Below are positions 1-64,000 of a stretch of DNA of 64,000 nucleotides, in pieces. A program made the translations under genes and the position numbers. Under the pieces are notes generated by a model. The model had not been told where the DNA came from, made no database searches, and saw only the letters and a program-made list of their open reading frames with translations. Source of the stretch: Dysgonomonas sp. PF1-14 (GTDB lineage: Bacteria; Bacteroidota; Bacteroidia; Bacteroidales; Dysgonomonadaceae); assembly GCF_029892965.1 (NCBI RefSeq), contig NZ_JARXWN010000018.1, forward strand, positions 1 to 64,000. The letters run 5' to 3'. The stretch's first letter is position 1, and each line of letters opens with the position of its first letter.

Positions 1-2
1 TT

Positions 3-76
3 CTGATAAGTTAAAGGGTTAAACTTTTTGTTTATTAAGCAATACAAACTTAATTGTTTGCCCTTTAACTGTCAGA
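3..76. repeat. Imperfect inverted repeat at the window edge
   Basis: The two ends of this stretch are near inverted copies: CTGATAAGTTAAAGGG on the left against CCCTTTAACTGTCAG on the right, with an AT-rich middle. It begins right after the stop codon of the metallopeptidase cassette, which looks cut short. It may be a terminator-like hairpin, a small palindromic element, or the end of an inserted element whose rest lies outside the window. The sequence alone cannot decide. Confidence 0.4.
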
Positions 77-1369
77 TCAGATCGAAACTATTTCACCTAA
101 CTTATCAATATCCTTGAAGAACAGCCCATCACGTTTATTATTTGCCACAGAAAAGCCTCTAACAAAGCCGTCTATTGCATGAGATAATTCATGTCCTATT
201 ATTAACCAAATAGGAGCAACCTGCATTCCTCCTTGTGTTGGCAATGAAGCACTAGCAATATCTATATACATACTAGGGTAGGCTTGAGCTGTTAAAGCGA
301 TTACATTACTATCATTCCTTTCATCTTTGGCTTTAGTATTTGTACTCCTATTTATCTCTACATTTCTTTTATCATTAGAGAAATAATTCAATATGGCAGT
401 ACCAGTAATTGGAGCCTCAGTTTGTAAATTATTCAAAGCCGTTACCATCGATTCAACAAAACCACCAGTAGGAGGGTTATAAACCGATTCTTCAAATCTA
501 CCTGTTGAAAAGTTTATCTTATTTTGATACACTACGCCATTTCTATAAGTATATGTATCAACACCATCATTTAAAATGATCCACTTTCCATTCGGATCAT
601 TATATAGAATAGGATTGTTAGCACAGTAAGTATAAGGTGAGACATTTGGATAATCTTCTGCTTGCGGATCAACTCCGAGCCAGATTGACACTCTCGGATC
701 ATAATACCTCGCCCCATAATAATACAACCCCGTCTCTTCATCCAACTCTTTGGCATTAAACAGATATGGAGTATTCCACGTATTATTGCGTTCTTCGATA
801 AATACTTCTCCGAACGGCACATACTCAATATGCTGTACTACTTCGCCGTCCAAATTAGTAATTAAACTCGAACTACCCAAATGATCGGAATGATAATAAT
901 ACTGATACAACTCCGGATTGTCATTTGCATTGGCGGCAAACGATTTAGTCGTCGGTGAATCATCACAACAAAAACCGCTTCCATTCACATAATCATCATT
1001 ATCCTTACCATGATATGGTACTTCAAAAGCAGCGTAGCGGTCTTTGATGGTTTGTTGCAAGGCCTGGTACTTGGTCTTATAATCTACTTTGGCACCATCC
1101 ACATTACTTCCCGCATATTCTACTCTGCGCGGATCGCTGCCGTAGCTGTCTAAGTCACCCAGCTTACTTACGATCCTTTGACTGCCTATATAGATATGCT
1201 TGGTGTACTGTCCGCCTTTGCTGACTACAATGTACGGATTCACATAGGCGGTAAAGTTCGCCGTCTGTGTGTTGCCGCCGCTGAACAGGGAATTGACATA
1301 AATCTCCTCGCCTTCGCCGCTGGTCTTGATAACACGCTCTTCACCTGCATCATATCAGTAACCGAATAA
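77..1369 (-). pseudogene. Displaced RHS cassette 1, truncated HExxH metallopeptidase tip
   Basis: This is a copy of the last part of the RHS core fused to a zinc-metallopeptidase-like tip. Homology to the full RHS protein starts near 1369, but the Trp codon in the YWYDA motif is TGA here, so the open frame only starts at 1243 (388 aa). The core ends with YYYGARYYDP. The tip contains GHELSHAID near residue 351, the HExxH zinc site of M91/NleD-like toxins, but stops about 35 residues later at GEIVSI. The similar tip at 9066-11525 continues much further, so this copy is probably truncated. No immunity gene follows in the window. No signal peptide or promoter is seen, so it is probably a silent donor or remnant. 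Confidence 0.75.
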
Positions 1370-1460
1370 ATTGTTAAAAGTGACATAAGTGACACCTTTT
1401 CCGTTCTTTTTTCTTGTTACTTTTTCTTTTTGCAACACGCTTGTCGCTATCTATTAGATA

Positions 1461-1494
1461 AATTTCCTGCCGAAAAAAGCATCGGCAGGAAATT
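1461..1494. repeat. Junction hairpin 1
   Basis: A 13-bp perfect inverted repeat (AATTTCCTGCCGA and its complement) lies between the immunity gene of cassette 3 and the start of cassette 1. It shares the TTTCCTGCC core with the hairpins at 4554 and 11847. It could terminate the upstream immunity transcript or be a conserved junction mark. Confidence 0.6.
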
Positions 1495-1594
1495 ATCTTT
1501 CTTTATAGTCAAGGTAGAGCCTTGTTTTTAGTTTCAACGTAGGCGGAGCCTACGCCGAACGAAGGTTATTCTTTAATGCGATACATTACTGAAC

Positions 1595-1948
1595 CTATTT
1601 TAAAATAGTATATTCAATAATTTTTAAATAATTAATTTCTGAATTACCCATAGATTGCACTATAATATTTTCATTTTCAGTTGAATCTTTTTTAATCGTT
1701 AAAATTGCTTCCACTCTGATTTTTTTACCTATTATAGAATCATTCCAATAATCAAAATCTTTAATATAGTATATTTCATCTTTTTCTGTGACTAAAATAG
1801 GTCCCCTTTTGGCCATTTTTGCAAGACCCTCTACCGTAGTTATCTCAGGCCTGTTATTATCAAGGGTGTTATCTTTTGGTTGATTACAACTTACCATAAA
1901 AAAAACTAATGATATAAGTATATATTGCATATTCTTTATACTTTGCAT
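1595..1948 (-). CDS. Putative immunity lipoprotein for cassette 3
   Basis: This 117-aa protein starts with a short hydrophobic signal ending in a lipobox (FFMVSC, Cys near residue 21), so it is probably a periplasmic-facing lipoprotein. No family was recognised. It lies 3 bp after the stop of the toxin cassette at 1952-4264, a spacing also seen for two other pairs in this array. The immunity role is inferred from position. A lipoprotein suggests that the matching toxin is neutralised in the periplasm. Confidence 0.65.
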   Translation of the reverse strand: MQSIKNMQYILISLVFFMVSCNQPKDNTLDNNRPEITTVEGLAKMAKRGPILVTEKDEIYYIKDFDYWNDSIIGKKIRVEAILTIKKDSTENENIIVQSMGNSEINYLKIIEYTILK

Positions 1949-1951
1949 TTA

Positions 1952-4264
1952 TTATTTTTGCTTTATTTTTGCTTTCTCTATTTTCTGTGTTGAGATAGCT
2001 GGTATAAATACAGTATGACTAAAGTCATATAAATCCCTTTCAAAATGTTCTAATGTACTTTTATAGACTTTCATATATTTTTCAGGAGGATCATGATCAT
2101 GATTCCCATGCCACCAATATTGACCATCGTAGAAGCCAAAGTCAAAATTCGTTCTACCTTCATTTCTCCATTTGTAACTATATGTGCTCATGTCTACTCT
2201 TCCATTCTCATCTGTTTTGAAATCTTTTCGATTTTTGTAAGGAACCCAGAATCTCATTGCAAATATAACAACATGCTCCCCATTATTATAAATATCTGGA
2301 TTGTCCTTAATTGTTTGCATCATCTTTTTCGCCTCATTTTGGGCTAAATTCAAAGATTCAAAAGCTGGATATGTAGGAGGTGCGTGGCGGGGGGTGATAG
2401 TAAGTGTTCCTGACATACCTAAATTTAGAGCGGTAACGCCAATACAACCAGCATATAGAGTTTGATATTGACCTGTTTTAATATCTCTCCCTCCATTATA
2501 ATTCTGTTTCCAATAATTAACATACTCATGGACTGTAAATGTTTGAATCGGTTTTGTTTGCTTCCCATTCGGGTCAATCAACTTAACTGGATTTTGATAA
2601 CAATAAGTATAAACCCCATGATTAAATGAGTTATATATACCTCCATTATGCTGTCCTTCAATAAAGTTCTCCTGTTCAAACGGATTGTACGTCGCTAAAG
2701 CATCTACACTCAGCCATATTGAAGTACGTGGATCGTAGTATCGTGCCCCATAATAGTACAACCCCGTCTCTTCATCCAACTCTTTGGCATTAAACAGATA
2801 TGGAGTATTCCAAGTATTGTTTCGTTCTTCAATAAACACTTCACCGAACGGCACATACTCGATATGCTGTACCACTTCGCCGTCCAAATTAGTAATTAAA
2901 CTCGAACTACCCAAATGATCACTATGATAATAATACTGGAACAACTCCGGATTATCATTTGCACCGGCTGCAAAGGACTTGGTCTGCGGCGTATCGTCAC
3001 AGCAGAAACCGCTTCCATTCACATAATCATCGTTATCCTTGCCATGATACGGTACTTCGAACTTATTGTAGCGGTCTTTGATGGTCTGCTGCAAGGCCTG
3101 GTACTTGGCCTTGTAATCCACTTTGGCTCCGTCTACATTACTTCCCGCATATTCTACTCTGCGCGGATCAGGGCCGTAGCTATCTAAGTCGCCCAGCTTA
3201 CTTACGATACGCTGACTGCCGATATAGATATGCTTGGTGTACTGTCCGCCTTTTGATACAACAATATACGGATTCACATAGGCGGTAAAGTCTGCCGTCT
3301 GTGTGTTGCCTCCGCTAAACAGGGAGTTGACATAAATCTCCTCGCCTTCACCCGATGTTTTCACCGTACGTTCACCCGCTGCATCATACCAGTAGTTGCT
3401 TACAAAGCCGTTGTCGTCGATGGCTTCCAGTCGGTTCTCTTCGTCCCAAAGCAACTTGCGTTCAGTTGATTTCGGTGTCTGTGTACCGTCTTTCTTCGGA
3501 CGCTCGGTATTGATATAGACAAGGTTACCGTTGGCATCGTATTCGTACTTATGTTCCTTTTTGGTCAGCTCTTTATCGTCAGTGCCTTCGGTACGGTAGT
3601 TGTCGTCCAGTATATTGGCTATCTGGTGCGGTTTTTCACTGTTGTAGTTATACGCCAGTTCATAGCCTGCCTTCAATACTCCGTCAAACTGTATGCCTTT
3701 CTGCTCCACATGCTGTTTCTTGCTTGTGATGTTGTGCAGGTTGTCGTAGGCCATTTCGAGGGTATAGGAAGCCCCCCTGCCCCCCGAAGGGGGTGTTGCT
3801 GAGTTGACCACGCTTAAAACATTATCTACCTTATCGTAGGTATAACGGTTGTCGAGGATCAGTCCTCCCCCCGCGGGGGAGCCAGAGGGGGCCGTTACCG
3901 ATAAATTGTCCAGCCTTCTTCTTTCTTGATCGTAGCTATAATTGGTTTCCGCTCCGTTACAGTACTTCATATAGATGCGTTGTTCGAACTTGTCGTAACC
4001 GAGTTTGTTCACATAGTTGTACGAATAAGCCTTTTCGCCTTTCACGCTTTCAAGCAAGCCGGCGGTGTTGTATGAGTAGGTGATCTTCTCTTCATCGGGA
4101 TAGACCATCTCTTCGAGGCGGTTCCAGCTGTCGTACTTCCATTGGGTAACATAGGTGGCGATCGCCTGGTTCGGGATGATCAGCGTACGGCGTACTTTGG
4201 TCAGTTCGCCCAGCCTGCCATAAAAGAACTCCTGCGCTCCCGATCCGTCTTCCTGTAGCATCAA
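1952..4264 (-). CDS. Displaced RHS cassette 3 with possible Cys/His toxin tip
   Basis: The 770-aa frame repeats the RHS region of the full gene from about its residue 2511 and has no signal peptide; homology begins at about 4307, just upstream of the first usable start. The RHS core closes with YYYGARYYDPRTSIWLS near residue 520. The tip then has a linker shared with cassette 5 (VDALATYNPFE, PNGKQ) and about 200 unique residues with YAGCIGVTALNLG and YWWHGNHDHDP, which could be a Cys/His catalytic pair; this is only a guess. A segment of about 40 residues in the YD-repeat region is missing compared with the full gene. Expression is doubtful without a promoter. Confidence 0.75.
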   Translation of the reverse strand: MMLQEDGSGAQEFFYGRLGELTKVRRTLIIPNQAIATYVTQWKYDSWNRLEEMVYPDEEKITYSYNTAGLLESVKGEKAYSYNYVNKLGYDKFEQRIYMKYCNGAETNYSYDQERRRLDNLSVTAPSGSPAGGGLILDNRYTYDKVDNVLSVVNSATPPSGGRGASYTLEMAYDNLHNITSKKQHVEQKGIQFDGVLKAGYELAYNYNSEKPHQIANILDDNYRTEGTDDKELTKKEHKYEYDANGNLVYINTERPKKDGTQTPKSTERKLLWDEENRLEAIDDNGFVSNYWYDAAGERTVKTSGEGEEIYVNSLFSGGNTQTADFTAYVNPYIVVSKGGQYTKHIYIGSQRIVSKLGDLDSYGPDPRRVEYAGSNVDGAKVDYKAKYQALQQTIKDRYNKFEVPYHGKDNDDYVNGSGFCCDDTPQTKSFAAGANDNPELFQYYYHSDHLGSSSLITNLDGEVVQHIEYVPFGEVFIEERNNTWNTPYLFNAKELDEETGLYYYGARYYDPRTSIWLSVDALATYNPFEQENFIEGQHNGGIYNSFNHGVYTYCYQNPVKLIDPNGKQTKPIQTFTVHEYVNYWKQNYNGGRDIKTGQYQTLYAGCIGVTALNLGMSGTLTITPRHAPPTYPAFESLNLAQNEAKKMMQTIKDNPDIYNNGEHVVIFAMRFWVPYKNRKDFKTDENGRVDMSTYSYKWRNEGRTNFDFGFYDGQYWWHGNHDHDPPEKYMKVYKSTLEHFERDLYDFSHTVFIPAISTQKIEKAKIKQK

Positions 4265-4306
4265 TCTGCCTACGCGGTTCTCTCTTGCGTTCTTGTTGCC
4301 ATAGGT

Positions 4307-4620
4307 GATTTTAACTAAAACCTTACAAACCTACACACTTTTTACACTACGTTTTTCACTTTTCTCTTTTGGGCACATCCCTGCGGGTCGGGCTATTGGC
4401 GGTAGTCCTTGTGCGGCGGACGCATCGGTGATTTTAACTAAAAACTTACAACCAACGGTCACAGGAGCGCAGCGTATGTAAAGTTGTACTCATTTATTGT
4501 TGTTAACTGTTGACTGATCACTGTTGACTGTTTCCTCCCTTTCTATAGAGATAATTTTCCTGCCAACGGATAATGCTGGCAGGAAAATCTAATTTATTTT
4601 ATTACCACGCGATACAATCG
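4307..4620. repeat. Intercassette spacer repeat, copy A
   Basis: The spacer upstream of cassette 3 is nearly identical to 11567-11911 upstream of cassette 2, apart from a block of about 30 bp present only in the second copy. It contains a direct repeat of GATTTTAACTAAAA (near 4307 and 4431), the 19-mer TTAACTGTTGACTGATCAC (4503-4521) and a hairpin. Short blocks of it recur at 58,865-58,927. It carries no gene that can be supported. Confidence 0.8.
4554..4588. repeat. Junction hairpin 2
   Basis: Perfect 12-bp inverted repeat ATTTTCCTGCCA with a short loop, identical in its arms to the hairpin at 11847-11881. It is followed by CCACGCGATACAATCGCGCG, which itself contains the small inverted repeat CGCGAT/ATCGCG. 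It lies at the upstream border of cassette 3. Confidence 0.65.
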
Positions 4621-4741
4621 CGCGGGAGCAGTGGTATGTTGTGTCAGTATGGGATTGCAGAAGAAACCCGGAGGAGTTTGCTAAGCTGATTAAAGATATT
4701 ATAGGGTAAAGGATTTTTATTTTTTTCAACTGAAAATATAG

Positions 4742-4793
4742 TATAAAAGAATCTCCCCCTGTCAATAATTCGGCAGGGGGAGATTCTTTTATA
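4742..4793 (-). terminator. Perfect 20-bp hairpin after immunity gene of cassette 4
   Basis: Two perfect 20-bp arms (4742-4761 and 4774-4793; core GAATCTCCCCCTG) with a 12-base loop sit 65 bp after the stop of the immunity gene at 4858. On the minus strand the distal arm ends in a TTCTTTTATA run, consistent with a terminator. The same AATCTCCCCCTG core recurs with one mismatch at 6800 and 8390, so it is also part of the junction repeat family. Confidence 0.6.
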
Positions 4794-4857
4794 GTGGCTA
4801 ATGATTTAGCTGATCAGTACCACACGATAGAAGTGCGGGAGTGAGGGCGTGCTTTGA

Positions 4858-5547
4858 CTAGAAAGAAAGTATAAGGTCTGAACTTTTAAGCTGCAATATT
4901 TTTTTTTCCTGCTTATTTACTTCAATCTGTTTTAGAAAATCCTCTCTATTAAATATTGTTTCCTGTAGACTTTGAAGCCATTTACTTATATCTACTCCAC
5001 AAGCCTTAAAGTGTTTTACATCCCAACTTCTTTTATTGATTTGTTCAAATACCCTTTGGGCTTCTTCACTACTTATGAATAAAGCTATCTTAAGCTTCGC
5101 CTCCTGAAGTGCTGCTTGCAAATAAGAGTTAGGAGCTGCACTTAATGGTGGAACTTTAGAATTATCATCTATCGCAGTTTCTACTTTTTTAAAAGAGAGA
5201 CTTCCCTCAAAAGGCAATGGCGTTTGTTTTCTTATACTATCTAACACATCATCAAAAAAGACGCTGTGCTTTTCATAAGGTATATCATACTGAAACCCTT
5301 TTTTATTTTTGAAATCCTTTAAAAAAATAGGGTAATCAAAATTTGCTTTTACATTCTTCTTCCAAATAGGGTATATTACAAAATAGGGGCTGTAATTCTC
5401 CGTAAATGGGGATTTTATCAATTCTATTCCAAGAATACAAGAACCAACTACCTTATATAACTTGTTCTGAGAATACAATGTTAATTGAGGAAAGGCATTT
5501 AGCCATTCCTCAATTATTTTCTTTTTTATTGTTTTATCTATTCCCAT
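4858..5547 (-). CDS. Putative cytosolic immunity protein for cassette 4
   Basis: A 229-aa soluble protein with no signal peptide or membrane segment and no recognised family. It starts 8 bp after the stop of the cassette at 5556-6776, so it is most likely that toxin's immunity protein. A cytosolic antidote fits the nuclease-like tip of that cassette, because DNA or RNA is the expected target. The hairpin at 4742-4793 follows it. Confidence 0.65.
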   Translation of the reverse strand: MGIDKTIKKKIIEEWLNAFPQLTLYSQNKLYKVVGSCILGIELIKSPFTENYSPYFVIYPIWKKNVKANFDYPIFLKDFKNKKGFQYDIPYEKHSVFFDDVLDSIRKQTPLPFEGSLSFKKVETAIDDNSKVPPLSAAPNSYLQAALQEAKLKIALFISSEEAQRVFEQINKRSWDVKHFKACGVDISKWLQSLQETIFNREDFLKQIEVNKQEKKILQLKSSDLILSF

Positions 5548-5555
5548 TCTTATTT

Positions 5556-6776
5556 TTAGGGTTTAATTATTTGTATCCCATATCCAGGGAAACTATTTGA
5601 GTATTTTAAATATTGAGAATTACTCATAAAGGCGTTACCAAACTTGAAATCGTAAATCATCTTGGTATTATGATTAACCACATCTAAAAAACCTTTACCT
5701 GCTGGGCCATTAAAATAATTACTCCCTACGCTAAGCCCCCTATCTCCATAAATACTTTGATAACGTCCTAATAGATTTTTAGCATAAGTGTGTTTTAATG
5801 TTCCAGCAACACCCCCAGAACCTCCAATGGCTACCTCTGCTTTCTGTGCAGCCTTTGTTAGAAGCTGCAAATCGCTCATTCCACCCTTAGCTGCAGTGGC
5901 AGTACTTGATGAAGCTCCTCCTCCACAAAAGCTAAAAAGAAGAGCCATTGTTCTTGTAGCCGAATCAATTCCTTTATAGTTAGTCGTTCCATCCAAATTT
6001 ACAAGAGCATGCCCTCCTGTAAATTCATTAACTCGCCCTCCACCTGTAATGAGTTCAAATGTAAGGGGTTGCAAAGTTACATAAGCATCATTTATGATAC
6101 TATAAGTAATTGGCGCATTATCTCTCCACTTATCAAAGAAAGATTTTTCTCCCTGACTTAATTGTGAACCAAATCTATCGCCACCACTTGTACTTTCATC
6201 CAAGAAGTTAACACTCAATACTTGGTCCTGCATAAACGAAACAGACATATTGCCAGTTATGTCTACATAGGCTGCTCCAATATTATTATACCTCAGACCG
6301 TCTCTGTCCACATGACCCGCATTTCCTTCCTGCCAGAATGTACCTCCGCTCTCAGCATGTTGATACCAATCCATTCCATTCGGATCCACATACTTAACAG
6401 GATTCTGGATACAATACGCATATGTAGAAATATTCGGATATTTCTCCTGCAACGGATCAGTACTCAACCAAATACTTGTTCTCGGATCATAATACCTCGC
6501 CCCGTAATAATACAGCCCCGTCTCTTCATCCAACTCCTTGGCATTAAACAGATATGGCGTATTCCACGTATTGTTCCGCTCTTCGATGAACACTTCTCCG
6601 AATGGCACATACTCGATATGCTGTACCACTTCGCCGTCCAAGTTAGTAATTAAACTCGAACTACCCAAATGATCGGAGTGATAATAATACTGGAACAGCT
6701 CCGGATTGTCATTTGCACTGGCAGCGAAGGATTTTAGTGTCTTGCTGTCATCACAACAGAAACCCTGTCCATTCAC
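5556..6776 (-). CDS. Displaced RHS cassette 4 with nuclease-like tip
   Basis: The 406-aa frame keeps only about the last 110 residues of the RHS core (VNGQGFCCDD to YYYGARYYDPRTSIWLS). Its homology breaks off at about 6797 at the same point as cassette 5. The tip ends with a domain holding KGFLDVVN, then YDFKFG: an acidic residue followed by (D/E)-x-K, which suggests a PD-(D/E)xK-type restriction-endonuclease-like toxin fold. The fold call is an inference from motif spacing. No signal peptide or promoter is seen, so the frame is probably a silent donor for the full RHS gene. Its cytosolic immunity gene follows after 8 bp. Confidence 0.75.
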   Translation of the reverse strand: MNGQGFCCDDSKTLKSFAASANDNPELFQYYYHSDHLGSSSLITNLDGEVVQHIEYVPFGEVFIEERNNTWNTPYLFNAKELDEETGLYYYGARYYDPRTSIWLSTDPLQEKYPNISTYAYCIQNPVKYVDPNGMDWYQHAESGGTFWQEGNAGHVDRDGLRYNNIGAAYVDITGNMSVSFMQDQVLSVNFLDESTSGGDRFGSQLSQGEKSFFDKWRDNAPITYSIINDAYVTLQPLTFELITGGGRVNEFTGGHALVNLDGTTNYKGIDSATRTMALLFSFCGGGASSSTATAAKGGMSDLQLLTKAAQKAEVAIGGSGGVAGTLKHTYAKNLLGRYQSIYGDRGLSVGSNYFNGPAGKGFLDVVNHNTKMIYDFKFGNAFMSNSQYLKYSNSFPGYGIQIIKP

Positions 6777-6799
6777 ATAATCATCGTTGTCCCTAGTAT

Positions 6800-6835
6800 A
6801 ATCTCCCCCTGTCGATAAAACGGCAGGGAGAGATT
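6800..6835. repeat. Junction hairpin 4
   Basis: Inverted repeat with core AATCTCCCCCTG (arms 6800-6811 and 6824-6835, one mismatch). It is abutted by the break in RHS homology at about 6797 and followed by a TTACTACGCGATGCAATCGC segment like those at the other junctions. Confidence 0.6.
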
Positions 6836-6910
6836 TAATACAGTGACTAATGGTTTAGCTTAGTATTACTACGCGATGCAATCGCATAAGAGCAGGAAAC
6901 AAACAAGCTT

Positions 6911-7309
6911 TCACTTTTCTTTGAAATTTCTTTTTTTTCTTAAATAATCAATTAATGGAATAAAGGACAAAACAAAGAAAGTTGCAAATACTACCACTAT
7001 AACATTTGTAATAAGACTCTTACAAAACACCCTGTCAAAAACAGAATCATAGTAAAAGTCAGTAGTATTTGTGCCCGTAGAATATTTTTCACATCCATTT
7101 ACTAAATTAATACTGGTATAGATTTTATTATTATATCGTAATTCGCATCGATTGTTATCTCTCATACCTTTCATACAATGGATTTTCAAAATTTCACATT
7201 TAATTGGTTGAGTATTATTTTCTACATAATCACAACGTAATCTAAATCCTCCCCAAAATAAAAAATTAAGAGAAGCTAAAATCATAAGAATTATATATTG
7301 TTTCTTCAT
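6911..7309 (-). CDS. Putative membrane immunity protein for cassette 5
   Basis: A 132-aa protein with an N-terminal hydrophobic segment (residues 5-22) and a second near residues 98-120 followed by a basic KKRNFKEK tail, so two membrane helices with a Cys-containing loop between them are likely. Its start overlaps the toxin stop by 4 bp (ATGA), implying translational coupling. No family was recognised; the immunity role is inferred. A membrane antidote would suit a toxin that acts at the inner membrane. Confidence 0.65.
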   Translation of the reverse strand: MKKQYIILMILASLNFLFWGGFRLRCDYVENNTQPIKCEILKIHCMKGMRDNNRCELRYNNKIYTSINLVNGCEKYSTGTNTTDFYYDSVFDRVFCKSLITNVIVVVFATFFVLSFIPLIDYLRKKRNFKEK

Positions 7310-8367
7310 TTTTGTGTTTTCTCTTGCACAATGTCTGAAACCTTATTCCCAGTCATTTTCTGAACAGTTCCTCTACCTACATCTTGCATGAAGTCTAATG
7401 TTTGATTTAAGTTTTTGTCTAATGTAGCTTCTTTAACAACCTTAGACTGCTTATTAATAACACTTTCTGTCGCTGATGACCTGGTCATTAAATCTGTTGC
7501 TCTATTAATTTTCGATTGAGCATTATCCGCTACTTCTTTAAAGACTTTCGTTGAAGGTAAGAGATGCCCCATACCTACATCAGCAAGAACTCCTGCAAGT
7601 ACTGATGTTAAATCAAAATCTGTATCAGGATCTATATATGTTTTTATTGCTTCTTCCAAAACATTTAACCCTACTTCTAATAACTTTCCAATAATTTTCT
7701 GACTCTTAGGATTTGCTATCCATTTGGTAAATTTTGCAACACCAGATACAGCTCCCATTCCTCCAGCGATTGCAATTTTACCAGCATCGTACCAAGACAA
7801 ATCTTTATTAGCTTCAATAAAGCTCATGTCTTCAAATAGCATCTTTTCGCCAATAATCGAACCGTATTCAGTTACTAAGCCTATTACGACACCTGGTATT
7901 CCTTGTTTTCCATTCGGGTCTACATATTTGACAGGATTCTGATAACAATAACTATAAACCCCATGATTGAATGAGTTATAAATACCTCCGTTATGCTGTC
8001 CATTAATAAAGTTCTCTTCTTCAAACGGATTGTATGTTGCCAGAGCATCTACTGACAGCCAAATACTCGTCCTCGGATCATAATACCTCGCCCCATAATA
8101 ATACAACCCCGTCTCTTCATCCAACTCTTTGGCATTAAACAGATACGGCGTATTCCAAGTATTGTTCCGCTCTTCGATGAACACTTCTCCGAATGGCACA
8201 TACTCGATATGTTGCACAACTTCGCCGTCTAAGTTAGTAATTAGTGAGCTACTACCCAAATGATCGGAGTGATAATAATACTGGAACAACTCCGGATTAT
8301 CATTTGCACTGGCTGCGAACGATTTTAGTGTCTTGCTGTCATCACAACAGAAACCCTGTCCATTCAC
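7306..8367 (-). CDS. Displaced RHS cassette 5, unassigned toxin tip
   Basis: This 353-aa frame starts with the same short core fragment as cassette 4 (VNGQGFCCDD to YYYGARYYDP) and the same upstream breakpoint near 8387. The linker VDALATYNPFE and PNGKQ resembles cassette 3. The unique tip (about residues 150-353) has a Gly/Ala-rich hydrophobic stretch (IAIAGGMGAVSGVA), as in pre-toxin linkers, then a helical polar region. No catalytic motif was recognised. The coupled membrane-protein immunity gene is compatible with a membrane-acting toxin, but that is inference. No signal peptide is present. Confidence 0.72.
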   Translation of the reverse strand: MNGQGFCCDDSKTLKSFAASANDNPELFQYYYHSDHLGSSSLITNLDGEVVQHIEYVPFGEVFIEERNNTWNTPYLFNAKELDEETGLYYYGARYYDPRTSIWLSVDALATYNPFEEENFINGQHNGGIYNSFNHGVYSYCYQNPVKYVDPNGKQGIPGVVIGLVTEYGSIIGEKMLFEDMSFIEANKDLSWYDAGKIAIAGGMGAVSGVAKFTKWIANPKSQKIIGKLLEVGLNVLEEAIKTYIDPDTDFDLTSVLAGVLADVGMGHLLPSTKVFKEVADNAQSKINRATDLMTRSSATESVINKQSKVVKEATLDKNLNQTLDFMQDVGRGTVQKMTGNKVSDIVQEKTQK

Positions 8368-8389
8368 ATAATCATCGTTGTCCCTAGTA

Positions 8390-8427
8390 TAATCTCCCCC
8401 TGTCGATAAAACGGCAGGAGGAGATTA
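8390..8427. repeat. Junction hairpin 5
   Basis: Arms TAATCTCCCCCTG (8390-8402) and its complement with one mismatch (8415-8427), followed by GGCTAATGGTTTAGCTTGAT and ATTACCACACGAT. The same sequence order occurs at 6800-6880 and near 4742-4830, defining a composite junction repeat. Confidence 0.6.
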
Positions 8428-8501
8428 ATTATAGTGGCTAATGGTTTAGCTTGATATTACCACACGATGGGAATCGCCGGCAGCGGAGGATAGTAATTTT
8501 T

Positions 8502-9062
8502 TTAATAGGGATAACAGAAATATGTTGAAGTCGACATTATTGTATTAGAAGTTAAATTTACGAAAAATACATTTGACCGAGCTTCGAATCTTGTTTTATT
8601 TCCCATGATAACATTATCGTCGTCATAAATTATATCATCAAAGTTAAAGCTTAATTGTTTTCCTTGTTTTTCTGCATGATTGAGTGCTCTTGCTCTTAAA
8701 TAGTTCACAACAATGACAGTATCGCCTTCTTGACAAATATAGCCAGTATATTGTCTATAAAAACTATAGAATTCTTTGATATATTTTCCATATTTTTTTT
8801 CTACAATTATACTTTCTGCTTTTAAAATTTGTTTATCTGTTGGCTTAAATAGAATAGATTTTTTTTCTAAAAAATCATCCATCATATTTGTACTTGATCC
8901 ATCGTTATAAAATAATTTACCCTTAGAATTATATAAGCCTCTAATTCTTATTATTGTTGAATCATTCTTGTTAGGATATTCAACAGTCCATTCTTGTTTA
9001 TTGTATTTAATTGTATTACAGGCTACAAACAAGAAAGAAAATATACATAGCAAAACTTTCAT
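8502..9062 (-). CDS. Putative immunity lipoprotein for cassette 2
   Basis: A 186-aa protein with a signal peptide and lipobox (FLFVACN, Cys near residue 15). It begins 3 bp after the stop of the metallopeptidase cassette at 9066. No known family was recognised. By position it should neutralise the HExxH toxin, and its lipoprotein nature points to action in the periplasm or at the outer membrane. Confidence 0.66.
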   Translation of the reverse strand: MKVLLCIFSFLFVACNTIKYNKQEWTVEYPNKNDSTIIRIRGLYNSKGKLFYNDGSSTNMMDDFLEKKSILFKPTDKQILKAESIIVEKKYGKYIKEFYSFYRQYTGYICQEGDTVIVVNYLRARALNHAEKQGKQLSFNFDDIIYDDDNVIMGNKTRFEARSNVFFVNLTSNTIMSTSTYFCYPY

Positions 9063-9065
9063 AAC

Positions 9066-11525
9066 TCAATATCGCCAAGGTATATGATTAAGACTATCCC
9101 AAACAGATGTTGGTGCTGTCGATGGTATAATTTTGCCGAAAATATTTATCGTCGAACTAGTTCTACCGCTTGGAGTCAAAATAGTGCCTTGATTATGAGG
9201 AGTCCATGGCTGTGTTGTTGAATCAAAAGAATAAGCACCTCTCAACGGGAACCCATGCTCCGAACGAATCCTATTTTCCATCCATGTCGCTACTTTTTCC
9301 GATTGAAAGACAGTCTTACTACCCGTTTGTCCGTCAACTTTAGGCAAGGAATACCATTCTGTAATTAAATTTACTATTCCGTTCGTTATTCGATCATATC
9401 CATGTCCAAGTTCATGAGCTAGAGCTATAAAAGGATCTCTACCTGTGGTTCCATCTGCGTTAGGTTGACTCCCCCCTCTATCTGAAGGATTCCAAGTTAT
9501 ATTCCCTGATTTATAAGAGTTTTTATACCCTAATGTGATATTATATTTTCCCCGAGCAGATTCTAAAGTACCTAATAACTCTCTTCCTGAAGCTGTAGAA
9601 TTAATGTTATCTAAACCTTCTTTCATCGTTATAAGTTTAGAATGCATATCTCCTGTTATTTCAGCCCCATTCTGATATACTCTTCCATTTTCATATTGGA
9701 AAGTATGTTTTGTACCTATACCAATAAATGAGAAAAATCCTGTTTTATAATTTAATGTTATAGTATCTCCTTTTAAATCAATGGCATTTATTGGGTTATT
9801 TGCACAATAATTATAAGGAGACATACTCGGGTATTTTGTCGCTCTTGGGTCCACAGACAACCAGATACTCGTTCTCGGATCATAATACCTCGCCCCATAA
9901 TAGTACAGTCCTGTCTCTTCATCCAACTCTTTGGCATTAAACAAGTATGGAGTATTCCATGTGTTGTTTCTCTCTTCAATGAACACTTCTCCAAATGGAA
10001 CATACTCGATATGTTGTACCATATCGCCGTCCAAATTAGTAATTAAACTTGAACTACCCAAATGATCACTATGATAATAATACTGGAATAGTTCCGGATT
10101 GTCATTTGCACTGGCTGCGAACGATTTTAGTGTCTTGCTGTCATCACAACAGAAACCTTGTCCATTCACATAATCATCATTATCCTTACCATGATACGGT
10201 ACTTCGAATTTATTGTAGCGGTCTTTAATAGTCTGCTGTAGGTTTTGGTACTTGGTTTTATAATCTACTTTCGCACCATCTACATTAGCCCCTGCATATT
10301 CGATACGTCTAGGGTCGCTACCATAACTATCCAGATCACCCAGTTTACTTACTATCCTTTGTGATCCGATATAAATATGCTTCGTATACTGTCCGCCTTT
10401 GCTGACTACAATGTATGGATTCACATAAGCCGTAAAGTTCGCCGTCTGCGTACTGCCGCCACTGAACAGGGAGTTGACATAAATCTCCTCGCCTTCACCC
10501 GATGTTTTCACCGTACGTTCACCCGCAGCATCGTACCAGTAGTTGCTTACGAATCCATTGTCGTCAATGGCTTCCAGTCGGTTCTCCTCGTCCCAAAGCA
10601 GCTTGCGTTCAGTTGATTTCGGTGTCTGTGTACCGTCTTTCTTCGGACGCTCGGTATTGATATAAACAAGGTTACCATTGGCATCGTATTCGTACTTATG
10701 TTCCTTTTTGGTAGGGTCTTTTGCATCTGTACCTTCGGTACGGTAGTTCTCGTCCAGTATATTGGCTATCTGGTGGGGTTTTTCACTGTTGTAGTTATAC
10801 GCCAGTTCATAGCCTGCCTTCAATACCCCGTCAAACTGTATGCCCTTCTGCTCCACATGCTGTTTCTTGCTTGTGATGTTGTGCAGGTTGTCATAAGCCA
10901 TTTCGAGGGTGTAAGAAGCCCCCCTGCCCCCCGAAGGGGTGTTGCCAGCGCCTGTATACGTACCGCTTGCGGAGGTCAGGCGATACAAGCCGTCATAATT
11001 GTATGTATGGCTCATCTGTCCGCCCATAGTGAGCCCCCCAGCCCCCGTAGGGGGTGTTGCTGAGTTGACCACGCTTAAAACATTATCTACCTTATCGTAG
11101 GTATAACGGTTGTCGAGGATCAGTCCTCCCCCCGCGGGGGAGCCAGAGGGGGCCGTTACCGATAAATTGTCCAGCCTTCTTCTTTCTTGGTCGTAGCTAT
11201 AATTGGTTTCCGAACCGTTACAGTACTTCATATAGATGCGTTGTTCGAACTTGTCGTAGCCCAGCTTGTTCACATAGTTGTACGAATAAGCCTTTTCGCC
11301 TTTCACGCTTTCGAGCAAGCCGGCGGTGTTGTATGAGTAGGTGATCTTCTCTTCATCGGGATAGACCATCTCTTCGAGGCGGTTCCAGCTGTCGTACTTC
11401 CATTGGGTGACATAGGTGGCGATCGCCTGATTCGGGATGATCAGCGTACGGCGTACTTTGGTCAGTTCGCCCAGCCTGCCATAAAAGAACTCCTGCGCTC
11501 CCGAGCCGTCTTCCTGTAGCATCAA
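9066..11525 (-). CDS. Displaced RHS cassette 2 with M91-like metallopeptidase tip
   Basis: The 819-aa frame repeats the full gene from about its residue 2511 (homology begins near 11566). RHS core ends near residue 556 (YYYGARYYDPRTSIWLS). The tip carries ALAHELGHGYD near residue 703, a HExxH zinc site, followed by a SEKVATWMENRIR segment that could provide a third zinc-binding Glu. This arrangement fits Peptidase M91/NleD-type effector domains at the ends of RHS proteins. It has no signal peptide and no promoter was seen, so it is probably silent until recombined into the full gene. Its lipoprotein immunity gene follows after 3 bp. Confidence 0.8.
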   Translation of the reverse strand: MMLQEDGSGAQEFFYGRLGELTKVRRTLIIPNQAIATYVTQWKYDSWNRLEEMVYPDEEKITYSYNTAGLLESVKGEKAYSYNYVNKLGYDKFEQRIYMKYCNGSETNYSYDQERRRLDNLSVTAPSGSPAGGGLILDNRYTYDKVDNVLSVVNSATPPTGAGGLTMGGQMSHTYNYDGLYRLTSASGTYTGAGNTPSGGRGASYTLEMAYDNLHNITSKKQHVEQKGIQFDGVLKAGYELAYNYNSEKPHQIANILDENYRTEGTDAKDPTKKEHKYEYDANGNLVYINTERPKKDGTQTPKSTERKLLWDEENRLEAIDDNGFVSNYWYDAAGERTVKTSGEGEEIYVNSLFSGGSTQTANFTAYVNPYIVVSKGGQYTKHIYIGSQRIVSKLGDLDSYGSDPRRIEYAGANVDGAKVDYKTKYQNLQQTIKDRYNKFEVPYHGKDNDDYVNGQGFCCDDSKTLKSFAASANDNPELFQYYYHSDHLGSSSLITNLDGDMVQHIEYVPFGEVFIEERNNTWNTPYLFNAKELDEETGLYYYGARYYDPRTSIWLSVDPRATKYPSMSPYNYCANNPINAIDLKGDTITLNYKTGFFSFIGIGTKHTFQYENGRVYQNGAEITGDMHSKLITMKEGLDNINSTASGRELLGTLESARGKYNITLGYKNSYKSGNITWNPSDRGGSQPNADGTTGRDPFIALAHELGHGYDRITNGIVNLITEWYSLPKVDGQTGSKTVFQSEKVATWMENRIRSEHGFPLRGAYSFDSTTQPWTPHNQGTILTPSGRTSSTINIFGKIIPSTAPTSVWDSLNHIPWRY

Positions 11526-11566
11526 TCTGCCTACGCGGTTCTCTCTTGCATTCTTGTTGCCATAAA

Positions 11567-11911
11567 TGATTTTAACTAAAACCTTACAAACCTACACACT
11601 TTTTACACTACGTTTTTCACTTTTCTCTTTTGGGCACATCCCTGCGGGTCGGGCTATTGGCTGTAGTCCTCGCTAACGCTGCGGGCTACTTGCCGCTATC
11701 CCTTGTGCGCGGACGCATCGGTGATTTTAACTAAAAACTTACAACCAACGGTCACAGGAGCGCAGCGTATGTAAAGTTGTACTCATTTATTGTTGTTAAC
11801 TGTTGACTGATCTCTGTTGACTGTTTCCTCCCTTTCTATAGAGATAATTTTCCTGCCAACTGATAAGGCTGGCAGGAAAATCTAATTTATCCTATTACCA
11901 CGCGATGAAAT
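11567..11911. repeat. Intercassette spacer repeat, copy B
   Basis: Second copy of the spacer at 4307-4620, lying between the immunity gene of the full toxin and cassette 2. It differs mainly by an added block of about 30 bp (near 11670-11702, GCTAACGCTGCGGGC region). The hairpin at 11847-11881 is within it. No gene is supported. Confidence 0.8.
11847..11881 (-). repeat. Junction hairpin 6
   Basis: Perfect 12-bp arms ATTTTCCTGCCA as at 4554-4588, followed by CCACGCGATGAAATCGCGCG. It lies about 80 bp after the stop of the immunity gene at 11959 and could end transcription of the toxin operon, though there is no long T run. Confidence 0.6.
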
Positions 11912-11958
11912 CGCGCGAAAGCGAGGGATCAAAATCCTTACTCTTTTGACTTGGGAGT

Positions 11959-12618
11959 TTACAACCCCGAAGGACAGGGCGTTATTTCCCATTTTTCTTT
12001 TTTTCTATATGTTTCTTCAAATAAGACCTTATTGTTATCTAACCATTGCCATTTGACATAGTAAATAAATATTCCTTGTAAAGAATACTTTTCTATGAAC
12101 TTTTCGCGCTTTATTTCATTACCGCTTTTATCATATAGAATCCAATATACTTCAATGATATCTATGTCCCAATTGCACCAAAGCCCTATTTTACACCTCC
12201 TGTTTGGGGATGATTTAGGTTTGCCTATATTGAACTGATATTCTAAATCTCTTTCCAAACAATTATTATAAGCATCTTGCAAAGAGTTAGTATCCCAGCC
12301 TTCTTGTTTAGCGATGTGTACCATTCCCTCATTAATAGCCTCTAATTGCATTCGTTTCTTTTTGAATTTATCTAAAGAAAAATACATCTTAAAATCAAAA
12401 TCAACAAAGGCTTCTTTAAACCCTTTAACATTCTTTGGTGTTGTCAACGAATTATTCCAATCATCAGATATAAATATAGTAATTTGTTGAACAGAAGGTG
12501 TTGAATAATTTCGCAAAAAAGACCAATATAACTCTGATACAACATGACTTTCAGGATTAAATCCTCCAGCATGAATTGATTTGTATGTTGTTCTTAAGTC
12601 TATATGATTAAGTCCCAT
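11959..12618 (-). CDS. Putative immunity protein of the full-length RHS toxin
   Basis: A 219-aa soluble protein, no signal peptide or membrane helix, no recognised family. It starts 3 bp after the stop of the 3329-aa toxin and so is very likely co-translated with it. A cytosolic antidote fits the nuclease-like tip of that toxin. Because only this pair sits behind the complete secreted gene, it is expected to be the active pair of the array. Confidence 0.68.
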   Translation of the reverse strand: MGLNHIDLRTTYKSIHAGGFNPESHVVSELYWSFLRNYSTPSVQQITIFISDDWNNSLTTPKNVKGFKEAFVDFDFKMYFSLDKFKKKRMQLEAINEGMVHIAKQEGWDTNSLQDAYNNCLERDLEYQFNIGKPKSSPNRRCKIGLWCNWDIDIIEVYWILYDKSGNEIKREKFIEKYSLQGIFIYYVKWQWLDNNKVLFEETYRKKEKWEITPCPSGL

Positions 12619-12621
12619 TTT

Positions 12622-15600
12622 TTATTTTTTTGGTTTTGGTAATATTTGTTTTGAAGGAGCAATCCCTCCGTTTCCTGAAGCAAAGTTATCAACTTGGTTA
12701 TGTTCCCAATCTAATCCTTGTTGTCTTTTACCTATATTATCATTAACAACTCTTCCTCCTACATTGGGATCATTATTATACTTCTGTTTCAACTTTTGAT
12801 TTATTCTTGGCGATTCTCCATTTAAAATTTGTTTCGAAGTTCGTTTTTGGCCACTTATACCATACTCTAAAATTTCCCCCGTAGTTTTATCTAGCATTTC
12901 ATAACCATGCTGCGCTTTTGTGCTTGCTTTAGAGTTTCCATGTACTATTTTCGCTGCTTTCCTAGCCTCTAAGGATTTATCTAAAGCCTTAGCTCCCTCA
13001 ATTGCCTTCTCAATTGTCTTAACATGCTTCTTTACTTTTGCAACTTTACCTAAATCTCCGATATAAGGGATCACCCCAAAACCGCTTAGAAGAGCATTGC
13101 CCCAATTACCTTGTTCCGCTTCAAGTGTTGCCGCAGCTACGTCTGCAATACCTGTTGGGTCAAATATTCCAACAATATCTAAGGCGGCAATCAGAATATC
13201 TTGCCCTGCTAAATTGTAATTACCCCCAAAATCGCCAAGAAGAGAGCCTGCGTTGATATTTACATTTATTAAATCCGTTGCGATGGTAATGGAAGAATTA
13301 TTCTTGCCTGCAATAACTATATCTTCTCCGTCAGGATCAATATACTTTATCGGATTATTTACGCAGTACGCATAAGCGGATATATTAGGGTAATCTTCAG
13401 CCAGTGGATCCACGCTTAACCAAATACTCGTTCTCGGATCATAATACCTCGCCCCGTAGTAGTACAGCCCCGTCTCTTCATCCAACTCTTTGGCATTAAA
13501 CAGATATGGAGTATTCCATGTGTTGTTGCGTTCTTCAATAAACACCTCACCGAACGGCACATACTCGATATGCTGTACCACTTCGCCGTCCAAATTAGTA
13601 ATTAAACTCGAACTACCCAAATGATCGGAATGATAATAATACTGGAACAGCTCCGGATTATCATTCGCACCGGCAGCGAAGGACTTGGTCTGCGGCGTAT
13701 CATCGCAACAGAAACCGCTTCCATTCACATAATCATCATTATCCTTACCATGATACGGTACTTCAAAAGCAGCGTAGCGGTCTTTGATGGTCTGTTGTAG
13801 GTTTTGATACTTAGTCTTATAGTCAACTTTCGCACCATCCACATTAGCCCCTGCATATTCGATACGTCTAGGGTCGCTACCATAACTATCCAGATCACCC
13901 AACTTACTTACAATCCTTTGTGATCCGATATAGATATGCTTGGTGTACTGCCCGCCTCTGCTGACTACAATGTACGGATTCACATAAGCCGTAAAGTCTG
14001 CCGTCTGGGTACTGCCGCCACTGAACAGGGAGTTCACATAAATCTCCTCGCCTTCGCCCGATGTTTTCACCGTACGTTCACCCGCAGCATCGTACCAGTA
14101 GTTGCTTACAAAACCGTTGTCGTCGATTGCTTCCAATCGGTTCTCTTCGTCCCAAAGCAGCTTGCGTTCTGTACTCTTAGCATCTTGACTACCATCCTTT
14201 TTCTCTCTGGCGGTATTTACATAAACCAGATTTCCATTTGCATCATAGCTGTAAGCATGATCTTTCTTAATAGGGTCTTTTGCATCGGTTCCTTCTGTAC
14301 GATAGTTATCGTCTTGTATATTGGCTATCTGGTGCGGTTTTTCACTGTTGTAGTTATACGCCAGTTCATAACCGGCTTTCAATACGCCGTCAAACTGGAT
14401 GCCCTTCTGCTCTACATGCTGTTTCTTACTTGTGATGTTGTGCAGGTTGTCATAAGCCATTTCGAGGGTATAGGAGGCCCCCCTGCCCCCCGAAGGGGTG
14501 TTGCCAGCGCCTGTATACGTACCGCTTGCGGAGGTCAGGCGATACAGTCCATCGTAATTATAAGTGTGAGACATCTGTCCGCCCATAGTGAGCCCCCCAG
14601 CCCCCGTAGGGGGTGTTGCTGAGTTGACCACGCTTAAAACATTATCTACCTTATCGTAGGTATAACGGTTGTCGAGGATCAGTCCTCCCCCCGCGGGGGA
14701 ACCAGAGGGGGCCGTTACCGATAAATTGTCCAGCCTTCTTCTTTCTTGATCGTAGCTATAATTGGTTTCCGCACCGTTACAGTACTTCATATAGATGCGT
14801 TGTTCGAACTTGTCGTAACCGAGTTTGTTCACATAGTTATACGAATAGGCTTTTTCGCCTTTCACGCTTTCTAGTAAGCCGGCTGTGTTGTATGAGTAGG
14901 TGATCCGCTCTTCATCCGGATAGATCATTTCTTCGAGGCGGTTCCAGCTGTCGTACTTCCATTGGGTGACATAGGTGGCGATCGCCTGATTCGGGATGAT
15001 CAGCGTACGGCGTACTTTGGTCAGTTCGCCCAGCCTGCCATAAAAGAACTCCTGCGCTCCCGAGCCGTCTTCCTGAAGCATCAATCTGCCTACGCGGTTC
15101 TCTCTTGCGTTCTTGTTGCCATAGGTGTACTTCACGTTGTTCTCCGGATGGTCGGGATAAGTGATCGCCGACAGACGGCTGTAATCGTAGTCGTAGGTGA
15201 TGTACTTGTCTTCCTTCTCCAGATTGGCGGTCTGCTTGCTGAGCAGGTTGCTTACGTTGTCGTACACGAAGCTTGTCTTGCCCGATGCCGGATGCACCAC
15301 CTGTGTCCTTCTGCCTGCCATGTCGTAGGCCGAAACGGTCTCGTTATTGCCGTTGTCGATGGCTTTCAACAGTTGGTTGATGGCATCGAACTCAAAGCGT
15401 GTAGTGATCGTACCGTCAGGGCCGGAGTACTGTTCAGTTTTCACAGTCAGTCCCGAGCCGTTGGTAAAGGTCGATTGTTTTCCACCCATCGCATCGGTTA
15501 CGGTAGTTACCAGTGTCCGGCTGCCGTTATCCTTGCCGTATTCCATCAGCGATTCGCTGCCGTCCGGCAAGGTGGTTTTTACTGCCCTGTCCATAACGTC

Positions 15601-18600
15601 ATACTCAGTCTTAGTAGGAGTAATATTGTCAAAGGCAGGGTTAAATACTGTCTTGCTGCCCATCGCTTCCGATACCGGATAGAATGCTTCTATCACACGT
15701 CCGAACGGGTCGAACTTGGCGCGTCCGCTGACGATCATCACTTTTTTATCCACCGGATTGGTTCCGTTGGTAGTTTCGGTGATCACACCGTCTTTCTTCA
15801 CCTGTACAGCTCGCCCGAACCCGTCTGTGAAGGTTACGGTTTCCAGATCATCGCCCGGATGCTGCGGATCGTAATGCTTGGTTACGGCATAGGCCGGAGC
15901 TTTGATGCCGTTGGCATCTTTCGTGACTTGCGGGTAATATTCAAACTTAATAGTATACGGCAGTCCCAACACCTGTTCGTTCGGCCCTGTTATAGTGCTT
16001 ACGCGCCCCATGTGGTCGATGGTGGTTTCCAACGTGTAGCCATTCATATCGCGGCTGAGCAATGGCATACCGTAGCGGTAGTCGTAGTTCTCCATTTCGG
16101 AGCGGTAACCGAAGGCATCTTCCACACGTTCCACATACATATTATAGTCGCGGTCGTAGAGGTATTTGTACCACATGCGCTGCCCTTTGTAGTTGGCTGG
16201 CAATGTCTTTTTGGTGATATTACCGAACTTGTCGTATTCGATGTCGATAACGGCTTTGTCGCCTGCTGCATTCAGGATTTGTGTCACCTGTGTCAGGTGG
16301 TTGGCGTAGTTCACATCATAAGCCGCCTGTGTACGGCGATATACTACTCCGTCAGAGCCTGTCACCTGTACATTCACCGGCAGCCCGAAGATATGCTTGG
16401 CGGTGTTGTGGGTGTACTGTACGGCTGTCATATAGTTGTATGCGCCTGTACCGTTGTTGCCCAGTGTGCCTTTATCGCTGTACTTGTAGTTTTTCAGGTC
16501 ACCGTAGTTACCATTGAGGTAATACTCATAAAAACTTTCGTTGGCTGTCATGCCGTCTGCCTGTCCTTCGTAAACTACCGATTTGGTATATTTCACAGGG
16601 GTAAAGGCAATGGCGCGGTCGGTACAGATGTTATCGTCTGCGGTGAAGCTGTAATTATCAGCCGACGGTGTCAGCTTATAGCTGTAGTATTCGTTTACGC
16701 TTTCGGTATATTTATTGCCTGCGGCGTCTTCTACTACTGCGCTGAGCTGGTTGCCTGCGGTGTAGACGCTATTTACATCGTATTGCTGTATGGCTTTACG
16801 GTAAACGGTGTTTTCTTCCTCTGCTTCGGTGTCTATATTCATAGTGGTTACTTTGCCGAATCCTAAGAACTCGCGTTCGTGACGTTCATGGCGTCCTTCT
16901 TCGTAATCGAACACAGTCTTCATATTGGCACCGTCGTCTTTCAGCCCGTCATTTACTTCTACGGAGCGCATTACCCATTTGCCGCCCGGATGGTCGTAAG
17001 TGGCCTGCGAGCGTGTGTAATCGAGGGTAAAGCTACCACCCAGCGGGTTGTTTACCGATTTCAGCTTGTTGGTACGTGCTATGGTAGAACGGTAAACGGT
17101 CAGCTTGCCTTCTTCATCGGATGAGACGATCTCAGGGTAGCCGTCGCCGTCTACATCGCGCAGGTCGTACAGAGTGCGGTTGATGCTGTGTCCTGTACTG
17201 GCACCCGGATTAAATACGATTCTTATAGGAGGGATTATCGGGATTGGAATACCTGTTGTGAACGAACCGTTAATGGATTCACCCGTAGATGAACTTTTAC
17301 CCATTGTGGTCAGTCCTTTCCATTCCATTTCAGGAGTAAAGGAATTACCTATATTAAATGAAACATATACTTTGTCTCCCGAAACTCTTACCTTATCGAC
17401 CAGTCCATCACTATTGACATCGGCCATCGTATAATCGGATTTTGTAAAGCTTGTATTCAGGCCGATACCTCCCGACCAACTGGATGCGGCTATGTCGAAG
17501 CCCAGACTCAGGCTCACATCGGTGTTACTGCCTTCCTGTACTTTATCTAAGTCCCAGTTTACAGCTTCTGCAAAGCCATAGCCCAGATTCAGCTGTACTT
17601 GCTTATTAGAAAGTATTTTATCCGGTAATCCGTCGCCGTTGACATCCATATATGTTTCTACAACCTTGTCTCCATTATCAGATAATTCGGCTCCCGGTAC
17701 AAAGTACGCCTGATTCCTGGCTTTATCTAATGCTAACTGGTCTGCATCAGCTGCTTTTCGAGCATCGGCTGCCCCACTCTGTAGACCTGAAAATTGAGGA
17801 TTGTTATCTGCCATTTTTTTTGTTATCCCAGCCCATGCCGCTGATTGCGCAGCGGCAGCAGTTTTCGCAGATATCGAAGCTGCATGTATCGGATTCCCTC
17901 CGGCTCCGACTGCTTTGACAGATGATTCACTACGGTGATAACCTCTGTATTTCAATATCTCCCCATCGAAACCGCCGGATGTATTGGTCAGCTGTGCCTG
18001 ATTCTTCGATATAATATCGGGATAACCGTCACCATTCATATCGACAAATTCGGTAAGCGTTTCGTCTTCCCCGCTTGCGGTATTGAGTGTTCCTATACTG
18101 TAGCTGGTCATTACGGATATACTCGTTGATTTCGATTCTTTGCGGATACCAACAGCCCCACTACCCGGAATACAGTTCCCACTACTATTTCCTGCATTTC
18201 CTAAGCCGGATAACGGATTCTCTAGGATAACATCTTTTTGCCCCATACGTGAAGCACTGATGATTTTTCCGTTGACATATACCTGTGGGTCGCTGCCTTG
18301 CCAGTAGGTATGGCTAAGTACATCCGGGCTCATCGGCATAAAGACCATTGACTGAGGGTTGATATTCGGATCATCCTCACTTTGTGGTAATGTAAGAAGG
18401 TTTTCTTGTATAGGTTGTGTGGCTCTTCCTTCCATCGCATTGTAGGAGAATTGCCCCCAACTGCGATGTAGCGGACCGAAGCGTTGTTCTGCCCATTTGT
18501 AGTAGATTGAACTTTGCATTTCAGTACTCACATTCAGAGAATCTTTTATAATAGTCATTACGGATACTACAGGCTTAAAACCGCTCATATCGGTATCGGC

Positions 18601-21600
18601 GGAGAATAACTCCACCCAGACTTTTTCTGCCGGTAATGATGTAGTAAACGCAGCTCCTTCTGTGATAATACCGTTTGCGACTTTGACCTTGCCTTTATAA
18701 ATAATTCCGGTCTGTTTCTTTATAGTCAGGGTGAAGTCTCCCTGCGTCTGGCTTATTTGAGCCGGTGTTGCTACTGGGTCGAAAACAAGGCGGGAGGTAA
18801 CTGCTGCTTTCCCTTTATTTTTTATAGTATGAGCTGTTCCTTGTTTATATATCTGCTCATAGATACCATCGAATAAGACACTGGCTTTAGAACCGGATTC
18901 TACGGTAACCCCTCCCGCCGTAGTGGAATAATAAACAACCGGTTTCCATTCTACTTGTTCCCAAGCGATATTGGATGAAGAACTGATAATAAACTGCATT
19001 TGGTTCGCAGCTATTGTATTCTCCACAGGAATATTTATTTCACCATTGAAGGTTTCCTGATCAGCAAATACCCTTTGATATACGGTCTGATTATCTCCCA
19101 GAATCACTCTTAATGTCAGGCTATCGGAAGTTACCGGTTTTACAAAGGTACTTCTTACAGTATAGGTATCTCTCTCCGGAAGAACTGTAATACCAGAATC
19201 GGTAATGATATTGCCTGTTTCGGCCGAGAAGGTCTGAGTGTATCCGTTCGGATCTTCTGTAATAACACTACTATAGCTGACCGACGGCTCCCACTCTACC
19301 TTATCATTCTCTCCGTTGGCATCTTCTGTTGTTCCTGCCTGTACACGGAAGTAGATTTTATCATTTTTCTTTACCGTCAGACCGGATATACTTAAATCTT
19401 TTGCTGAAAAATCATCAGCAGTAATCGAAAGCGATTTGACCTCCTGCGACTTTAATTGTACGGCAAGCCTTACTCCATCCGATTTGGAGGATAGATCATA
19501 ACCGCCATTGGGCTCTACCAGTTTAGCTGAGCCGGATACATTCACAACACCATCGTACGGAGCCACCCATACCCTGACAGCATCCTGTAGCGGATTATTG
19601 GCTATCAGTTCGGCTTGTTCCTGTGGATCTACTGCCGTATCGGAATCATCTATTATCCCGCCTCCTCTAATAGGACTTGGTGTATCACCACTGCTCAGAG
19701 TAAATACAGGAACAAGATTTCCCTGTTCATCTTTTTCTATATGGTTGAAATAGACACTTCCTCCTACAACCAGATCGGGCAGTCCATCCCCGTTAACATC
19801 GGTAAAATAACGGCTGACTTTTGTATTAATTGTCCGCTTATCCGTACCGATCATAGCTTTAAAGGCACTCACCTTAGCTCCGAACGAAGTAGTATTAGTA
19901 TAGGAAGATGAAAACTGAGATGCTCCCCTTATCTCGATGGCTTCGCCAAATTCTCCAAGACTGCTACCCGGCCTGTAATGCATGCCGCCGTCTTGTACAA
20001 ATACTTTATCGGGAATACCGTCCCCATTTATGTCGATAAGAGTGGATAGCCCGCTGCCTTCTGAATAAGAATAGCTAAAACTGGCTCCACCGGTATTTGT
20101 TGTTGATAGTATATCTTTACCCGGACCGACTCCGACATAGAGCGATCCGCCGCTATTCGTACTTTTATTCCCTCCTAATGCGCTTACTTTATCGGAAAAG
20201 TCCCCTTTTTGTAAGGAAGCTGATACCGGATTAACAAAGCCCGCATCTATACCGTCATCATGCAGATTCCACTCTTCGGCCTGTGCTTCGAACGGTTTGT
20301 AGCCTTCGGTGGACTTTACATCATCGTAATAGTCCATATCATGCGAGGCAAATACTTCACCTTTGGAATCTATATGGTTGATCTTTGTCAGGATGTTAGT
20401 ATTGAAAGCACCTTGTTTATAGTCAAAAGTATAGCTTCTGAGTGTTTCACCTTCAAAGGCTATTGTTACCTTATCCAATAGTTTGTTGCTTGATGTCAAG
20501 AAGCCATATCTGGCTGAATTGGTCTTCTTGTCTTTCTGTGAGGTGCTTGTCAAAGTAACTACCGTATGGGCATTGCTGCCTTTGCTGCCGGCACGCACTT
20601 CCGTTAGGTAGATGGCTTTGGCCGTCAAGCTGCCTTTTACGGCTTCGTCTGTTGTTTCATATGCATATTCTATCCAGTCGCCGTGCAGTTCTTCTACGCG
20701 GGAAAGCTTCCATTCCACAGCTACTTCCTTGTCGCCGTTCAGTGTTTTGGCTGTGCCTTTTAGTATGGCATCATAAGTGTATTTTGTACCCGATTTGTCG
20801 GTTACTTCCCATGTATAATCGGCAGGACTGCTGCCTTTACGGATAATCTTCGAGAAAGAGCCTTCGTTTCGAGGATAGAACTGACGGTCTGCCTTACGGT
20901 CTATTTTGTCGCCACGATGGGCTACGGATGGCTGTCCGTTGTCGTCCATTGTCATCAGCATACTGCCGTTAAAGGAGTATGTCTCTGTCTCCTGCTCGTC
21001 ATTATAGCGTGGTACACCCCAACGGGTATCTACACTAATGCTTGGAGTCGATAAGTCCCAGCCTTCACCTAACCAGCCACTGCCGCCATCACTATTGTAC
21101 TGTATGCCCAGAGATGGCTGCATGCCGTTACGGGCAGGGGGCATTTCAAAGCTATAGCTCAGCCCTGCCGAGCCGCGATTGTTTGCTGTCGGCGGTGCGA
21201 TAAGTTGTACTTTAGCCGTAGGGTCTGCCGCTTTGATGTCATTCATCATGGTAGGGGCAAAGCCTTGTGTTTCGGGTGATTCAGGTGTCTGTATCACACC
21301 GTTGATCATATCGGTAAAGTGGGTGGTGCGCGATACGATAAGCTGGTTCTTCTTGTCAATGGTATCACGTTCCAACGCTACCCAGTGTTTTGTATCCAGA
21401 TCAAAGTAATAGGAACGGATATCGTCTTCGGTAAAGCCGTTAGGTATCTTGGTGCGGTCGTATTTGATCGTTACTGTCGCGCCATCGGCAAAATGCTCGC
21501 CATGCGGCAGGAAGCGGTAACCTTTATGTTCTGCCGTTACATTATTCATACCCATATCCAATGCGGCTATGTCGACTGAACGCAATGAGGTGATGGTGAT

Positions 21601-22611
21601 ATGTTTTGTATCTGACAGCAAGGCACCGGGCTCAACTGACAGCAGGGCTGTGGCTACTTGAAGTTTGTCTTCCTGTCCTTTGCGGAAAGTCTTTTCATTC
21701 TGCTCTACATAGGTATTGAGGGCATATTCGATATCGGCGGTTTGCCCTGTAGTAAAAGTGATTTCTTTTGTAATCTCTTTTCCGTTGGCTAGTACGGCTT
21801 TTACCGTTACCTTACGGCTGTCGCTTACCGGAACTAGTGCTTCAAAACTCCCGTTACGGATGTTTACTTCTTTGCCGTCTACATAGACAGTGGCTCCTGT
21901 TATATCTTTTTGCTGTATAAATCCATGCAGGTAGGCTTTGTTGTTATAACTGGCCTGTGTGGTATTGATAACCAATGCTGATGTATTGGCTGATTTTTCG
22001 ATCTCGATGGACAGGTTGCTTACTTTATAGCCGTAGTCAGCTCCTTCGGGCAGGCTGAACTGTATGCGGTTAGCTCCTTTTTTCAGCCACGCCGGATCTA
22101 GCTGTTGGCGTTGCAGGGTAGTGCCTTCCGATAGTTTGACCAGATAGCCGCCTGTTGCCAGACGGTCGTTGATGCTGACCGGTATGCCTGCAAAATCGGC
22201 GACTCCGCTCAGTTCGTAGCTGAGCCAGATTTTTTCGTCGGCTGATAGCGCCTTGTCGATACTTACTGTAAAGATATTATCGGCAGGGTTATCGATCTGT
22301 TTGCCGGCATAGCTGCCGATATAGCCTTCTGTCTGTGATGACTGGTATTGCAGGGTACCCGCTGTTTCTTGTATGGGTGTTGTGCTTGCAGCATCCCCCG
22401 TATTATTGGGAACAACCTGCTTGCCCTGATCATTTGCCTCTGCAGAAGCTGTTACAGCTACAGGGCTTGCATTTGCAGCCTGGTAGTATGCAACAGCCGG
22501 TGTATTGCTATCCTCTGTCTTGTTTATCGCCCATCCGAAGGCGGCAACAACTAACAGGCAAAGCCCGCAAAAGGCGACTGTCCTTATCTGTTTTTTATAT
22601 TTGGTTAACAT
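12622..22611 (-). CDS. Full-length secreted SpvB/FG-GAP/RHS polymorphic toxin
   Basis: A 3329-aa protein built like a Tc-toxin B/C component. A signal or anchor helix lies at residues 12-30 and an adhesion-like region at about 90-450. An SpvB-like domain follows at about 475-850 (GLSYSFEMPPARNGMQPSL, GWLGEGWDLS). FG-GAP/VCBS calcium loops (D-x-N-G-D-G-x-x-D) lie near 858, 937, 1523, 1655, 1730 and 1820. YD/RHS repeats run from about 1850 to 3000, closing with the RHS-associated core YYYGARYYDP near 3066. The variable tip (about 3075-3329) has a GFGVIPYIGDLGKVAK pre-toxin stretch and a terminal YEMLDKTTGEILEYGISG motif resembling GIY-YIG/URI-type nucleases; this tip assignment is tentative. 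The gene follows the T9SS cargo gene by 16 bp. GC-rich palindromes interrupt the core (14477, 14592, 14683). Confidence 0.9.
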   Translation of the reverse strand: MLTKYKKQIRTVAFCGLCLLVVAAFGWAINKTEDSNTPAVAYYQAANASPVAVTASAEANDQGKQVVPNNTGDAASTTPIQETAGTLQYQSSQTEGYIGSYAGKQIDNPADNIFTVSIDKALSADEKIWLSYELSGVADFAGIPVSINDRLATGGYLVKLSEGTTLQRQQLDPAWLKKGANRIQFSLPEGADYGYKVSNLSIEIEKSANTSALVINTTQASYNNKAYLHGFIQQKDITGATVYVDGKEVNIRNGSFEALVPVSDSRKVTVKAVLANGKEITKEITFTTGQTADIEYALNTYVEQNEKTFRKGQEDKLQVATALLSVEPGALLSDTKHITITSLRSVDIAALDMGMNNVTAEHKGYRFLPHGEHFADGATVTIKYDRTKIPNGFTEDDIRSYYFDLDTKHWVALERDTIDKKNQLIVSRTTHFTDMINGVIQTPESPETQGFAPTMMNDIKAADPTAKVQLIAPPTANNRGSAGLSYSFEMPPARNGMQPSLGIQYNSDGGSGWLGEGWDLSTPSISVDTRWGVPRYNDEQETETYSFNGSMLMTMDDNGQPSVAHRGDKIDRKADRQFYPRNEGSFSKIIRKGSSPADYTWEVTDKSGTKYTYDAILKGTAKTLNGDKEVAVEWKLSRVEELHGDWIEYAYETTDEAVKGSLTAKAIYLTEVRAGSKGSNAHTVVTLTSTSQKDKKTNSARYGFLTSSNKLLDKVTIAFEGETLRSYTFDYKQGAFNTNILTKINHIDSKGEVFASHDMDYYDDVKSTEGYKPFEAQAEEWNLHDDGIDAGFVNPVSASLQKGDFSDKVSALGGNKSTNSGGSLYVGVGPGKDILSTTNTGGASFSYSYSEGSGLSTLIDINGDGIPDKVFVQDGGMHYRPGSSLGEFGEAIEIRGASQFSSSYTNTTSFGAKVSAFKAMIGTDKRTINTKVSRYFTDVNGDGLPDLVVGGSVYFNHIEKDEQGNLVPVFTLSSGDTPSPIRGGGIIDDSDTAVDPQEQAELIANNPLQDAVRVWVAPYDGVVNVSGSAKLVEPNGGYDLSSKSDGVRLAVQLKSQEVKSLSITADDFSAKDLSISGLTVKKNDKIYFRVQAGTTEDANGENDKVEWEPSVSYSSVITEDPNGYTQTFSAETGNIITDSGITVLPERDTYTVRSTFVKPVTSDSLTLRVILGDNQTVYQRVFADQETFNGEINIPVENTIAANQMQFIISSSSNIAWEQVEWKPVVYYSTTAGGVTVESGSKASVLFDGIYEQIYKQGTAHTIKNKGKAAVTSRLVFDPVATPAQISQTQGDFTLTIKKQTGIIYKGKVKVANGIITEGAAFTTSLPAEKVWVELFSADTDMSGFKPVVSVMTIIKDSLNVSTEMQSSIYYKWAEQRFGPLHRSWGQFSYNAMEGRATQPIQENLLTLPQSEDDPNINPQSMVFMPMSPDVLSHTYWQGSDPQVYVNGKIISASRMGQKDVILENPLSGLGNAGNSSGNCIPGSGAVGIRKESKSTSISVMTSYSIGTLNTASGEDETLTEFVDMNGDGYPDIISKNQAQLTNTSGGFDGEILKYRGYHRSESSVKAVGAGGNPIHAASISAKTAAAAQSAAWAGITKKMADNNPQFSGLQSGAADARKAADADQLALDKARNQAYFVPGAELSDNGDKVVETYMDVNGDGLPDKILSNKQVQLNLGYGFAEAVNWDLDKVQEGSNTDVSLSLGFDIAASSWSGGIGLNTSFTKSDYTMADVNSDGLVDKVRVSGDKVYVSFNIGNSFTPEMEWKGLTTMGKSSSTGESINGSFTTGIPIPIIPPIRIVFNPGASTGHSINRTLYDLRDVDGDGYPEIVSSDEEGKLTVYRSTIARTNKLKSVNNPLGGSFTLDYTRSQATYDHPGGKWVMRSVEVNDGLKDDGANMKTVFDYEEGRHERHEREFLGFGKVTTMNIDTEAEEENTVYRKAIQQYDVNSVYTAGNQLSAVVEDAAGNKYTESVNEYYSYKLTPSADNYSFTADDNICTDRAIAFTPVKYTKSVVYEGQADGMTANESFYEYYLNGNYGDLKNYKYSDKGTLGNNGTGAYNYMTAVQYTHNTAKHIFGLPVNVQVTGSDGVVYRRTQAAYDVNYANHLTQVTQILNAAGDKAVIDIEYDKFGNITKKTLPANYKGQRMWYKYLYDRDYNMYVERVEDAFGYRSEMENYDYRYGMPLLSRDMNGYTLETTIDHMGRVSTITGPNEQVLGLPYTIKFEYYPQVTKDANGIKAPAYAVTKHYDPQHPGDDLETVTFTDGFGRAVQVKKDGVITETTNGTNPVDKKVMIVSGRAKFDPFGRVIEAFYPVSEAMGSKTVFNPAFDNITPTKTEYDVMDRAVKTTLPDGSESLMEYGKDNGSRTLVTTVTDAMGGKQSTFTNGSGLTVKTEQYSGPDGTITTRFEFDAINQLLKAIDNGNNETVSAYDMAGRRTQVVHPASGKTSFVYDNVSNLLSKQTANLEKEDKYITYDYDYSRLSAITYPDHPENNVKYTYGNKNARENRVGRLMLQEDGSGAQEFFYGRLGELTKVRRTLIIPNQAIATYVTQWKYDSWNRLEEMIYPDEERITYSYNTAGLLESVKGEKAYSYNYVNKLGYDKFEQRIYMKYCNGAETNYSYDQERRRLDNLSVTAPSGSPAGGGLILDNRYTYDKVDNVLSVVNSATPPTGAGGLTMGGQMSHTYNYDGLYRLTSASGTYTGAGNTPSGGRGASYTLEMAYDNLHNITSKKQHVEQKGIQFDGVLKAGYELAYNYNSEKPHQIANIQDDNYRTEGTDAKDPIKKDHAYSYDANGNLVYVNTAREKKDGSQDAKSTERKLLWDEENRLEAIDDNGFVSNYWYDAAGERTVKTSGEGEEIYVNSLFSGGSTQTADFTAYVNPYIVVSRGGQYTKHIYIGSQRIVSKLGDLDSYGSDPRRIEYAGANVDGAKVDYKTKYQNLQQTIKDRYAAFEVPYHGKDNDDYVNGSGFCCDDTPQTKSFAAGANDNPELFQYYYHSDHLGSSSLITNLDGEVVQHIEYVPFGEVFIEERNNTWNTPYLFNAKELDEETGLYYYGARYYDPRTSIWLSVDPLAEDYPNISAYAYCVNNPIKYIDPDGEDIVIAGKNNSSITIATDLINVNINAGSLLGDFGGNYNLAGQDILIAALDIVGIFDPTGIADVAAATLEAEQGNWGNALLSGFGVIPYIGDLGKVAKVKKHVKTIEKAIEGAKALDKSLEARKAAKIVHGNSKASTKAQHGYEMLDKTTGEILEYGISGQKRTSKQILNGESPRINQKLKQKYNNDPNVGGRVVNDNIGKRQQGLDWEHNQVDNFASGNGGIAPSKQILPKPKK

Positions 22612-22627
22612 ATTTTTCTTCTTTTAG

Positions 22628-25600
22628 TTATTGTACAATGGCTTTCTGTGTATATTCTCCGTTAGCGGTAATGGCTTTGATAATGTAAAGACCATTTCGT
22701 CCGACATTCAGCTCGGCTTCCTGCTTAGCTTCGGCCGCTGAAAGGCTGGCTTTGGATATCGGGTTGCCCGACAGGTCGTAAGCAATGAAAGTTACGGCTT
22801 CGGCTGTATCCAGTTGCAAGCTGGTCTTGATGGTGTAGGTGCCTGTTTCGCTATGAACAGTGAGCCTGCTATTCTGGTCAGTTATTTCTGTAACCGGTGT
22901 AGTTACAGGCTGGGAATCGCAATCGGGACTCAGGGTAATGGTTTGCAGCATACTGTCACCTGATGATTTTTCCAACACCAGATTGTCTGAGGTCAGCCAT
23001 GTAGCAGTAGTTGCCATGCGGTTGAATTTGAGATTATATATACCTCCGGATATGACTTCGGCCATCGCATAATTATATGCAAGACGGTCTTCTGCCGGCA
23101 GGTCTATCGAATAGACTTCCGCATCATTGAGCTTATAGTATATCTTTGTAGCTACACGTTCTACACGAAGACGGTCACCGGGTATAACCTTGCCCAGTGA
23201 AGTTTCCATAACTGTATTTTTATGAACACGATATAGTTGTCCATCCCTGACGCAAAGCCCGTAATCTACGACCGCCGCACTTGCTGTATTTATCAGGGTA
23301 GCTGATGTTTTCATACCGGCTTTGGCTTCGGTATTTTCAGAAACAGTCCATTCCAGATAGGCATTGGTTACGGAGTTAAAGTAGATGCTGCTGACGGCTT
23401 TATTGGCGTAATCCCCGCTTTGTTTCGGGTACAGGTTGAAACCGCCCATTTCGGCAAGAGACAGGTCGTAGGTGCCTGCCGCCAGATTCTTTATGCTGAG
23501 GGAGTCTTCGAAGAAGATGCCTTCTTGTTCTTCTTTGGTGTCTTTGTTTATCAGCAGGTAGCTGAAAGCTTTAAAGCCTTGCTTTATTTTCACATTTATC
23601 TGTCCGTTTTGTTGTAATACGCCGTCTACACAGCCGGGGTCTTTTTGTGTGGTAACGGCGATCAAGTTGCTCTGGCGGTAACCGAAGGTGAACATGTCTT
23701 TTCCGTTACCGTCCTTATCCCAGAAGATATTGTTGAAAATGATTTTATAGCGGGTCTCATCAACTTCATCGGCAGGGATGTATTCTGTCTGGGGTGAGGA
23801 GAAGTCACCTGTCCCGCTACGGTCGATAACAAGGTAACTTTTGCCACCCGAACGGTAAGGAAGGAACTCATCCCTTCCGGCTCCCAAGTAGCCCAGTTCG
23901 ATCTGATTACCTGTATCGGCAAAACCACCGTGACGGATGTCGGTCAGAGCGATATCTTCCTGATTGTACTTATCGATCATGATGCTGCCGTAATAGATTT
24001 TTTCTGCATCGGCAGAATCTATCTCTATATCGAAAAGAGGGATCCGGTAATTGTTGAAACGCAGGTACAGGGTATTATTTTCTTTGTGTACTTCTATTTT
24101 CTGATTTATAACTACTGTGGCAATGGCGGCTGCCTGTTGTTTGCCTTGTATGATCTTATATACCAGTCCGGCCTGGTTGATGTAATAGCCATAGTCATGG
24201 CTTCCTTCTGACGCTTCGGGATTGTTTGTACCGAATTTGATGGTCAACGGACCACGACGTGTGCTACTGATAGTCCATGAGAAATAGCCGTCCTTATCGA
24301 GCAACGGTGTTTTGGTGACCAAGGATCCACTCTGATCGGTGGATGTGCCGGCTTTAGTGGCTTTGGTGGTAAAACCTTCGGTATATACTTCAAGGTTTTG
24401 TATGTTCCATTCGAGTGTTTTCTCTTGTTCTGTGGCTGGGAGCATATTCGTGTTAAGCAGCCAGTGGCGCGACATAAGTTTGATGCCGTTAACGCCGGAT
24501 TCTGAAGCAGTCTTAATGGTGCCGTCGTTATCGCCAAACAGAATGTACTGCCCATCTTTGACTGGACTGGCAGGCTGACGTCCTATTACCAGATGACGGT
24601 AACGGCTCGGCAGGTTATAGGAGATGTTCAGGTCGTAGGAGTCGTGTGCGGCCAGATCACTGAAGTAGGGGCTTTCTTCGTGAGAGGTGAGTGCTTTTTT
24701 CTGATACATGCCACTCAGATCATCACGCCCGTATCCGGTGACGCGGCTATTGTAACCACTGTTTTCATCCAGATCCCAGAGAAGCTGGTTCTGGCTACCG
24801 ATATAGGACAGGTCGAGGGTAAAGCCGTACTTGATGGCCAGATAGGTCTCGGCTTTGCGCCTTTCCAGCGGGGTTAGGATGCGGTTGTATATAATAAATT
24901 CAGGCGTATAGCCCCAGAAGGCGCGGTTGTTAAGGTCAGCGATGTTGTAGGTGGAGTTATTACCGGCTAAGGCTGGGTAATAGATATCGCTGATCTTGAT
25001 GGTAGACTTTTCTTTTTCGCCCCACAGGGAAGTATTAGGTTGTAATGCCCTGTAATGAGAAACAACACGTAAGGCGCGTTCGCGGAATTTGGTGATATTC
25101 GGTTCTACGTCTGTCGATTGGTACAGCAGATCACTACCGGACTCTTTACCGTAGTCGAAGATGGATTTATCACTCTCCTTGGCGTTGAGGACTTTGTCTT
25201 TGGTGAAGATATAGCCTTGTCCCGGACGTGTATTCAGGGTATAGAGGTACATGTCCTGATTGAAGTCGCCGTAATCGGGTCCCCAGACTGAGATAATGGT
25301 CATCTGGGAAAGGTTCGTCTTGTTGATAAGGAATTGTTTGTTGCCGGCTATCTCACTTAAGTCGATGGCGGGGTTGAAGTTGTAATGTCGCACTGCGGCA
25401 CGAGCAAGGATATATTCGGTCCCGTAAAGTGGGCCGCGCGCATCGTAGTACCGGAGCTTGGTGGAATCGCCGCTAAAGTCTTTCCAGAGGTAGTAACCGT
25501 TCAGGTCTTTACTTTGCGGGGCGGTCTTGAACCAAATCTCGGGAGAGGTTACTCCGCCCGGGGATACGGCTTGGGCTGATATCCCCGTTGTTATGCACAA

Positions 25601-25633
25601 CAGAAATAGGAGCTGAATGAGTCGCTGTTTCAT
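22628..25633 (-). CDS. Secreted protein with type IX sorting domain
   Basis: This 1001-aa protein has a clear signal peptide (residues 1-21, ending ISAQA). Its C-terminal domain of about 75 residues (TVHSETGTYTIKT to GEYTQKAIVQ) has the form of a type IX secretion sorting signal, with a late GLYIIKA strand. The middle resembles LamG/concanavalin-like surface proteins (EIWFKTAP, FIIYNRILTPLERRKAETYLAIKYG), a pattern common in Bacteroidetes. It is the first gene of the toxin operon, 16 bp before the RHS gene, and may be a surface partner or carrier for it; that role is inferred. Confidence 0.8.
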   Translation of the reverse strand: MKQRLIQLLFLLCITTGISAQAVSPGGVTSPEIWFKTAPQSKDLNGYYLWKDFSGDSTKLRYYDARGPLYGTEYILARAAVRHYNFNPAIDLSEIAGNKQFLINKTNLSQMTIISVWGPDYGDFNQDMYLYTLNTRPGQGYIFTKDKVLNAKESDKSIFDYGKESGSDLLYQSTDVEPNITKFRERALRVVSHYRALQPNTSLWGEKEKSTIKISDIYYPALAGNNSTYNIADLNNRAFWGYTPEFIIYNRILTPLERRKAETYLAIKYGFTLDLSYIGSQNQLLWDLDENSGYNSRVTGYGRDDLSGMYQKKALTSHEESPYFSDLAAHDSYDLNISYNLPSRYRHLVIGRQPASPVKDGQYILFGDNDGTIKTASESGVNGIKLMSRHWLLNTNMLPATEQEKTLEWNIQNLEVYTEGFTTKATKAGTSTDQSGSLVTKTPLLDKDGYFSWTISSTRRGPLTIKFGTNNPEASEGSHDYGYYINQAGLVYKIIQGKQQAAAIATVVINQKIEVHKENNTLYLRFNNYRIPLFDIEIDSADAEKIYYGSIMIDKYNQEDIALTDIRHGGFADTGNQIELGYLGAGRDEFLPYRSGGKSYLVIDRSGTGDFSSPQTEYIPADEVDETRYKIIFNNIFWDKDGNGKDMFTFGYRQSNLIAVTTQKDPGCVDGVLQQNGQINVKIKQGFKAFSYLLINKDTKEEQEGIFFEDSLSIKNLAAGTYDLSLAEMGGFNLYPKQSGDYANKAVSSIYFNSVTNAYLEWTVSENTEAKAGMKTSATLINTASAAVVDYGLCVRDGQLYRVHKNTVMETSLGKVIPGDRLRVERVATKIYYKLNDAEVYSIDLPAEDRLAYNYAMAEVISGGIYNLKFNRMATTATWLTSDNLVLEKSSGDSMLQTITLSPDCDSQPVTTPVTEITDQNSRLTVHSETGTYTIKTSLQLDTAEAVTFIAYDLSGNPISKASLSAAEAKQEAELNVGRNGLYIIKAITANGEYTQKAIVQ

Positions 25634-26532
25634 AGGGAATGGTTTTTATTGTTTAAGTTATAGGTTTATGGATATAAATACCTAAGCCATATATTAATTC
25701 AGTGATTAACATATGAAAGGAATCCGAAAAAGGATTACTGGTTGCCAGCTGTGAATAGAATAGAATAAAATAATATTTATTTTATGTAGTCGATGCGTAT
25801 AATGTTATCATAGGCGATACTTTTTAGATGGATTAGATAGATAAATTGGTTTAAAGTTGTCTTTACCTTAGCTTAATTGTGTGAAATGAAAATGAAAATG
25901 TAATTTGTCTTTGTTTTATATCGAAGCAAACTTAGATGGTTTATTTACTCCCCGCAAGACTTATTTTTTTCATATGAGTTTTACTTGAAATAAAAAAAAT
26001 ACAATCAGATTATAATCAATCAATTAGTTTGATTCGAAAAATAAAAAATATTGATTTTTTATACATATGAGGTGAAAAACGGAGATTTACGGCGTGCTGT
26101 AAAGGTTGTATTGAGATAATAAAAAAGTCATATTCGATAATAGTTAATACAATGATATATAATACTATAAATAATTTATTACTTAAAAAAAGTAATATGA
26201 ATGATTAGAGTATGGTTATATGTTAATATTTAACTAATTAGGGCACGGAGTTTGTTAGGACGGTTATGCCTGCTGTATTCTCTGTATATTATATCTATTC
26301 GTTATGGAGAAAGATTCTTTTTTGACGCCAGGGGTAAAATTCTACGCCTTGTAATCCGCAACTGACTGAATGAAAAATATGGAGTCGGGGTACCCGTTTA
26401 TCATAACCAGATGGAATTTATTCTTCAAAAACAATGAATAACAAGAAGATACCCGAAATAAAAAAAGGGAGATATAGTATATATAAAAAAATCAACTAAT
26501 ACATTGAATATTAGCTGATTTATTTTAAAAAA
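25634..26532. other. AT-rich intergenic region upstream of the toxin operon
   Basis: About 900 bp between the toxin operon and the left end of the integrated island. I see a probable minus-strand promoter near 25,927-25,957 and no convincing gene; the longest codon runs are only about 20 codons. Part of the right half may be pre-insertion chromosomal sequence. Confidence 0.6.
25927..25957 (-). promoter_or_regulatory. Candidate promoter of the T9SS cargo/RHS operon
   Basis: On the minus strand a TTG at 25957-25955 is followed after 20 bp by TAAGTTTG (25934-25927), matching the Bacteroidetes -33 and -7 elements. A start about 8 bp further would give a leader of nearly 290 bases before the ATG at 25633. 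Confidence 0.45.
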
Positions 26533-26551
26533 GTTGTCTCACTAAGATTCG
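26533..26551. repeat. attL: duplicated 3' end of tRNA-Gln
   Basis: GTTGTCTCACTAAGATTCG is identical to 44382-44400, the 3' end of the tRNA-Gln gene. Flanking bases differ on both sides, so the exact match is 19 bp. It marks the far end of the island. Right beside it, GATTCGC and GCGAATC form a 7-bp inverted repeat. Confidence 0.85.
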
Positions 26552-26750
26552 CCAAAATTTAGCGAATCCGTTCGTGAATCAACGATTCAGTGTATTTTCA
26601 AGAAGTTAGTCCCACGATTTTGCCCACTAATATTTAGCAGTATTTTGCTATAGAATACATAGGATTGATAATATTCCAAAGATACGAAAAAAATATCTTT
26701 TGCTAGTATTACTGCTTCATTTTTCATTTCAACATTGATACATTCTCTTT

Positions 26751-28088
26751 TCATTCAGCCTCTGAATTTATTCCTTCTGTCCAGATTTTACGCAATGGCA
26801 TAAAGAAACGCCCTAACAGGGATATATCATCTGTTACAATATCTGCCTGAGCCTGTATTTCAGGCAAATAAGGAAGTTCCCTGTTATAAGTAGTTCTTAA
26901 TCCATCAGGTAATTCAATTTCTACTGTATAATAATTAATTCCTTCGGCATCTTTAGTAGGAACCATTGATATACTTTTTACTTTCCCTTTAATAATACCG
27001 TATTCATTATCTGGAAAACTTGTAAATCTGATATTTACTTTTTGTCCTACTTTTACTTTTCCCGATCTAGCCAAAGGCATTTGAGCTTTCCCAATAATCT
27101 CATTATTGTCATGAGGAATAACAGTAAATACTATTTCTCCTGCTGTTATATTTTGATTCTTTACCCAATAATTAGTAAAAGTAACTTGGCCATCTATTGG
27201 TGTTATAAGTGCATAATTTAATTCCCATGCTTGGATCTCTGAAAGTAATTGTGAAATATAAGTCTTTATCTGTGTTTCTAACTGGTTCTTCTTATCCTGA
27301 TATTGAAATTCAGTATCCAACAGGTTCTCTTGCATCTGGCTAACCTGAATTTCCGTATTCTGAATGGATGAATGGATATTTTCTAAAGATAGAGAGCCCT
27401 GTAAATATTGATTGAGTGAAATTTCCAAATCTTCAGAAGAGATAACACCTCGTTTATAAAGAAGAGAATCCCTTTGGTATTGATTTTTTTTGAGATAAAG
27501 TTGTTCTTTGCTGATGTTCTTTTGAACTATCATGTTTTTATAGTAGTCCTGATATTGATTGATCTTCTCTTTCATAAAATCAATCTTTTTGGGATAATAT
27601 TGTAATCGTTTAAATTCGTGATAATCAAAAAGAGTAATATAAAAACTGGAATATAAAGATTGTATTGGCCCAAGTTTTAAGTCTTTAGAAGGAAGACTTA
27701 TGATAGTATCTATATTTTGGTTCAGTTGTTCTATATATTGTTTTAATATTTGTATATCCTTTGTATTTGCAGAATTTTCTATTACTGCCAAAAAGTCTCC
27801 TTGTTCTACTTCTTGCATATCTATGATACTTAATTCCTGTATTTTACCAGAAGTACGGGAAACCAAAGCTGTAGCTGGCATAGAACCGGTAAGTGTCATT
27901 GAAGTGGTTATTATATCCGGATACTTAAATATAGCACTGCCTATAAGAACAATAAGAACAATTAAGGCTATAATAGTAATGCCCCTTCGTAATATCCATG
28001 AAGGGATACTTCCCATTATTTCCTGAAATTCTTCACTACGAAGTTCTATTTGCTTATCAATATCTATTTTCTCGTCTATCTTACTCAT
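26751..28088 (-). CDS. HlyD-family periplasmic adaptor of the peptide exporter
   Basis: A 445-aa protein with one N-terminal membrane helix (about residues 36-57), a long coiled-coil hairpin (about 120-290, rich in Gln/Glu/Lys) and a C-terminal beta-barrel region (QVTFTNYWVKNQNITAGE, VGQKVNIRFTSFP). This is the membrane-fusion-protein layout that links an inner-membrane ABC exporter to an outer-membrane channel. It lies 9 bp after the C39 ABC transporter gene and is the last gene of the operon; no TolC-like gene is on the island, so a host one is presumably used. Confidence 0.88.
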   Translation of the reverse strand: MSKIDEKIDIDKQIELRSEEFQEIMGSIPSWILRRGITIIALIVLIVLIGSAIFKYPDIITTSMTLTGSMPATALVSRTSGKIQELSIIDMQEVEQGDFLAVIENSANTKDIQILKQYIEQLNQNIDTIISLPSKDLKLGPIQSLYSSFYITLFDYHEFKRLQYYPKKIDFMKEKINQYQDYYKNMIVQKNISKEQLYLKKNQYQRDSLLYKRGVISSEDLEISLNQYLQGSLSLENIHSSIQNTEIQVSQMQENLLDTEFQYQDKKNQLETQIKTYISQLLSEIQAWELNYALITPIDGQVTFTNYWVKNQNITAGEIVFTVIPHDNNEIIGKAQMPLARSGKVKVGQKVNIRFTSFPDNEYGIIKGKVKSISMVPTKDAEGINYYTVEIELPDGLRTTYNRELPYLPEIQAQADIVTDDISLLGRFFMPLRKIWTEGINSEAE

Positions 28089-28097
28089 ATAAATCGT

Positions 28098-30311
28098 CTA
28101 CATTCCTAATTCCAGTTGATTCTTTACCAAAGTATAGTAGGCTCCTTTTTTATCAGTCAACTCTTTGTGCGAACCTTCTTCTATTATTTTACCCTTATCC
28201 ATAACAACGATGTTATCTGCACTTTGAACCGTGCTTAAGCGATGGGCGACTATAATAACGGTTTTCCCTTTATAAAAGTTATTCAGATTATCTAATATTA
28301 TCTTTTCGTTATTGGCATCCAATGCGTTTGTTGCTTCATCGAAAAATAGAAATTCAGGATTTTTATAAACTGCACGGGCAATTAGCAAGCGCTGACGTTG
28401 CCCTTGACTGATTCCATTTCCTTCCATACCTATTTTGGTGTTATATTTAAGAGGTAACAATTCAATAAACTCTTTAATATTGGCAACTTCTACCGAACGA
28501 ATTAAGCGTTGTTTATCTACATAGTCTTCCCCGACAGCAATATTATTAGCAATAGTATCAGAAAAAATAAAACCATCCTGCATTACAGCTCCGGATTTCT
28601 GTCTCCATAAATGAGGGTTAATATCATCAATAGGTATATCCTTTATTTTTATATTTCCTTTGTTAGGTTCATAAAAGGCTAATAATAGCTTTATCAATGT
28701 TGTTTTTCCACTACCACTGGTTCCAACTATAGCTGTAACTTTGTTCTCTGGTATGGTTAAATTGATACCATCTAAAACATAGTTTCTATCTGCACCATCA
28801 TAACTAAAATATAAATCTTCAATATGGATGGACTTATTTGAAGGAAGTTCATTAATCTTTGATTCTATTGTTTGTTCCTCATCCTCCTTATTATGGATTT
28901 CATTAAGGCGTTCAAGGCTGATTTTTGCATCTTGAGCTGCCTGAACAAACCCTATTACCTGCCCTATAGGGCCTGATAACTGTCCAATAATATAACTGAC
29001 AGCCATCATCATTCCCAACGTCATATCTCCCTCAGTAACTGAACGGGCAGCGATGAATGATATAAATAGGGAAGTTGTTTGAGTAAAAAAAACAGCACCA
29101 ATTTGCTGATATTGCCCTAACGCAAGCCCTTTAATACTTATTTTAAATAGTTTGACTTGTATGCGTTCCCATTTCCAACGTTGTTGTTTCTCAGAGTTGT
29201 TGAGCTTTATTTCCTGCATGCCTGTTACAATCTGGACTAAGTTACTTTGCTCAGCAGAAGCCTGAGAGAAGCGTGCCATATCCAGTTTACGCCTATAACG
29301 AAGGAATAACAATATCCAAATAATGTATAGGATATTGCCCAATAAGAATATCGCTAATATTACCAGATTATAATAGGCTAAAATAATAGCGAAAATGATA
29401 AAATTAACAAAGGAAAATAGAGTCATTAATGTAGAACCAGTTAAAAACGATTCAATTCGATTGTTATCTCCAATACGTTGCATTATATCTCCGACATTCT
29501 TTGTATCGAAGAAACGAATTGGTAGCCGCATAAGCTTGGCTAAAAAATCTGATATAAGGGATATACTTATGCGGGTATTAACATGAAGTGTTATCCAATT
29601 ACGTATAAATTCTACGGATAATTGGGTAATAAACAATACCAGTTGAGCAATAAGTATTAAGGTAATAAAATTCAAATTACTATTACCAATCCCTTGGTCT
29701 ACTACAGCTTGAGTCAGGAATGGCAGTATTAAAGATAAAATACTACCAACCAGCAATCCGATTACCAGCTGTATGATCTGCGATTTATACGGCTTCAAAT
29801 ATCGAAGAAAATAACTAAGATTCTTATCAGAATCATCAAAACCATTATCTTGTGTATAAAAATAGGGAGAAGGTTCTAATAATAAGGCTGAACCCGTATC
29901 TTCTCCGGCCAAACGTGAACTGATCCAGCACTTTAGAAATTCAGATTTATTCAATGTATACTTTTCACCAACCGGATCAGATATTTTTACTTCATATTCA
30001 CCATTCTTTATTTTACGTATATTATAGCATACCACAAAATGATTTTGGTTCCAATGAAGGATACAAGGCAATGGCTTTTCAGTAACGAGTTGTTCGAATG
30101 TAATCTTAACACCATTAGTACGAAAGCCTATTGACTCTGCTGCATCACTAATACCTAACATTGAGACACCTTCGCGTGTAATAAAACTTTTTTCACGCAG
30201 GCATTGAATACTGAAGCTCCGCCCATAATACTTTGCTATCATGCGTAAGCATGTTGGACCACAGTCCATAGCATCTAATTGCTGGTATGAAGGGAAAGAA
30301 AACTTAACCAT
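28098..30311 (-). CDS. C39 peptidase-containing ABC exporter
   Basis: A 737-aa bacteriocin-type exporter. The N-terminal C39 protease domain has catalytic Cys17 (DCGPTC), His91 and Asp112, and would cut the precursor after its double-glycine leader. Six-helix membrane domain at about 165-450. The ATPase domain has GTSGSGKTT (Walker A), ISQGQRQRL (signature) and FLFFDEATNALD (Walker B). It works with the HlyD protein just downstream and follows the second radical SAM-type gene by 26 bp. All key residues are present, so it looks functional. Confidence 0.92.
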   Translation of the reverse strand: MVKFSFPSYQQLDAMDCGPTCLRMIAKYYGRSFSIQCLREKSFITREGVSMLGISDAAESIGFRTNGVKITFEQLVTEKPLPCILHWNQNHFVVCYNIRKIKNGEYEVKISDPVGEKYTLNKSEFLKCWISSRLAGEDTGSALLLEPSPYFYTQDNGFDDSDKNLSYFLRYLKPYKSQIIQLVIGLLVGSILSLILPFLTQAVVDQGIGNSNLNFITLILIAQLVLFITQLSVEFIRNWITLHVNTRISISLISDFLAKLMRLPIRFFDTKNVGDIMQRIGDNNRIESFLTGSTLMTLFSFVNFIIFAIILAYYNLVILAIFLLGNILYIIWILLFLRYRRKLDMARFSQASAEQSNLVQIVTGMQEIKLNNSEKQQRWKWERIQVKLFKISIKGLALGQYQQIGAVFFTQTTSLFISFIAARSVTEGDMTLGMMMAVSYIIGQLSGPIGQVIGFVQAAQDAKISLERLNEIHNKEDEEQTIESKINELPSNKSIHIEDLYFSYDGADRNYVLDGINLTIPENKVTAIVGTSGSGKTTLIKLLLAFYEPNKGNIKIKDIPIDDINPHLWRQKSGAVMQDGFIFSDTIANNIAVGEDYVDKQRLIRSVEVANIKEFIELLPLKYNTKIGMEGNGISQGQRQRLLIARAVYKNPEFLFFDEATNALDANNEKIILDNLNNFYKGKTVIIVAHRLSTVQSADNIVVMDKGKIIEEGSHKELTDKKGAYYTLVKNQLELGM

Positions 30312-30337
30312 ACATAATTAATTTACCTATAATCAAT

Positions 30338-31597
30338 CTAAAAAATGGTTTTGAGATTACACAAATTATTTTTATTCATAACAAATTCATAATTTGATGG
30401 GGGAGGACATAAATATTGGAATACACAGTTGTTACATGGCTCATTATCCCTAATCTTTCGCCATGCTGTATTTTTATCTAATTCATTATATATAATTTCA
30501 AGTAATGTAATACTATTAAGGTTACCAATAGCGTCTGTATTCATATTCGATTTTACGGTTCCATCAGGAAATAAATATAACTTTCCAAAGTTGTTTGAAT
30601 TTAATTTTTGATTACAAAATATAGTTCTGAAAGAAATGATATTCGCTAAAATATCTTCTTTTTCCATACATATATATTCTTGAAAAAACAATTTATTATT
30701 CCCTGTATATATAGGAACAATATCATATTGATTTAAATGAGAAAATCTTTTCTCTATTTCTCTATATTGAGATTCATTTTCTATTAAAAAGTGAAATATA
30801 TTATTTGTCTCATTATTTATCAGGAAGTCCTCGAATTCTTTTTCTATAGGAAAAGAAACTATAATATCATTTATTAAATTAGTGTTATCAGATAAGAAGA
30901 ATTCATTTTTACTGAAATTCTGATAATGAGCCCATATATGAAATTCAAAATCAAATTTATATTCATCTATCAACTGTAACAATCTCTTGAGATCATTGTA
31001 TTTCGAAATATCTCCACCCATGATATTTATTTTTTTCAATAGAGAGTATTTCAGGTTTTCGAACAGGGCCCTTATTAAATCAATACTCAAATTATTTATT
31101 GAGGTTGTTTTATAACATGATTTGGTTTGTTTATAGTATATATCACAATTAGGACACTCTAATTCACAAGAATTATTTACATAGATATTAAGTTCATTAA
31201 TGTAAGTTAGAAGATCCTCACCTATTGTGAATTTTCCTTCTACCTTTAAACGTTCAATATCCTTTTGTAAATTTAATATAGGTATAAAATTAACGAACAT
31301 GGTATCAGAGCCTAGCTCATTTTGTTCTATTAGATTACCAAACTCATATTCAATGACTCTTTTAATAAAAGAGGAAAGTGATTTTTCCTGAATTTCATTG
31401 TTATTTAATTCTGCTATTCCCAAATTAGCTGGAACATACATACGTTCAATTACCTCTAGGCATACAGATGATTCTGATTCAATACATAGCCCGGTTTTAG
31501 TGTTGTAAAGTAAGAATAAATTACTCTTGCTTTTGGCATAATAGATGTGAGGAAATAAGTAAAACTTATACTTTTTATTTGAGTTTTTCATATTCAT
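30338..31597 (-). CDS. Second radical SAM/SPASM-like maturase component
   Basis: A 419-aa protein with an N-terminal region of about 130 residues resembling a peptide-recognition domain, then a radical SAM-like region with CELECPNC (Cys144, Cys148, Cys151: the C-x3-C-x2-C cluster motif) and C-terminal cysteines (CNNCVFQYLC, then a final Cys) as in SPASM domains. It matches in context the partner called pseudo-rSAM in GG-Bacteroidales peptide systems (family TIGR04150, from memory), but the Fe-S motif is intact here. It overlaps the previous maturase gene by 4 bp (ATGA), so the two probably act together on the precursor. Confidence 0.75.
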   Translation of the reverse strand: MNMKNSNKKYKFYLFPHIYYAKSKSNLFLLYNTKTGLCIESESSVCLEVIERMYVPANLGIAELNNNEIQEKSLSSFIKRVIEYEFGNLIEQNELGSDTMFVNFIPILNLQKDIERLKVEGKFTIGEDLLTYINELNIYVNNSCELECPNCDIYYKQTKSCYKTTSINNLSIDLIRALFENLKYSLLKKINIMGGDISKYNDLKRLLQLIDEYKFDFEFHIWAHYQNFSKNEFFLSDNTNLINDIIVSFPIEKEFEDFLINNETNNIFHFLIENESQYREIEKRFSHLNQYDIVPIYTGNNKLFFQEYICMEKEDILANIISFRTIFCNQKLNSNNFGKLYLFPDGTVKSNMNTDAIGNLNSITLLEIIYNELDKNTAWRKIRDNEPCNNCVFQYLCPPPSNYEFVMNKNNLCNLKTIF

Positions 31598-32853
31598 TTA
31601 ACGATTACTTCAGTCATGATTTTATAATAAGCATCTGGATGATTTGCAAAAAAAGCAAGTTGATTATTCCTATATTCTTCATATACTTCTTTTGACATAA
31701 ATCTATGGCATGCTACTTTATTCTGGTCTATATCAGGTATGTAAAAAATACATTGAGAACATGCCTGTTTATTGTAACATGATTTACATTGTGTATCCAA
31801 TTTTTTATAATAATTATTATATTTTTTAGCGATATATTCAAAGTCAATATTTGTACTGTTATCTGATAATTGACCAAGTGCAAATTTATGATCTACACGT
31901 TCACATGGTAATATTTTTCCATTAACTGTCACATACACTTTTCTCCCAAAAGGAATACATGTACCAGTAGGAATTATATATGACCTTTTACGCCCTAGGA
32001 GTAATTCATTATAGTCTTTGTAGACAAATTCATTATATTGCTGAAGAAAAATGGACGCTGAATAATATGCTCCCGATTTCATAAACATATCTTCTTCTAT
32101 TTTTTTCGAATGCTTTGATAGGCGTAGGCTTTCAGCAGAGTTATTATATATATTTAAAAATTGTACTTTCATTTCGCGACGGACCCCCATATCATTTAAT
32201 TCGCTAATAATAGGATTTTTGTTATACTTATTTTTAAAAAATGTATAAATACCTTCTACAGAATTGAGGTTATGCAAAACTGAGCTGAAATTTACCTTTT
32301 GTTCAAAATATTCGGGATATTTCTCTCTTAAAAGATTCACATTATCTGTTATTTTCTTGAAAGCAGGATGGCCAGCCAAATCAATACGGTATGCAGTTCC
32401 AGCTTCATCTCCGTCTAGACTTATTAAAAGATTAAAATTTTTCTGAACCAGATAATCCATGTACTTATTAAGCAAAGTAGCATTTGTCGTTATCGAAAAA
32501 GTGAAAACTCTTGTTCTACAATTTAACTCATTGTTGATATAATCAACAATTTTTTCTATAAAGTGCATATTTAATAGAGGTTCTCCTCCATAAAAGCTAA
32601 CATAAATATCTTTCTTGTAGGATTTATTAAGGGGAGACTCCCAAAGTCTTTTTAAGTAATCCAGAAAAGTAATAGCTTTTTGAGTAGACAGAACATTATT
32701 CTTTCTTTCATCATAATCAGAATAAATATCTCCATATGCACAATAAGTACATTTAAGATTACAAGCATCAGTAACTTCAAATGTTATTTGAGGTGTATTA
32801 GCTAAAGCTATTTCAACATCTCTCGCTTTCAAATATGTTATAGTTTTATTCAT
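31594..32853 (-). CDS. Radical SAM peptide maturase with SPASM-type tail
   Basis: A 419-aa enzyme with CNLKCTYC (Cys31, Cys35, Cys38) for the SAM-binding 4Fe-4S cluster, the FYGGEPLL motif near residue 94, and a C-terminal Cys cluster (CKSCYNKQACSQC, later CHRF) for auxiliary clusters. Such enzymes install thioether or C-C crosslinks in ribosomal peptides. Context and architecture fit the GG-Bacteroidales maturase family (TIGR04148, from memory), whose substrates carry a CGCGC core like the precursor here. The product bond is not known. It lies 49 bp after the aspartyl-protease-like gene. Confidence 0.85.
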   Translation of the reverse strand: MNKTITYLKARDVEIALANTPQITFEVTDACNLKCTYCAYGDIYSDYDERKNNVLSTQKAITFLDYLKRLWESPLNKSYKKDIYVSFYGGEPLLNMHFIEKIVDYINNELNCRTRVFTFSITTNATLLNKYMDYLVQKNFNLLISLDGDEAGTAYRIDLAGHPAFKKITDNVNLLREKYPEYFEQKVNFSSVLHNLNSVEGIYTFFKNKYNKNPIISELNDMGVRREMKVQFLNIYNNSAESLRLSKHSKKIEEDMFMKSGAYYSASIFLQQYNEFVYKDYNELLLGRKRSYIIPTGTCIPFGRKVYVTVNGKILPCERVDHKFALGQLSDNSTNIDFEYIAKKYNNYYKKLDTQCKSCYNKQACSQCIFYIPDIDQNKVACHRFMSKEVYEEYRNNQLAFFANHPDAYYKIMTEVIVK

Positions 32854-32902
32854 CTCATTCTTTAGTTTGGAACCTATAATGTTTTTCCTTAATTTGAGTT
32901 AG

Positions 32903-34132
32903 TTATTCTAAGATAATTAATGTACCATCTGCTTTCTTTATTGTCAAACATTGAGCCTGTTTAAATAACAATGTAATATCATCTGCATCCAACTTATAAT
33001 CAATTGGCTTTCTATCAATTTCAATTACTTTATCAATAGGTCTCACATTTTTTATATATCCCTCTCGTTTTTCAATAAGTTGTTTCACATAGATATGATC
33101 GACACTATCTTTATTTTGCTTGTTTCGTTTTAGATATAGAGTTATACCCCATTTATCATATGGATTATTTTTTAAATGAGGGACAGTATCTTTTGGTAAT
33201 TGATAATAATGAAAAGTTGAAGATCTTTCATCAAACGCAATATTGTATTCAGAAAAAAAATCCATCCCAAGCAACCCATCAAGATTCAAATTTTCAGAAA
33301 AATATACACTCATATTTGTAGAGTCAATATCTCCCCAGTTTACAGTTACTCCCTCTAAAGAAATTACCGAATACAACACATTTGCGTTTTCTCCATCAGT
33401 AGCAATAGTTTTATCATATGGTAAATATTTATGCTTTTCGATAAATTTACTATTAAGCATTATTCCTGCCTGAAAACCAAGATCAAAACCAAATAAGCCA
33501 GAAACATTAACAGTAGTATCCTTTGTATGTATCTTGAAAGAAATGATCGCAGATGGTATATTGTTAAATCCACCTTTTTTATACTCTAATGTATTTTGTG
33601 GATATTGTAAACTGTCTAGTAATGCAATATACTTTTCTTTATCATTTACATTTATGATCTTCTTTTTAGAAAGAAGGTTCATAGGTAAAATATTCAAACC
33701 ATGAGTAAGAATACATTTTTCTATCAAGATAGTATCATTATGAATTTTCACTTTTAAAGGTTTATCCGGATCAATTATTCCTTCATACGCCTTAAGCATT
33801 CTCTCTGGTGTTTGTAATAGAATTTGTTTACCTGTTGTGATGGGTAATTGATCGTTCGCAGCCTGCAAAGAATCTATTAAAAATGTTTTTGCTCCACTAT
33901 CAAGGAAAAAATCATTTTTTGATGTTCCTATAATATTATCATTCTCATCCAAATATGTCAAGGGAATATAAAAATATCCATATTCATATCTTGCAGGAAT
34001 TATATAGGCATCAATATCATCACAAAATAGAGATAGATATTTTTTCTCACTTTGAGGAATATTTTCTTGTTTTGGGGAATATGAACATGAAACTAAAATA
34101 AAGAAAATGATGTAAATACTATTTTTACTCAT
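32903..34132 (-). CDS. Retropepsin-like aspartyl protease lipoprotein
   Basis: A 409-aa lipoprotein (lipobox Cys16, LVSCS) with FFLDSGAKTFLID (Asp78-Ser-Gly) like the active-site loop of retropepsin-type aspartyl proteases, and a second half with FGFDLG and GLLGMDFFSEYN that repeats the fold. The C-terminal part (about residues 325-409, KNVRPIDKVIEIDRK) resembles a PDZ-like domain. It sits between the precursor and the maturases, so it may process the exported peptide or protect the producer; both are inferences. Located outside the inner membrane if the lipobox is used. Confidence 0.7.
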   Translation of the reverse strand: MSKNSIYIIFFILVSCSYSPKQENIPQSEKKYLSLFCDDIDAYIIPARYEYGYFYIPLTYLDENDNIIGTSKNDFFLDSGAKTFLIDSLQAANDQLPITTGKQILLQTPERMLKAYEGIIDPDKPLKVKIHNDTILIEKCILTHGLNILPMNLLSKKKIINVNDKEKYIALLDSLQYPQNTLEYKKGGFNNIPSAIISFKIHTKDTTVNVSGLFGFDLGFQAGIMLNSKFIEKHKYLPYDKTIATDGENANVLYSVISLEGVTVNWGDIDSTNMSVYFSENLNLDGLLGMDFFSEYNIAFDERSSTFHYYQLPKDTVPHLKNNPYDKWGITLYLKRNKQNKDSVDHIYVKQLIEKREGYIKNVRPIDKVIEIDRKPIDYKLDADDITLLFKQAQCLTIKKADGTLIILE

Positions 34133-34324
34133 ATAATTTTGTTTTTCAAGTTTTCGGATAATTTTCTGTTAGGGAAAGAAAATCACTGTTTTTAAACGTC
34201 ATCAACGCCAATGGATTTGTCTTTTGACTTTTCAACCTATGGAACCTGTTCCCTAGTATTCGAGTTTTATATAGATGTTAATGAATATAAACACAGCAAA
34301 TTATTATCAATATTGTTATAATGA

Positions 34325-34376
34325 GGGTGTACTAAGGATTATTTCTTATCAAAGAAATACTCTCCCAGCAACACCC
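34325..34376 (-). promoter_or_regulatory. Nested RNA hairpin after the precursor gene
   Basis: An inner perfect inverted repeat TATTTCTT/AAGAAATA (34340-34359) is enclosed by GGGTGT (34325) and ACACCC (34371). It lies 15 bp after the precursor stop, within a 258-bp gap before the protease gene. It could partially stop transcription or protect the precursor mRNA, giving more precursor than enzyme. Confidence 0.45.
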
Positions 34377-34390
34377 CCATGTCGTACAGG

Positions 34391-34675
34391 TTATTTATAT
34401 CTACCCATCGCCGAAGCAGAAATAATTTCTATTACTCCTGGACTAACATAACGCCATTTTACGTCACTGGATATCCAATCATTATATCCACCATAACTAG
34501 TCTTTCCATAAGAACCATTGGTACACATATTAACTGCTGAGGCTGATCCCCCAGAAGAGGAATAATGACACCCACACCCACAAATACTATAACCGCCTTT
34601 GAGCTCATTCATCTCAATGTCAGTTAAACTTTTTAACGCTAAAGAATTCAGTTTTAGCTTTTTTAGTTTTTTCAT
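34391..34675 (-). CDS. RiPP precursor, GG-Bacteroidales type
   Basis: A 94-aa peptide with a Lys/Leu-rich leader (MKKLKKLKLNSLALKS) ending in EMNELKGG at residues 21-28, the cut site for C39 exporters. The 66-residue core starts YSICGCGCHYSSSGGS, with Cys at 32, 34, 36 and 51 and many Gly, Ser and Tyr. Leader and CGCGCHY-x3-GGS core resemble the GG-Bacteroidales natural product precursors (TIGR04149, from memory) that are radical SAM substrates. Ser-rich parts could accept sugars, in line with the glycosyltransferase upstream. The core is long, so a second cleavage may trim it. Confidence 0.85.
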   Translation of the reverse strand: MKKLKKLKLNSLALKSLTDIEMNELKGGYSICGCGCHYSSSGGSASAVNMCTNGSYGKTSYGGYNDWISSDVKWRYVSPGVIEIISASAMGRYK

Positions 34676-34765
34676 AACAATTAGTTTTAATTATTGCCTA
34701 CTCTATGTAAATCGCTTTTTCGGCATCCAGCATTTTTTAGTTCTGTATCAGACAATGCCTTTATA

Positions 34766-35542
34766 CTATTTAATATAGAATAATGTACCAAATCCAGCTA
34801 ATCCTTTATGTAAGCCTAATGCTTGATAGTGAATATTTTTTATTATTTCATTTGTTTCCAAACAAATAATTTCCTCTTCGCCATCTGTAATAGTTTGTCT
34901 TTTTTTACAATAAATTAAATTCTCCCAATTTAGATATGTATTCTTATGATTTGGAAATTTCTTTAATAACAACCGGCATCTCTCTTGATCATCCACATGT
35001 CCAATCTTGATTAACTGTGTGAGAAAAAAAACAATAGAATTTTTATAAATATGAGGCAGTGTTTCTATAGGAACAGATGGAAGAAACGTTTCCAATTCAT
35101 ATAAAGTATTTGATAAATCTTCCTTCAAGCCTCTAGCTGTAAAATAAAGTCCTTTTGAAAACAATGGGATTTTTTCGTCCAAATCTTCTAAAAACTGTTT
35201 TGTTGTTATTTCGCGTACCGCATCATCTATATCGTCGAATAAATCACTTTCTGCAACTACATACTGTTCCTGTACCAAATAATTTAATCCCCATCCAATA
35301 CCAGGTAATCCTTCAGCAAAAAACATTGATGCATCATCATTTACCTGGCTGTAAATCTTATCCAATAGCGATTCAGCTAATGCCTCATATTGAGAGTTGT
35401 TTGAATATCGAGCATACTGATATAAAAATATAGTTACTCCCATTCTCCCTGTTAATAAACTATTGGATGGTATGCATTGAACCGTGATACTAATAGTATT
35501 TGCTATTTCTTGTAAAATTCTGGTGTTACTCATATTACTCAT
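34766..35542 (-). CDS. LanC-like protein, apparently without zinc ligands
   Basis: A 258-aa protein starting at the ATG at 35542, which overlaps the end of the glycosyltransferase frame (ATGAGTAA); a longer start at 35587 is less likely. LLTGRMGVTIFLYQYAR, GLPGIGWGLNYL and the end GLHKGLAGFGTLF match the Gly-rich turns of LanC-type alpha/alpha barrels. The Cys-His zinc motifs of lanthionine cyclases (WCYG, CHG) were not found, and the protein is shorter than typical LanC (about 400 aa). It may be a scaffold or handle sugars or peptides without cyclase chemistry. A possible frameshifted tail follows, see findings. Confidence 0.65.
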   Translation of the reverse strand: MSNMSNTRILQEIANTISITVQCIPSNSLLTGRMGVTIFLYQYARYSNNSQYEALAESLLDKIYSQVNDDASMFFAEGLPGIGWGLNYLVQEQYVVAESDLFDDIDDAVREITTKQFLEDLDEKIPLFSKGLYFTARGLKEDLSNTLYELETFLPSVPIETLPHIYKNSIVFFLTQLIKIGHVDDQERCRLLLKKFPNHKNTYLNWENLIYCKKRQTITDGEEEIICLETNEIIKNIHYQALGLHKGLAGFGTLFYIK

Positions 35543-37385
35543 TTTTGTGTGATTGCTTAAAAGCGATAACTCTACGGAAAAAATCAATTAAATCTTTTAC
35601 ATGGAAATCGAAACTGAAAGAAAGCCTATTAGATAATATATTATTCTGTAATTTTTCCATTTGTATTTTATCATATAACTGACCAGCTAGGTCCTCATAA
35701 TGCTTAAAAAATATTCCAACATTCATTTTCTGAAGGTAAGATTGAGTTGCAACTATATGCCCATCATTATTCTTTTGTATCATAGGTATGCCCCCTGCAG
35801 CCAGTACACTCATCCGGGCAGGCATATTTAGATCATCCCATGTTAAAAGAGCAAATTCGCCGTTGTTCCTACTTTCAAAACAATGTAACCAGCCTGCGTC
35901 ATACTGTGAGAATTCTTTAGTCCAATGCTCTTATGAGCAATGATTATGATGATGTACAAATTTGGGAGCTATTTTTAAAGCATTGTATGCAAATGATCTT
36001 TGGCTAGGATTCGATTCGTAAATATGAAGATGAATTCTTTGTTTGGCTAGATATTCTACTCCATCTAACCCCAAACCGATATTCCGACCAGGTAAGACAG
36101 TGTGAATATCTCCATCTATTGCGGATAATTTAGGATAAAAATCATTTGTAAAACAATCTCCTTTAGGCAAATCTCCATCCAATATATATGTTAATCCTGT
36201 TGTTGTGGGTATAAATTGGTTATACCAAGTTTCGCACTCAGGATTGAGATAAATTTTCCCATCAGCTAAACGGTATAATTCAATAAGCTTATTCCAGGTA
36301 CCATTTGCTTGAGTAATAAATGGACTTTCCTTATAATGCCAAATGAATGGTATATCCGGAAATTTTCTTATTACATCATAAGCTATAGGAATAGCTCCAA
36401 AATTTAACAAACCATAAATAATATCAGGTTTTATTTTTTGAATTTCATTTTCCCAATTTTCTAAAGAAATGTCTTCAACATGCCCAAAAGGAAGGTGTCC
36501 TACGTTATTTATAAAAAATGTAGGCCGCTCCATCCACAAACCAAATAGACGATGCCCTTCTTTTTCCAAAGAATATATTCGTTCGGGATGGTAGGACAGT
36601 TCTCCAACTAAAAGAATTTTCAAACCATCTTTTTGATAGACAGGTGGTTTTCGAAAATCCTTATACGATTCAACCTCATCAATAAATTTAGAATCAGAAA
36701 CTCGGACTCTCAAAGGTTCTTCAACATTGTAATACTGCCTGTAATAGTTGAAATGTCCTCCATATTCTTCATTCAATATAACATGATGTTGATATGAATG
36801 GATAGTCCAGTTTGAAGTTATTTTATCGATATGATAAAATATACCTTTAGAAACTAATTTATGCCAAAACAACAGAAATAAGTCATCAGTGACTAATTCT
36901 GAACGTGTAATCCATCTATCTTCTGTTTTTTTATGAGCCGTTTGCACCAGCTGTAAACAACGCATATCAAAAAGACCTTGTGTTGTTGTGCGTTTTATAC
37001 TCTGAATTGAGTTTTCCACTTCTGAATCTGCTGCTGCATAAACCAATATTCTATCATTGGATTCATCTAATGCTTTCTTTACGATATCTAAATGATCTTT
37101 ATAATAAAAATCGTCTGAGGGTAGATAAGCAATGTATTCATATTTAGCCATATCCAACCCTTGATTCAAAGCAAACCCTAATCCTTTATTTCGTTCATTC
37201 TTTATATAGCTAATACGATTGTCTGATAAATAATCTTGTATATAAATTTCTGTATTATCTGTACATCCGTCATTAATAATAATCAATTCCCATTGCTGAT
37301 ATGTTTGAGAGAATAAACTTTGTATAGCGCGCCGTATATAAGCAGATTGATTATACGTTGGCATGATGACTGAAAAACCATTCAT
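35535..37385 (-). pseudogene. Two-domain glycosyltransferase split by an in-frame TAA
   Basis: The N-terminal part is a GT2 transferase (FSVIMPTYNQ, INDGCTDNT, YLPSDD as DxD region). From about residue 225 a GT4/GT1-like domain follows (KILLVGELSYHPERI, PDIIYGLLNFG). A TAA stop at 35931-35933 ends a 484-aa frame after HHNHCS. The same frame then stays open for 131 more codons (EHWTKEFSQYDAGWLHCF, later MPARMSVLAAGGIPM), which is the expected C-terminal donor-binding end of the GT4 fold. One base change (for example CAA to TAA) would explain this. The product would have been about 616 aa and act on the peptide or a glycan with the UDP-galactopyranose mutase upstream. The first half alone could still retain GT2 activity. 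Confidence 0.85.
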
Positions 37386-38488
37386 AAGCTTAGATGTTTA
37401 ATGTGATTGTATAATATAATTGCCTCTTGGATAATTTCATCCATATTATAATATTTATAAGCACCCAAACGACCCGCAAAATAGACATCTTTACTTTGTT
37501 CTGCCTTTTTTTTATATTGCTCGTACCGTTTATTATTTTCAGTCGTATTGACAGGATAAAATGGTTCTCCATCATCTTTCCAAGGGGCAGGAAATTCTTT
37601 TGTGATAACTGTATTTGGCTGTTTACCAAATTCAAAGTGCTTAGATTCTATAATTCTGGTGTATGGAGTTTCCCTGTCAGTATAATTAACCGCAGCATTA
37701 CCCTGATAATTCTCTATCTCTAAAGTTTCCATCTCAAAACGTAAAGAGCGGTATTCCAACTGTCCAAAACAATAATCGAAATACCGGTCTATTGCTCCTG
37801 TATAAATAGTAACCTTAGCTTTATTTGTTAATTCTCTATGCGATAAAAAATCTGTATTTATTAATACATCAGCTTTTGCAAAGCATTTTTCGAAAATAGG
37901 ATTATAACCTCCTATTGGTATACCCTGATATATGTCATTGTAATAATTATTGTTATATGTAAACCGAAAAGGTAATCTTCTGATAATAAATGCAGGAAGG
38001 TCTTTGGAGTCTTTACCCCATTGCTTTTCCGTATAGCCTTTTATTAGTTTATGATAGATATCTGTACCAACCAAAGATAAGGCCTGTTCTTCTAAATTCT
38101 CCGGATAAGATACTTGTAGTTGTTGAGATTCTATTTTAGATAAGGCTTCTTTAGGGGTTTTAGTCCCCCATAATTGATAAAATGTATTCATGTTAAAAGG
38201 GAGATTATATATTTCTCCTTTGTAGTTAGCGATTGGGGTATAAACAAAATGATTGAAATTACATAAGGAACGCATATATTCCCAGACAGACTCGTTAGAT
38301 GTATGAAAAATATGAGGTCCATATACATGGACGTTAATACCTTCTATATTCTCACAATATAGATTTCCCCCAATATGAGATCGTTTTTCTACAACCAGAC
38401 AGCGTTTTCCATCCAAAGAAGCTTCTCTTGCAAAAATTGCATTAAAGAGTCCTGCCCCAACCAGAAGGTAATCATATTTATTTTTCAT
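37382..38488 (-). CDS. glf: UDP-galactopyranose mutase
   Basis: A 368-aa flavoprotein converting UDP-galactopyranose to UDP-galactofuranose. It shows the FAD-binding DYLLVGAGLFNAIFA, then GGNLY, YGPHIFHT, a YTEKQWGK motif and the C-terminal YFAGRLGAYKYYNMD typical of the family. The start at 38488 (MKNKYDYLLVGAG) fits family length; an upstream ATG at 38536 would add 16 residues. It overlaps the glycosyltransferase by 4 bp (ATGA) and is the first gene of the peptide operon. Its presence in a RiPP operon suggests a galactofuranose modification, which is inference. Confidence 0.9.
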   Translation of the reverse strand: MKNKYDYLLVGAGLFNAIFAREASLDGKRCLVVEKRSHIGGNLYCENIEGINVHVYGPHIFHTSNESVWEYMRSLCNFNHFVYTPIANYKGEIYNLPFNMNTFYQLWGTKTPKEALSKIESQQLQVSYPENLEEQALSLVGTDIYHKLIKGYTEKQWGKDSKDLPAFIIRRLPFRFTYNNNYYNDIYQGIPIGGYNPIFEKCFAKADVLINTDFLSHRELTNKAKVTIYTGAIDRYFDYCFGQLEYRSLRFEMETLEIENYQGNAAVNYTDRETPYTRIIESKHFEFGKQPNTVITKEFPAPWKDDGEPFYPVNTTENNKRYEQYKKKAEQSKDVYFAGRLGAYKYYNMDEIIQEAIILYNHIKHLSL

Positions 38489-38538
38489 GCTTTTATGTAG
38501 ATTCGTGGTTTGTAAACTTAGGTCTTTATTTAACATTT

Positions 38539-38572
38539 AAGGAGGACATTTGAACAATAAAGGAGGACATTT
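38539..38572. repeat. Two 21-bp spaced direct repeats upstream of glf
   Basis: AAGGAGGACATTT occurs at 38539-38551 and 38560-38572, exactly 21 bp (two helical turns) apart. On the minus strand it reads AAATGTCCTCCTT twice, after a TGTTTAAATG start. This could be a regulator site for the operon or the repeated end of a lost IS21-type element. Confidence 0.5.
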
Positions 38573-38640
38573 AAACACTTTTTGTCATTCAGACACTAGA
38601 GGCAAATTGAGTTTCATGGGGAAAAAGTTATATCCGTTAT

Positions 38641-38656
38641 TTGTTAACGCTAACAA
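38641..38656. promoter_or_regulatory. Palindrome in the operon's upstream region
   Basis: TTGTTAACGCTAACAA is a perfect 6+4+6 inverted repeat in the 282-bp gap between glf and the relaxase gene. It is a plausible operator for the peptide operon; no regulator on the island is clearly linked to it. Confidence 0.35.
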
Positions 38657-38770
38657 AATCATCGACTTAACATTTTTATTAATATAAAAAAAGTCATATC
38701 TTCTAGTTTATAGCTATATTTGACATATTTAGGCATAGTTATTGTACCTAAAAAAAGTATATATTTTTTA

Positions 38771-39994
38771 TTATCTTTTTAATCCTCTTTTTCGTTTTTG
38801 TTCCTGCCGTTTCATTCGTTTTGAGAATACATCTTCTTCCATATCTGTTCCATGCTGCTCAAACAAAGAGAGGAATGAAGAAGATATGTCTATATTCTGC
38901 CTGTTTGGATTATCATAGTTTTGTAGGTCGGCATTAAAACTTTGAGGAACAGGATTCTTGAATCTCTCCTCAAACATATTTGCTGAAAACTCTTTTCCCA
39001 AGCGAGAGCCATTCAGCACAGCTTTATTCTGATAATCAATAAAAGTGACCCCATAAATCCGGTTCTGATCGTTTCTTCTGAATATAGGCTCTATATTTTT
39101 TTCTTTCAGCAGCAGAGAAAATTCATCTATGGATTGAGCTTGTTGCATGGCTTTAGTGATAATCGGCTTCAAGTATTCTCTGGTCTTATTGTCCGCTATC
39201 TGCTGTTTTGATTTCTCAAAATGCTGATTGAGTATCTGCAAATTGATATCCTTGCCGAATAAGGATGATTTAAACGGTGTGCCGACTTTCTGTTTATTAT
39301 CATCCAAAGCCGAATATACCAGTCCTTGATACGGGATATTATTTTGAGTGCCTTTTACTTCTTCAACTGTTACATTCATCTTTTCCAATAAAGTATTGTA
39401 TTCCCCAATAGTTTGGAAGCTGAAATTCCGAAGTATGACTTTAGCGATATTTCCTACCTGCCGTTTTACATCTCCCTCTTTGTAATTCAATGGTTTTGTC
39501 GGGATAGTATATACCTGTTTTTCTTGCTTGGTAGCCGGATGCAGATTGTAGTCTTTCTCAATCTGACGACATATCTTCATTGAGCGTACTTTCTCAAAAT
39601 TGGAATCGATTTTCTTGTCCGTTTCATCTACCCGAATTGATACAACATGAAGATGAATGCGGTCTATGTCCGTATGCTTAAATACTACATAGGGTTGGTT
39701 TCCATAGCCCATATCCAACATATACCTATCAGCTATATCCTTGTAATCTTCATCGGATAGTTTGTCTTTCGGACTGGGATTAATTGATACATGGAATATC
39801 GGGTTTTCGGTTCTTCTATTAGCTGTCAAATAAGGCTCGAATGATTTTAATGTAGTCTGCATAGCAAATAAACCATCCGTCCTCTCATATACATTGTTGG
39901 ATGATAGAAGCTCTGCTTCGTCTTTATCTATCTTATTTTTATTGTACAAAAGCGTACCGAAAAGGGAGGTATTGGAACTTATTTTTGCAACCAT
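38771..39994 (-). CDS. Relaxase/mobilisation nuclease
   Basis: A 407-aa protein of the MobA/VirD2-like relaxase family of Bacteroides mobilisable elements. It has the metal-binding HUH motif in VFKHTDIDRIHLHVV (His107, Asp109, His114, His116) and an upstream FHVSINPSPKD strand. It would nick the island at oriT and lead the strand into a helper conjugation apparatus. It overlaps the mobC gene by 16 bp. The basic C-terminus (KRMKRQEQKRKRGLKR) fits a DNA-binding protein. Confidence 0.88.
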   Translation of the reverse strand: MVAKISSNTSLFGTLLYNKNKIDKDEAELLSSNNVYERTDGLFAMQTTLKSFEPYLTANRRTENPIFHVSINPSPKDKLSDEDYKDIADRYMLDMGYGNQPYVVFKHTDIDRIHLHVVSIRVDETDKKIDSNFEKVRSMKICRQIEKDYNLHPATKQEKQVYTIPTKPLNYKEGDVKRQVGNIAKVILRNFSFQTIGEYNTLLEKMNVTVEEVKGTQNNIPYQGLVYSALDDNKQKVGTPFKSSLFGKDINLQILNQHFEKSKQQIADNKTREYLKPIITKAMQQAQSIDEFSLLLKEKNIEPIFRRNDQNRIYGVTFIDYQNKAVLNGSRLGKEFSANMFEERFKNPVPQSFNADLQNYDNPNRQNIDISSSFLSLFEQHGTDMEEDVFSKRMKRQEQKRKRGLKR

Positions 39995-40410
39995 TCTTTT
40001 TCTAATTGTTGAAGCTGGATTTCTATTTCCTTATAAGTAGTAACCAATCCGATAGTCGCTTTCTCCAATTTGTAGAGATAAGCCAATGCCTTTTTCTCGC
40101 CTAATTGCTCTTTCAGTAAGCGTAGAAGCTGGTTATAATTATTCCCAATCTTTCTCATTTGACCTCTGAACTGGGATAGTTTTATGATATAATCCATCCT
40201 TGCTTTATCAATTATCTTGACTTTCAGGGAACTGTTCAGCACCTTATCCCGGATAAAATGAGCCGGATATTTATATCCCGACAGATGGAACATCGTTTCA
40301 AAACGGATGTTGTCAGCTTCATTGAGCCGCACATAATGCCTATGGATAGCCGGATCGGCTTTAGGCTTACGTCCGGAATTGGATTTTCTTGAATTACTAT
40401 TTGTATGCAT
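39979..40410 (-). CDS. MobC-like relaxosome protein
   Basis: A 143-aa basic protein with GRKPKADPAIHRHYVRLNEADN and a FRGQMRKIGNNYNQLLRLL segment, the hallmark of plasmid mobilisation MobC proteins (RxxxxNxNQ-type). It helps the relaxase melt oriT. The downstream relaxase start overlaps its end, so the two are coupled. Its start is next to the candidate oriT. Confidence 0.85.
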   Translation of the reverse strand: MHTNSNSRKSNSGRKPKADPAIHRHYVRLNEADNIRFETMFHLSGYKYPAHFIRDKVLNSSLKVKIIDKARMDYIIKLSQFRGQMRKIGNNYNQLLRLLKEQLGEKKALAYLYKLEKATIGLVTTYKEIEIQLQQLEKEWLQK

Positions 40411-40439
40411 CTGTTTAGTCTTTAGTTCTTCTTCATTTA

Positions 40440-40690
40440 TAATTGACTTCGTCGATTACTTTGCAGTTCCCCCTTTGGGGATTAAGGGGCTGGTCTTTTA
40501 TCTTTTTTCTCCTGAACTCCGACTTTGGAGGCGTTCCTCCCCCGACTTTCAAAGGAGTGGGGCGAGTTATTTTGAAGCATCTGAAATTATTTTCAGGGGC
40601 TCAAAATACAACTCGCCTTAGACCTATGTCTAAGAAAATCCGCTTGTAGGCGGATTCATTGGTAATCTCTGAATAAGATTCATGCTTTAT
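40440..40690. other. Candidate origin of transfer region
   Basis: The gap between mobC and the DUF3408 gene is rich in inverted repeats: CCCCCTTTGGGG (near 40468), a TCCTCCCCCGACTTTC/GAAAGTCGGGG-like GC-rich pair near 40535-40565, and AATCCGC/GCGGATT (near 40638-40656). Position just upstream of mobC is usual for oriT. No nick site was identified, so this is a positional call. Confidence 0.35.
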
Positions 40691-40715
40691 CGAGAGTAGG
40701 AAGAAAATATCAGAG

Positions 40716-41036
40716 TCAGTCTGATTCATTATCTTCTTCATTGTCGGATCTTCTTGAACCGATAGAATCAATATCTTTTACGAATTGTTCCCCGGCTTCC
40801 TGCCATAGAGCATTCAGCAAATCTTTATTTGTCTGGAAGTGCTCATTTAATATAGCATCTGCCAGTGACGATGTAGTGGTGTAATTATCGAACTTAAATA
40901 AAAAGGCAGTGTCTTTCAGCTTTTGATAAGCTTCTTCACTGACATATATTACCCTGCGGTTGCGTATGCGCTTCTCCAGACAGAACAATTCCGTATATTG
41001 TTCTTTGGTTAATGTGTTAGATTTTCTTTGTCTCAT
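40716..41036 (-). CDS. DUF3408-type mobile-element protein
   Basis: A 106-aa protein with RVIYVSEEAYQKLKDTAFLFKFDNYTTTSSLADAILNEHF, a ribbon-helix-helix-like pattern found in DUF3408 proteins of Bacteroides conjugative and mobilisable elements. The acidic tail is RRSDNEEDNESD. It probably binds DNA during mobilisation. It is transcribed toward mobC across the candidate oriT. Confidence 0.7.
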   Translation of the reverse strand: MRQRKSNTLTKEQYTELFCLEKRIRNRRVIYVSEEAYQKLKDTAFLFKFDNYTTTSSLADAILNEHFQTNKDLLNALWQEAGEQFVKDIDSIGSRRSDNEEDNESD

Positions 41037-41922
41037 AACCGGATAAATTAATGGATTAATAATTTGTTTGAATACAGATTCCCGTGTCGATTACTGCTAC
41101 AAATAAAATCATAAATATCAATGAATTAAAACAAAGCAGCCCGATTGGAGCATTATACTTTCAATCGCTGTATATTGCTTTATAAGCCGGGGAGAGAAGA
41201 CATATATCCTGCTCTATTCTGCTTTCCGGATGAAATAATAACTTATGGCTGTAATGATTCAATAATAGATAGTATCATTGATAGATAGGCAAAAAGACTT
41301 ATTGATATAGAATTATCTATAAATACATATACAAAAACTGATGTCCTTATTTGAATAAGAACCGAAATCCTTCCTTATATAAGGATTAGTATATGAATTG
41401 AAAGAAATATTGAATGAAGGACTGTTCTATGTATTGATTCTGGTATTGATGTCAATCTTGATGCAAATACAAGTGTCAATACTAAAATACTAAAATCCTA
41501 CTATATACCAATATTGAAACACTTACTGAAAAAAATCTGGCTTTCTTCTTATCCTATTGATTATATCGAAGCCCGGCCAACCACTGCCAACGACTACCAC
41601 CCCGCTGTGGATTTACCTACTCTTTCAAAAGAACTCCCGAAATTTATATTGATTTTGCTATTCCATCTGGAATTTGTAAAAAAAACGACACTGTCGGACA
41701 AGGGCTGCCAGTGAATTGAAATGTGATGTTAGTATCAATAATTCGGGTTTACTTTACCGGAAATTTTGGATTAACATTCTTTATGGCATCTATCCGGTGT
41801 CAATCAGCGCCAAATGATGCCAACAGGCAGAGGACTATTGATATAGCCAAATATTGTGCCTTTATTTGCCAGAACGAACGATTATTGAGAAGTATAATAT
41901 AAACCTAAAACAAGATTAGCCT
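41037..41922. other. Gene-poor AT-rich stretch in the island
   Basis: About 890 bp between divergent genes. It holds a small hairpin AATCCTT/AAGGATT (41366-41387), a repeated ACTAAAAT near 41482 and an unsupported frame of 66 codons at 41514-41714. It probably contains the promoters of the flanking genes, but no clean promoter match was found. Confidence 0.5.
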
Positions 41923-42213
41923 ATGGGATTAAAAATTATTGACGAAAAAGTTTTTGAGAGAATGAAGCAACTGATAAGGATGCTTCATGAAAGAAGTAAA
42001 AATATGGTGCCGAAATCGGCTAAAGGAGAATGGGTGGATAATCAGGATGTACTCCTGCTGTTGGGGATTTCACTTCGTACCCTCCAGTCGTACCGGGATA
42101 GGGGCGTATTACCTTATTCGCAGATCGGGCATAAGTGTTATTACAAGCTATCGGATGTGCAGTTGTTATTGGAAAAATCAAGAATTGATAAATCGCTAAA
42201 GAATAAAAGATAA
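41923..42213 (+). CDS. Small HTH DNA-binding protein (excisionase-like)
   Basis: A 96-aa protein with WVDNQDVLLLLGISLRTLQSYRDRGVLPYSQIGHKCYYKLSDVQLLLE, the MerR-like helix-turn-helix of helix_turn_helix_17/excisionase proteins common on Bacteroides elements. Its TAA shares one base with the ATG of the next gene, so the two are co-translated. It probably controls excision or mobilisation. Confidence 0.78.
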   Translation: MGLKIIDEKVFERMKQLIRMLHERSKNMVPKSAKGEWVDNQDVLLLLGISLRTLQSYRDRGVLPYSQIGHKCYYKLSDVQLLLEKSRIDKSLKNKR

Positions 42214-42512
42214 TGGAAGATGAAGATGTATTGGGGAAGAACTCTCCTGAAATCAAGGAGCTGCTGGCTCTGGTACAGGAGACGGAGGATAATATCGAGC
42301 TAAGCCTCAAAGCAAACAAACCCGGACTATATGGCGAACATTACCTGAATAACAAGCAGGTATGCGATCTGCTACATATATCCATGCGCAGCTTGCAGGA
42401 TTACCGGGACAAGGGAAGGATAGCATTCTACAAATTGGAGGGCAAGATACTCTATGCCGAATCGGATATCTATAAGATGCTGGAAGATAATTATTATAAG
42501 GCTTGGCAGTAA
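42213..42512 (+). CDS. Second small HTH DNA-binding protein
   Basis: A 99-aa paralogue of the preceding protein, with NNKQVCDLLHISMRSLQDYRDKGRIAFYKLEGKILYAESDIYKML. Start overlaps the previous stop (TAATG). Such pairs accompany tyrosine integrases in Bacteroides elements and likely act as recombination directionality or regulatory factors; which is which cannot be told from sequence. Confidence 0.78.
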   Translation: MEDEDVLGKNSPEIKELLALVQETEDNIELSLKANKPGLYGEHYLNNKQVCDLLHISMRSLQDYRDKGRIAFYKLEGKILYAESDIYKMLEDNYYKAWQ

Positions 42513-42920
42513 TATAAATCAAGCAAAGTTTAACTAAAAAAGCCAAGCCGGATAGTAGCACTATTACCTCCCTAACTAACAACAATTATTTTTTCTTTTT
42601 CCGACTGGTAACCATTTTTTACAGGAAGCAGAATAAATGAGACAAATCTTTTCCTAAAGGGAAAACCTGTCAGGGCTTGGATTTGGCGTTTTATTCGCTT
42701 CCTGTTCTTTTGTGGGCGGAGGAATAAAAAGAAAATCTTTAAAAATGAGAAGTTTACCTAGAAGTGTACATTATTGTACGCTTCACTTCTTGCCGGAGAG
42801 TTTTTTTGTTATGCAGGGAAACGGAATAACGAAAAGTCTCGCACGGCTTATAAAAATAAAAAGCGGATTGATTAGTTTTAATTCGCTTTCGGTTTTATCT
42901 GTTTTTTCCAAAGTGAAAAA
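42513..42920. other. Gap between HTH genes and integrase
   Basis: About 400 bp downstream of both converging genes. It contains a TTTTCC/GGAAAA inverted repeat (42649-42665) followed by a GC-richer stretch. No gene is supported; the 75-codon frame at 42712 looks fortuitous. Confidence 0.5.
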
Positions 42921-44141
42921 TTATCTGTTATTGAAATGAGCCTCTACATTTGCCATATCCCGCAAGATTGAATTATCCAACACTTTCGCATAATGCTGCG
43001 TCATCAATGTATTGGAGTGACCGAGTATTTTAGCGACATTTTCCATCGATACATTATTGGCTAAAAATACAACTGTTGCCGCCGTATGACGGGCTACGTG
43101 TGTGGTTAGTTTCTTAGTAATACCGCATATATCGGCCAGTTCTTTCAGGTATCCGTTCATACGTTGGTTACTGGATACGGGGAATACACGGTTGCGTTCA
43201 ATACATTCAGGATGAGAAGAGTATTTATCAATAAGTTTTTCAGCTATACTGAGTACTGGAATGTTGCACATATTATTAGTCTTCTGCCTGTTTTTGCGAA
43301 TCCATAAAGCTCCGCTATTATCTCTGACAAGGTGTTCGGGGGAAAGGGCATGTATATCCGTGAAAGCAAGTGCTGTAAAACAGCAAAATACGAATATATC
43401 CCGTACTGTTTCAAGTCTCGGAATAGAAAACTCCTTATTCATCAGTGTTTCTAATTCTTCCTGTGTCAGAAAATCTATATGGGTTTCTTCAAGCCGGAAT
43501 TTATACCCTAGGAAAGGGTCTTGCTTCAGAACTCCATTTACCAAAGCTATACCGATTATCTTCTTAATATTTTTCAAACGGTTTACGACTGAGTTGTGCG
43601 CATTATTACGATGTACTTTCAGATAAGTTTCAAATTTTCGAATGAAGTTAAGGTCTATTTCACGAAGGGGTATGTCTGATAGTCTGTATTCCTTTTTCAG
43701 GAAATCTTTCAGATATTCTGCGGTGGATTCATAACGCATAACGGTCTTTTCTGTAAAATCCTTACCTATTAAAGCACGGACTTCTTTATTATGTTCGTCA
43801 AATGCTTCTAATAAAGTTTTGTTCTCTAGTCCTAAACCTTGATACCTGTTACGAATAGTTTCTACGGTTATAGCTTTGCCATCAATTTCCAGTTCACGAT
43901 GGATTTTCAGGACTTTTGCCCTGACAGATTCAATGTAAAGGTTTAACTCGTCAGCTATGCGGCTTTTACCTTTAGCACATTCTTTAGTTTGGTTCCATTG
44001 GTCGATAGGGATACTGCGACGTATAAGGATATCACAGCTTTTCTTATCCACAGTGATACGCATACAAATAGGTGCTTGTCCGTTCTTTAATAATTTGCCC
44101 TTTCTGAGAAAGAACAAAATACTGAATGATTTTCTTCTCAT
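42921..44141 (-). CDS. int: Tyrosine integrase of the island
   Basis: A 406-aa tyrosine recombinase with an N-terminal arm-binding domain, a SAM-like core-binding domain (about 105-205) and a catalytic domain. Visible residues are His348 and Arg351 (THVARHTAA), His375 (LGHSN) and Tyr384 (HYAKVL), with Lys287 as a candidate beta-strand Lys. The first catalytic Arg position is Ala259 in CFTALAFTDI, a change also known in the IntDOT type of Bacteroides integrases. It lies about 240 bp from the tRNA end and would drive integration at tRNA-Gln. Confidence 0.9.
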   Translation of the reverse strand: MRRKSFSILFFLRKGKLLKNGQAPICMRITVDKKSCDILIRRSIPIDQWNQTKECAKGKSRIADELNLYIESVRAKVLKIHRELEIDGKAITVETIRNRYQGLGLENKTLLEAFDEHNKEVRALIGKDFTEKTVMRYESTAEYLKDFLKKEYRLSDIPLREIDLNFIRKFETYLKVHRNNAHNSVVNRLKNIKKIIGIALVNGVLKQDPFLGYKFRLEETHIDFLTQEELETLMNKEFSIPRLETVRDIFVFCCFTALAFTDIHALSPEHLVRDNSGALWIRKNRQKTNNMCNIPVLSIAEKLIDKYSSHPECIERNRVFPVSSNQRMNGYLKELADICGITKKLTTHVARHTAATVVFLANNVSMENVAKILGHSNTLMTQHYAKVLDNSILRDMANVEAHFNNR

Positions 44142-44326
44142 TTTAAATACAATTTTAATGATACAAAGTTATTAACTCATCATCAAGCTATATCTACGCA
44201 AAATACAGTGTATCAATGAATAAAATCATAATAATGGGACATTTTATGTGGAATCCGAAGTCCCACTCATAAGCCACTAAAGTGTTGCTTTAAACCACTG
44301 TTTTCAGCATAACGGACTAAAATAAA

Positions 44327-44357
44327 AATCCCTAATAATTATTCATTATCAGGGATT
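44327..44357 (-). terminator. Terminator between tRNA-Gln and int
   Basis: Arms AATCCCTAATAAT (44327-44339) and its near complement (44345-44357, one G-T pair). On the minus strand the hairpin is followed by ATTTTTATTTT, a good intrinsic terminator. It lies inside the island and would stop tRNA transcription from running into int. Confidence 0.65.
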
Positions 44358-44381
44358 TACTTCTTTCTTCGTATCTACTCC

Positions 44382-44400
44382 GTTGTCTCACTAAGATTCG
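44382..44400. repeat. attR within the tRNA-Gln 3' end
   Basis: Nineteen bases identical to 26533-26551. They cover the acceptor stem strand and part of the T arm of tRNA-Gln, the usual target of tyrosine integrases. The tRNA on this side is intact. Confidence 0.85.
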
Positions 44401-44453
44401 AACTTAGACAGGCAGAACCAAAATCTGCAGTGCTACCATTACACCATGAGACA
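44383..44453 (-). tRNA. tRNA-Gln (TTG)
   Basis: A 71-base cloverleaf reads on the minus strand: acceptor TGTCTCA pairs with TGAGACA, D arm GGTGTAATGGTAGCAC, anticodon stem GCAGA/TCTGC with loop TTTTGGT (anticodon TTG), and T arm with GTTCGAATC. CCA is not encoded. A matching promoter lies just upstream. It is the integration target of the island and remains intact. Confidence 0.93.
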
Positions 44454-44475
44454 AGCCTATTGCTTAAAAGCAGTG

Positions 44476-44506
44476 CAAAAGTATAAGTTTTTTGTGAATA
44501 AACAAA
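44476..44506 (-). promoter_or_regulatory. Promoter of tRNA-Gln
   Basis: On the minus strand, TTTG (44506-44503), a 19-bp spacer and TACTTTTG (44483-44476) match the Bacteroidetes consensus. The start would be a few bases before the mature tRNA 5' end at 44453. Confidence 0.7.
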
Positions 44507-44559
44507 AAAATACCCTACTTTTTCCCATATTATAGTCAAATATGCGCTATTTTAGCCGT

Positions 44560-47500
44560 TTATATCATAAAATGAAGGCGGTTCTGGAGGTTTACCTCAG
44601 CTATACCACCATCTATATCGAGATACAGAATATTCATATTCGGGTAAATCTCCTTGATGCGCTTCTCTACTCCTTTGGCCACAATATGATTGGCTATACA
44701 CCCGAACGGCTGCAAACAAACTACCTTATTCACTCCCTTGCGGGCATAGTGGGCAATCTCACCCGGAATAAGCCAACCCTCACCAAACTGATTCGATAAG
44801 TTCAATACCTCTGATGCAGCTTCGGCTTTAGCATAGATAGATTCGGATGCTTCGTAGAACTTAAACTTGCTCAGAATCTTTTCTGCTTTCTTCACTTTGC
44901 CATTTATATACCACCAAATCAATGGCTTCAACGTTTTAGAGAAGATAGTTTCTTCGTCCAGTCCGTTTTCCACATTTACTTTACTATTAACAAAGAACTG
45001 CATAAGGAAATCCAGAAGCGGAGGTGTAGACACTTCCACATTCTTAGAACGAAGCCACTCTGAAATATTTGCCTGCGCATAGTTGTTATACTTCACAAAT
45101 ATCTCACCGATAAGACCGACTTTAGAATATTCCTTATCATAAATAGGCACATTATTAAAGTCCTCAACGGCTTCTTTCAGCAAACGGAAAAGCGTTTTCA
45201 CATCTTTTGCCCTCACAGCATCTATCCCACGCTCGATATAGAAATCGAAAACGTTCTGAGAAGCCCCTTCTTTCTTTTCTCTGACAGATATAGCGCTGTG
45301 CATTTGTTGTAGCCCATCACCATAGAGCACAAGAGGGATAGCTATTTTTGCTACCTTTTTCCATTCCAATGTGAACTCACTTTCATCGTTCTGATAAGTC
45401 TCACCCGAAGTGAGTGCTATAACAGGAATATCGTTAAATCCTGCATTCTGAAGTCCCGTTTTGATCTGGGCAATATAATTCGTAGCACGGCATTGTCCTC
45501 CCGTCTGAGTAATAGCCAGCACAATATCTTTCACATCGTAATTACCGGACTGAAGGGCGTTTATAATATCCCCAAGAACCAATGTTGACGGATAACACAC
45601 TTCATTATTTCCATACATCAGTCCCAGATCGGCAGATATTTTATTCGACTTCGGAAGATTCTCAACTTTCAGGCCTAACAACTCACCCAATGCCGGAGCA
45701 AAAGGTGATATGAAATCGCATAGCCAAGGCAGAAGGATTGTTTTATTCTTGTCTTTCTCTTTCTTGTAAGGAACTGAATAGCCTTTGTAGAACTGAGAAG
45801 CAGTGACATCTAAAGATTTTACAGCCTTCAAAGATTCTACCAACGAACGAAGACGCAAACGGATAGATCCCGGACTGGCAATTTCGTCAATTCTCAAAAC
45901 GGTGATATTTTTACCTACAGCCTTTAATATATCGCGTGTTTCATCCATAAAGAACGAATCGGGACCACATCCGAATGAGTTGAGTTGTATCAACTGTATA
46001 TTCTGCGGAAGTTTAGCTACTTCCATAGCCGCCTGTACCACACGGTTAGGATACGACCATTGTGAAACAATATTCAATTTGCCGAAGCCTTGACTTTCGG
46101 GCTTACGGAAAACATCATCAGTGAGTACCGTTACTCCCAGATCGGAAAGAATCTGCCCTACCTTCTGATGTATCAGCGGATCGGTATGATAAGGACGACC
46201 GGCAACAACAAAGGTGAGTTCACCCGATTCGATACCTTTATCCAACAATTCTTTCTGATAGTCATATAATTCTTTTTTCAGACCGTTCTTTACGGTCAGT
46301 GCACTTTGGAATGCTTTCTCAAAGACTGATTTGGAAACTCCCAATCCCGACAGGTAACCGAAACATCCTTTATACAGTGCTTTATCGCTACTGAATGTTA
46401 TGACAGGTTCATCAAAAGGTATTCCATGACGACCGGACGGGTCTATCGAGCTTTGTATAACATCTGGATAACCACTGACAACCGGACAATTGAACGAATT
46501 GGATGCCTGACCGAATTCTTTTTCTTCTTTCGGCACAATCGGATAAAATATCCTGTCCACTTTCTGTTCTATCAATGCCAGAATATGACCATGCACAAGT
46601 TTAGCAGGGAAACAGATATTATCTGACATCACCCCTCCTACTCCTTTCTGATAAAGCGGAAATGTAGATTCAGGCGACAAGCGCACATTAAAGCCGCATT
46701 CGGTAAGCAGTGTGTGCCAGAATGGATAATTGTCGAACATATTGAGTACGCGGGGAATACCGATCGTTTTTCCTTTTTCGATATTCTCAGCATTTACCGG
46801 ACGGTTAAATAATATCTCATTCTTCCTATCGAAAGCATTGTACCCCTCTTTACGATCATTATTCTTATTATAAAATACCTTCTCGCACTTATTACCTGCA
46901 AAGCTAATATTACCATTGTTAAATTTAAAGCGGAGTACCGAGCACAGGTTTGTACAACCTTTACATGTCAACTCTTTGGAGTCTATCGTACTAAGATCAA
47001 ACAGAGCTTCCTGACCTGCAAAACTAGTTTCGCCCTGTCCCTTTTCCCAAAGTTTGTGAGCATAAAGAGCCGCACCCAAAGCACCCATCAGTTCGGGATG
47101 ATCGGTAGAACTCACCGTTTTACCGGAAAGCATCTCCAACGCACGATAAACAGCATCGTTGCGGAATGTTCCGCCCTGAACAACGATATGGTCGCCCAAC
47201 ATGTTCAGGTTGGATATTTTAAGTACTTTGAAAAGGCAATTCTTTACAACGGAATACGCCAGTCCGGCAGCAATATCGTCATTCCCCGCATTTTCGCGCA
47301 AAGACTGTTTTACTTTTGAGTTCATAAACACTGTACAGCGTGAACCGAGATCGCTCGGGTATTTCGCCAGACAAGCGGCGCGTGTAAAATCTGCCAGTTC
47401 CATATTCATGGTGGTAGCAAAATTTTGCAGGAATGAGCCGCAACCTGCCGAACAGGCTTCGTTCAACTCTATATTTGAGATCACGCCATTGCTGATAAAG

Positions 47501-48807
47501 ATAGACTTGATATCCTGTCCGCCTATATCCAATACGAACGAAACATCAGGATCAACATATTGTGCTCCCGAAAGATGCGCTATTGTTTCCACAATGCCGT
47601 AATCGAGACCTAAAGCCGATTTCATCAGATCTTCGCCATATCCTGTGGCTGCCGAAGAAAGGAATTTTACAGTTACTCCCTTTTCTTCTGCCTCTTTGTA
47701 GAACAGTGACAATCCCTCCATGACTTTCTTTAACGGATTGCCTTCATTGTTGCCATAAAACTTGTAGACGATGTTTGCTTCCGAGTCCATTACCACCACT
47801 TTAGAGGTCGTAGAACCCGAGTCTATACCTAAGAAGCATTCTACATATTTATTTTCGCCCAGAGGCTTAAACCGCAATTCTTTTACATTTCGGTTGGCAT
47901 CCCATTCTATATATTCGAGTTCATCTTTGAACAAGGGTTCCAAAGCATCGGTATGGTTTGACGATGTAGACTCCGATAGCTTCTCTATCAATTCCTTCAG
48001 ACCACCTACTTTTGCATTTTCTTCTTCATAAAGAGCCGATCCCCAAGCCGGAAAGTATTCTCCGTTGTCGGGAACGATTATATCCGAGTCCTGAATCTTA
48101 AGAACTTCGCGGAAAGCATTGCGAAGGGCAGGGATAAAAGTCAACGGCCCACCGATACAGATTACTTTCGGTATTACATCGCAACCGCGCGCTAATGTGG
48201 TCACAGACTGTAAAGCTACGGCATGCAGTATGGATGCTGAAATATCCGACACAGGAATATTACGGCTGATAAGGTTCTGCACATCTGTTTTAGCAAATAC
48301 TCCGCAACGTGAAGCGATAGGATATATTTTATCGAAGTGCAGGGCTTTTTCTCCCAACTCTTCCACAGATATATTCATCAGGCTGGCCATCTGGTCGATA
48401 AATGCACCTGTACCTCCTGCACAACTTCCGTTCATACGGATATCGGGATGACGTCCTTCGTTGAAGAAAACCATCTTGGCATCTTCGCCACCTAAGTCTA
48501 TCAGCGTATGTGCTGCCGGATATACATTCTTTACTACTTCTACGGCAGCGACTACTTCCTGCACAAAGGAGATACCGACACGCTCGCCGATCCCCATACC
48601 GGCCGAACCCGATATATTTATAGTAAAGCTTGCCTCAGGGAATAATTCTGCGACTGTGCGTAATTCGCCAATCAATGTTTCCTGTATATTCGCCTGATGG
48701 CGGCAATATGATTTATGTATGATCTGTAATTCATCATTAAGAACGACAATTTTTACTGTGGTAGATCCCACATCAATCCCCATTCTATATTGTTGTTTCT
48801 TATTCAT
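44560..48807 (-). CDS. BadF/HgdC-type CoA-dehydratase activator, multidomain
   Basis: A 1415-aa protein with two ATPase domains of the 2-hydroxyacyl-CoA dehydratase activator family (MGIDVGSTTVKIVV at residue 8; LGIDSGSTTSKVVVMD near 325), each with a cluster or nucleotide motif (GSCAGGTGAFIDQMA; EACSAGCGSFLQNFA). A Cys-rich part follows (CKGCTNLC), then a DUF2229 domain (IGIPRVLNMFDNYPFWHTLL) and a dehydratase-like C-terminal half (VAGRPYHTDPLIHQ, GCGPDSFF). Such giant activators are common in anaerobes and often stand alone; the substrate is unknown. Start ATG 48807 preferred to GTG 48810. Only 18 bp separate it from the TetR gene, so they form one operon. Confidence 0.82.
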   Translation of the reverse strand: MNKKQQYRMGIDVGSTTVKIVVLNDELQIIHKSYCRHQANIQETLIGELRTVAELFPEASFTINISGSAGMGIGERVGISFVQEVVAAVEVVKNVYPAAHTLIDLGGEDAKMVFFNEGRHPDIRMNGSCAGGTGAFIDQMASLMNISVEELGEKALHFDKIYPIASRCGVFAKTDVQNLISRNIPVSDISASILHAVALQSVTTLARGCDVIPKVICIGGPLTFIPALRNAFREVLKIQDSDIIVPDNGEYFPAWGSALYEEENAKVGGLKELIEKLSESTSSNHTDALEPLFKDELEYIEWDANRNVKELRFKPLGENKYVECFLGIDSGSTTSKVVVMDSEANIVYKFYGNNEGNPLKKVMEGLSLFYKEAEEKGVTVKFLSSAATGYGEDLMKSALGLDYGIVETIAHLSGAQYVDPDVSFVLDIGGQDIKSIFISNGVISNIELNEACSAGCGSFLQNFATTMNMELADFTRAACLAKYPSDLGSRCTVFMNSKVKQSLRENAGNDDIAAGLAYSVVKNCLFKVLKISNLNMLGDHIVVQGGTFRNDAVYRALEMLSGKTVSSTDHPELMGALGAALYAHKLWEKGQGETSFAGQEALFDLSTIDSKELTCKGCTNLCSVLRFKFNNGNISFAGNKCEKVFYNKNNDRKEGYNAFDRKNEILFNRPVNAENIEKGKTIGIPRVLNMFDNYPFWHTLLTECGFNVRLSPESTFPLYQKGVGGVMSDNICFPAKLVHGHILALIEQKVDRIFYPIVPKEEKEFGQASNSFNCPVVSGYPDVIQSSIDPSGRHGIPFDEPVITFSSDKALYKGCFGYLSGLGVSKSVFEKAFQSALTVKNGLKKELYDYQKELLDKGIESGELTFVVAGRPYHTDPLIHQKVGQILSDLGVTVLTDDVFRKPESQGFGKLNIVSQWSYPNRVVQAAMEVAKLPQNIQLIQLNSFGCGPDSFFMDETRDILKAVGKNITVLRIDEIASPGSIRLRLRSLVESLKAVKSLDVTASQFYKGYSVPYKKEKDKNKTILLPWLCDFISPFAPALGELLGLKVENLPKSNKISADLGLMYGNNEVCYPSTLVLGDIINALQSGNYDVKDIVLAITQTGGQCRATNYIAQIKTGLQNAGFNDIPVIALTSGETYQNDESEFTLEWKKVAKIAIPLVLYGDGLQQMHSAISVREKKEGASQNVFDFYIERGIDAVRAKDVKTLFRLLKEAVEDFNNVPIYDKEYSKVGLIGEIFVKYNNYAQANISEWLRSKNVEVSTPPLLDFLMQFFVNSKVNVENGLDEETIFSKTLKPLIWWYINGKVKKAEKILSKFKFYEASESIYAKAEAASEVLNLSNQFGEGWLIPGEIAHYARKGVNKVVCLQPFGCIANHIVAKGVEKRIKEIYPNMNILYLDIDGGIAEVNLQNRLHFMI

Positions 48808-48825
48808 CACTATGTAGGATTTATT

Positions 48826-49455
48826 TTATTCGTTATTGCAAGGTTTAAGGGCATTAATAGTAAACTCTATCACATATTTTTCATGGTTAGCTATCAACTC
48901 ATCATAGATGTTGCGTGGAATTTCCATGAGCGTCATTGCCAGATTGCCAAACATGAACGGGAACATACACAGAGACAATATATTGAGTAGAAAATCTGCC
49001 ACAGGTGTCTCTCTGATTGTTCCTTTCCTTATTTCTTCCTCTATACGCGCTTCTATCTTAGTGAAAGAACTGAGCGGATTTCTGTTTTTTATACGGTGAG
49101 TCAGTCCTTCCGGATTGAGGCTAACTTCATTGAGTATAAACGCGGCTATCTGAGGGTATTCGAACAGTATCTCATAATAGGTATGTATCCATGTCTCGAT
49201 AAGCTCGAAAATAGGAAGATCTGAGGTAATAGTCTCAAATATCCTTTTGGTAAGTACATCCAGTGCATCCTCAAATATGATCTCAAATAAATTATACTTC
49301 GACTTGAAGTAGTAATTTACCATTGCCACATTTGTGCCCGACGCTTTAGCTATATCCCTTACACTCGTGCCTTTAAAGCCGTTTTTTATAAAAAGTTTTT
49401 GCGCTTCTTTGAGTATCCGGTCTTTTACTTCCGAAGAATCTTCTGAGTTAAACAT
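48826..49455 (-). CDS. TetR-family regulator of the activator operon
   Basis: A 209-aa regulator with an N-terminal HTH (KLFIKNGFKGTSVRDIAKASGTNVAMVNYYFKSKYNLF) and a C-terminal ligand domain. Two TAAACnnnnGTTTA sites flank its probable promoter just upstream, so it most likely represses itself and the downstream activator gene. The ligand is unknown; a lipid or CoA ester would suit the activator's likely chemistry, but that is a guess. Confidence 0.88.
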   Translation of the reverse strand: MFNSEDSSEVKDRILKEAQKLFIKNGFKGTSVRDIAKASGTNVAMVNYYFKSKYNLFEIIFEDALDVLTKRIFETITSDLPIFELIETWIHTYYEILFEYPQIAAFILNEVSLNPEGLTHRIKNRNPLSSFTKIEARIEEEIRKGTIRETPVADFLLNILSLCMFPFMFGNLAMTLMEIPRNIYDELIANHEKYVIEFTINALKPCNNE

Positions 49456-49461
49456 ATGTTC

Positions 49462-49517
49462 TAAACGATTGTTTAATTACAAATTTAAACAAGACCATCT
49501 AACTAAACAAGTGTTTA
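49462..49517 (-). promoter_or_regulatory. TetR promoter with two operators
   Basis: Inverted repeats TAAACGATTGTTTA (49462-49475) and TAAACAAGTGTTTA (49504-49517) have starts 42 bp apart, about four helical turns. Between them, on the minus strand, TTG (49510-49508), 20 bp and TAAATTTG (49487-49480) form a promoter. One site covers the -33 element and the other the start region, as expected for autorepression. Confidence 0.7.
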
Positions 49518-49724
49518 ACTATATTTTTAAAGATAATTATCAAAAAAGTAAGTAACTGTTTAAATTTGATTGGCAATCTTATTTTGTATTATTTCAAATA
49601 TATTTTTTTCTTTTTATTCTCAGGTTTAGCGGGCTAAACCAAGAATAGAAAGTAGAAAATAGAGAAGAAAGAAGAATATGAATATTATCGAATTGCGGGA
49701 GTCTTGTTTTTAAATCATTAGGGA

Positions 49725-50468
49725 CTACTGTAAGAATTTTAAAGCCCTTTCCATATCCTCCGGCGTATCAATACCGATAGTCTCTGCATCGGTATAACCT
49801 ACGCGTATGCGGTAACCGTTCTCTATCCAGCGAAGTTGCTCCAAAGATTCGGCCTTCTCTAATGAAGACGGTGGCAGTTGAGTTATCTCTGCCAGAACAT
49901 CGACGCAGTAGGCATACATACCTACATGTTTGTAGAAAGTGTGTTTATCGAGCCACTCGGCATGATGCACATCGCGGATATAAGGAACAATGGAACGGCT
50001 GAAATAGATCGCCTCGTCATTTTTATTGATAACTACTTTGGGCGAATTGGCATTAAACAGCGCATCAAACCCATCCTCTTTCTTAAAAGGCTTCACAAGG
50101 GTTGCCAATTCTACAGTGCTGCTATCAAAGCAGTTTTTCAAAGCCTCGATTTGTTCCGGTTGAATAAAAGGTTCATCGCCCTGTACATTGATGATCACAT
50201 CGAAAGGCTGACCTATTTTAGTGTATGCTTCCTGTATGCGGTCTGTTCCGCTACGGTGCCCGCTCGATGTCATTACAGCTTTACCACCGAAGCTCTCTAC
50301 CGCATCAAAGATACGTGAATCGTCTGTTGCAACCCACACTTCCTCTACTGCTTTTTTCACTTGTTCATATACCCGTTGTATCATCGGCTTTCCGCCCATA
50401 TCGGCCAGTGGTTTTCCGGGAAAACGGGTTGAAGCATAACGTGCAGGAATGATAGCGATAAATTTCAT
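49725..50468 (-). CDS. kdsB: 3-deoxy-manno-octulosonate cytidylyltransferase
   Basis: A 247-aa cytosolic enzyme that makes CMP-Kdo for lipopolysaccharide. It has the nucleotide-binding start FIAIIPARYASTRFPGKPLADMGGKPMI, VWVATDD, the VQGDEPFI motif and a late IDTPEDME. Start ATG at 50468 preferred over an upstream TTG. It is divergent from the folK-like gene. Confidence 0.93.
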   Translation of the reverse strand: MKFIAIIPARYASTRFPGKPLADMGGKPMIQRVYEQVKKAVEEVWVATDDSRIFDAVESFGGKAVMTSSGHRSGTDRIQEAYTKIGQPFDVIINVQGDEPFIQPEQIEALKNCFDSSTVELATLVKPFKKEDGFDALFNANSPKVVINKNDEAIYFSRSIVPYIRDVHHAEWLDKHTFYKHVGMYAYCVDVLAEITQLPPSSLEKAESLEQLRWIENGYRIRVGYTDAETIGIDTPEDMERALKFLQ

Positions 50469-50520
50469 GACCAATTATATTAAGATGGTATAAAGATAAG
50501 GCATATTTTAGAAATGAGTG

Positions 50521-50528
50521 TATATTTG
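50521..50528 (+). promoter_or_regulatory. -7 element before the folK-like gene
   Basis: TATATTTG matches TAnnTTTG and ends 8 bp before the ATG at 50537, so the transcript would have almost no leader. No clear -33 element is seen. Confidence 0.45.
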
Positions 50529-50536
50529 CAGTTGTT

Positions 50537-50908
50537 ATGAATAAGGCTTTATTAAGTATAGGAACGAACGAAGACAGAGAAACTAATCTGATTCTTTGTC
50601 ATCAGATGTTGAATGATTTATTTGAAGAAATACATTATTCAGAGACATCTATAACCACACCCTATGGCTCTGCCTACAAGAACGATTTTCTGAACCAACT
50701 GGCTATCGGCTATACATCGAAAAATAAAGAAGAAGTAACTCCCTTATTAAAATCTATAGAGAAACAAATAGGGCGAAAGGCATCTGATAAGGCAAAGGGC
50801 ATTGTAAAAATAGATATTGACCTCGTTATCTGGAATGAAGAAGTATTGAAACCTGGCGAAATAAGCAGAGATTATATAGCAGACCTGCTGCCTACACTGG
50901 AAAGCTGA
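50537..50908 (+). CDS. folK: HPPK-like folate pathway kinase
   Basis: A 123-aa protein resembling 6-hydroxymethyl-7,8-dihydropterin pyrophosphokinase: ALLSIGTN start, TTPYGSAYKNDFLNQ, and IGRKASDKAKGIVKIDIDLVIWN, which carries the metal-binding D-x-D. It is shorter than usual HPPK (about 160 aa) and lacks some of the ATP-site loops, so function is likely but not certain. It converges with the GT14 gene 4 bp away. Confidence 0.7.
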   Translation: MNKALLSIGTNEDRETNLILCHQMLNDLFEEIHYSETSITTPYGSAYKNDFLNQLAIGYTSKNKEEVTPLLKSIEKQIGRKASDKAKGIVKIDIDLVIWNEEVLKPGEISRDYIADLLPTLES

Positions 50909-50911
50909 CTA

Positions 50912-51766
50912 CTACCAGAGTTCTTCCTGTATCCGCCTCAGCACATCTCCACTATCATTATTAAACTTTCTGGCAAAATAAGGAAAGCGCGTACCATACT
51001 CATCATTAAATTCAATATGCGTTTTCAGAAAATCCACATGGCGGTTTTCCATTGTCGCAGGAGGGCTGGGTACTTCCCAATCGGTGTACGTAAGGCTCGA
51101 ACGGGTTTGCGACATGAAAGGAGAGTTTCCTATTATAGTCTGAAAAAAGGCCTCGTCGGGAACCAGCGTATGGCGAAAGAATTTTATGTATCTTTTATCT
51201 TCAGCTATAGTTTTTAATATATAATGTACACAGTCGGCAGTAAGAGCAAACCACTGAGTTCCGGCATAAATTTTAAATGGGGCTTTCCGTTTCACCTTCA
51301 GCTTTTTCAATAAAATCTCGGTAAGTAAAAACGGATTGTAGAGTTTTGCATTTCGACGCTTGAAATCAAAGTAATAATATTCGTACCGCTCTATTGGTTT
51401 AAACGGTACAGGTACAGGGGCTATATCTATATATTCTTTTCCCTCTTTCAGCAGATCGAACAGAAATTGTTTTGGACGTATAGGATAGTCTACCCCACTT
51501 ATCAGTATATAGTAATCTGCATCAATCATGTAACCGACACCATACTCCATCAGAGCCAGAGTGGCTTCGATCATGGTAAATCCACCCCAGTTAATATCAA
51601 TGTGTTCAGATATTACACTTACATTAGGTAAAGACGGGCTGTATGTTTCACTTACCTTTTTATCGATATGAATGCAGAATGAAACATCTTTTCCATTCAG
51701 CACCTCTATCAAACGATCGAGATGCTTGAAATTGTTGTGAGCTAATATGAGGTAACATATTTTCAT
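50912..51766 (-). CDS. GT14 (Core-2/I-branching-like) glycosyltransferase
   Basis: A 284-aa enzyme of the beta-1,6-N-acetylglucosaminyltransferase family: CYLILAHNNFKHLDRLI, FCIHIDKKVS, ISGVDYPIRP and the late PDEAFFQTI motif. It probably adds sugars to a surface glycan; donor and acceptor are unknown. It follows the YdeI-family gene by 3 bp. Confidence 0.82.
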   Translation of the reverse strand: MKICYLILAHNNFKHLDRLIEVLNGKDVSFCIHIDKKVSETYSPSLPNVSVISEHIDINWGGFTMIEATLALMEYGVGYMIDADYYILISGVDYPIRPKQFLFDLLKEGKEYIDIAPVPVPFKPIERYEYYYFDFKRRNAKLYNPFLLTEILLKKLKVKRKAPFKIYAGTQWFALTADCVHYILKTIAEDKRYIKFFRHTLVPDEAFFQTIIGNSPFMSQTRSSLTYTDWEVPSPPATMENRHVDFLKTHIEFNDEYGTRFPYFARKFNNDSGDVLRRIQEELW

Positions 51767-51769
51767 TTC

Positions 51770-52327
51770 TCAATAGTATTTTTCTGCCCCGCCATATCCT
51801 TTTATCTGCTTATTAGCCCTTGTTTTTTCAAGAAAATGCGTCAGTCGTTTCTGTAAATCATTCGGATTATCGCGAGCCATATCTATATATGCAATTCTTA
51901 TCCGCTTATAAGAATCGGAGAAAGACGAGAAGTTCTTCCAAGCCAACTCATCCTTTTTTATTTCATCGATAATGTAGTCGGGAAACACATATTCTTCTTC
52001 CAGAATAAAGCGTATGGAATCAACTACCGACGGATGGATCATGTTATTTTTGTGTAGCCAGACGATTCTTTCCTTATTCAGTTGCGAATAAGTACTCTTG
52101 GTATTACGAACGGAATAACGCTGGATGGTATGGTGTTCATCCAGCGTTTTCAATATACTGTCGATCCATCCGAAGCATAGCGCTTCTTCTACGGCATCGT
52201 TATATAATATTACCTCTTCTCCTGAAGACTTTTTAGGGCAGACAAGCCATATTTCATTTTCTGTCTGAAAATTAGCTTCCAGCCATTTACGCCATTCTTC
52301 CCTGTTTTTCACATATAATGTATTCAT
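51770..52327 (-). CDS. YdeI/OmpD-associated family protein
   Basis: A 185-aa protein with EEWRKWLEANFQTENEIWLV, ALCFGWIDS and KNFSSFSDSYKRIRIAYI, the pattern of the YdeI/OmpD-associated family. Role is unclear. Start ATG at 52327 preferred over GTG at 52330. It is 33 bp after yidC and 3 bp before the GT14 gene, so these may share a transcript. Confidence 0.78.
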   Translation of the reverse strand: MNTLYVKNREEWRKWLEANFQTENEIWLVCPKKSSGEEVILYNDAVEEALCFGWIDSILKTLDEHHTIQRYSVRNTKSTYSQLNKERIVWLHKNNMIHPSVVDSIRFILEEEYVFPDYIIDEIKKDELAWKNFSSFSDSYKRIRIAYIDMARDNPNDLQKRLTHFLEKTRANKQIKGYGGAEKYY

Positions 52328-52360
52328 CACAGAAAGAGGTTTGGTAAAGTAAAAGAAGTC

Positions 52361-54316
52361 CTATCTTTTACGTTTTGTACTATTGGTCTTATTCTTTTCT
52401 TTCAGTTGCTGTTGCTGTAAGCGTTGAGCTTCTTCAAGGCGAGCCATAAATCCTGATTTCTTCTTCGGCTTGGCTTTATTCGCTTCCAGTTTTGCCAATA
52501 CCTTTTCTTCATCTATCATATAGCGGAACCCTATAGTCAACAGTATTGTTATCAACAGAGACAGGAAGTAATAATATGTAAGCCCCGAAGGGAAATCGTT
52601 CAATACAAACAAGAATATCAGCGGCATCAGGTACATCATCCACTTCATACCCGGCATTTGTTGTTGTCCGGTATTGGTCATTTCCATATTGAATTTAGTA
52701 TAAATAATATTCGTTATGGTCATCAGAATACAGAATAAACTGATATGAGATCCAATCAGTGGAATAGAGCTTCCCCATTCTATAATAGCATCATAAGTAG
52801 AGAGGTCATTTGCCCAAAGGAAACTTTGCTGACGCAGTTCTATCGCATTCGGGAAGAACTGGAACAAGGCTATGAGTATAGGCATCTGTAAAAGTAGCGG
52901 TATACACCCACTCATCGGGTTTACCCCGGCCTTATTATAGAGCGCCATAGTAGCCTGCTGCTTTTCCATTGCCTGCTCCTGTTTAGGGAACTTGGCATTC
53001 AGCTCCTCTACCTGAGGGCGTAATACACGCATCTTGGCAGACGACATGAAAGATTTATAAGTCAATGGCGAGATTACCAGCTTAACGATTATCGTCAACA
53101 ACAGAATAACAATACCCATCGACAAGCCTGTACCTCTAAGGAAATTAAAGATAGGAATTACAAAATACTGGTTTACCCAACGGAATAAAGTCCAGCCTAG
53201 TGGAACTAGTTTATCCAGATCGAGTTGTTTATCCACATCTTTTATATGGCTATCATAATTTTTCAGCGCAGTGTACGACATCGGTCCCATGTAATATGTA
53301 AACCCGGCACGCATCGTTCCGTCATTCATATCTACCTTGCCCGGCGTGTATATGTGTGCCGAACATGCTTTCAGATACTCACTATCTTCGTTTTCCTTAG
53401 CTAGTATTTTAGACTCAAGCAAAACGGTTTCTATTTTTTCGTCAGCAATAAGTATTGGCGCAAAGAACTGGTTTTTGAATGCAATCCACTTAGCCGGTTC
53501 TTTTACTTCTACTTCATCGTTCTTATCGGCGCTCAGTTCTTTGACATCACCACCCACATATTTATAGTAAACATGAGAATAACGTTGCTCGTTCTTTAGG
53601 CTCTTCTCCTGTCTGCGCATTTTATGCGACCAGGTCATTTCGATAAGGTCTGCCTTATCTCTGTCGAGCATCGGTTGCAAGCCTACCAGATTGATGTCAT
53701 ATTTCATCATATAATTATCATCCGACAGCTTGTACACAAAGTCGATATGTTGATTTGCCGAATACGAATAGCGCATGATCAGCGAATTAGCACTATCTGT
53801 CTGTATGGGGGTAAAGTTCAGATCACTGGTGCGCAATACCTTACGTTGTCTGTTGGTTAACAGTAATGAAAATTCGGCGTCATTGTTATTAAAGAGATAT
53901 AAAGAATCCGTATTATCCTTAGTATGCACATTATAGCCCATATAATCTTTCAGGCGGGCACTCACCATTTGTCCTCCTTTGGTAGAGAAAACGATTTTGA
54001 GTTTATCATTCTCTAGGGTAACAAATTGTTCTGCCTGTTGAGCCGCGTTTTGTAAAGAGTCTACCGCTATACTTACAGAGTCTTCCTGAGCCGAAGCTGC
54101 AAAAAAGTCGTCGGCAGCATTTTCCTTTTTCACACCCGACGTATCAGGTATAAGTTTCTCTTGTTCTTTTAGCAGGGTTTGAGCGTATTCTATCGAATCT
54201 TTCCTGAACTGTTCCTTCTGCCGGGCAATATCTTCTGCCGAAGGCTGGTTCAGCAGGGTAAAGCCAATAATTACAGCAGCAATAAGTACAAATCCGATAA
54301 TCGTATTCTTATCCAT
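52361..54316 (-). CDS. yidC: Membrane protein insertase YidC
   Basis: A 651-aa inner-membrane insertase. It has an N-terminal membrane anchor (IIGFVLIAAVIIGFTLL), a large periplasmic domain (about 60-370) and five conserved C-terminal helices with LSPLTYKSFMSSAKM, the GCIPLLLQMPILIALF motif and a basic Lys/Gln-rich tail (KTNSTKRKR) that can contact ribosomes. It follows pyrG by 119 bp, a usual order in Bacteroidetes. Confidence 0.95.
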   Translation of the reverse strand: MDKNTIIGFVLIAAVIIGFTLLNQPSAEDIARQKEQFRKDSIEYAQTLLKEQEKLIPDTSGVKKENAADDFFAASAQEDSVSIAVDSLQNAAQQAEQFVTLENDKLKIVFSTKGGQMVSARLKDYMGYNVHTKDNTDSLYLFNNNDAEFSLLLTNRQRKVLRTSDLNFTPIQTDSANSLIMRYSYSANQHIDFVYKLSDDNYMMKYDINLVGLQPMLDRDKADLIEMTWSHKMRRQEKSLKNEQRYSHVYYKYVGGDVKELSADKNDEVEVKEPAKWIAFKNQFFAPILIADEKIETVLLESKILAKENEDSEYLKACSAHIYTPGKVDMNDGTMRAGFTYYMGPMSYTALKNYDSHIKDVDKQLDLDKLVPLGWTLFRWVNQYFVIPIFNFLRGTGLSMGIVILLLTIIVKLVISPLTYKSFMSSAKMRVLRPQVEELNAKFPKQEQAMEKQQATMALYNKAGVNPMSGCIPLLLQMPILIALFQFFPNAIELRQQSFLWANDLSTYDAIIEWGSSIPLIGSHISLFCILMTITNIIYTKFNMEMTNTGQQQMPGMKWMMYLMPLIFLFVLNDFPSGLTYYYFLSLLITILLTIGFRYMIDEEKVLAKLEANKAKPKKKSGFMARLEEAQRLQQQQLKEKNKTNSTKRKR

Positions 54317-54435
54317 CTATAATTTTGTATAAATTTATTATTCTATTTCACAAGTCGTTTTCTCGCAACAACATAACTCAAGTAAACTTGGTTCTGCCCT
54401 CATTGCTTAACGAAAACATTCCTTCCTTTTATAAT

Positions 54436-56046
54436 TTATTTTTTCTTATTCTCTACAACGGCTTTGATAAAGCTTATAAATAAAGGATTAGGCGATACTA
54501 CCGTACTATTGTATTCGGGATGGAACTGTACTCCTAAAAACCATTTTTTATCCGGCACTTCTACTACTTCGACTAATCCCATTTCAGGATTGATTCCTGT
54601 GCATTTCATACCATGCTTTTCAAAATCCTCTTTATAGTCACCATTAAATTCGAAACGGTGACGGTGACGTTCTTCGATCAGTTTCTTGCCATAAGCTTTA
54701 TAGACAAGTGAGCCTTTCTCTAGTTCGCACTTATATGCACCCAGACGCATGGTGCCGCCCATGTTGGTTATATTCTTCTGCTCTTCCATCAGGTCGATAA
54801 CCTTGAATGGCGTATGAGGATTCATCTCGGTCGAATTTGCATCTTCGAGTCCCAATACGTTACGCGCATATTCTACAACCATGCACTGCATTCCCAGACA
54901 AATACCGAATGTAGGCATATCATGCTCTCTAGCATATTTCAGGGCATGAAGCTTACCTTCTACCCCGCGTTGTCCAAAACCCGGAGCAATAACTATGCCA
55001 TCGAATGAAGATAATGCTTTTTCGACATTCTCTGCGGTCAATTTGTCAGACAGCACAAATTGCAGGTCGAGCTTACGATCATTATATATAGCTGCTTGCA
55101 GAAGCGATTCGTTAATCGATTTGTAAGCGTCCGGCAGTTCTACATATTTGCCGACCAATCCGATACGGACTGTATCTTTGGCATTTTTCTTCTTGTCAAG
55201 GAAATCGCGCCAAGGCTGCATAAGAGGTTTCTCTCCTATCGGCATGCCTAGTTTGCGCAGGACAGTTTCATCCATCTTTTGTTCCTGCATCATCAAAGGC
55301 ACTTCGTAGATAGTTGATACATCTACCGACTGCACCACCGCATCAACCTCAACGTTACAGAACAGAGCCACTTTACGCAGAATATCTTTGTTCAGCACAT
55401 GTTCGGTACGCAGTACAAGCAAATCGGGCTGTACCCCCTCCGATTGCAGCTGTTTTACGGAATGTTGTGTCGGTTTGGTCTTCACCTCTTTAGCCGCAGC
55501 AATATACGGCACATAGGTAAGATGTACGCACAGGCAGTTATTACCAAGTTCCCAACGCAACTGACGTATGCTTTCGATGAAAGGCAGGGACTCTATATCG
55601 CCTACTGTCCCTCCGATTTCGGTGATTACAAAATCATAGTTATATTTCGAGCCCAACATTTTGATGTTGCGCTTTATTTCGTCTGTTATATGTGGTACGA
55701 TCTGAACCGTCTTTCCCAGATAATCACCCTTGCGTTCTTTGTTGATCACGCTCTGGTAGATACGCCCTGTAGTGATATTATTATCTTTATGGGTAGGCTG
55801 GTTGAGAAAACGCTCATAGTGCCCCAAATCAAGATCGGCCTCGTGACCGTCGACAGTCACATAGCACTCTCCGTGTTCGTAAGGATTAAGTGTACCGGGA
55901 TCGATGTTGATATAAGGGTCCAGTTTCTGAATTGTCACTTTATAACCTCTGGCCTGCAAGAGTTTGCCAAGTGAAGAGGCTATAATACCTTTACCTAAGG
56001 AAGATATAACTCCTCCTGTAACAAATATATACTTCGTATTAGCCAC
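54436..56046 (-). CDS. pyrG: CTP synthase
   Basis: A 536-aa enzyme that aminates UTP to CTP. It has the synthetase domain (KYIFVTGGVISSLGKGI, LDPYINIDPGTLNPYEHGE) and the class I glutamine amidotransferase domain with GICLGMQ (catalytic Cys) and FHPEY. Start is GTG at 56046, giving ANTKYIFVTGG; upstream ATG 56091 would add an atypical basic extension. A promoter-like TACTTTTG lies at 56096-56089. Confidence 0.95.
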   Translation of the reverse strand: MANTKYIFVTGGVISSLGKGIIASSLGKLLQARGYKVTIQKLDPYINIDPGTLNPYEHGECYVTVDGHEADLDLGHYERFLNQPTHKDNNITTGRIYQSVINKERKGDYLGKTVQIVPHITDEIKRNIKMLGSKYNYDFVITEIGGTVGDIESLPFIESIRQLRWELGNNCLCVHLTYVPYIAAAKEVKTKPTQHSVKQLQSEGVQPDLLVLRTEHVLNKDILRKVALFCNVEVDAVVQSVDVSTIYEVPLMMQEQKMDETVLRKLGMPIGEKPLMQPWRDFLDKKKNAKDTVRIGLVGKYVELPDAYKSINESLLQAAIYNDRKLDLQFVLSDKLTAENVEKALSSFDGIVIAPGFGQRGVEGKLHALKYAREHDMPTFGICLGMQCMVVEYARNVLGLEDANSTEMNPHTPFKVIDLMEEQKNITNMGGTMRLGAYKCELEKGSLVYKAYGKKLIEERHRHRFEFNGDYKEDFEKHGMKCTGINPEMGLVEVVEVPDKKWFLGVQFHPEYNSTVVSPNPLFISFIKAVVENKKK

Positions 56047-56088
56047 GACTTTTCGTTTTTTATTTTTATAGACTCGAAAAAGAAAGCA

Positions 56089-56096
56089 CAAAAGTA
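56089..56096 (-). promoter_or_regulatory. -7 element of pyrG
   Basis: TACTTTTG on the minus strand, 43 bp upstream of the GTG start. Its presence downstream of the more distant ATG at 56091 supports the GTG start. No clear -33 element was seen. Confidence 0.5.
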
Positions 56097-56812
56097 CAAA
56101 AAATATTTAGCTTTCCACATTTGTGGCTCTTAGTAGTTAGGTTAAAATCTCTCTGATTTGTTAATTATGCGAATCAGTATTTGATGTTATATTAAATAAA
56201 CCTTCTATTATTTTCTACTGCGCGCAATCACAGATTGCTTGCATTCCTTTTGGCCTAAGCCCCAAAAGGAATCAAAAAGTCTTTTGCGCCCCGCTTCATA
56301 GGACGACCCGTTATAGGGCTCAAAGGCTAAACAAAAAAACTCGCTCACAACTTTGTATTGTTCCAATCAACGGTTAAGCTCAAACACGTTTTTGTTTTAC
56401 GCCTTTCTCTCCCTACGGGTGCCCCGTCCATAAAGCTAATGGCGCGTGCTGACGCTCGATCTGGAGACAATAAATAAAGGATTTACTTATAACTTGTAAC
56501 TGCCCAAAGGGCGAAGTAACTAGTAGCTAATAAACAAACATATAATTTCAACTACTGAAATTCGCATTAATAATAAACGTCCTATTATTTGCTGCGCACA
56601 ATTAAAAATATCCAAACCAACATGTCAAAAAACATAAAATTATCATCTTTACCGAATGTTTTATCCATATCTTGCTGACTATTAAAGAACAAATAACTAT
56701 CTTTGCACTTCGAGACATCTTAGTGTCGGTCTTACCTCAATAGTTTTTCCCTCACAATTTGTATTTATAAACTAAAACAAGACTGCTAACATAGCGGCCG
56801 GACTTCTATTTA
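56092..56812. other. Intergenic region with interspersed repeat sequence
   Basis: About 720 bp between divergent pyrG and rhlE. Section 56250-56520 is GC-richer than its surroundings, with the inverted pair ATTCCTTTTGG and CCAAAAGGAAT near 56245-56275 and ACTTGTAACTGCCC near 56493, the latter also at 59001. It looks like a dispersed intergenic repeat without a gene. The rhlE promoter is near its end. Confidence 0.55.
56698..56705 (+). promoter_or_regulatory. -7 element of the rhlE gene
   Basis: TATCTTTG matches TAnnTTTG. The start near 56712 would leave a leader of about 100 bases before the ATG at 56813, long for this region and in line with post-transcriptional control such as cold response. 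Confidence 0.5.
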
Positions 56813-57931
56813 ATGACATTTAAAGAACTAAAGATTATAGAGCCCATACTGAAGGCACTAGAAGAAAAAGGATATGAGAATCCTACCCCCATACAAGCAC
56901 AGGCTATTCCTCCTGTATTGAACAATAATGATTTATTAGGCCTGGCACAGACGGGAACAGGAAAAACCGCAGCATTTGCCATACCTATCATTCAACAATT
57001 ATATCAAAATAAGACAGTTGGGAAGAAACGCGAAATAAAGGCACTGGTACTTACCCCCACGCGGGAACTGGCAATACAGATCGATGAATGTTTCAGCGAT
57101 TATGCCAAATATACAAACCTACGCCATGCGGTAATATTCGGAGGTGTGAATCAGAAGCCTCAGGTAGACAAACTAAAGCAAGGAGTCGATATCCTGATAG
57201 CGACACCGGGGCGCCTGCTAGACCTGATTGCCCAAAAGCATATTCAGCTCAGCCAGATACAGCATTTTGTGCTCGATGAAGCCGACCGTATGCTCGATAT
57301 GGGTTTTATACATGATATTAAACGCTTGTTGCCATTGTTGCCTAAAAGGAAACAAACATTGTTTTTCTCGGCTACCATGCCTGATACAATATCAAAGCTG
57401 TCGAAAACAATTTTGTACAAACCCGTAAGAGTGGAAGTTGCTCCTGTATCGTCTGTTGTGGACATTATAGAACAGCGCTTGTACTTTGTAGAGAAACCGC
57501 AAAAGAGCGAACTACTTATTGACATCTTAGGAAGAGAAAAAGAAAAAGCTGTTCTTGTTTTCTCACGCACAAAACATGGGGCGGACAAGATAGCACGCGT
57601 ATTGAACAAAAAGGGTATCGGGTGCGAAGCCATTCATGGCAATAAAAGCCAGAATGCAAGACAACGGGCGCTTACCAACTTCAAGTCGGGTAAAACGCGC
57701 GTAATCATAGCTACGGATATTGCAGCAAGGGGTATAGATATTGCCAATCTGGAACTGGTCATCAACTACGATTTGCCGGATATACCGGAAACCTATGTTC
57801 ATCGCATTGGCCGTACCGGACGCGCAGGGCATAGCGGAACAGCTCTTACATTCTGTTCGAGCGAAGAATACCCGATGGTAAAAGATATCCAGAAGTTGAC
57901 AGGAAAAAAGCTAAATGCAGTTCCTGCATAA
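56813..57931 (+). CDS. rhlE: DEAD-box RNA helicase
   Basis: A 372-aa helicase with Q motif (PTPIQAQAIP), AQTGTGKTAA, PTRELA, TPGRLLDL, DEAD (VLDEADRMLDMGF), SAT (FSATMPD) and HRIGRTGRAG. It contains the RecA-like core with a very short tail. It is followed 43 bp later by a cold-shock-domain gene and then an RRM gene; the three probably form an RNA-remodelling unit. The RhlE subfamily call is by likeness. Confidence 0.9.
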   Translation: MTFKELKIIEPILKALEEKGYENPTPIQAQAIPPVLNNNDLLGLAQTGTGKTAAFAIPIIQQLYQNKTVGKKREIKALVLTPTRELAIQIDECFSDYAKYTNLRHAVIFGGVNQKPQVDKLKQGVDILIATPGRLLDLIAQKHIQLSQIQHFVLDEADRMLDMGFIHDIKRLLPLLPKRKQTLFFSATMPDTISKLSKTILYKPVRVEVAPVSSVVDIIEQRLYFVEKPQKSELLIDILGREKEKAVLVFSRTKHGADKIARVLNKKGIGCEAIHGNKSQNARQRALTNFKSGKTRVIIATDIAARGIDIANLELVINYDLPDIPETYVHRIGRTGRAGHSGTALTFCSSEEYPMVKDIQKLTGKKLNAVPA

Positions 57932-57974
57932 CCAAATCTTCAAATTTTAAAAACTAAAAAATATAACAGTGCCT

Positions 57975-58421
57975 ATGGCTATATCATTTAACAAAAGAGA
58001 ATTAGAAAAGAAAAAAGAACAAAAAAGACAAGAAAAGCAAAAACGAAAAGAGGAACGCAAAGCCAATGGCGGTGCATCCTTTGAGGACATGATCGCTTAT
58101 GTGGACGAAAATGGTGTAATAACAGATACGCCACCTGATCGGACAAATAAACAAAAAATAGACGTAGAAGATATTGCAATATCTACCCCGAAGAAGGAAG
58201 ATATGGAAGACCCTGTACTGAATGGCCGGGTAGAACATTTTAATTCTGAAAAGGGATATGGCTTTATCAAACATACAGGGAGTACCGACAAATATTTTTT
58301 CCATGTCAGTAGCGCCCCAGCCTCCATCACAGAAGGAAATATAGTGACATTCGAATTGGAACGTGGTCAGAAAGGCATGAATGCCGTAAGGATCGCTCTT
58401 GCCAACAAGAACGAGCAATAA
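57975..58421 (+). CDS. Cold-shock domain protein with basic coiled N-terminus
   Basis: A 148-aa protein. Residues 7-35 are a Lys/Glu/Arg-rich helix; the C-terminal half is a cold-shock domain (GRVEHFNSEKGYGFI and KYFFHVS, i.e. RNP1 KGYGFI and RNP2 FFHVS). It likely binds single-stranded RNA beside the helicase. Start ATG 57975 preferred to GTG 57969. Confidence 0.9.
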   Translation: MAISFNKRELEKKKEQKRQEKQKRKEERKANGGASFEDMIAYVDENGVITDTPPDRTNKQKIDVEDIAISTPKKEDMEDPVLNGRVEHFNSEKGYGFIKHTGSTDKYFFHVSSAPASITEGNIVTFELERGQKGMNAVRIALANKNEQ

Positions 58422-58447
58422 TCAATAATAAATTAATAAAAAAACGA

Positions 58448-58747
58448 ATGAACATTTATGTATCAGGACTAAACTTTAGCACAACAAGCGAAAGTTTACA
58501 AGAATTATTTGCAGAGCACGGAGAAGTAGATTCTGCGAAAATCATTACAGACAGAGAAACCGGCAGGTCTCGTGGTTTCGCATTTGTAGAAATGCCCAAT
58601 GATGCCGAAGGCCAGAAAGCCATTGATGAACTGAGCGGCACCAACTTTGAGGGTAAAACCATCACTGTAAATGTTGCCCGTCCAAGAACTGAAAGAAGCA
58701 GCGGCGGATACAATAATGGTGGCGGATACAACAGGAATCGCTACTAA
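58448..58747 (+). CDS. RRM RNA-binding protein
   Basis: A 99-aa protein with one RNA-recognition motif (NIYVSGLNF as RNP2, RSRGFAFVEM as RNP1) and a short Gly/Asn/Arg-rich tail (GGYNNGGGYNRNRY). These small RRM proteins are typical of Bacteroidetes and often cold-induced. It is followed by a strong terminator. Confidence 0.93.
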   Translation: MNIYVSGLNFSTTSESLQELFAEHGEVDSAKIITDRETGRSRGFAFVEMPNDAEGQKAIDELSGTNFEGKTITVNVARPRTERSSGGYNNGGGYNRNRY

Positions 58748-58763
58748 CCAGATATTTTATATT

Positions 58764-58793
58764 AAACGGGTAAGTTAAAAAACTTACCCGTTT
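58764..58793 (+). terminator. Intrinsic terminator after the RRM gene
   Basis: Perfect 13-bp arms AAACGGGTAAGTT and its complement, loop AAAA, followed by a T run. Confidence 0.88.
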
Positions 58794-58859
58794 TTTATTG
58801 GAATTAATTGAACTACAGGTTATCTTTTCTGCCCATCTTTATCTATAAGACGAATCAGT

Positions 58860-59095
58860 TAACTGTGATCAGTCAACAGTTAATAGAAAAAGCGATCTTT
58901 GTAAGAAATGTAAGGTTTTAGTTAAAACTGTCTCACACAATTGAAAATCGACGACGCGAAGGCGAGTCAAAGGCACGAAGACGCAAAAAAATACTTGTAA
59001 CTTGTAACTGCCCGATAGAGCGTAGAAATAACATTCGCCGAAGTGAAGACGAGGCAAACTTGTAACTATTGTTAGTTTTTAGTTAAAAGCTAACA
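58860..59095. repeat. Dispersed intergenic repeat related to RHS spacers
   Basis: It shares GTGATCAGTCAACAGTTAA (58865-58883, inverse of 4503-4521), GTAAGGTTTTAGTTAAAA (58910-58927, inverse of 4309-4326 and 11570-11587) and TTTTTAGTTAAAA near 59076 with the RHS spacers. No gene is supported in the 500 bp around it. Confidence 0.6.
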
Positions 59096-59210
59096 GCCAA
59101 AGGCTAAATAAAAAAGGGGAAAACATATCAAGTTTGTCAACTTTTAACAAAAAGCAATGATATGACTCAGAAAAAGGTCATAGTTATTATGTATTCAATA
59201 TTTTTTATAC

Positions 59211-59241
59211 TAAATTTGCACACTTATAATAGTTGTGTGCA
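59211..59241 (+). promoter_or_regulatory. Promoter and operator of the second TetR gene
   Basis: TAAATTTG (59211-59218) is a -7 element. The perfect inverted repeat TGCACAC (59217-59223), 11 bases, GTGTGCA (59235-59241) starts inside it and covers the start site, just before the ATG at 59255. This is the expected place for an autorepressor site. Confidence 0.65.
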
Positions 59242-59254
59242 CTTTTGAAAGCGT

Positions 59255-59845
59255 ATGGCCATAAACAAGACCCGAAATATATTGATTGACGTAGCCCGCC
59301 AGTTATTTGCTAAACTAGGTGTGGAAAATACGACCATGAACGATATTGCAGTTGCTTCGCACAAGGGACGCCGTACATTATACACATACTTCAATAATAA
59401 AAACGAAGTCTATCAGGCAGTACTCGAAACCGAACTCGACCAGATGTACCACGCCTTGCAGACTGTGGCCAGCAAAAAACTTCCGGCTGACGAAAAACTT
59501 CTCCTTTTCTTCTATACACGATTCGATGCGATAAAAAATGTAGTCGCCCGAAACGGTACGCTCAAAGCTGACTTCTTCCGCGATATATGGCGGGTACAGA
59601 ATGTCAGGAAATCGTTCGACCTGAAAGAGATACAGGTATTGAAAGATATTCTTACTAAAGGCGTTGAGGAAGGGACATTCGAGATGCCCGACACACAGGC
59701 GACAGCCGAGATACTGCACCATGCCCTGAAGGGGCTGGAAGTACCCTATATACGGGGGCAGATAAGAGCCGAGAGCCTGCAAACCGAATCGCAGCGGGAG
59801 AATATCGCCTATCTTATATTTGAAGGAATAAAGAAGAAGAAATAA
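59255..59845 (+). CDS. TetR-family regulator upstream of fabG
   Basis: A 196-aa regulator with HTH (QLFAKLGVENTTMNDIAVASHKGRRTLYTYFNNKNEVYQAV). The inverted repeat on its promoter suggests self-control. It is 42 bp upstream of a fabG-like gene in the same direction, so it may control fatty acid metabolism; the ligand is not known. Confidence 0.9.
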   Translation: MAINKTRNILIDVARQLFAKLGVENTTMNDIAVASHKGRRTLYTYFNNKNEVYQAVLETELDQMYHALQTVASKKLPADEKLLLFFYTRFDAIKNVVARNGTLKADFFRDIWRVQNVRKSFDLKEIQVLKDILTKGVEEGTFEMPDTQATAEILHHALKGLEVPYIRGQIRAESLQTESQRENIAYLIFEGIKKKK

Positions 59846-59887
59846 GGATCGAGATTAAAACTAAATCAATATTAATTTATAACAATT

Positions 59888-60634
59888 ATGAAATTACTAG
59901 AAGGTAAAACCGCTATTATTACAGGTGCAGCTCGTGGTATTGGCAAAGCCATTGCCCTAAAATATGCAGAACAGGGAGCTAACATTGCTTTTACTGATCT
60001 GGCTATTGACGATAATGCAAAAGCTACCGAAGCCGAGATTGCTAAATTCGGCGTAAAAGTAAAAGGTTACGCATCGAATGCTGCCGATTTTGAAGATACG
60101 CACAAAGTAGTGGAAGAAATAGCTAAAGATTTCGGACAAATAGATATTCTTATCAACAATGCCGGTATCACCCGCGACGGGCTGATGATGCGCATGACCG
60201 AACAGCAATGGGACATGGTGATAAATGTGAACCTGAAATCGGCGTTTAACTTTATCCATGCCGTTACCCCTATCATGATCAAACAAAAAAGCGGTAACAT
60301 TATCAATATGAGTTCTGTGGTTGGTCTTTCGGGAAATGCAGGACAAACAAATTACTCTGCATCCAAAGCCGGCATGATAGGTCTGGCAAAATCGATCGCT
60401 AAAGAACTGGGATCGAGAAATATCCGCGCAAACTGCATCTGTCCGGGATTCATTATCACCGAAATGACAGGCGTATTATCTGAGGAAGTGAAAAAGAAAT
60501 GGGCTGAGCAAATCCCACTTCGTCGCGGAGGAACTCCGGAAGATGTGGCTAACGTTGCCGTATTCTTAGGATCGGAACTTTCTGCTTACGTGAGCGGACA
60601 GGCTATTCCTGTCTGTGGCGGAATGAACGCATAA
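59888..60634 (+). CDS. fabG: 3-oxoacyl-ACP reductase
   Basis: A 248-aa short-chain dehydrogenase: TGAARGIGKAIA for NADP binding, NNAG, catalytic Ser in INMSSVVG, and YSASK. It ends with VSGQAIPVCGGMNA, typical for FabG of Bacteroidetes. It reduces 3-oxoacyl-ACP in fatty acid elongation. Terminator follows at 60660. Confidence 0.92.
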   Translation: MKLLEGKTAIITGAARGIGKAIALKYAEQGANIAFTDLAIDDNAKATEAEIAKFGVKVKGYASNAADFEDTHKVVEEIAKDFGQIDILINNAGITRDGLMMRMTEQQWDMVINVNLKSAFNFIHAVTPIMIKQKSGNIINMSSVVGLSGNAGQTNYSASKAGMIGLAKSIAKELGSRNIRANCICPGFIITEMTGVLSEEVKKKWAEQIPLRRGGTPEDVANVAVFLGSELSAYVSGQAIPVCGGMNA

Positions 60635-60659
60635 TATACTGAGAAATAATAATAAGATG

Positions 60660-60693
60660 ATAGCAGCGGGAAGTCTTTCCTGCTGCTATTTTT
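60660..60693 (+). terminator. Intrinsic terminator after fabG
   Basis: Arms ATAGCAGCGGGAA (60660-60672) and TTCCTGCTGCTAT (60677-60689), one G-T pair, then a run of T. Confidence 0.85.
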
Positions 60694-60794
60694 TATATAT
60701 CATACTATTTTTAACAGTGCTTTTACGAACTTTTCATATAGGATTCAGGTTATAATCGCATATTCATCACTTCACAGAAAGGAAAGAGAATTAC

Positions 60795-61235
60795 ATGAAA
60801 ATCAAGAGAATAAATATGCAGGAAACTGCACCCGGTGCATATAAAGCATTATTGGGTCTGGAACGATATATGAATACCACTTCACTATCGCCCATAGAAA
60901 AAGAACTTATAAAAATACGTGCCTCACAGATCAATCGTTGTGCATACTGTCTCAACATGCACACGCGTGATGCCCGCAAGCTGAGAGAAACAGAGCAACG
61001 TATCTATCTGTTAAGTGCATGGCAGGAAACAGAGCTGTTTACCGAAACAGAGAGGATTATACTGCAACTGGCAGAAGAGGTCACACTGATAGCCAAAGGC
61101 GGTGTTTCCGATGAAACCTACCAGAAGGCAGAATTATTACTCGGTAAAGAGAAACTAGCAGAGGTCATTATGGCTATAATTACAATAAACGCGTGGAACC
61201 GTATTGCGATAAGCACCTTGAAGCCATTGGACTGA
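60795..61235 (+). CDS. AhpD/carboxymuconolactone decarboxylase-family protein
   Basis: A 146-aa protein with IRASQINRCAYCLNMHTRDAR: the CxxC plus His of the AhpD core. Such proteins are thiol peroxidase partners or reductases of unknown substrate. It stands alone, with a weak GGCGGAT/ATCCGCC hairpin 26 bp after its stop. Confidence 0.88.
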   Translation: MKIKRINMQETAPGAYKALLGLERYMNTTSLSPIEKELIKIRASQINRCAYCLNMHTRDARKLRETEQRIYLLSAWQETELFTETERIILQLAEEVTLIAKGGVSDETYQKAELLLGKEKLAEVIMAIITINAWNRIAISTLKPLD

Positions 61236-61509
61236 TTTCTTCATAAGTCATAAAAGGCAAGGCGGATCGTGCATCACTGCAAAATCCGCCTCTAATTTCA
61301 ACATCAATTATCTATACTTAAAAGAACTTATATTTTTATCAGTGTCCACCTGACGATGTTTCACTGGTATTATCATAGGACTACCTATGCAGAATATGTG
61401 TTTATGTAATCGAAAGTTCAATATTACTACATTCTGCAAAATAAAACAAACCGAGTCGACAAAGAGGGAATTTCTATCGACAAAAAGGCTTATTCATTCT
61501 AAGTTGGAT

Positions 61510-61983
61510 TTATTCGTGGTGATAAGGCTCGTTATTCAGTATCGTCATTGCCCTGTAAAGCTGTTCTACAAAGATAAGGCGTACCATCTGATGCGAAAAA
61601 GTCATACGCGATAATGTCAGTTTTTCATTGGCTTTTTCATATACTGCCGGCGAAAATCCATACGGTCCACCAACTACAAACACCAGACGTTTGGCGACAG
61701 TATGTGTCTTTTTCTCTATATATGAGGCAAACTGCATCGATGTATATTCTTTTCCTTTATCGTCGAGCAGCACAAGGTAGTCGCCCGCCTGCAATGATTT
61801 GAGAATAAGCTCCCCTTCTTTTTCTTTTTGCTGAACATCGGTAAGATTCTTCGTGTTCTTGATATCCGGAATTACCTGCAATTCGAAAGGAATATAGTGT
61901 TCGAGCCTTTTACGGTATTCGTCTACTGCATCTACAAAGTAGCCTGCATCTGTTTTGCCTATAACCAGAAGAGTGATTCTCAT
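61510..61983 (-). CDS. rlmH: 23S rRNA pseudouridine1915 N3-methyltransferase
   Basis: A 157-aa SPOUT methyltransferase acting on assembled ribosomes. It has FVVGGPYGFS, LSRMTFSHQMVRLIFVEQLYRA and the end NNEPYHHE, all hallmark residues. Start ATG 61983 (MRITLLVIGKT) gives the normal length; the upstream ATG at 62004 overlaps its promoter. Confidence 0.95.
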   Translation of the reverse strand: MRITLLVIGKTDAGYFVDAVDEYRKRLEHYIPFELQVIPDIKNTKNLTDVQQKEKEGELILKSLQAGDYLVLLDDKGKEYTSMQFASYIEKKTHTVAKRLVFVVGGPYGFSPAVYEKANEKLTLSRMTFSHQMVRLIFVEQLYRAMTILNNEPYHHE

Positions 61984-62001
61984 ATAACTTATTTTAAGGT
62001 A

Positions 62002-62050
62002 CAAAAATAAGCTTTTCTCTCTGTTATAAAGTTAATCTGTTATATCTTTG
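62002..62050. promoter_or_regulatory. Divergent -7 elements of rlmH and the uridine-phosphorylase gene
   Basis: TATTTTTG on the minus strand (62009-62002) for rlmH and TATCTTTG on the plus strand (62043-62050) for the phosphorylase. Both match TAnnTTTG; -33 elements are weak. The plus-strand element supports the ATG at 62078 over the TTG at 62048. Confidence 0.5.
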
Positions 62051-62077
62051 TCTGTAATCACCATAAAATATATAGCT

Positions 62078-62944
62078 ATGAGAATAATACCAGATTCGGA
62101 ACTTATCATCAACGGAGATGGCAGTGTATTTCATCTTCACATTAAACCTGAACAGTTATCAGATAAAATAATCATGATGGGCGACCCTGACAGGGTAAAT
62201 CTGACTGCCTCGTTTTTCGACAGTATAGAGTGCGATATACAGAGCCGCGAGTTTCATACTATCACAGGTACATATAAAGGAAAACGCATCACAGCCCTTT
62301 CGCATGGTATAGGCCCCGACAATATGGATATTGTGATCACTGAACTGGATGCGCTGGCTAATGTAGACTTCAAGACACGCGAGGTAAAAAAAGACTTCAA
62401 ACAACTGACGATGGTACGTGTAGGTACTTCGGGCGGATTACAACCATATTGCCCGATAGGGTCATATGTTGTAGCGGCCAAATCAATCGGTTTTGACGGA
62501 GTGCTGAATTACTATGCCGGACGCGACTCGGTTTCACTACTCGACTTCGAAAATGAATTTAAGAAGCATGTAGGTTGGAATCCGCAACATTGCGATCCTT
62601 ATGTTGTAAAAGCTGACGAAGAACTGGTAGAGCGCATCGGACACGATATGATAAAAGGTGCTACTATCTCTGCAATCGGCTTTTATGGGCCTCAGGGCAG
62701 ATATGTGCGTATGCCGCTTGCTAACCCTGACCTCAACAGCAGGATAGAAACATTCAAATATAAGGATGACATGATCACCAACTACGAGATGGAAAGTGCC
62801 CCACTAGCGGGATTAGGAAGATTGATGGGACATAAGTCTATGACCGTATGTACAATCATTGCAAATCGTCTGGCAGGTGAATCAAATGCTAACTATAAAG
62901 GATCGATAGAAGATCTTATAAAGAAGGTACTGGAGCGTATTTGA
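62078..62944 (+). CDS. udp: Uridine phosphorylase-like nucleoside phosphorylase
   Basis: A 288-aa enzyme of the PNP/UDP family: IMMGDPDRVN phosphate motif, SHGIGPDNMDIVITELDAL, RVGTSGGLQP and YEMESAPLAGLGRLMGHKS. It splits nucleosides with phosphate for salvage. The exact base is not certain from sequence. Its TGA shares a base with the ATG of the next gene. Confidence 0.85.
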   Translation: MRIIPDSELIINGDGSVFHLHIKPEQLSDKIIMMGDPDRVNLTASFFDSIECDIQSREFHTITGTYKGKRITALSHGIGPDNMDIVITELDALANVDFKTREVKKDFKQLTMVRVGTSGGLQPYCPIGSYVVAAKSIGFDGVLNYYAGRDSVSLLDFENEFKKHVGWNPQHCDPYVVKADEELVERIGHDMIKGATISAIGFYGPQGRYVRMPLANPDLNSRIETFKYKDDMITNYEMESAPLAGLGRLMGHKSMTVCTIIANRLAGESNANYKGSIEDLIKKVLERI

Positions 62945-63597
62945 TGAAAGCCGGAACAAAGAAAACCCTAAAGCGGATTATGTATGTAATTCTGGCGGGA
63001 ACAGTATTTTTAGTGGCTATTATAGTATTTGCCAACTGGAAGATATCACACGACTCTAAAGACTTCATTTATTCGGATGCCAATAGTATTCCCGCGCAAA
63101 AGGCCGCGTTAGTACTGGGGGCAGCTAAGAATATCGGCGGCAGGCAAAATTACTATTTTACCTATCGTATGCAGGCTGCAAAAGAGCTTTATGATGCAGG
63201 CAAGGTAAAAGTCTTTGTCGTTAGTGGTGATAACAGATGGAAAGACTACAATGAAGCCGACGATATGCGCAACTCGCTGATAGAACTCGGCGTACCCGAC
63301 AGCATCATCCATTGCGACTATGCCGGACTACGCACACTAGACTCGGTGGTCAGGATGAATAAGATATTCGGGCAGGATTCTTTTATTGTCGTCTCACAGG
63401 AGTTTCACAACGAACGCGCCATCTTTATTGCACAACAGGAAGGACTGACTGTCTACGGTTACAATGCAAAAGATCTGAGGCTGAACCGGTCTTCGTACAG
63501 AACAAAGATACGGGAGGTATTAGCACGGGTAAAAGTTTTTGTAGATATTATCACAGATAAGCAGCCCCGACATCTGGGCGAGCAAATAGAAATATAA
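62944..63597 (+). CDS. SanA/YdcF-family (DUF218) membrane protein
   Basis: A 217-aa protein with one N-terminal helix (RIMYVILAGTVFLVAIIVFAN) and a DUF218 domain: ALVLGAAK, YRMQAAKELYDAGKVKVFVVSGDN, and FIVVSQEFHNERAIFIAQQ. SanA members help the envelope barrier, for example against vancomycin. Start ATG 62944 overlaps the phosphorylase stop, so the pair is coupled. Confidence 0.88.
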   Translation: MKAGTKKTLKRIMYVILAGTVFLVAIIVFANWKISHDSKDFIYSDANSIPAQKAALVLGAAKNIGGRQNYYFTYRMQAAKELYDAGKVKVFVVSGDNRWKDYNEADDMRNSLIELGVPDSIIHCDYAGLRTLDSVVRMNKIFGQDSFIVVSQEFHNERAIFIAQQEGLTVYGYNAKDLRLNRSSYRTKIREVLARVKVFVDIITDKQPRHLGEQIEI

Positions 63598-63603
63598 TAA
63601 GAG

Positions 63604-63626
63604 AAGGTTTCCCTAGAGGAAGCCTT
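63604..63626 (+). terminator. Terminator after the SanA-like gene
   Basis: AAGGTTTCC and GGAAGCCTT (one G-T pair) around CTAGA, followed by TTCTATTTC. Confidence 0.7.
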
Positions 63627-63707
63627 TTCTATTTCAAGCAGCTATTACAATATAAAAATCCGATTGCAGCAATTCAGAAAACACAAAACGAGCTTATTAT
63701 CGACAAG

Positions 63708-63739
63708 TTTGGTATAGTTGCAAAAAAAGAATACTTTTG
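63708..63739 (+). promoter_or_regulatory. Promoter of the last gene
   Basis: TTTG (63708-63711), 20 bp, TACTTTTG (63732-63739): a near-perfect Bacteroidetes promoter, about 30 bp of leader before the ATG at 63777. Confidence 0.75.
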
Positions 63740-63776
63740 TCGGTCTATTCTAAAAAAAAACCACTTTAACTCAAAA

Positions 63777-64000
63777 ATGAAAAAAGCAGTATTTGTCCTT
63801 ATGCTTTGCATAGCCTCTACTATGGGCTATGCACAAGACTCAAACAATGAACTATTAAAGAAACTTGTAGAAAAAAATATACTGACCCAAAGCGAAGCCG
63901 ATTCGCTTAGCACAGAGCCGTCTGTAAAACAGAAGAGCTCTTTCGACCAGACTGTAGAAAAGGTTAGGGATGCTTTCAATACCCCTTATATGCGCTTTGG
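63777..64000 (+). CDS. Exported protein, 5' part only (possible porin)
   Basis: The first 74 codons of a gene that runs off the window. A signal peptide (KKAVFVLMLCIASTMGYAQ) is followed by a helical stretch NELLKKLVEKNILTQSEADSL, seen in the N-termini of outer-membrane porin-like proteins such as the phosphate-selective type. Family is not certain. Confidence 0.7.
   Translation, partial: MKKAVFVLMLCIASTMGYAQDSNNELLKKLVEKNILTQSEADSLSTEPSVKQKSSFDQTVEKVRDAFNTPYMRF

Follow-up and report, generated by a model that had tools for sequence, protein, structure and literature searches.

The operon considered here raises the question of whether a single exported peptide could be both crosslinked by radical-SAM enzymes and decorated with sugar, and which of its genes would take part. 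It lies in a 64,000-nucleotide stretch of a contig of Dysgonomonas sp. PF1-14, analysed as a whole and referred to below as the window.

Gene content of the operon

We identified, by ORF and profile scans, an operon of nine genes on one strand (minus) between positions 26751 and 38488, with tight or overlapping junctions. The order is glf, glycosyltransferase, LanC-like protein, GG precursor, aspartyl-protease lipoprotein, radical SAM protein, second radical SAM-like protein, C39 exporter and HlyD. A preliminary description of this DNA had named these genes on the minus strand in this order, and family profile scores place all of them there; the CGCGC core of the precursor is as it was described, and the start given for glf (38488) agrees with the better start of that gene. 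None of the gene types scored occurs in 20 control stretches from related genomes (383,680 bases). The operon is the cargo of an integrative element (26533..44400; 17,868 bp, or 17.9 kb) with the following features:

26533..26551: far att copy, 19 bp of the tRNA-Gln 3' end
26751..28088, minus: HlyD-type membrane fusion protein (PF13437, 54 bits, cut-off 22)
28098..30311, minus: C39 peptidase-containing ABC exporter (PF03412, 108 bits, cut-off 22; PF00664; PF00005)
30338..31597, minus: 'pseudo-rSAM' protein, TIGR04150 (314 bits, cut-off 250)
31594..32853, minus: radical SAM/SPASM peptide maturase, TIGR04148 (514 bits, cut-off 300; CNLKCTYC)
32903..34132, minus: retropepsin-like aspartyl protease, probable lipoprotein (PF13650, 28.1 bits, cut-off 24.3)
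34391..34675, minus: precursor peptide, 94 aa, with GG leader and CGCGC core (TIGR04149, 53.6 bits, cut-off 25)
34766..35542, minus: LanC-like protein without zinc ligands, 258 aa (PF05147)
35535..37385, minus: two-domain glycosyltransferase gene, interrupted by an in-frame TAA at 35931-35933 (PF00535, 106 bits, first part)
37382..38488, minus: UDP-galactopyranose mutase, glf (TIGR00031, 375 bits, cut-off 304; full-length equivalog)
38771..39994, minus: MobA/VirD2-type relaxase (PF03432, 98 bits)
39979..40410, minus: MobC-like protein (PF19514, 150 bits)
41923..42512, plus: two small helix-turn-helix (HTH_17) proteins (PF12728)
42921..44141, minus: tyrosine integrase (PF00589, PF13102, PF17293)
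44382..44400: att copy in an intact tRNA-Gln gene (44382-44453, minus)

The integrative element

Both borders of the element carry an exact 19-bp direct repeat of the tRNA-Gln 3' end, which was found by exact 13-mer comparison; a 23-base search that allowed three mismatches returned only the tRNA itself as an att match. GC is lower within the element, and a terminator-like stem (judged by eye) follows the far att copy on the minus strand. The relaxase, MobC, integrase and exact att repeats indicate an integrative and probably mobilizable element. The preliminary description called the operon transferable and gave no borders; those of the element are at 26533 and 44400.

One genome of this species was examined. 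In a comparison with relatives for an empty integration site, the match of genome G005 to the window reaches down to 44318, about 64 bp past the tRNA, while the flanks of five relatives have no match to the element or to what lies left of it in the window. A 'near' mode search for the element on plasmids gave no match, and the plasmid-encoded relatives of the radical SAM protein all have less than 60% identity to it. No relative of the transferase is encoded by the 22 viral stretches.

Predicted pathway

We lean, with somewhat better than even confidence, towards a hybrid RiPP operon in which radical crosslinking and cytosolic glycosylation (perhaps with galactofuranose) share a precursor and an exporter, the whole residing on an integrative, probably mobilizable element. 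The precursor has 94 aa and a leader that ends in GG. By family, the TIGR04148 radical SAM enzyme and its TIGR04150 partner would crosslink the cysteine-rich core. The glf product would provide UDP-galactofuranose, and the zinc-less LanC-like protein may hold the peptide for the two-domain transferase, with the sugar added in the cytosol. The C39 exporter would cleave at the GG and export the peptide together with HlyD. The analysis shows the genes present, their homology and order, the att repeats, the nonsense codon, the recurring modules and the predicted LanC-like fold; from these we infer every chemical step, the sugar, its acceptor and the role of the LanC-like protein.

The radical-SAM genes

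The radical-SAM half belongs to the TIGR04148/04149/04150 systems, a kind already described in Bacteroides. The TIGR04148 and TIGR04150 genes are overlapping neighbours, both over cut-off, and the TIGR04150 protein has a CxxxCxxC motif here (CELECPNC at 144). The aspartyl protease has FLDSGA and a lipobox-like start (the lipobox judged by eye). The precursor, the only one in the element, is the sole significant leader match within the window by a leader profile that includes the precursor itself.

The preliminary description named the absence of glf and the transferase from related precursor/maturase loci as grounds for refuting it, and they are indeed largely absent: each (the transferase being of the window type) is present in only 2 of 56 TIGR04150 stretches, which were taken around over-cut-off matches and some weaker or partial ones, with two repeating other loci (L235 and L267) and with the window and L124 not included. 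The core radical-SAM pathway thus does not include the sugar module. When transferase-like genes of every type are counted, 18 of 54 TIGR04150 stretches have one; with many stretches running into contig ends, these counts are lower bounds. Five loci (L108, L115, L235, L267 and L322) were omitted as repeats from the later gene scoring and adjacency counts.

Four other loci (L125, L124, L251 and L234) combine both halves in part, the LanC-like gene of L234 being under threshold in gene scoring. In L125, the sugar module, precursor, an extra gene without an assigned family, the radical SAM gene, TIGR04150 and C39 are in line; glf is elsewhere in the module and an 880-aa gene intervenes. The radical-SAM proteins of L125 are only 38-48% identical to those of the window, so the combination is either ancient or arose repeatedly. 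The window precursor resembles those of radical-SAM loci that lack glf, and thus has no feature that marks a sugar site.

The glf-transferase-LanC module in other loci

Other loci have this module too, again with C39/HlyD and GG peptides but usually with no radical SAM genes. L068, L070 and L086 each bring together glf, transferase, LanC-like, C39 and HlyD genes, and L077, which is at a contig end, has all of these except the transferase; radical SAM genes are absent from all four. The cassette of L068, from Dysgonomonas sp. 25, is uninterrupted. GG peptides occur in L068 and L069. Among the best 80 of at least 530 transferase loci, 41 were assigned to Bacteroidota (by record titles, which place two 'bacterium' MAGs with the non-Bacteroidota and Sunxiuqinia (Prolixibacteraceae) with Bacteroidales), and these include 18 with glf, 24 with a LanC-like gene (a biased count, as the transferase query was drawn from LanC-anchored loci), 15 with C39 and 11 with a GG leader (not an independent count, as the profile was made from 29 leaders of the same loci, one of them the window's), all of which are lower bounds because many stretches end at contig ends. 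In the 39 other loci of these best 80, glf, LanC-like, C39 and GG leader are all absent. Given that all 39 loci assigned outside Bacteroidota lack glf, this transferase family need not use galactofuranose. Only 2 of the 17 Bacteroidota loci outside the Bacteroidales group, again among the best 80 of at least 530, have a LanC-like gene.

Adjacency was counted in two sets that were not picked by the transferase, some of the query sequences being from them: a transferase lies within 200 bp on the same strand for 21 of 26 LanC-like genes in LanC-anchored loci, and is adjacent to 8 of 18 LanC-like genes in TIGR04150 stretches. One LanC, that of L109, carries a fused GT4 domain. Judging from these related loci, exported peptides seem to be repeatedly partnered by the sugar module.

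More tentatively, and with confidence a little short of even, we propose that the zinc-less LanC-like proteins of Bacteroidales may serve as dedicated substrate-holders for cytosolic transferases which, with a specialised glf, would place galactofuranose-containing sugars onto GG-leader peptides before C39 export. Some loci would have this stacked on radical-SAM crosslinking, giving a doubly modified class that is carried here on an integrative element.

The interrupted transferase

The transferase is present, but not as a single open gene: 484 codons precede the in-frame TAA (35931-35933), and a further 131 codons are open in the same frame. Identity to seven relatives is 53-60% in the first part and 50-61% in the second. 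Unless the TAA is a sequencing error, its removal of the last 131 residues probably leaves the sugar step partial or lost, and we conclude that this step is probably impaired in this strain. Because of the interruption, 'was' is the likelier half of the earlier suggestion that the product 'is, or was, decorated'.

The stop codon is also what would be expected if the element held a working radical-SAM RiPP operon beside a decaying glf-GT-LanC remnant of some other GG-peptide cluster, the peptide being crosslinked and never sugared. In keeping with this, the cassette in L068, L070 and L086 has its own C39/HlyD in loci without radical SAM genes, the single precursor is like those of radical-SAM loci, and 54 of the 56 TIGR04150 stretches lack glf. 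However, L125 shows a similar line-up (the combination thus being old or repeated), there is just the one precursor in the element, and conservation of the transferase is about equal on the two sides of the TAA. We consider a remnant unlikely on balance, while giving it serious weight.

Phase variation was also considered. Interruptions were seen in other loci as well: the glf gene is split over two frames in L069 (a draft genome) and in the MAG locus L125, and another MAG locus, L145, has its transferase in two pieces; the window's own change is a stop codon.

The source of glf

The galactofuranose pathway put forward for this operon has some support, because one glf sub-clade accompanies the same transferase and LanC-like genes in other peptide clusters. 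In the tree, the window glf groups with cassette glf in one clade (100/99), a statement that counts L289 as a cassette glf (identical to L118 and beside the transferase). The window's own is the only clean cassette clade. Taken over all glf in the tree, the cassette label is not clustered (5 changes, with values as low in 186 of 500 shuffles and L289 scored as 'other' in this test), and the glf of G094 and G014:C13 are near distant cassette rows with no cassette in the 20 kb examined. Searches of open-licence papers listed no galactofuranose-decorated RiPP.

Genes for glf and GT2 transferases are common in polysaccharide loci. Conceivably, then, these two genes of the window belong to the synthesis of a capsule or surface glycan and are chance neighbours of the RiPP genes, and the genome does have a second glf (L268) with no cassette partners in the 20 kb around it. 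This second glf is 41% identical to the window glf and outside the cassette clade. Chance proximity is improbable given that the window glf lies inside that clade, and that Bacteroidota loci have cassettes alongside C39/HlyD and GG peptides, against 0 of 20 control stretches.

The LanC-like protein

The assignment as LanC-like holds by a PF05147 match, but this covers only residues 41-108 (29.6 bits, cut-off 23.2) and the C...CH zinc motif is absent (by eye). LanC-type chains are the top structural matches of the predicted fold. The consensus of 29 aligned LanC-like sequences has no conserved cysteine, and neither a LanB dehydratase nor LanM was identified among the ten operon ORFs scanned. 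Lacking the zinc motif, the protein is hardly a lanthionine cyclase. Despite the PF05147 match and the LanC-like predicted fold, a lanthipeptide with LanC-made lanthionine rings is highly improbable, and was rejected on the joint absence of zinc motif and dehydratase, with which the accessible text of PMC10352776 agrees (three Bacteroidales clusters without the motif, and no LanB in its genomes). A frameshift-shortened LanC-like gene was rejected as well, as its end coincides with that of its relatives and the missing stretch is internal.

Comparison with known systems

Clusters with TIGR04148, TIGR04149 and TIGR04150 were described in Bacteroides uniformis ATCC 8492 and B. fragilis 3_1_12 (Walsh et al. 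2015, PMC4573289). As far as the accessible text of that paper goes, they share with the window the GG precursor and the radical SAM pair, along with a lipoprotein gene adjoining the precursor (B. fragilis) and a C39 exporter with HlyD (B. uniformis). It does not name glf, a two-domain transferase or a LanC-like gene in these two clusters, whereas the window has all three, and, unlike them, the window operon lies wholly on an integrative element.

The Bacteroidales clusters BGC3-5 (PMC10352776, 2023) are also similar in content and, according to the accessible text, have radical SAM, pseudo-rSAM and LanC-like proteins without the zinc motif, as well as a glycosyltransferase in BGC3 and CAZymes in BGC5. 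The authors place these LanC-like proteins nearer to endoglucanases and outside lanthipeptide clusters. The word 'galactopyranose' is absent from the main text, and, unlike here, the accessible text describes no LanC-transferase partnership or mobile element. Both the radical-SAM half and clusters joining radical SAM, LanC-like and glycosyltransferase genes are thus in print (PMC4573289 and PMC10352776, as accessible).

Should the module function in the proposed way, it would predict a set of glycopeptides across Bacteroidota, give a role to orphan LanC-like genes that have been puzzling to surveys, and constitute portable peptide-modification cargo.

Compared with lanthipeptide cyclases (LanC and the C-domains of LanM/LanKC), the window type is shorter, lacks zinc ligands and is often beside transferases, and the operon, unlike the clusters of those cyclases, has no dehydratase. 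In glycocins (SunS), a cytosolic GT2 transferase is encoded beside a GG-peptide exporter. The window has the same pairing of a GT2-type transferase with a GG-peptide exporter, and adds glf, a second transferase domain and a LanC-like partner. The transferase profile matches SunS weakly (E about 1e-4), in the GT2 part only.

Gene content of the operon

The minus-strand operon at 26751-38488 encodes, in order, glf, a glycosyltransferase, a LanC-like protein, the precursor, an aspartyl protease, a radical SAM protein, a TIGR04150 ("pseudo-rSAM") protein, a C39-peptidase ABC exporter (C39) and the membrane fusion protein HlyD. The preliminary description of these genes and their order stands: in a profile search, glf, the precursor, both radical SAM families, C39 and HlyD scored above curated cut-offs on this strand, and the LanC-like protein and aspartyl protease passed theirs narrowly. 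Adjacent genes either overlap or are separated by no more than 50 bp, except around the precursor (gaps of 90 bp before and 258 bp after). The precursor is the sole significant double-glycine (GG) leader match in the window, using a profile that includes the precursor itself. By eye, its pattern (CxCxC...GGSxS...N) is that of radical SAM loci lacking glf.

Sugar module in other genomes

A LanC-like match is present in 29 of 101 genomes of the family. Three loci (L068 from Dysgonomonas sp. 25, L070 and L086) contain the complete sugar cassette (glf, two-domain transferase and LanC-like gene) with C39 and HlyD, and a fourth (L077) has these genes without the transferase; radical SAM genes were found in none of the four. 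We also sampled regions around relatives of the operon's transferase (the best 80 of at least 530), of which 41 were assigned to Bacteroidota and 39 to others. The Bacteroidota loci encode LanC-like proteins (24), glf (18), C39 (15), GG leaders (11), HlyD (9) and radical SAM proteins (2); none of these gene types was identified in the 39 other loci or in 20 control stretches. Within this sample, LanC-like genes occur in 22 of 24 loci assigned to Bacteroidales versus 2 of 17 from other Bacteroidota, where glf is still present in 7 and C39 in 6. In Chitinophaga silvisoli (L142), the transferase, glf, C39 and HlyD genes sit side by side, and a leader-type peptide is encoded upstream of them.

A sugar step is likely in intact relatives, with galactofuranose perhaps the sugar, and we lean slightly towards the cassette glycosylating an exported GG peptide in relatives. 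No galactofuranose RiPP appeared among the papers listed in searches of open-licence literature.

The window glf falls in a clade of ten sequences (support 100/99), all cassette glf after correction of one label. The second glf of this 4.58 Mb genome is 41% identical and lies outside that clade. Across the whole glf tree, sequences labelled as cassette glf do not group together.

L142 (2602-4218) also encodes one protein with C39-peptidase, VKOR and thioredoxin domains, adjoining a Cys-rich leader-type peptide, and in Bacteroides sp. 519 (L109, 11847-14045) a LanC-like domain is fused to a GT4 glycosyltransferase.

Union with radical SAM genes

Passages of PMC4573289 describe B. uniformis and B. 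fragilis versions of the radical SAM half, and class I LanC are numerous in Bacteroidetes according to part of PMC7268733. Sections of PMC10352776 report, among 1,340 areas, 263 that pair radical SAM with LanC and 41 in which both occur with a peptide S-glycosyltransferase. According to those authors, LanC-like proteins from three clusters have no zinc motif, and a role for them in lanthipeptides is doubtful.

Among 56 regions around TIGR04150 matches, C39 occurs in 29, LanC-like genes in 17, the operon-type transferase in two (L235, L251) and glf in two (L234, L235). With repeats removed, 18 of 54 have a transferase-like gene of any kind. Four hybrid loci were identified:

L125 (also sampled as L235): transferase, LanC-like, glf split in two, precursor; then a 265-aa gene without assigned family, radical SAM, an 880-aa gene, TIGR04150, C39, HlyD
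L124: transferase, LanC-like, precursor, radical SAM, TIGR04150, second LanC-like; no glf
L251: C39, HlyD, LanC-like, GT4, precursor, radical SAM in two pieces, TIGR04150, operon-type transferase, LanC-like; no glf
L234: glf, radical SAM, precursor, TIGR04150, LanC-like, two other transferases, C39, HlyD

Thus, the sugar and radical SAM modules are separable, and their combination is ancient or arose repeatedly.

The window TIGR04150 protein (30338-31597) has a CxxxCxxC motif, as do 21 of the 43 near-full-length relatives compared (a count in which two places appear twice), so about half of this family may be real radical SAM enzymes.

The interrupted transferase

The preliminary description proposed a transferable RiPP operon whose product is, or was, decorated with galactofuranose. 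This reading holds in part: the hybrid operon, probably on a mobilizable element, is retained; the sugar step is probably impaired in this strain, as the transferase is interrupted by TAA, and a glycosylated product is unlikely here. The stop follows 484 codons, after which the reading frame stays open for another 131; relatives are about 615 residues long. Identity to the same seven relatives is 53-60% for the first part and 50-61% for the second; the stop therefore arose recently or reflects an error. A structure model of the L068 transferase (pLDDT 91.4, pTM 0.83) resembles enzymes of the GT2 fold as well as GT-B enzymes, among them MshA, PglA and Gtf3, in a structure search that gives no aligned ranges. 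Because sequence matches cover the first part only, the GT-B match would correspond to the second part, within which the stop would fall.

Cassette genes in two pieces also occur elsewhere (glf in L069, 12639-13725, and L125, 12790-13898; transferase in L145, 10001-11841), all in drafts or MAGs.

Integrative element and neighboring genes

Upstream of the operon are genes for a relaxase, MobC, two HTH_17 proteins and a tyrosine integrase that adjoins tRNA-Gln. An exact repeat of 19 bp from the tRNA-Gln 3' end lies just beyond HlyD (26533-26551), which delimits a putative 17,868-bp element with the operon as cargo. GC content is 0.26-0.38 for genes measured inside and 0.39-0.48 for stretches measured outside. 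Counting against the element, no empty integration site was found in the fetched flanks of five relatives. The carrier is probably a mobilizable element.

In L084 (8055-14136), a LanC-like gene overlaps a GT4 gene; a relaxase and a MobC, both sharing 46% identity with their window counterparts, are encoded roughly 3.6 kb away. Other such modules may therefore be mobile.

Elsewhere in the window, a 3329-aa protein (12622-22611) with SpvB, TcdB-middle, RHS-repeat and C-terminal Tox-URI2 matches adjoins a 1001-aa protein with a type IX sorting-tail match below cut-off. Two more RHS-repeat proteins are encoded at 1952-4264 and 9066-11525, one of which carries an effector-like Peptidase_M91 domain close to its end.
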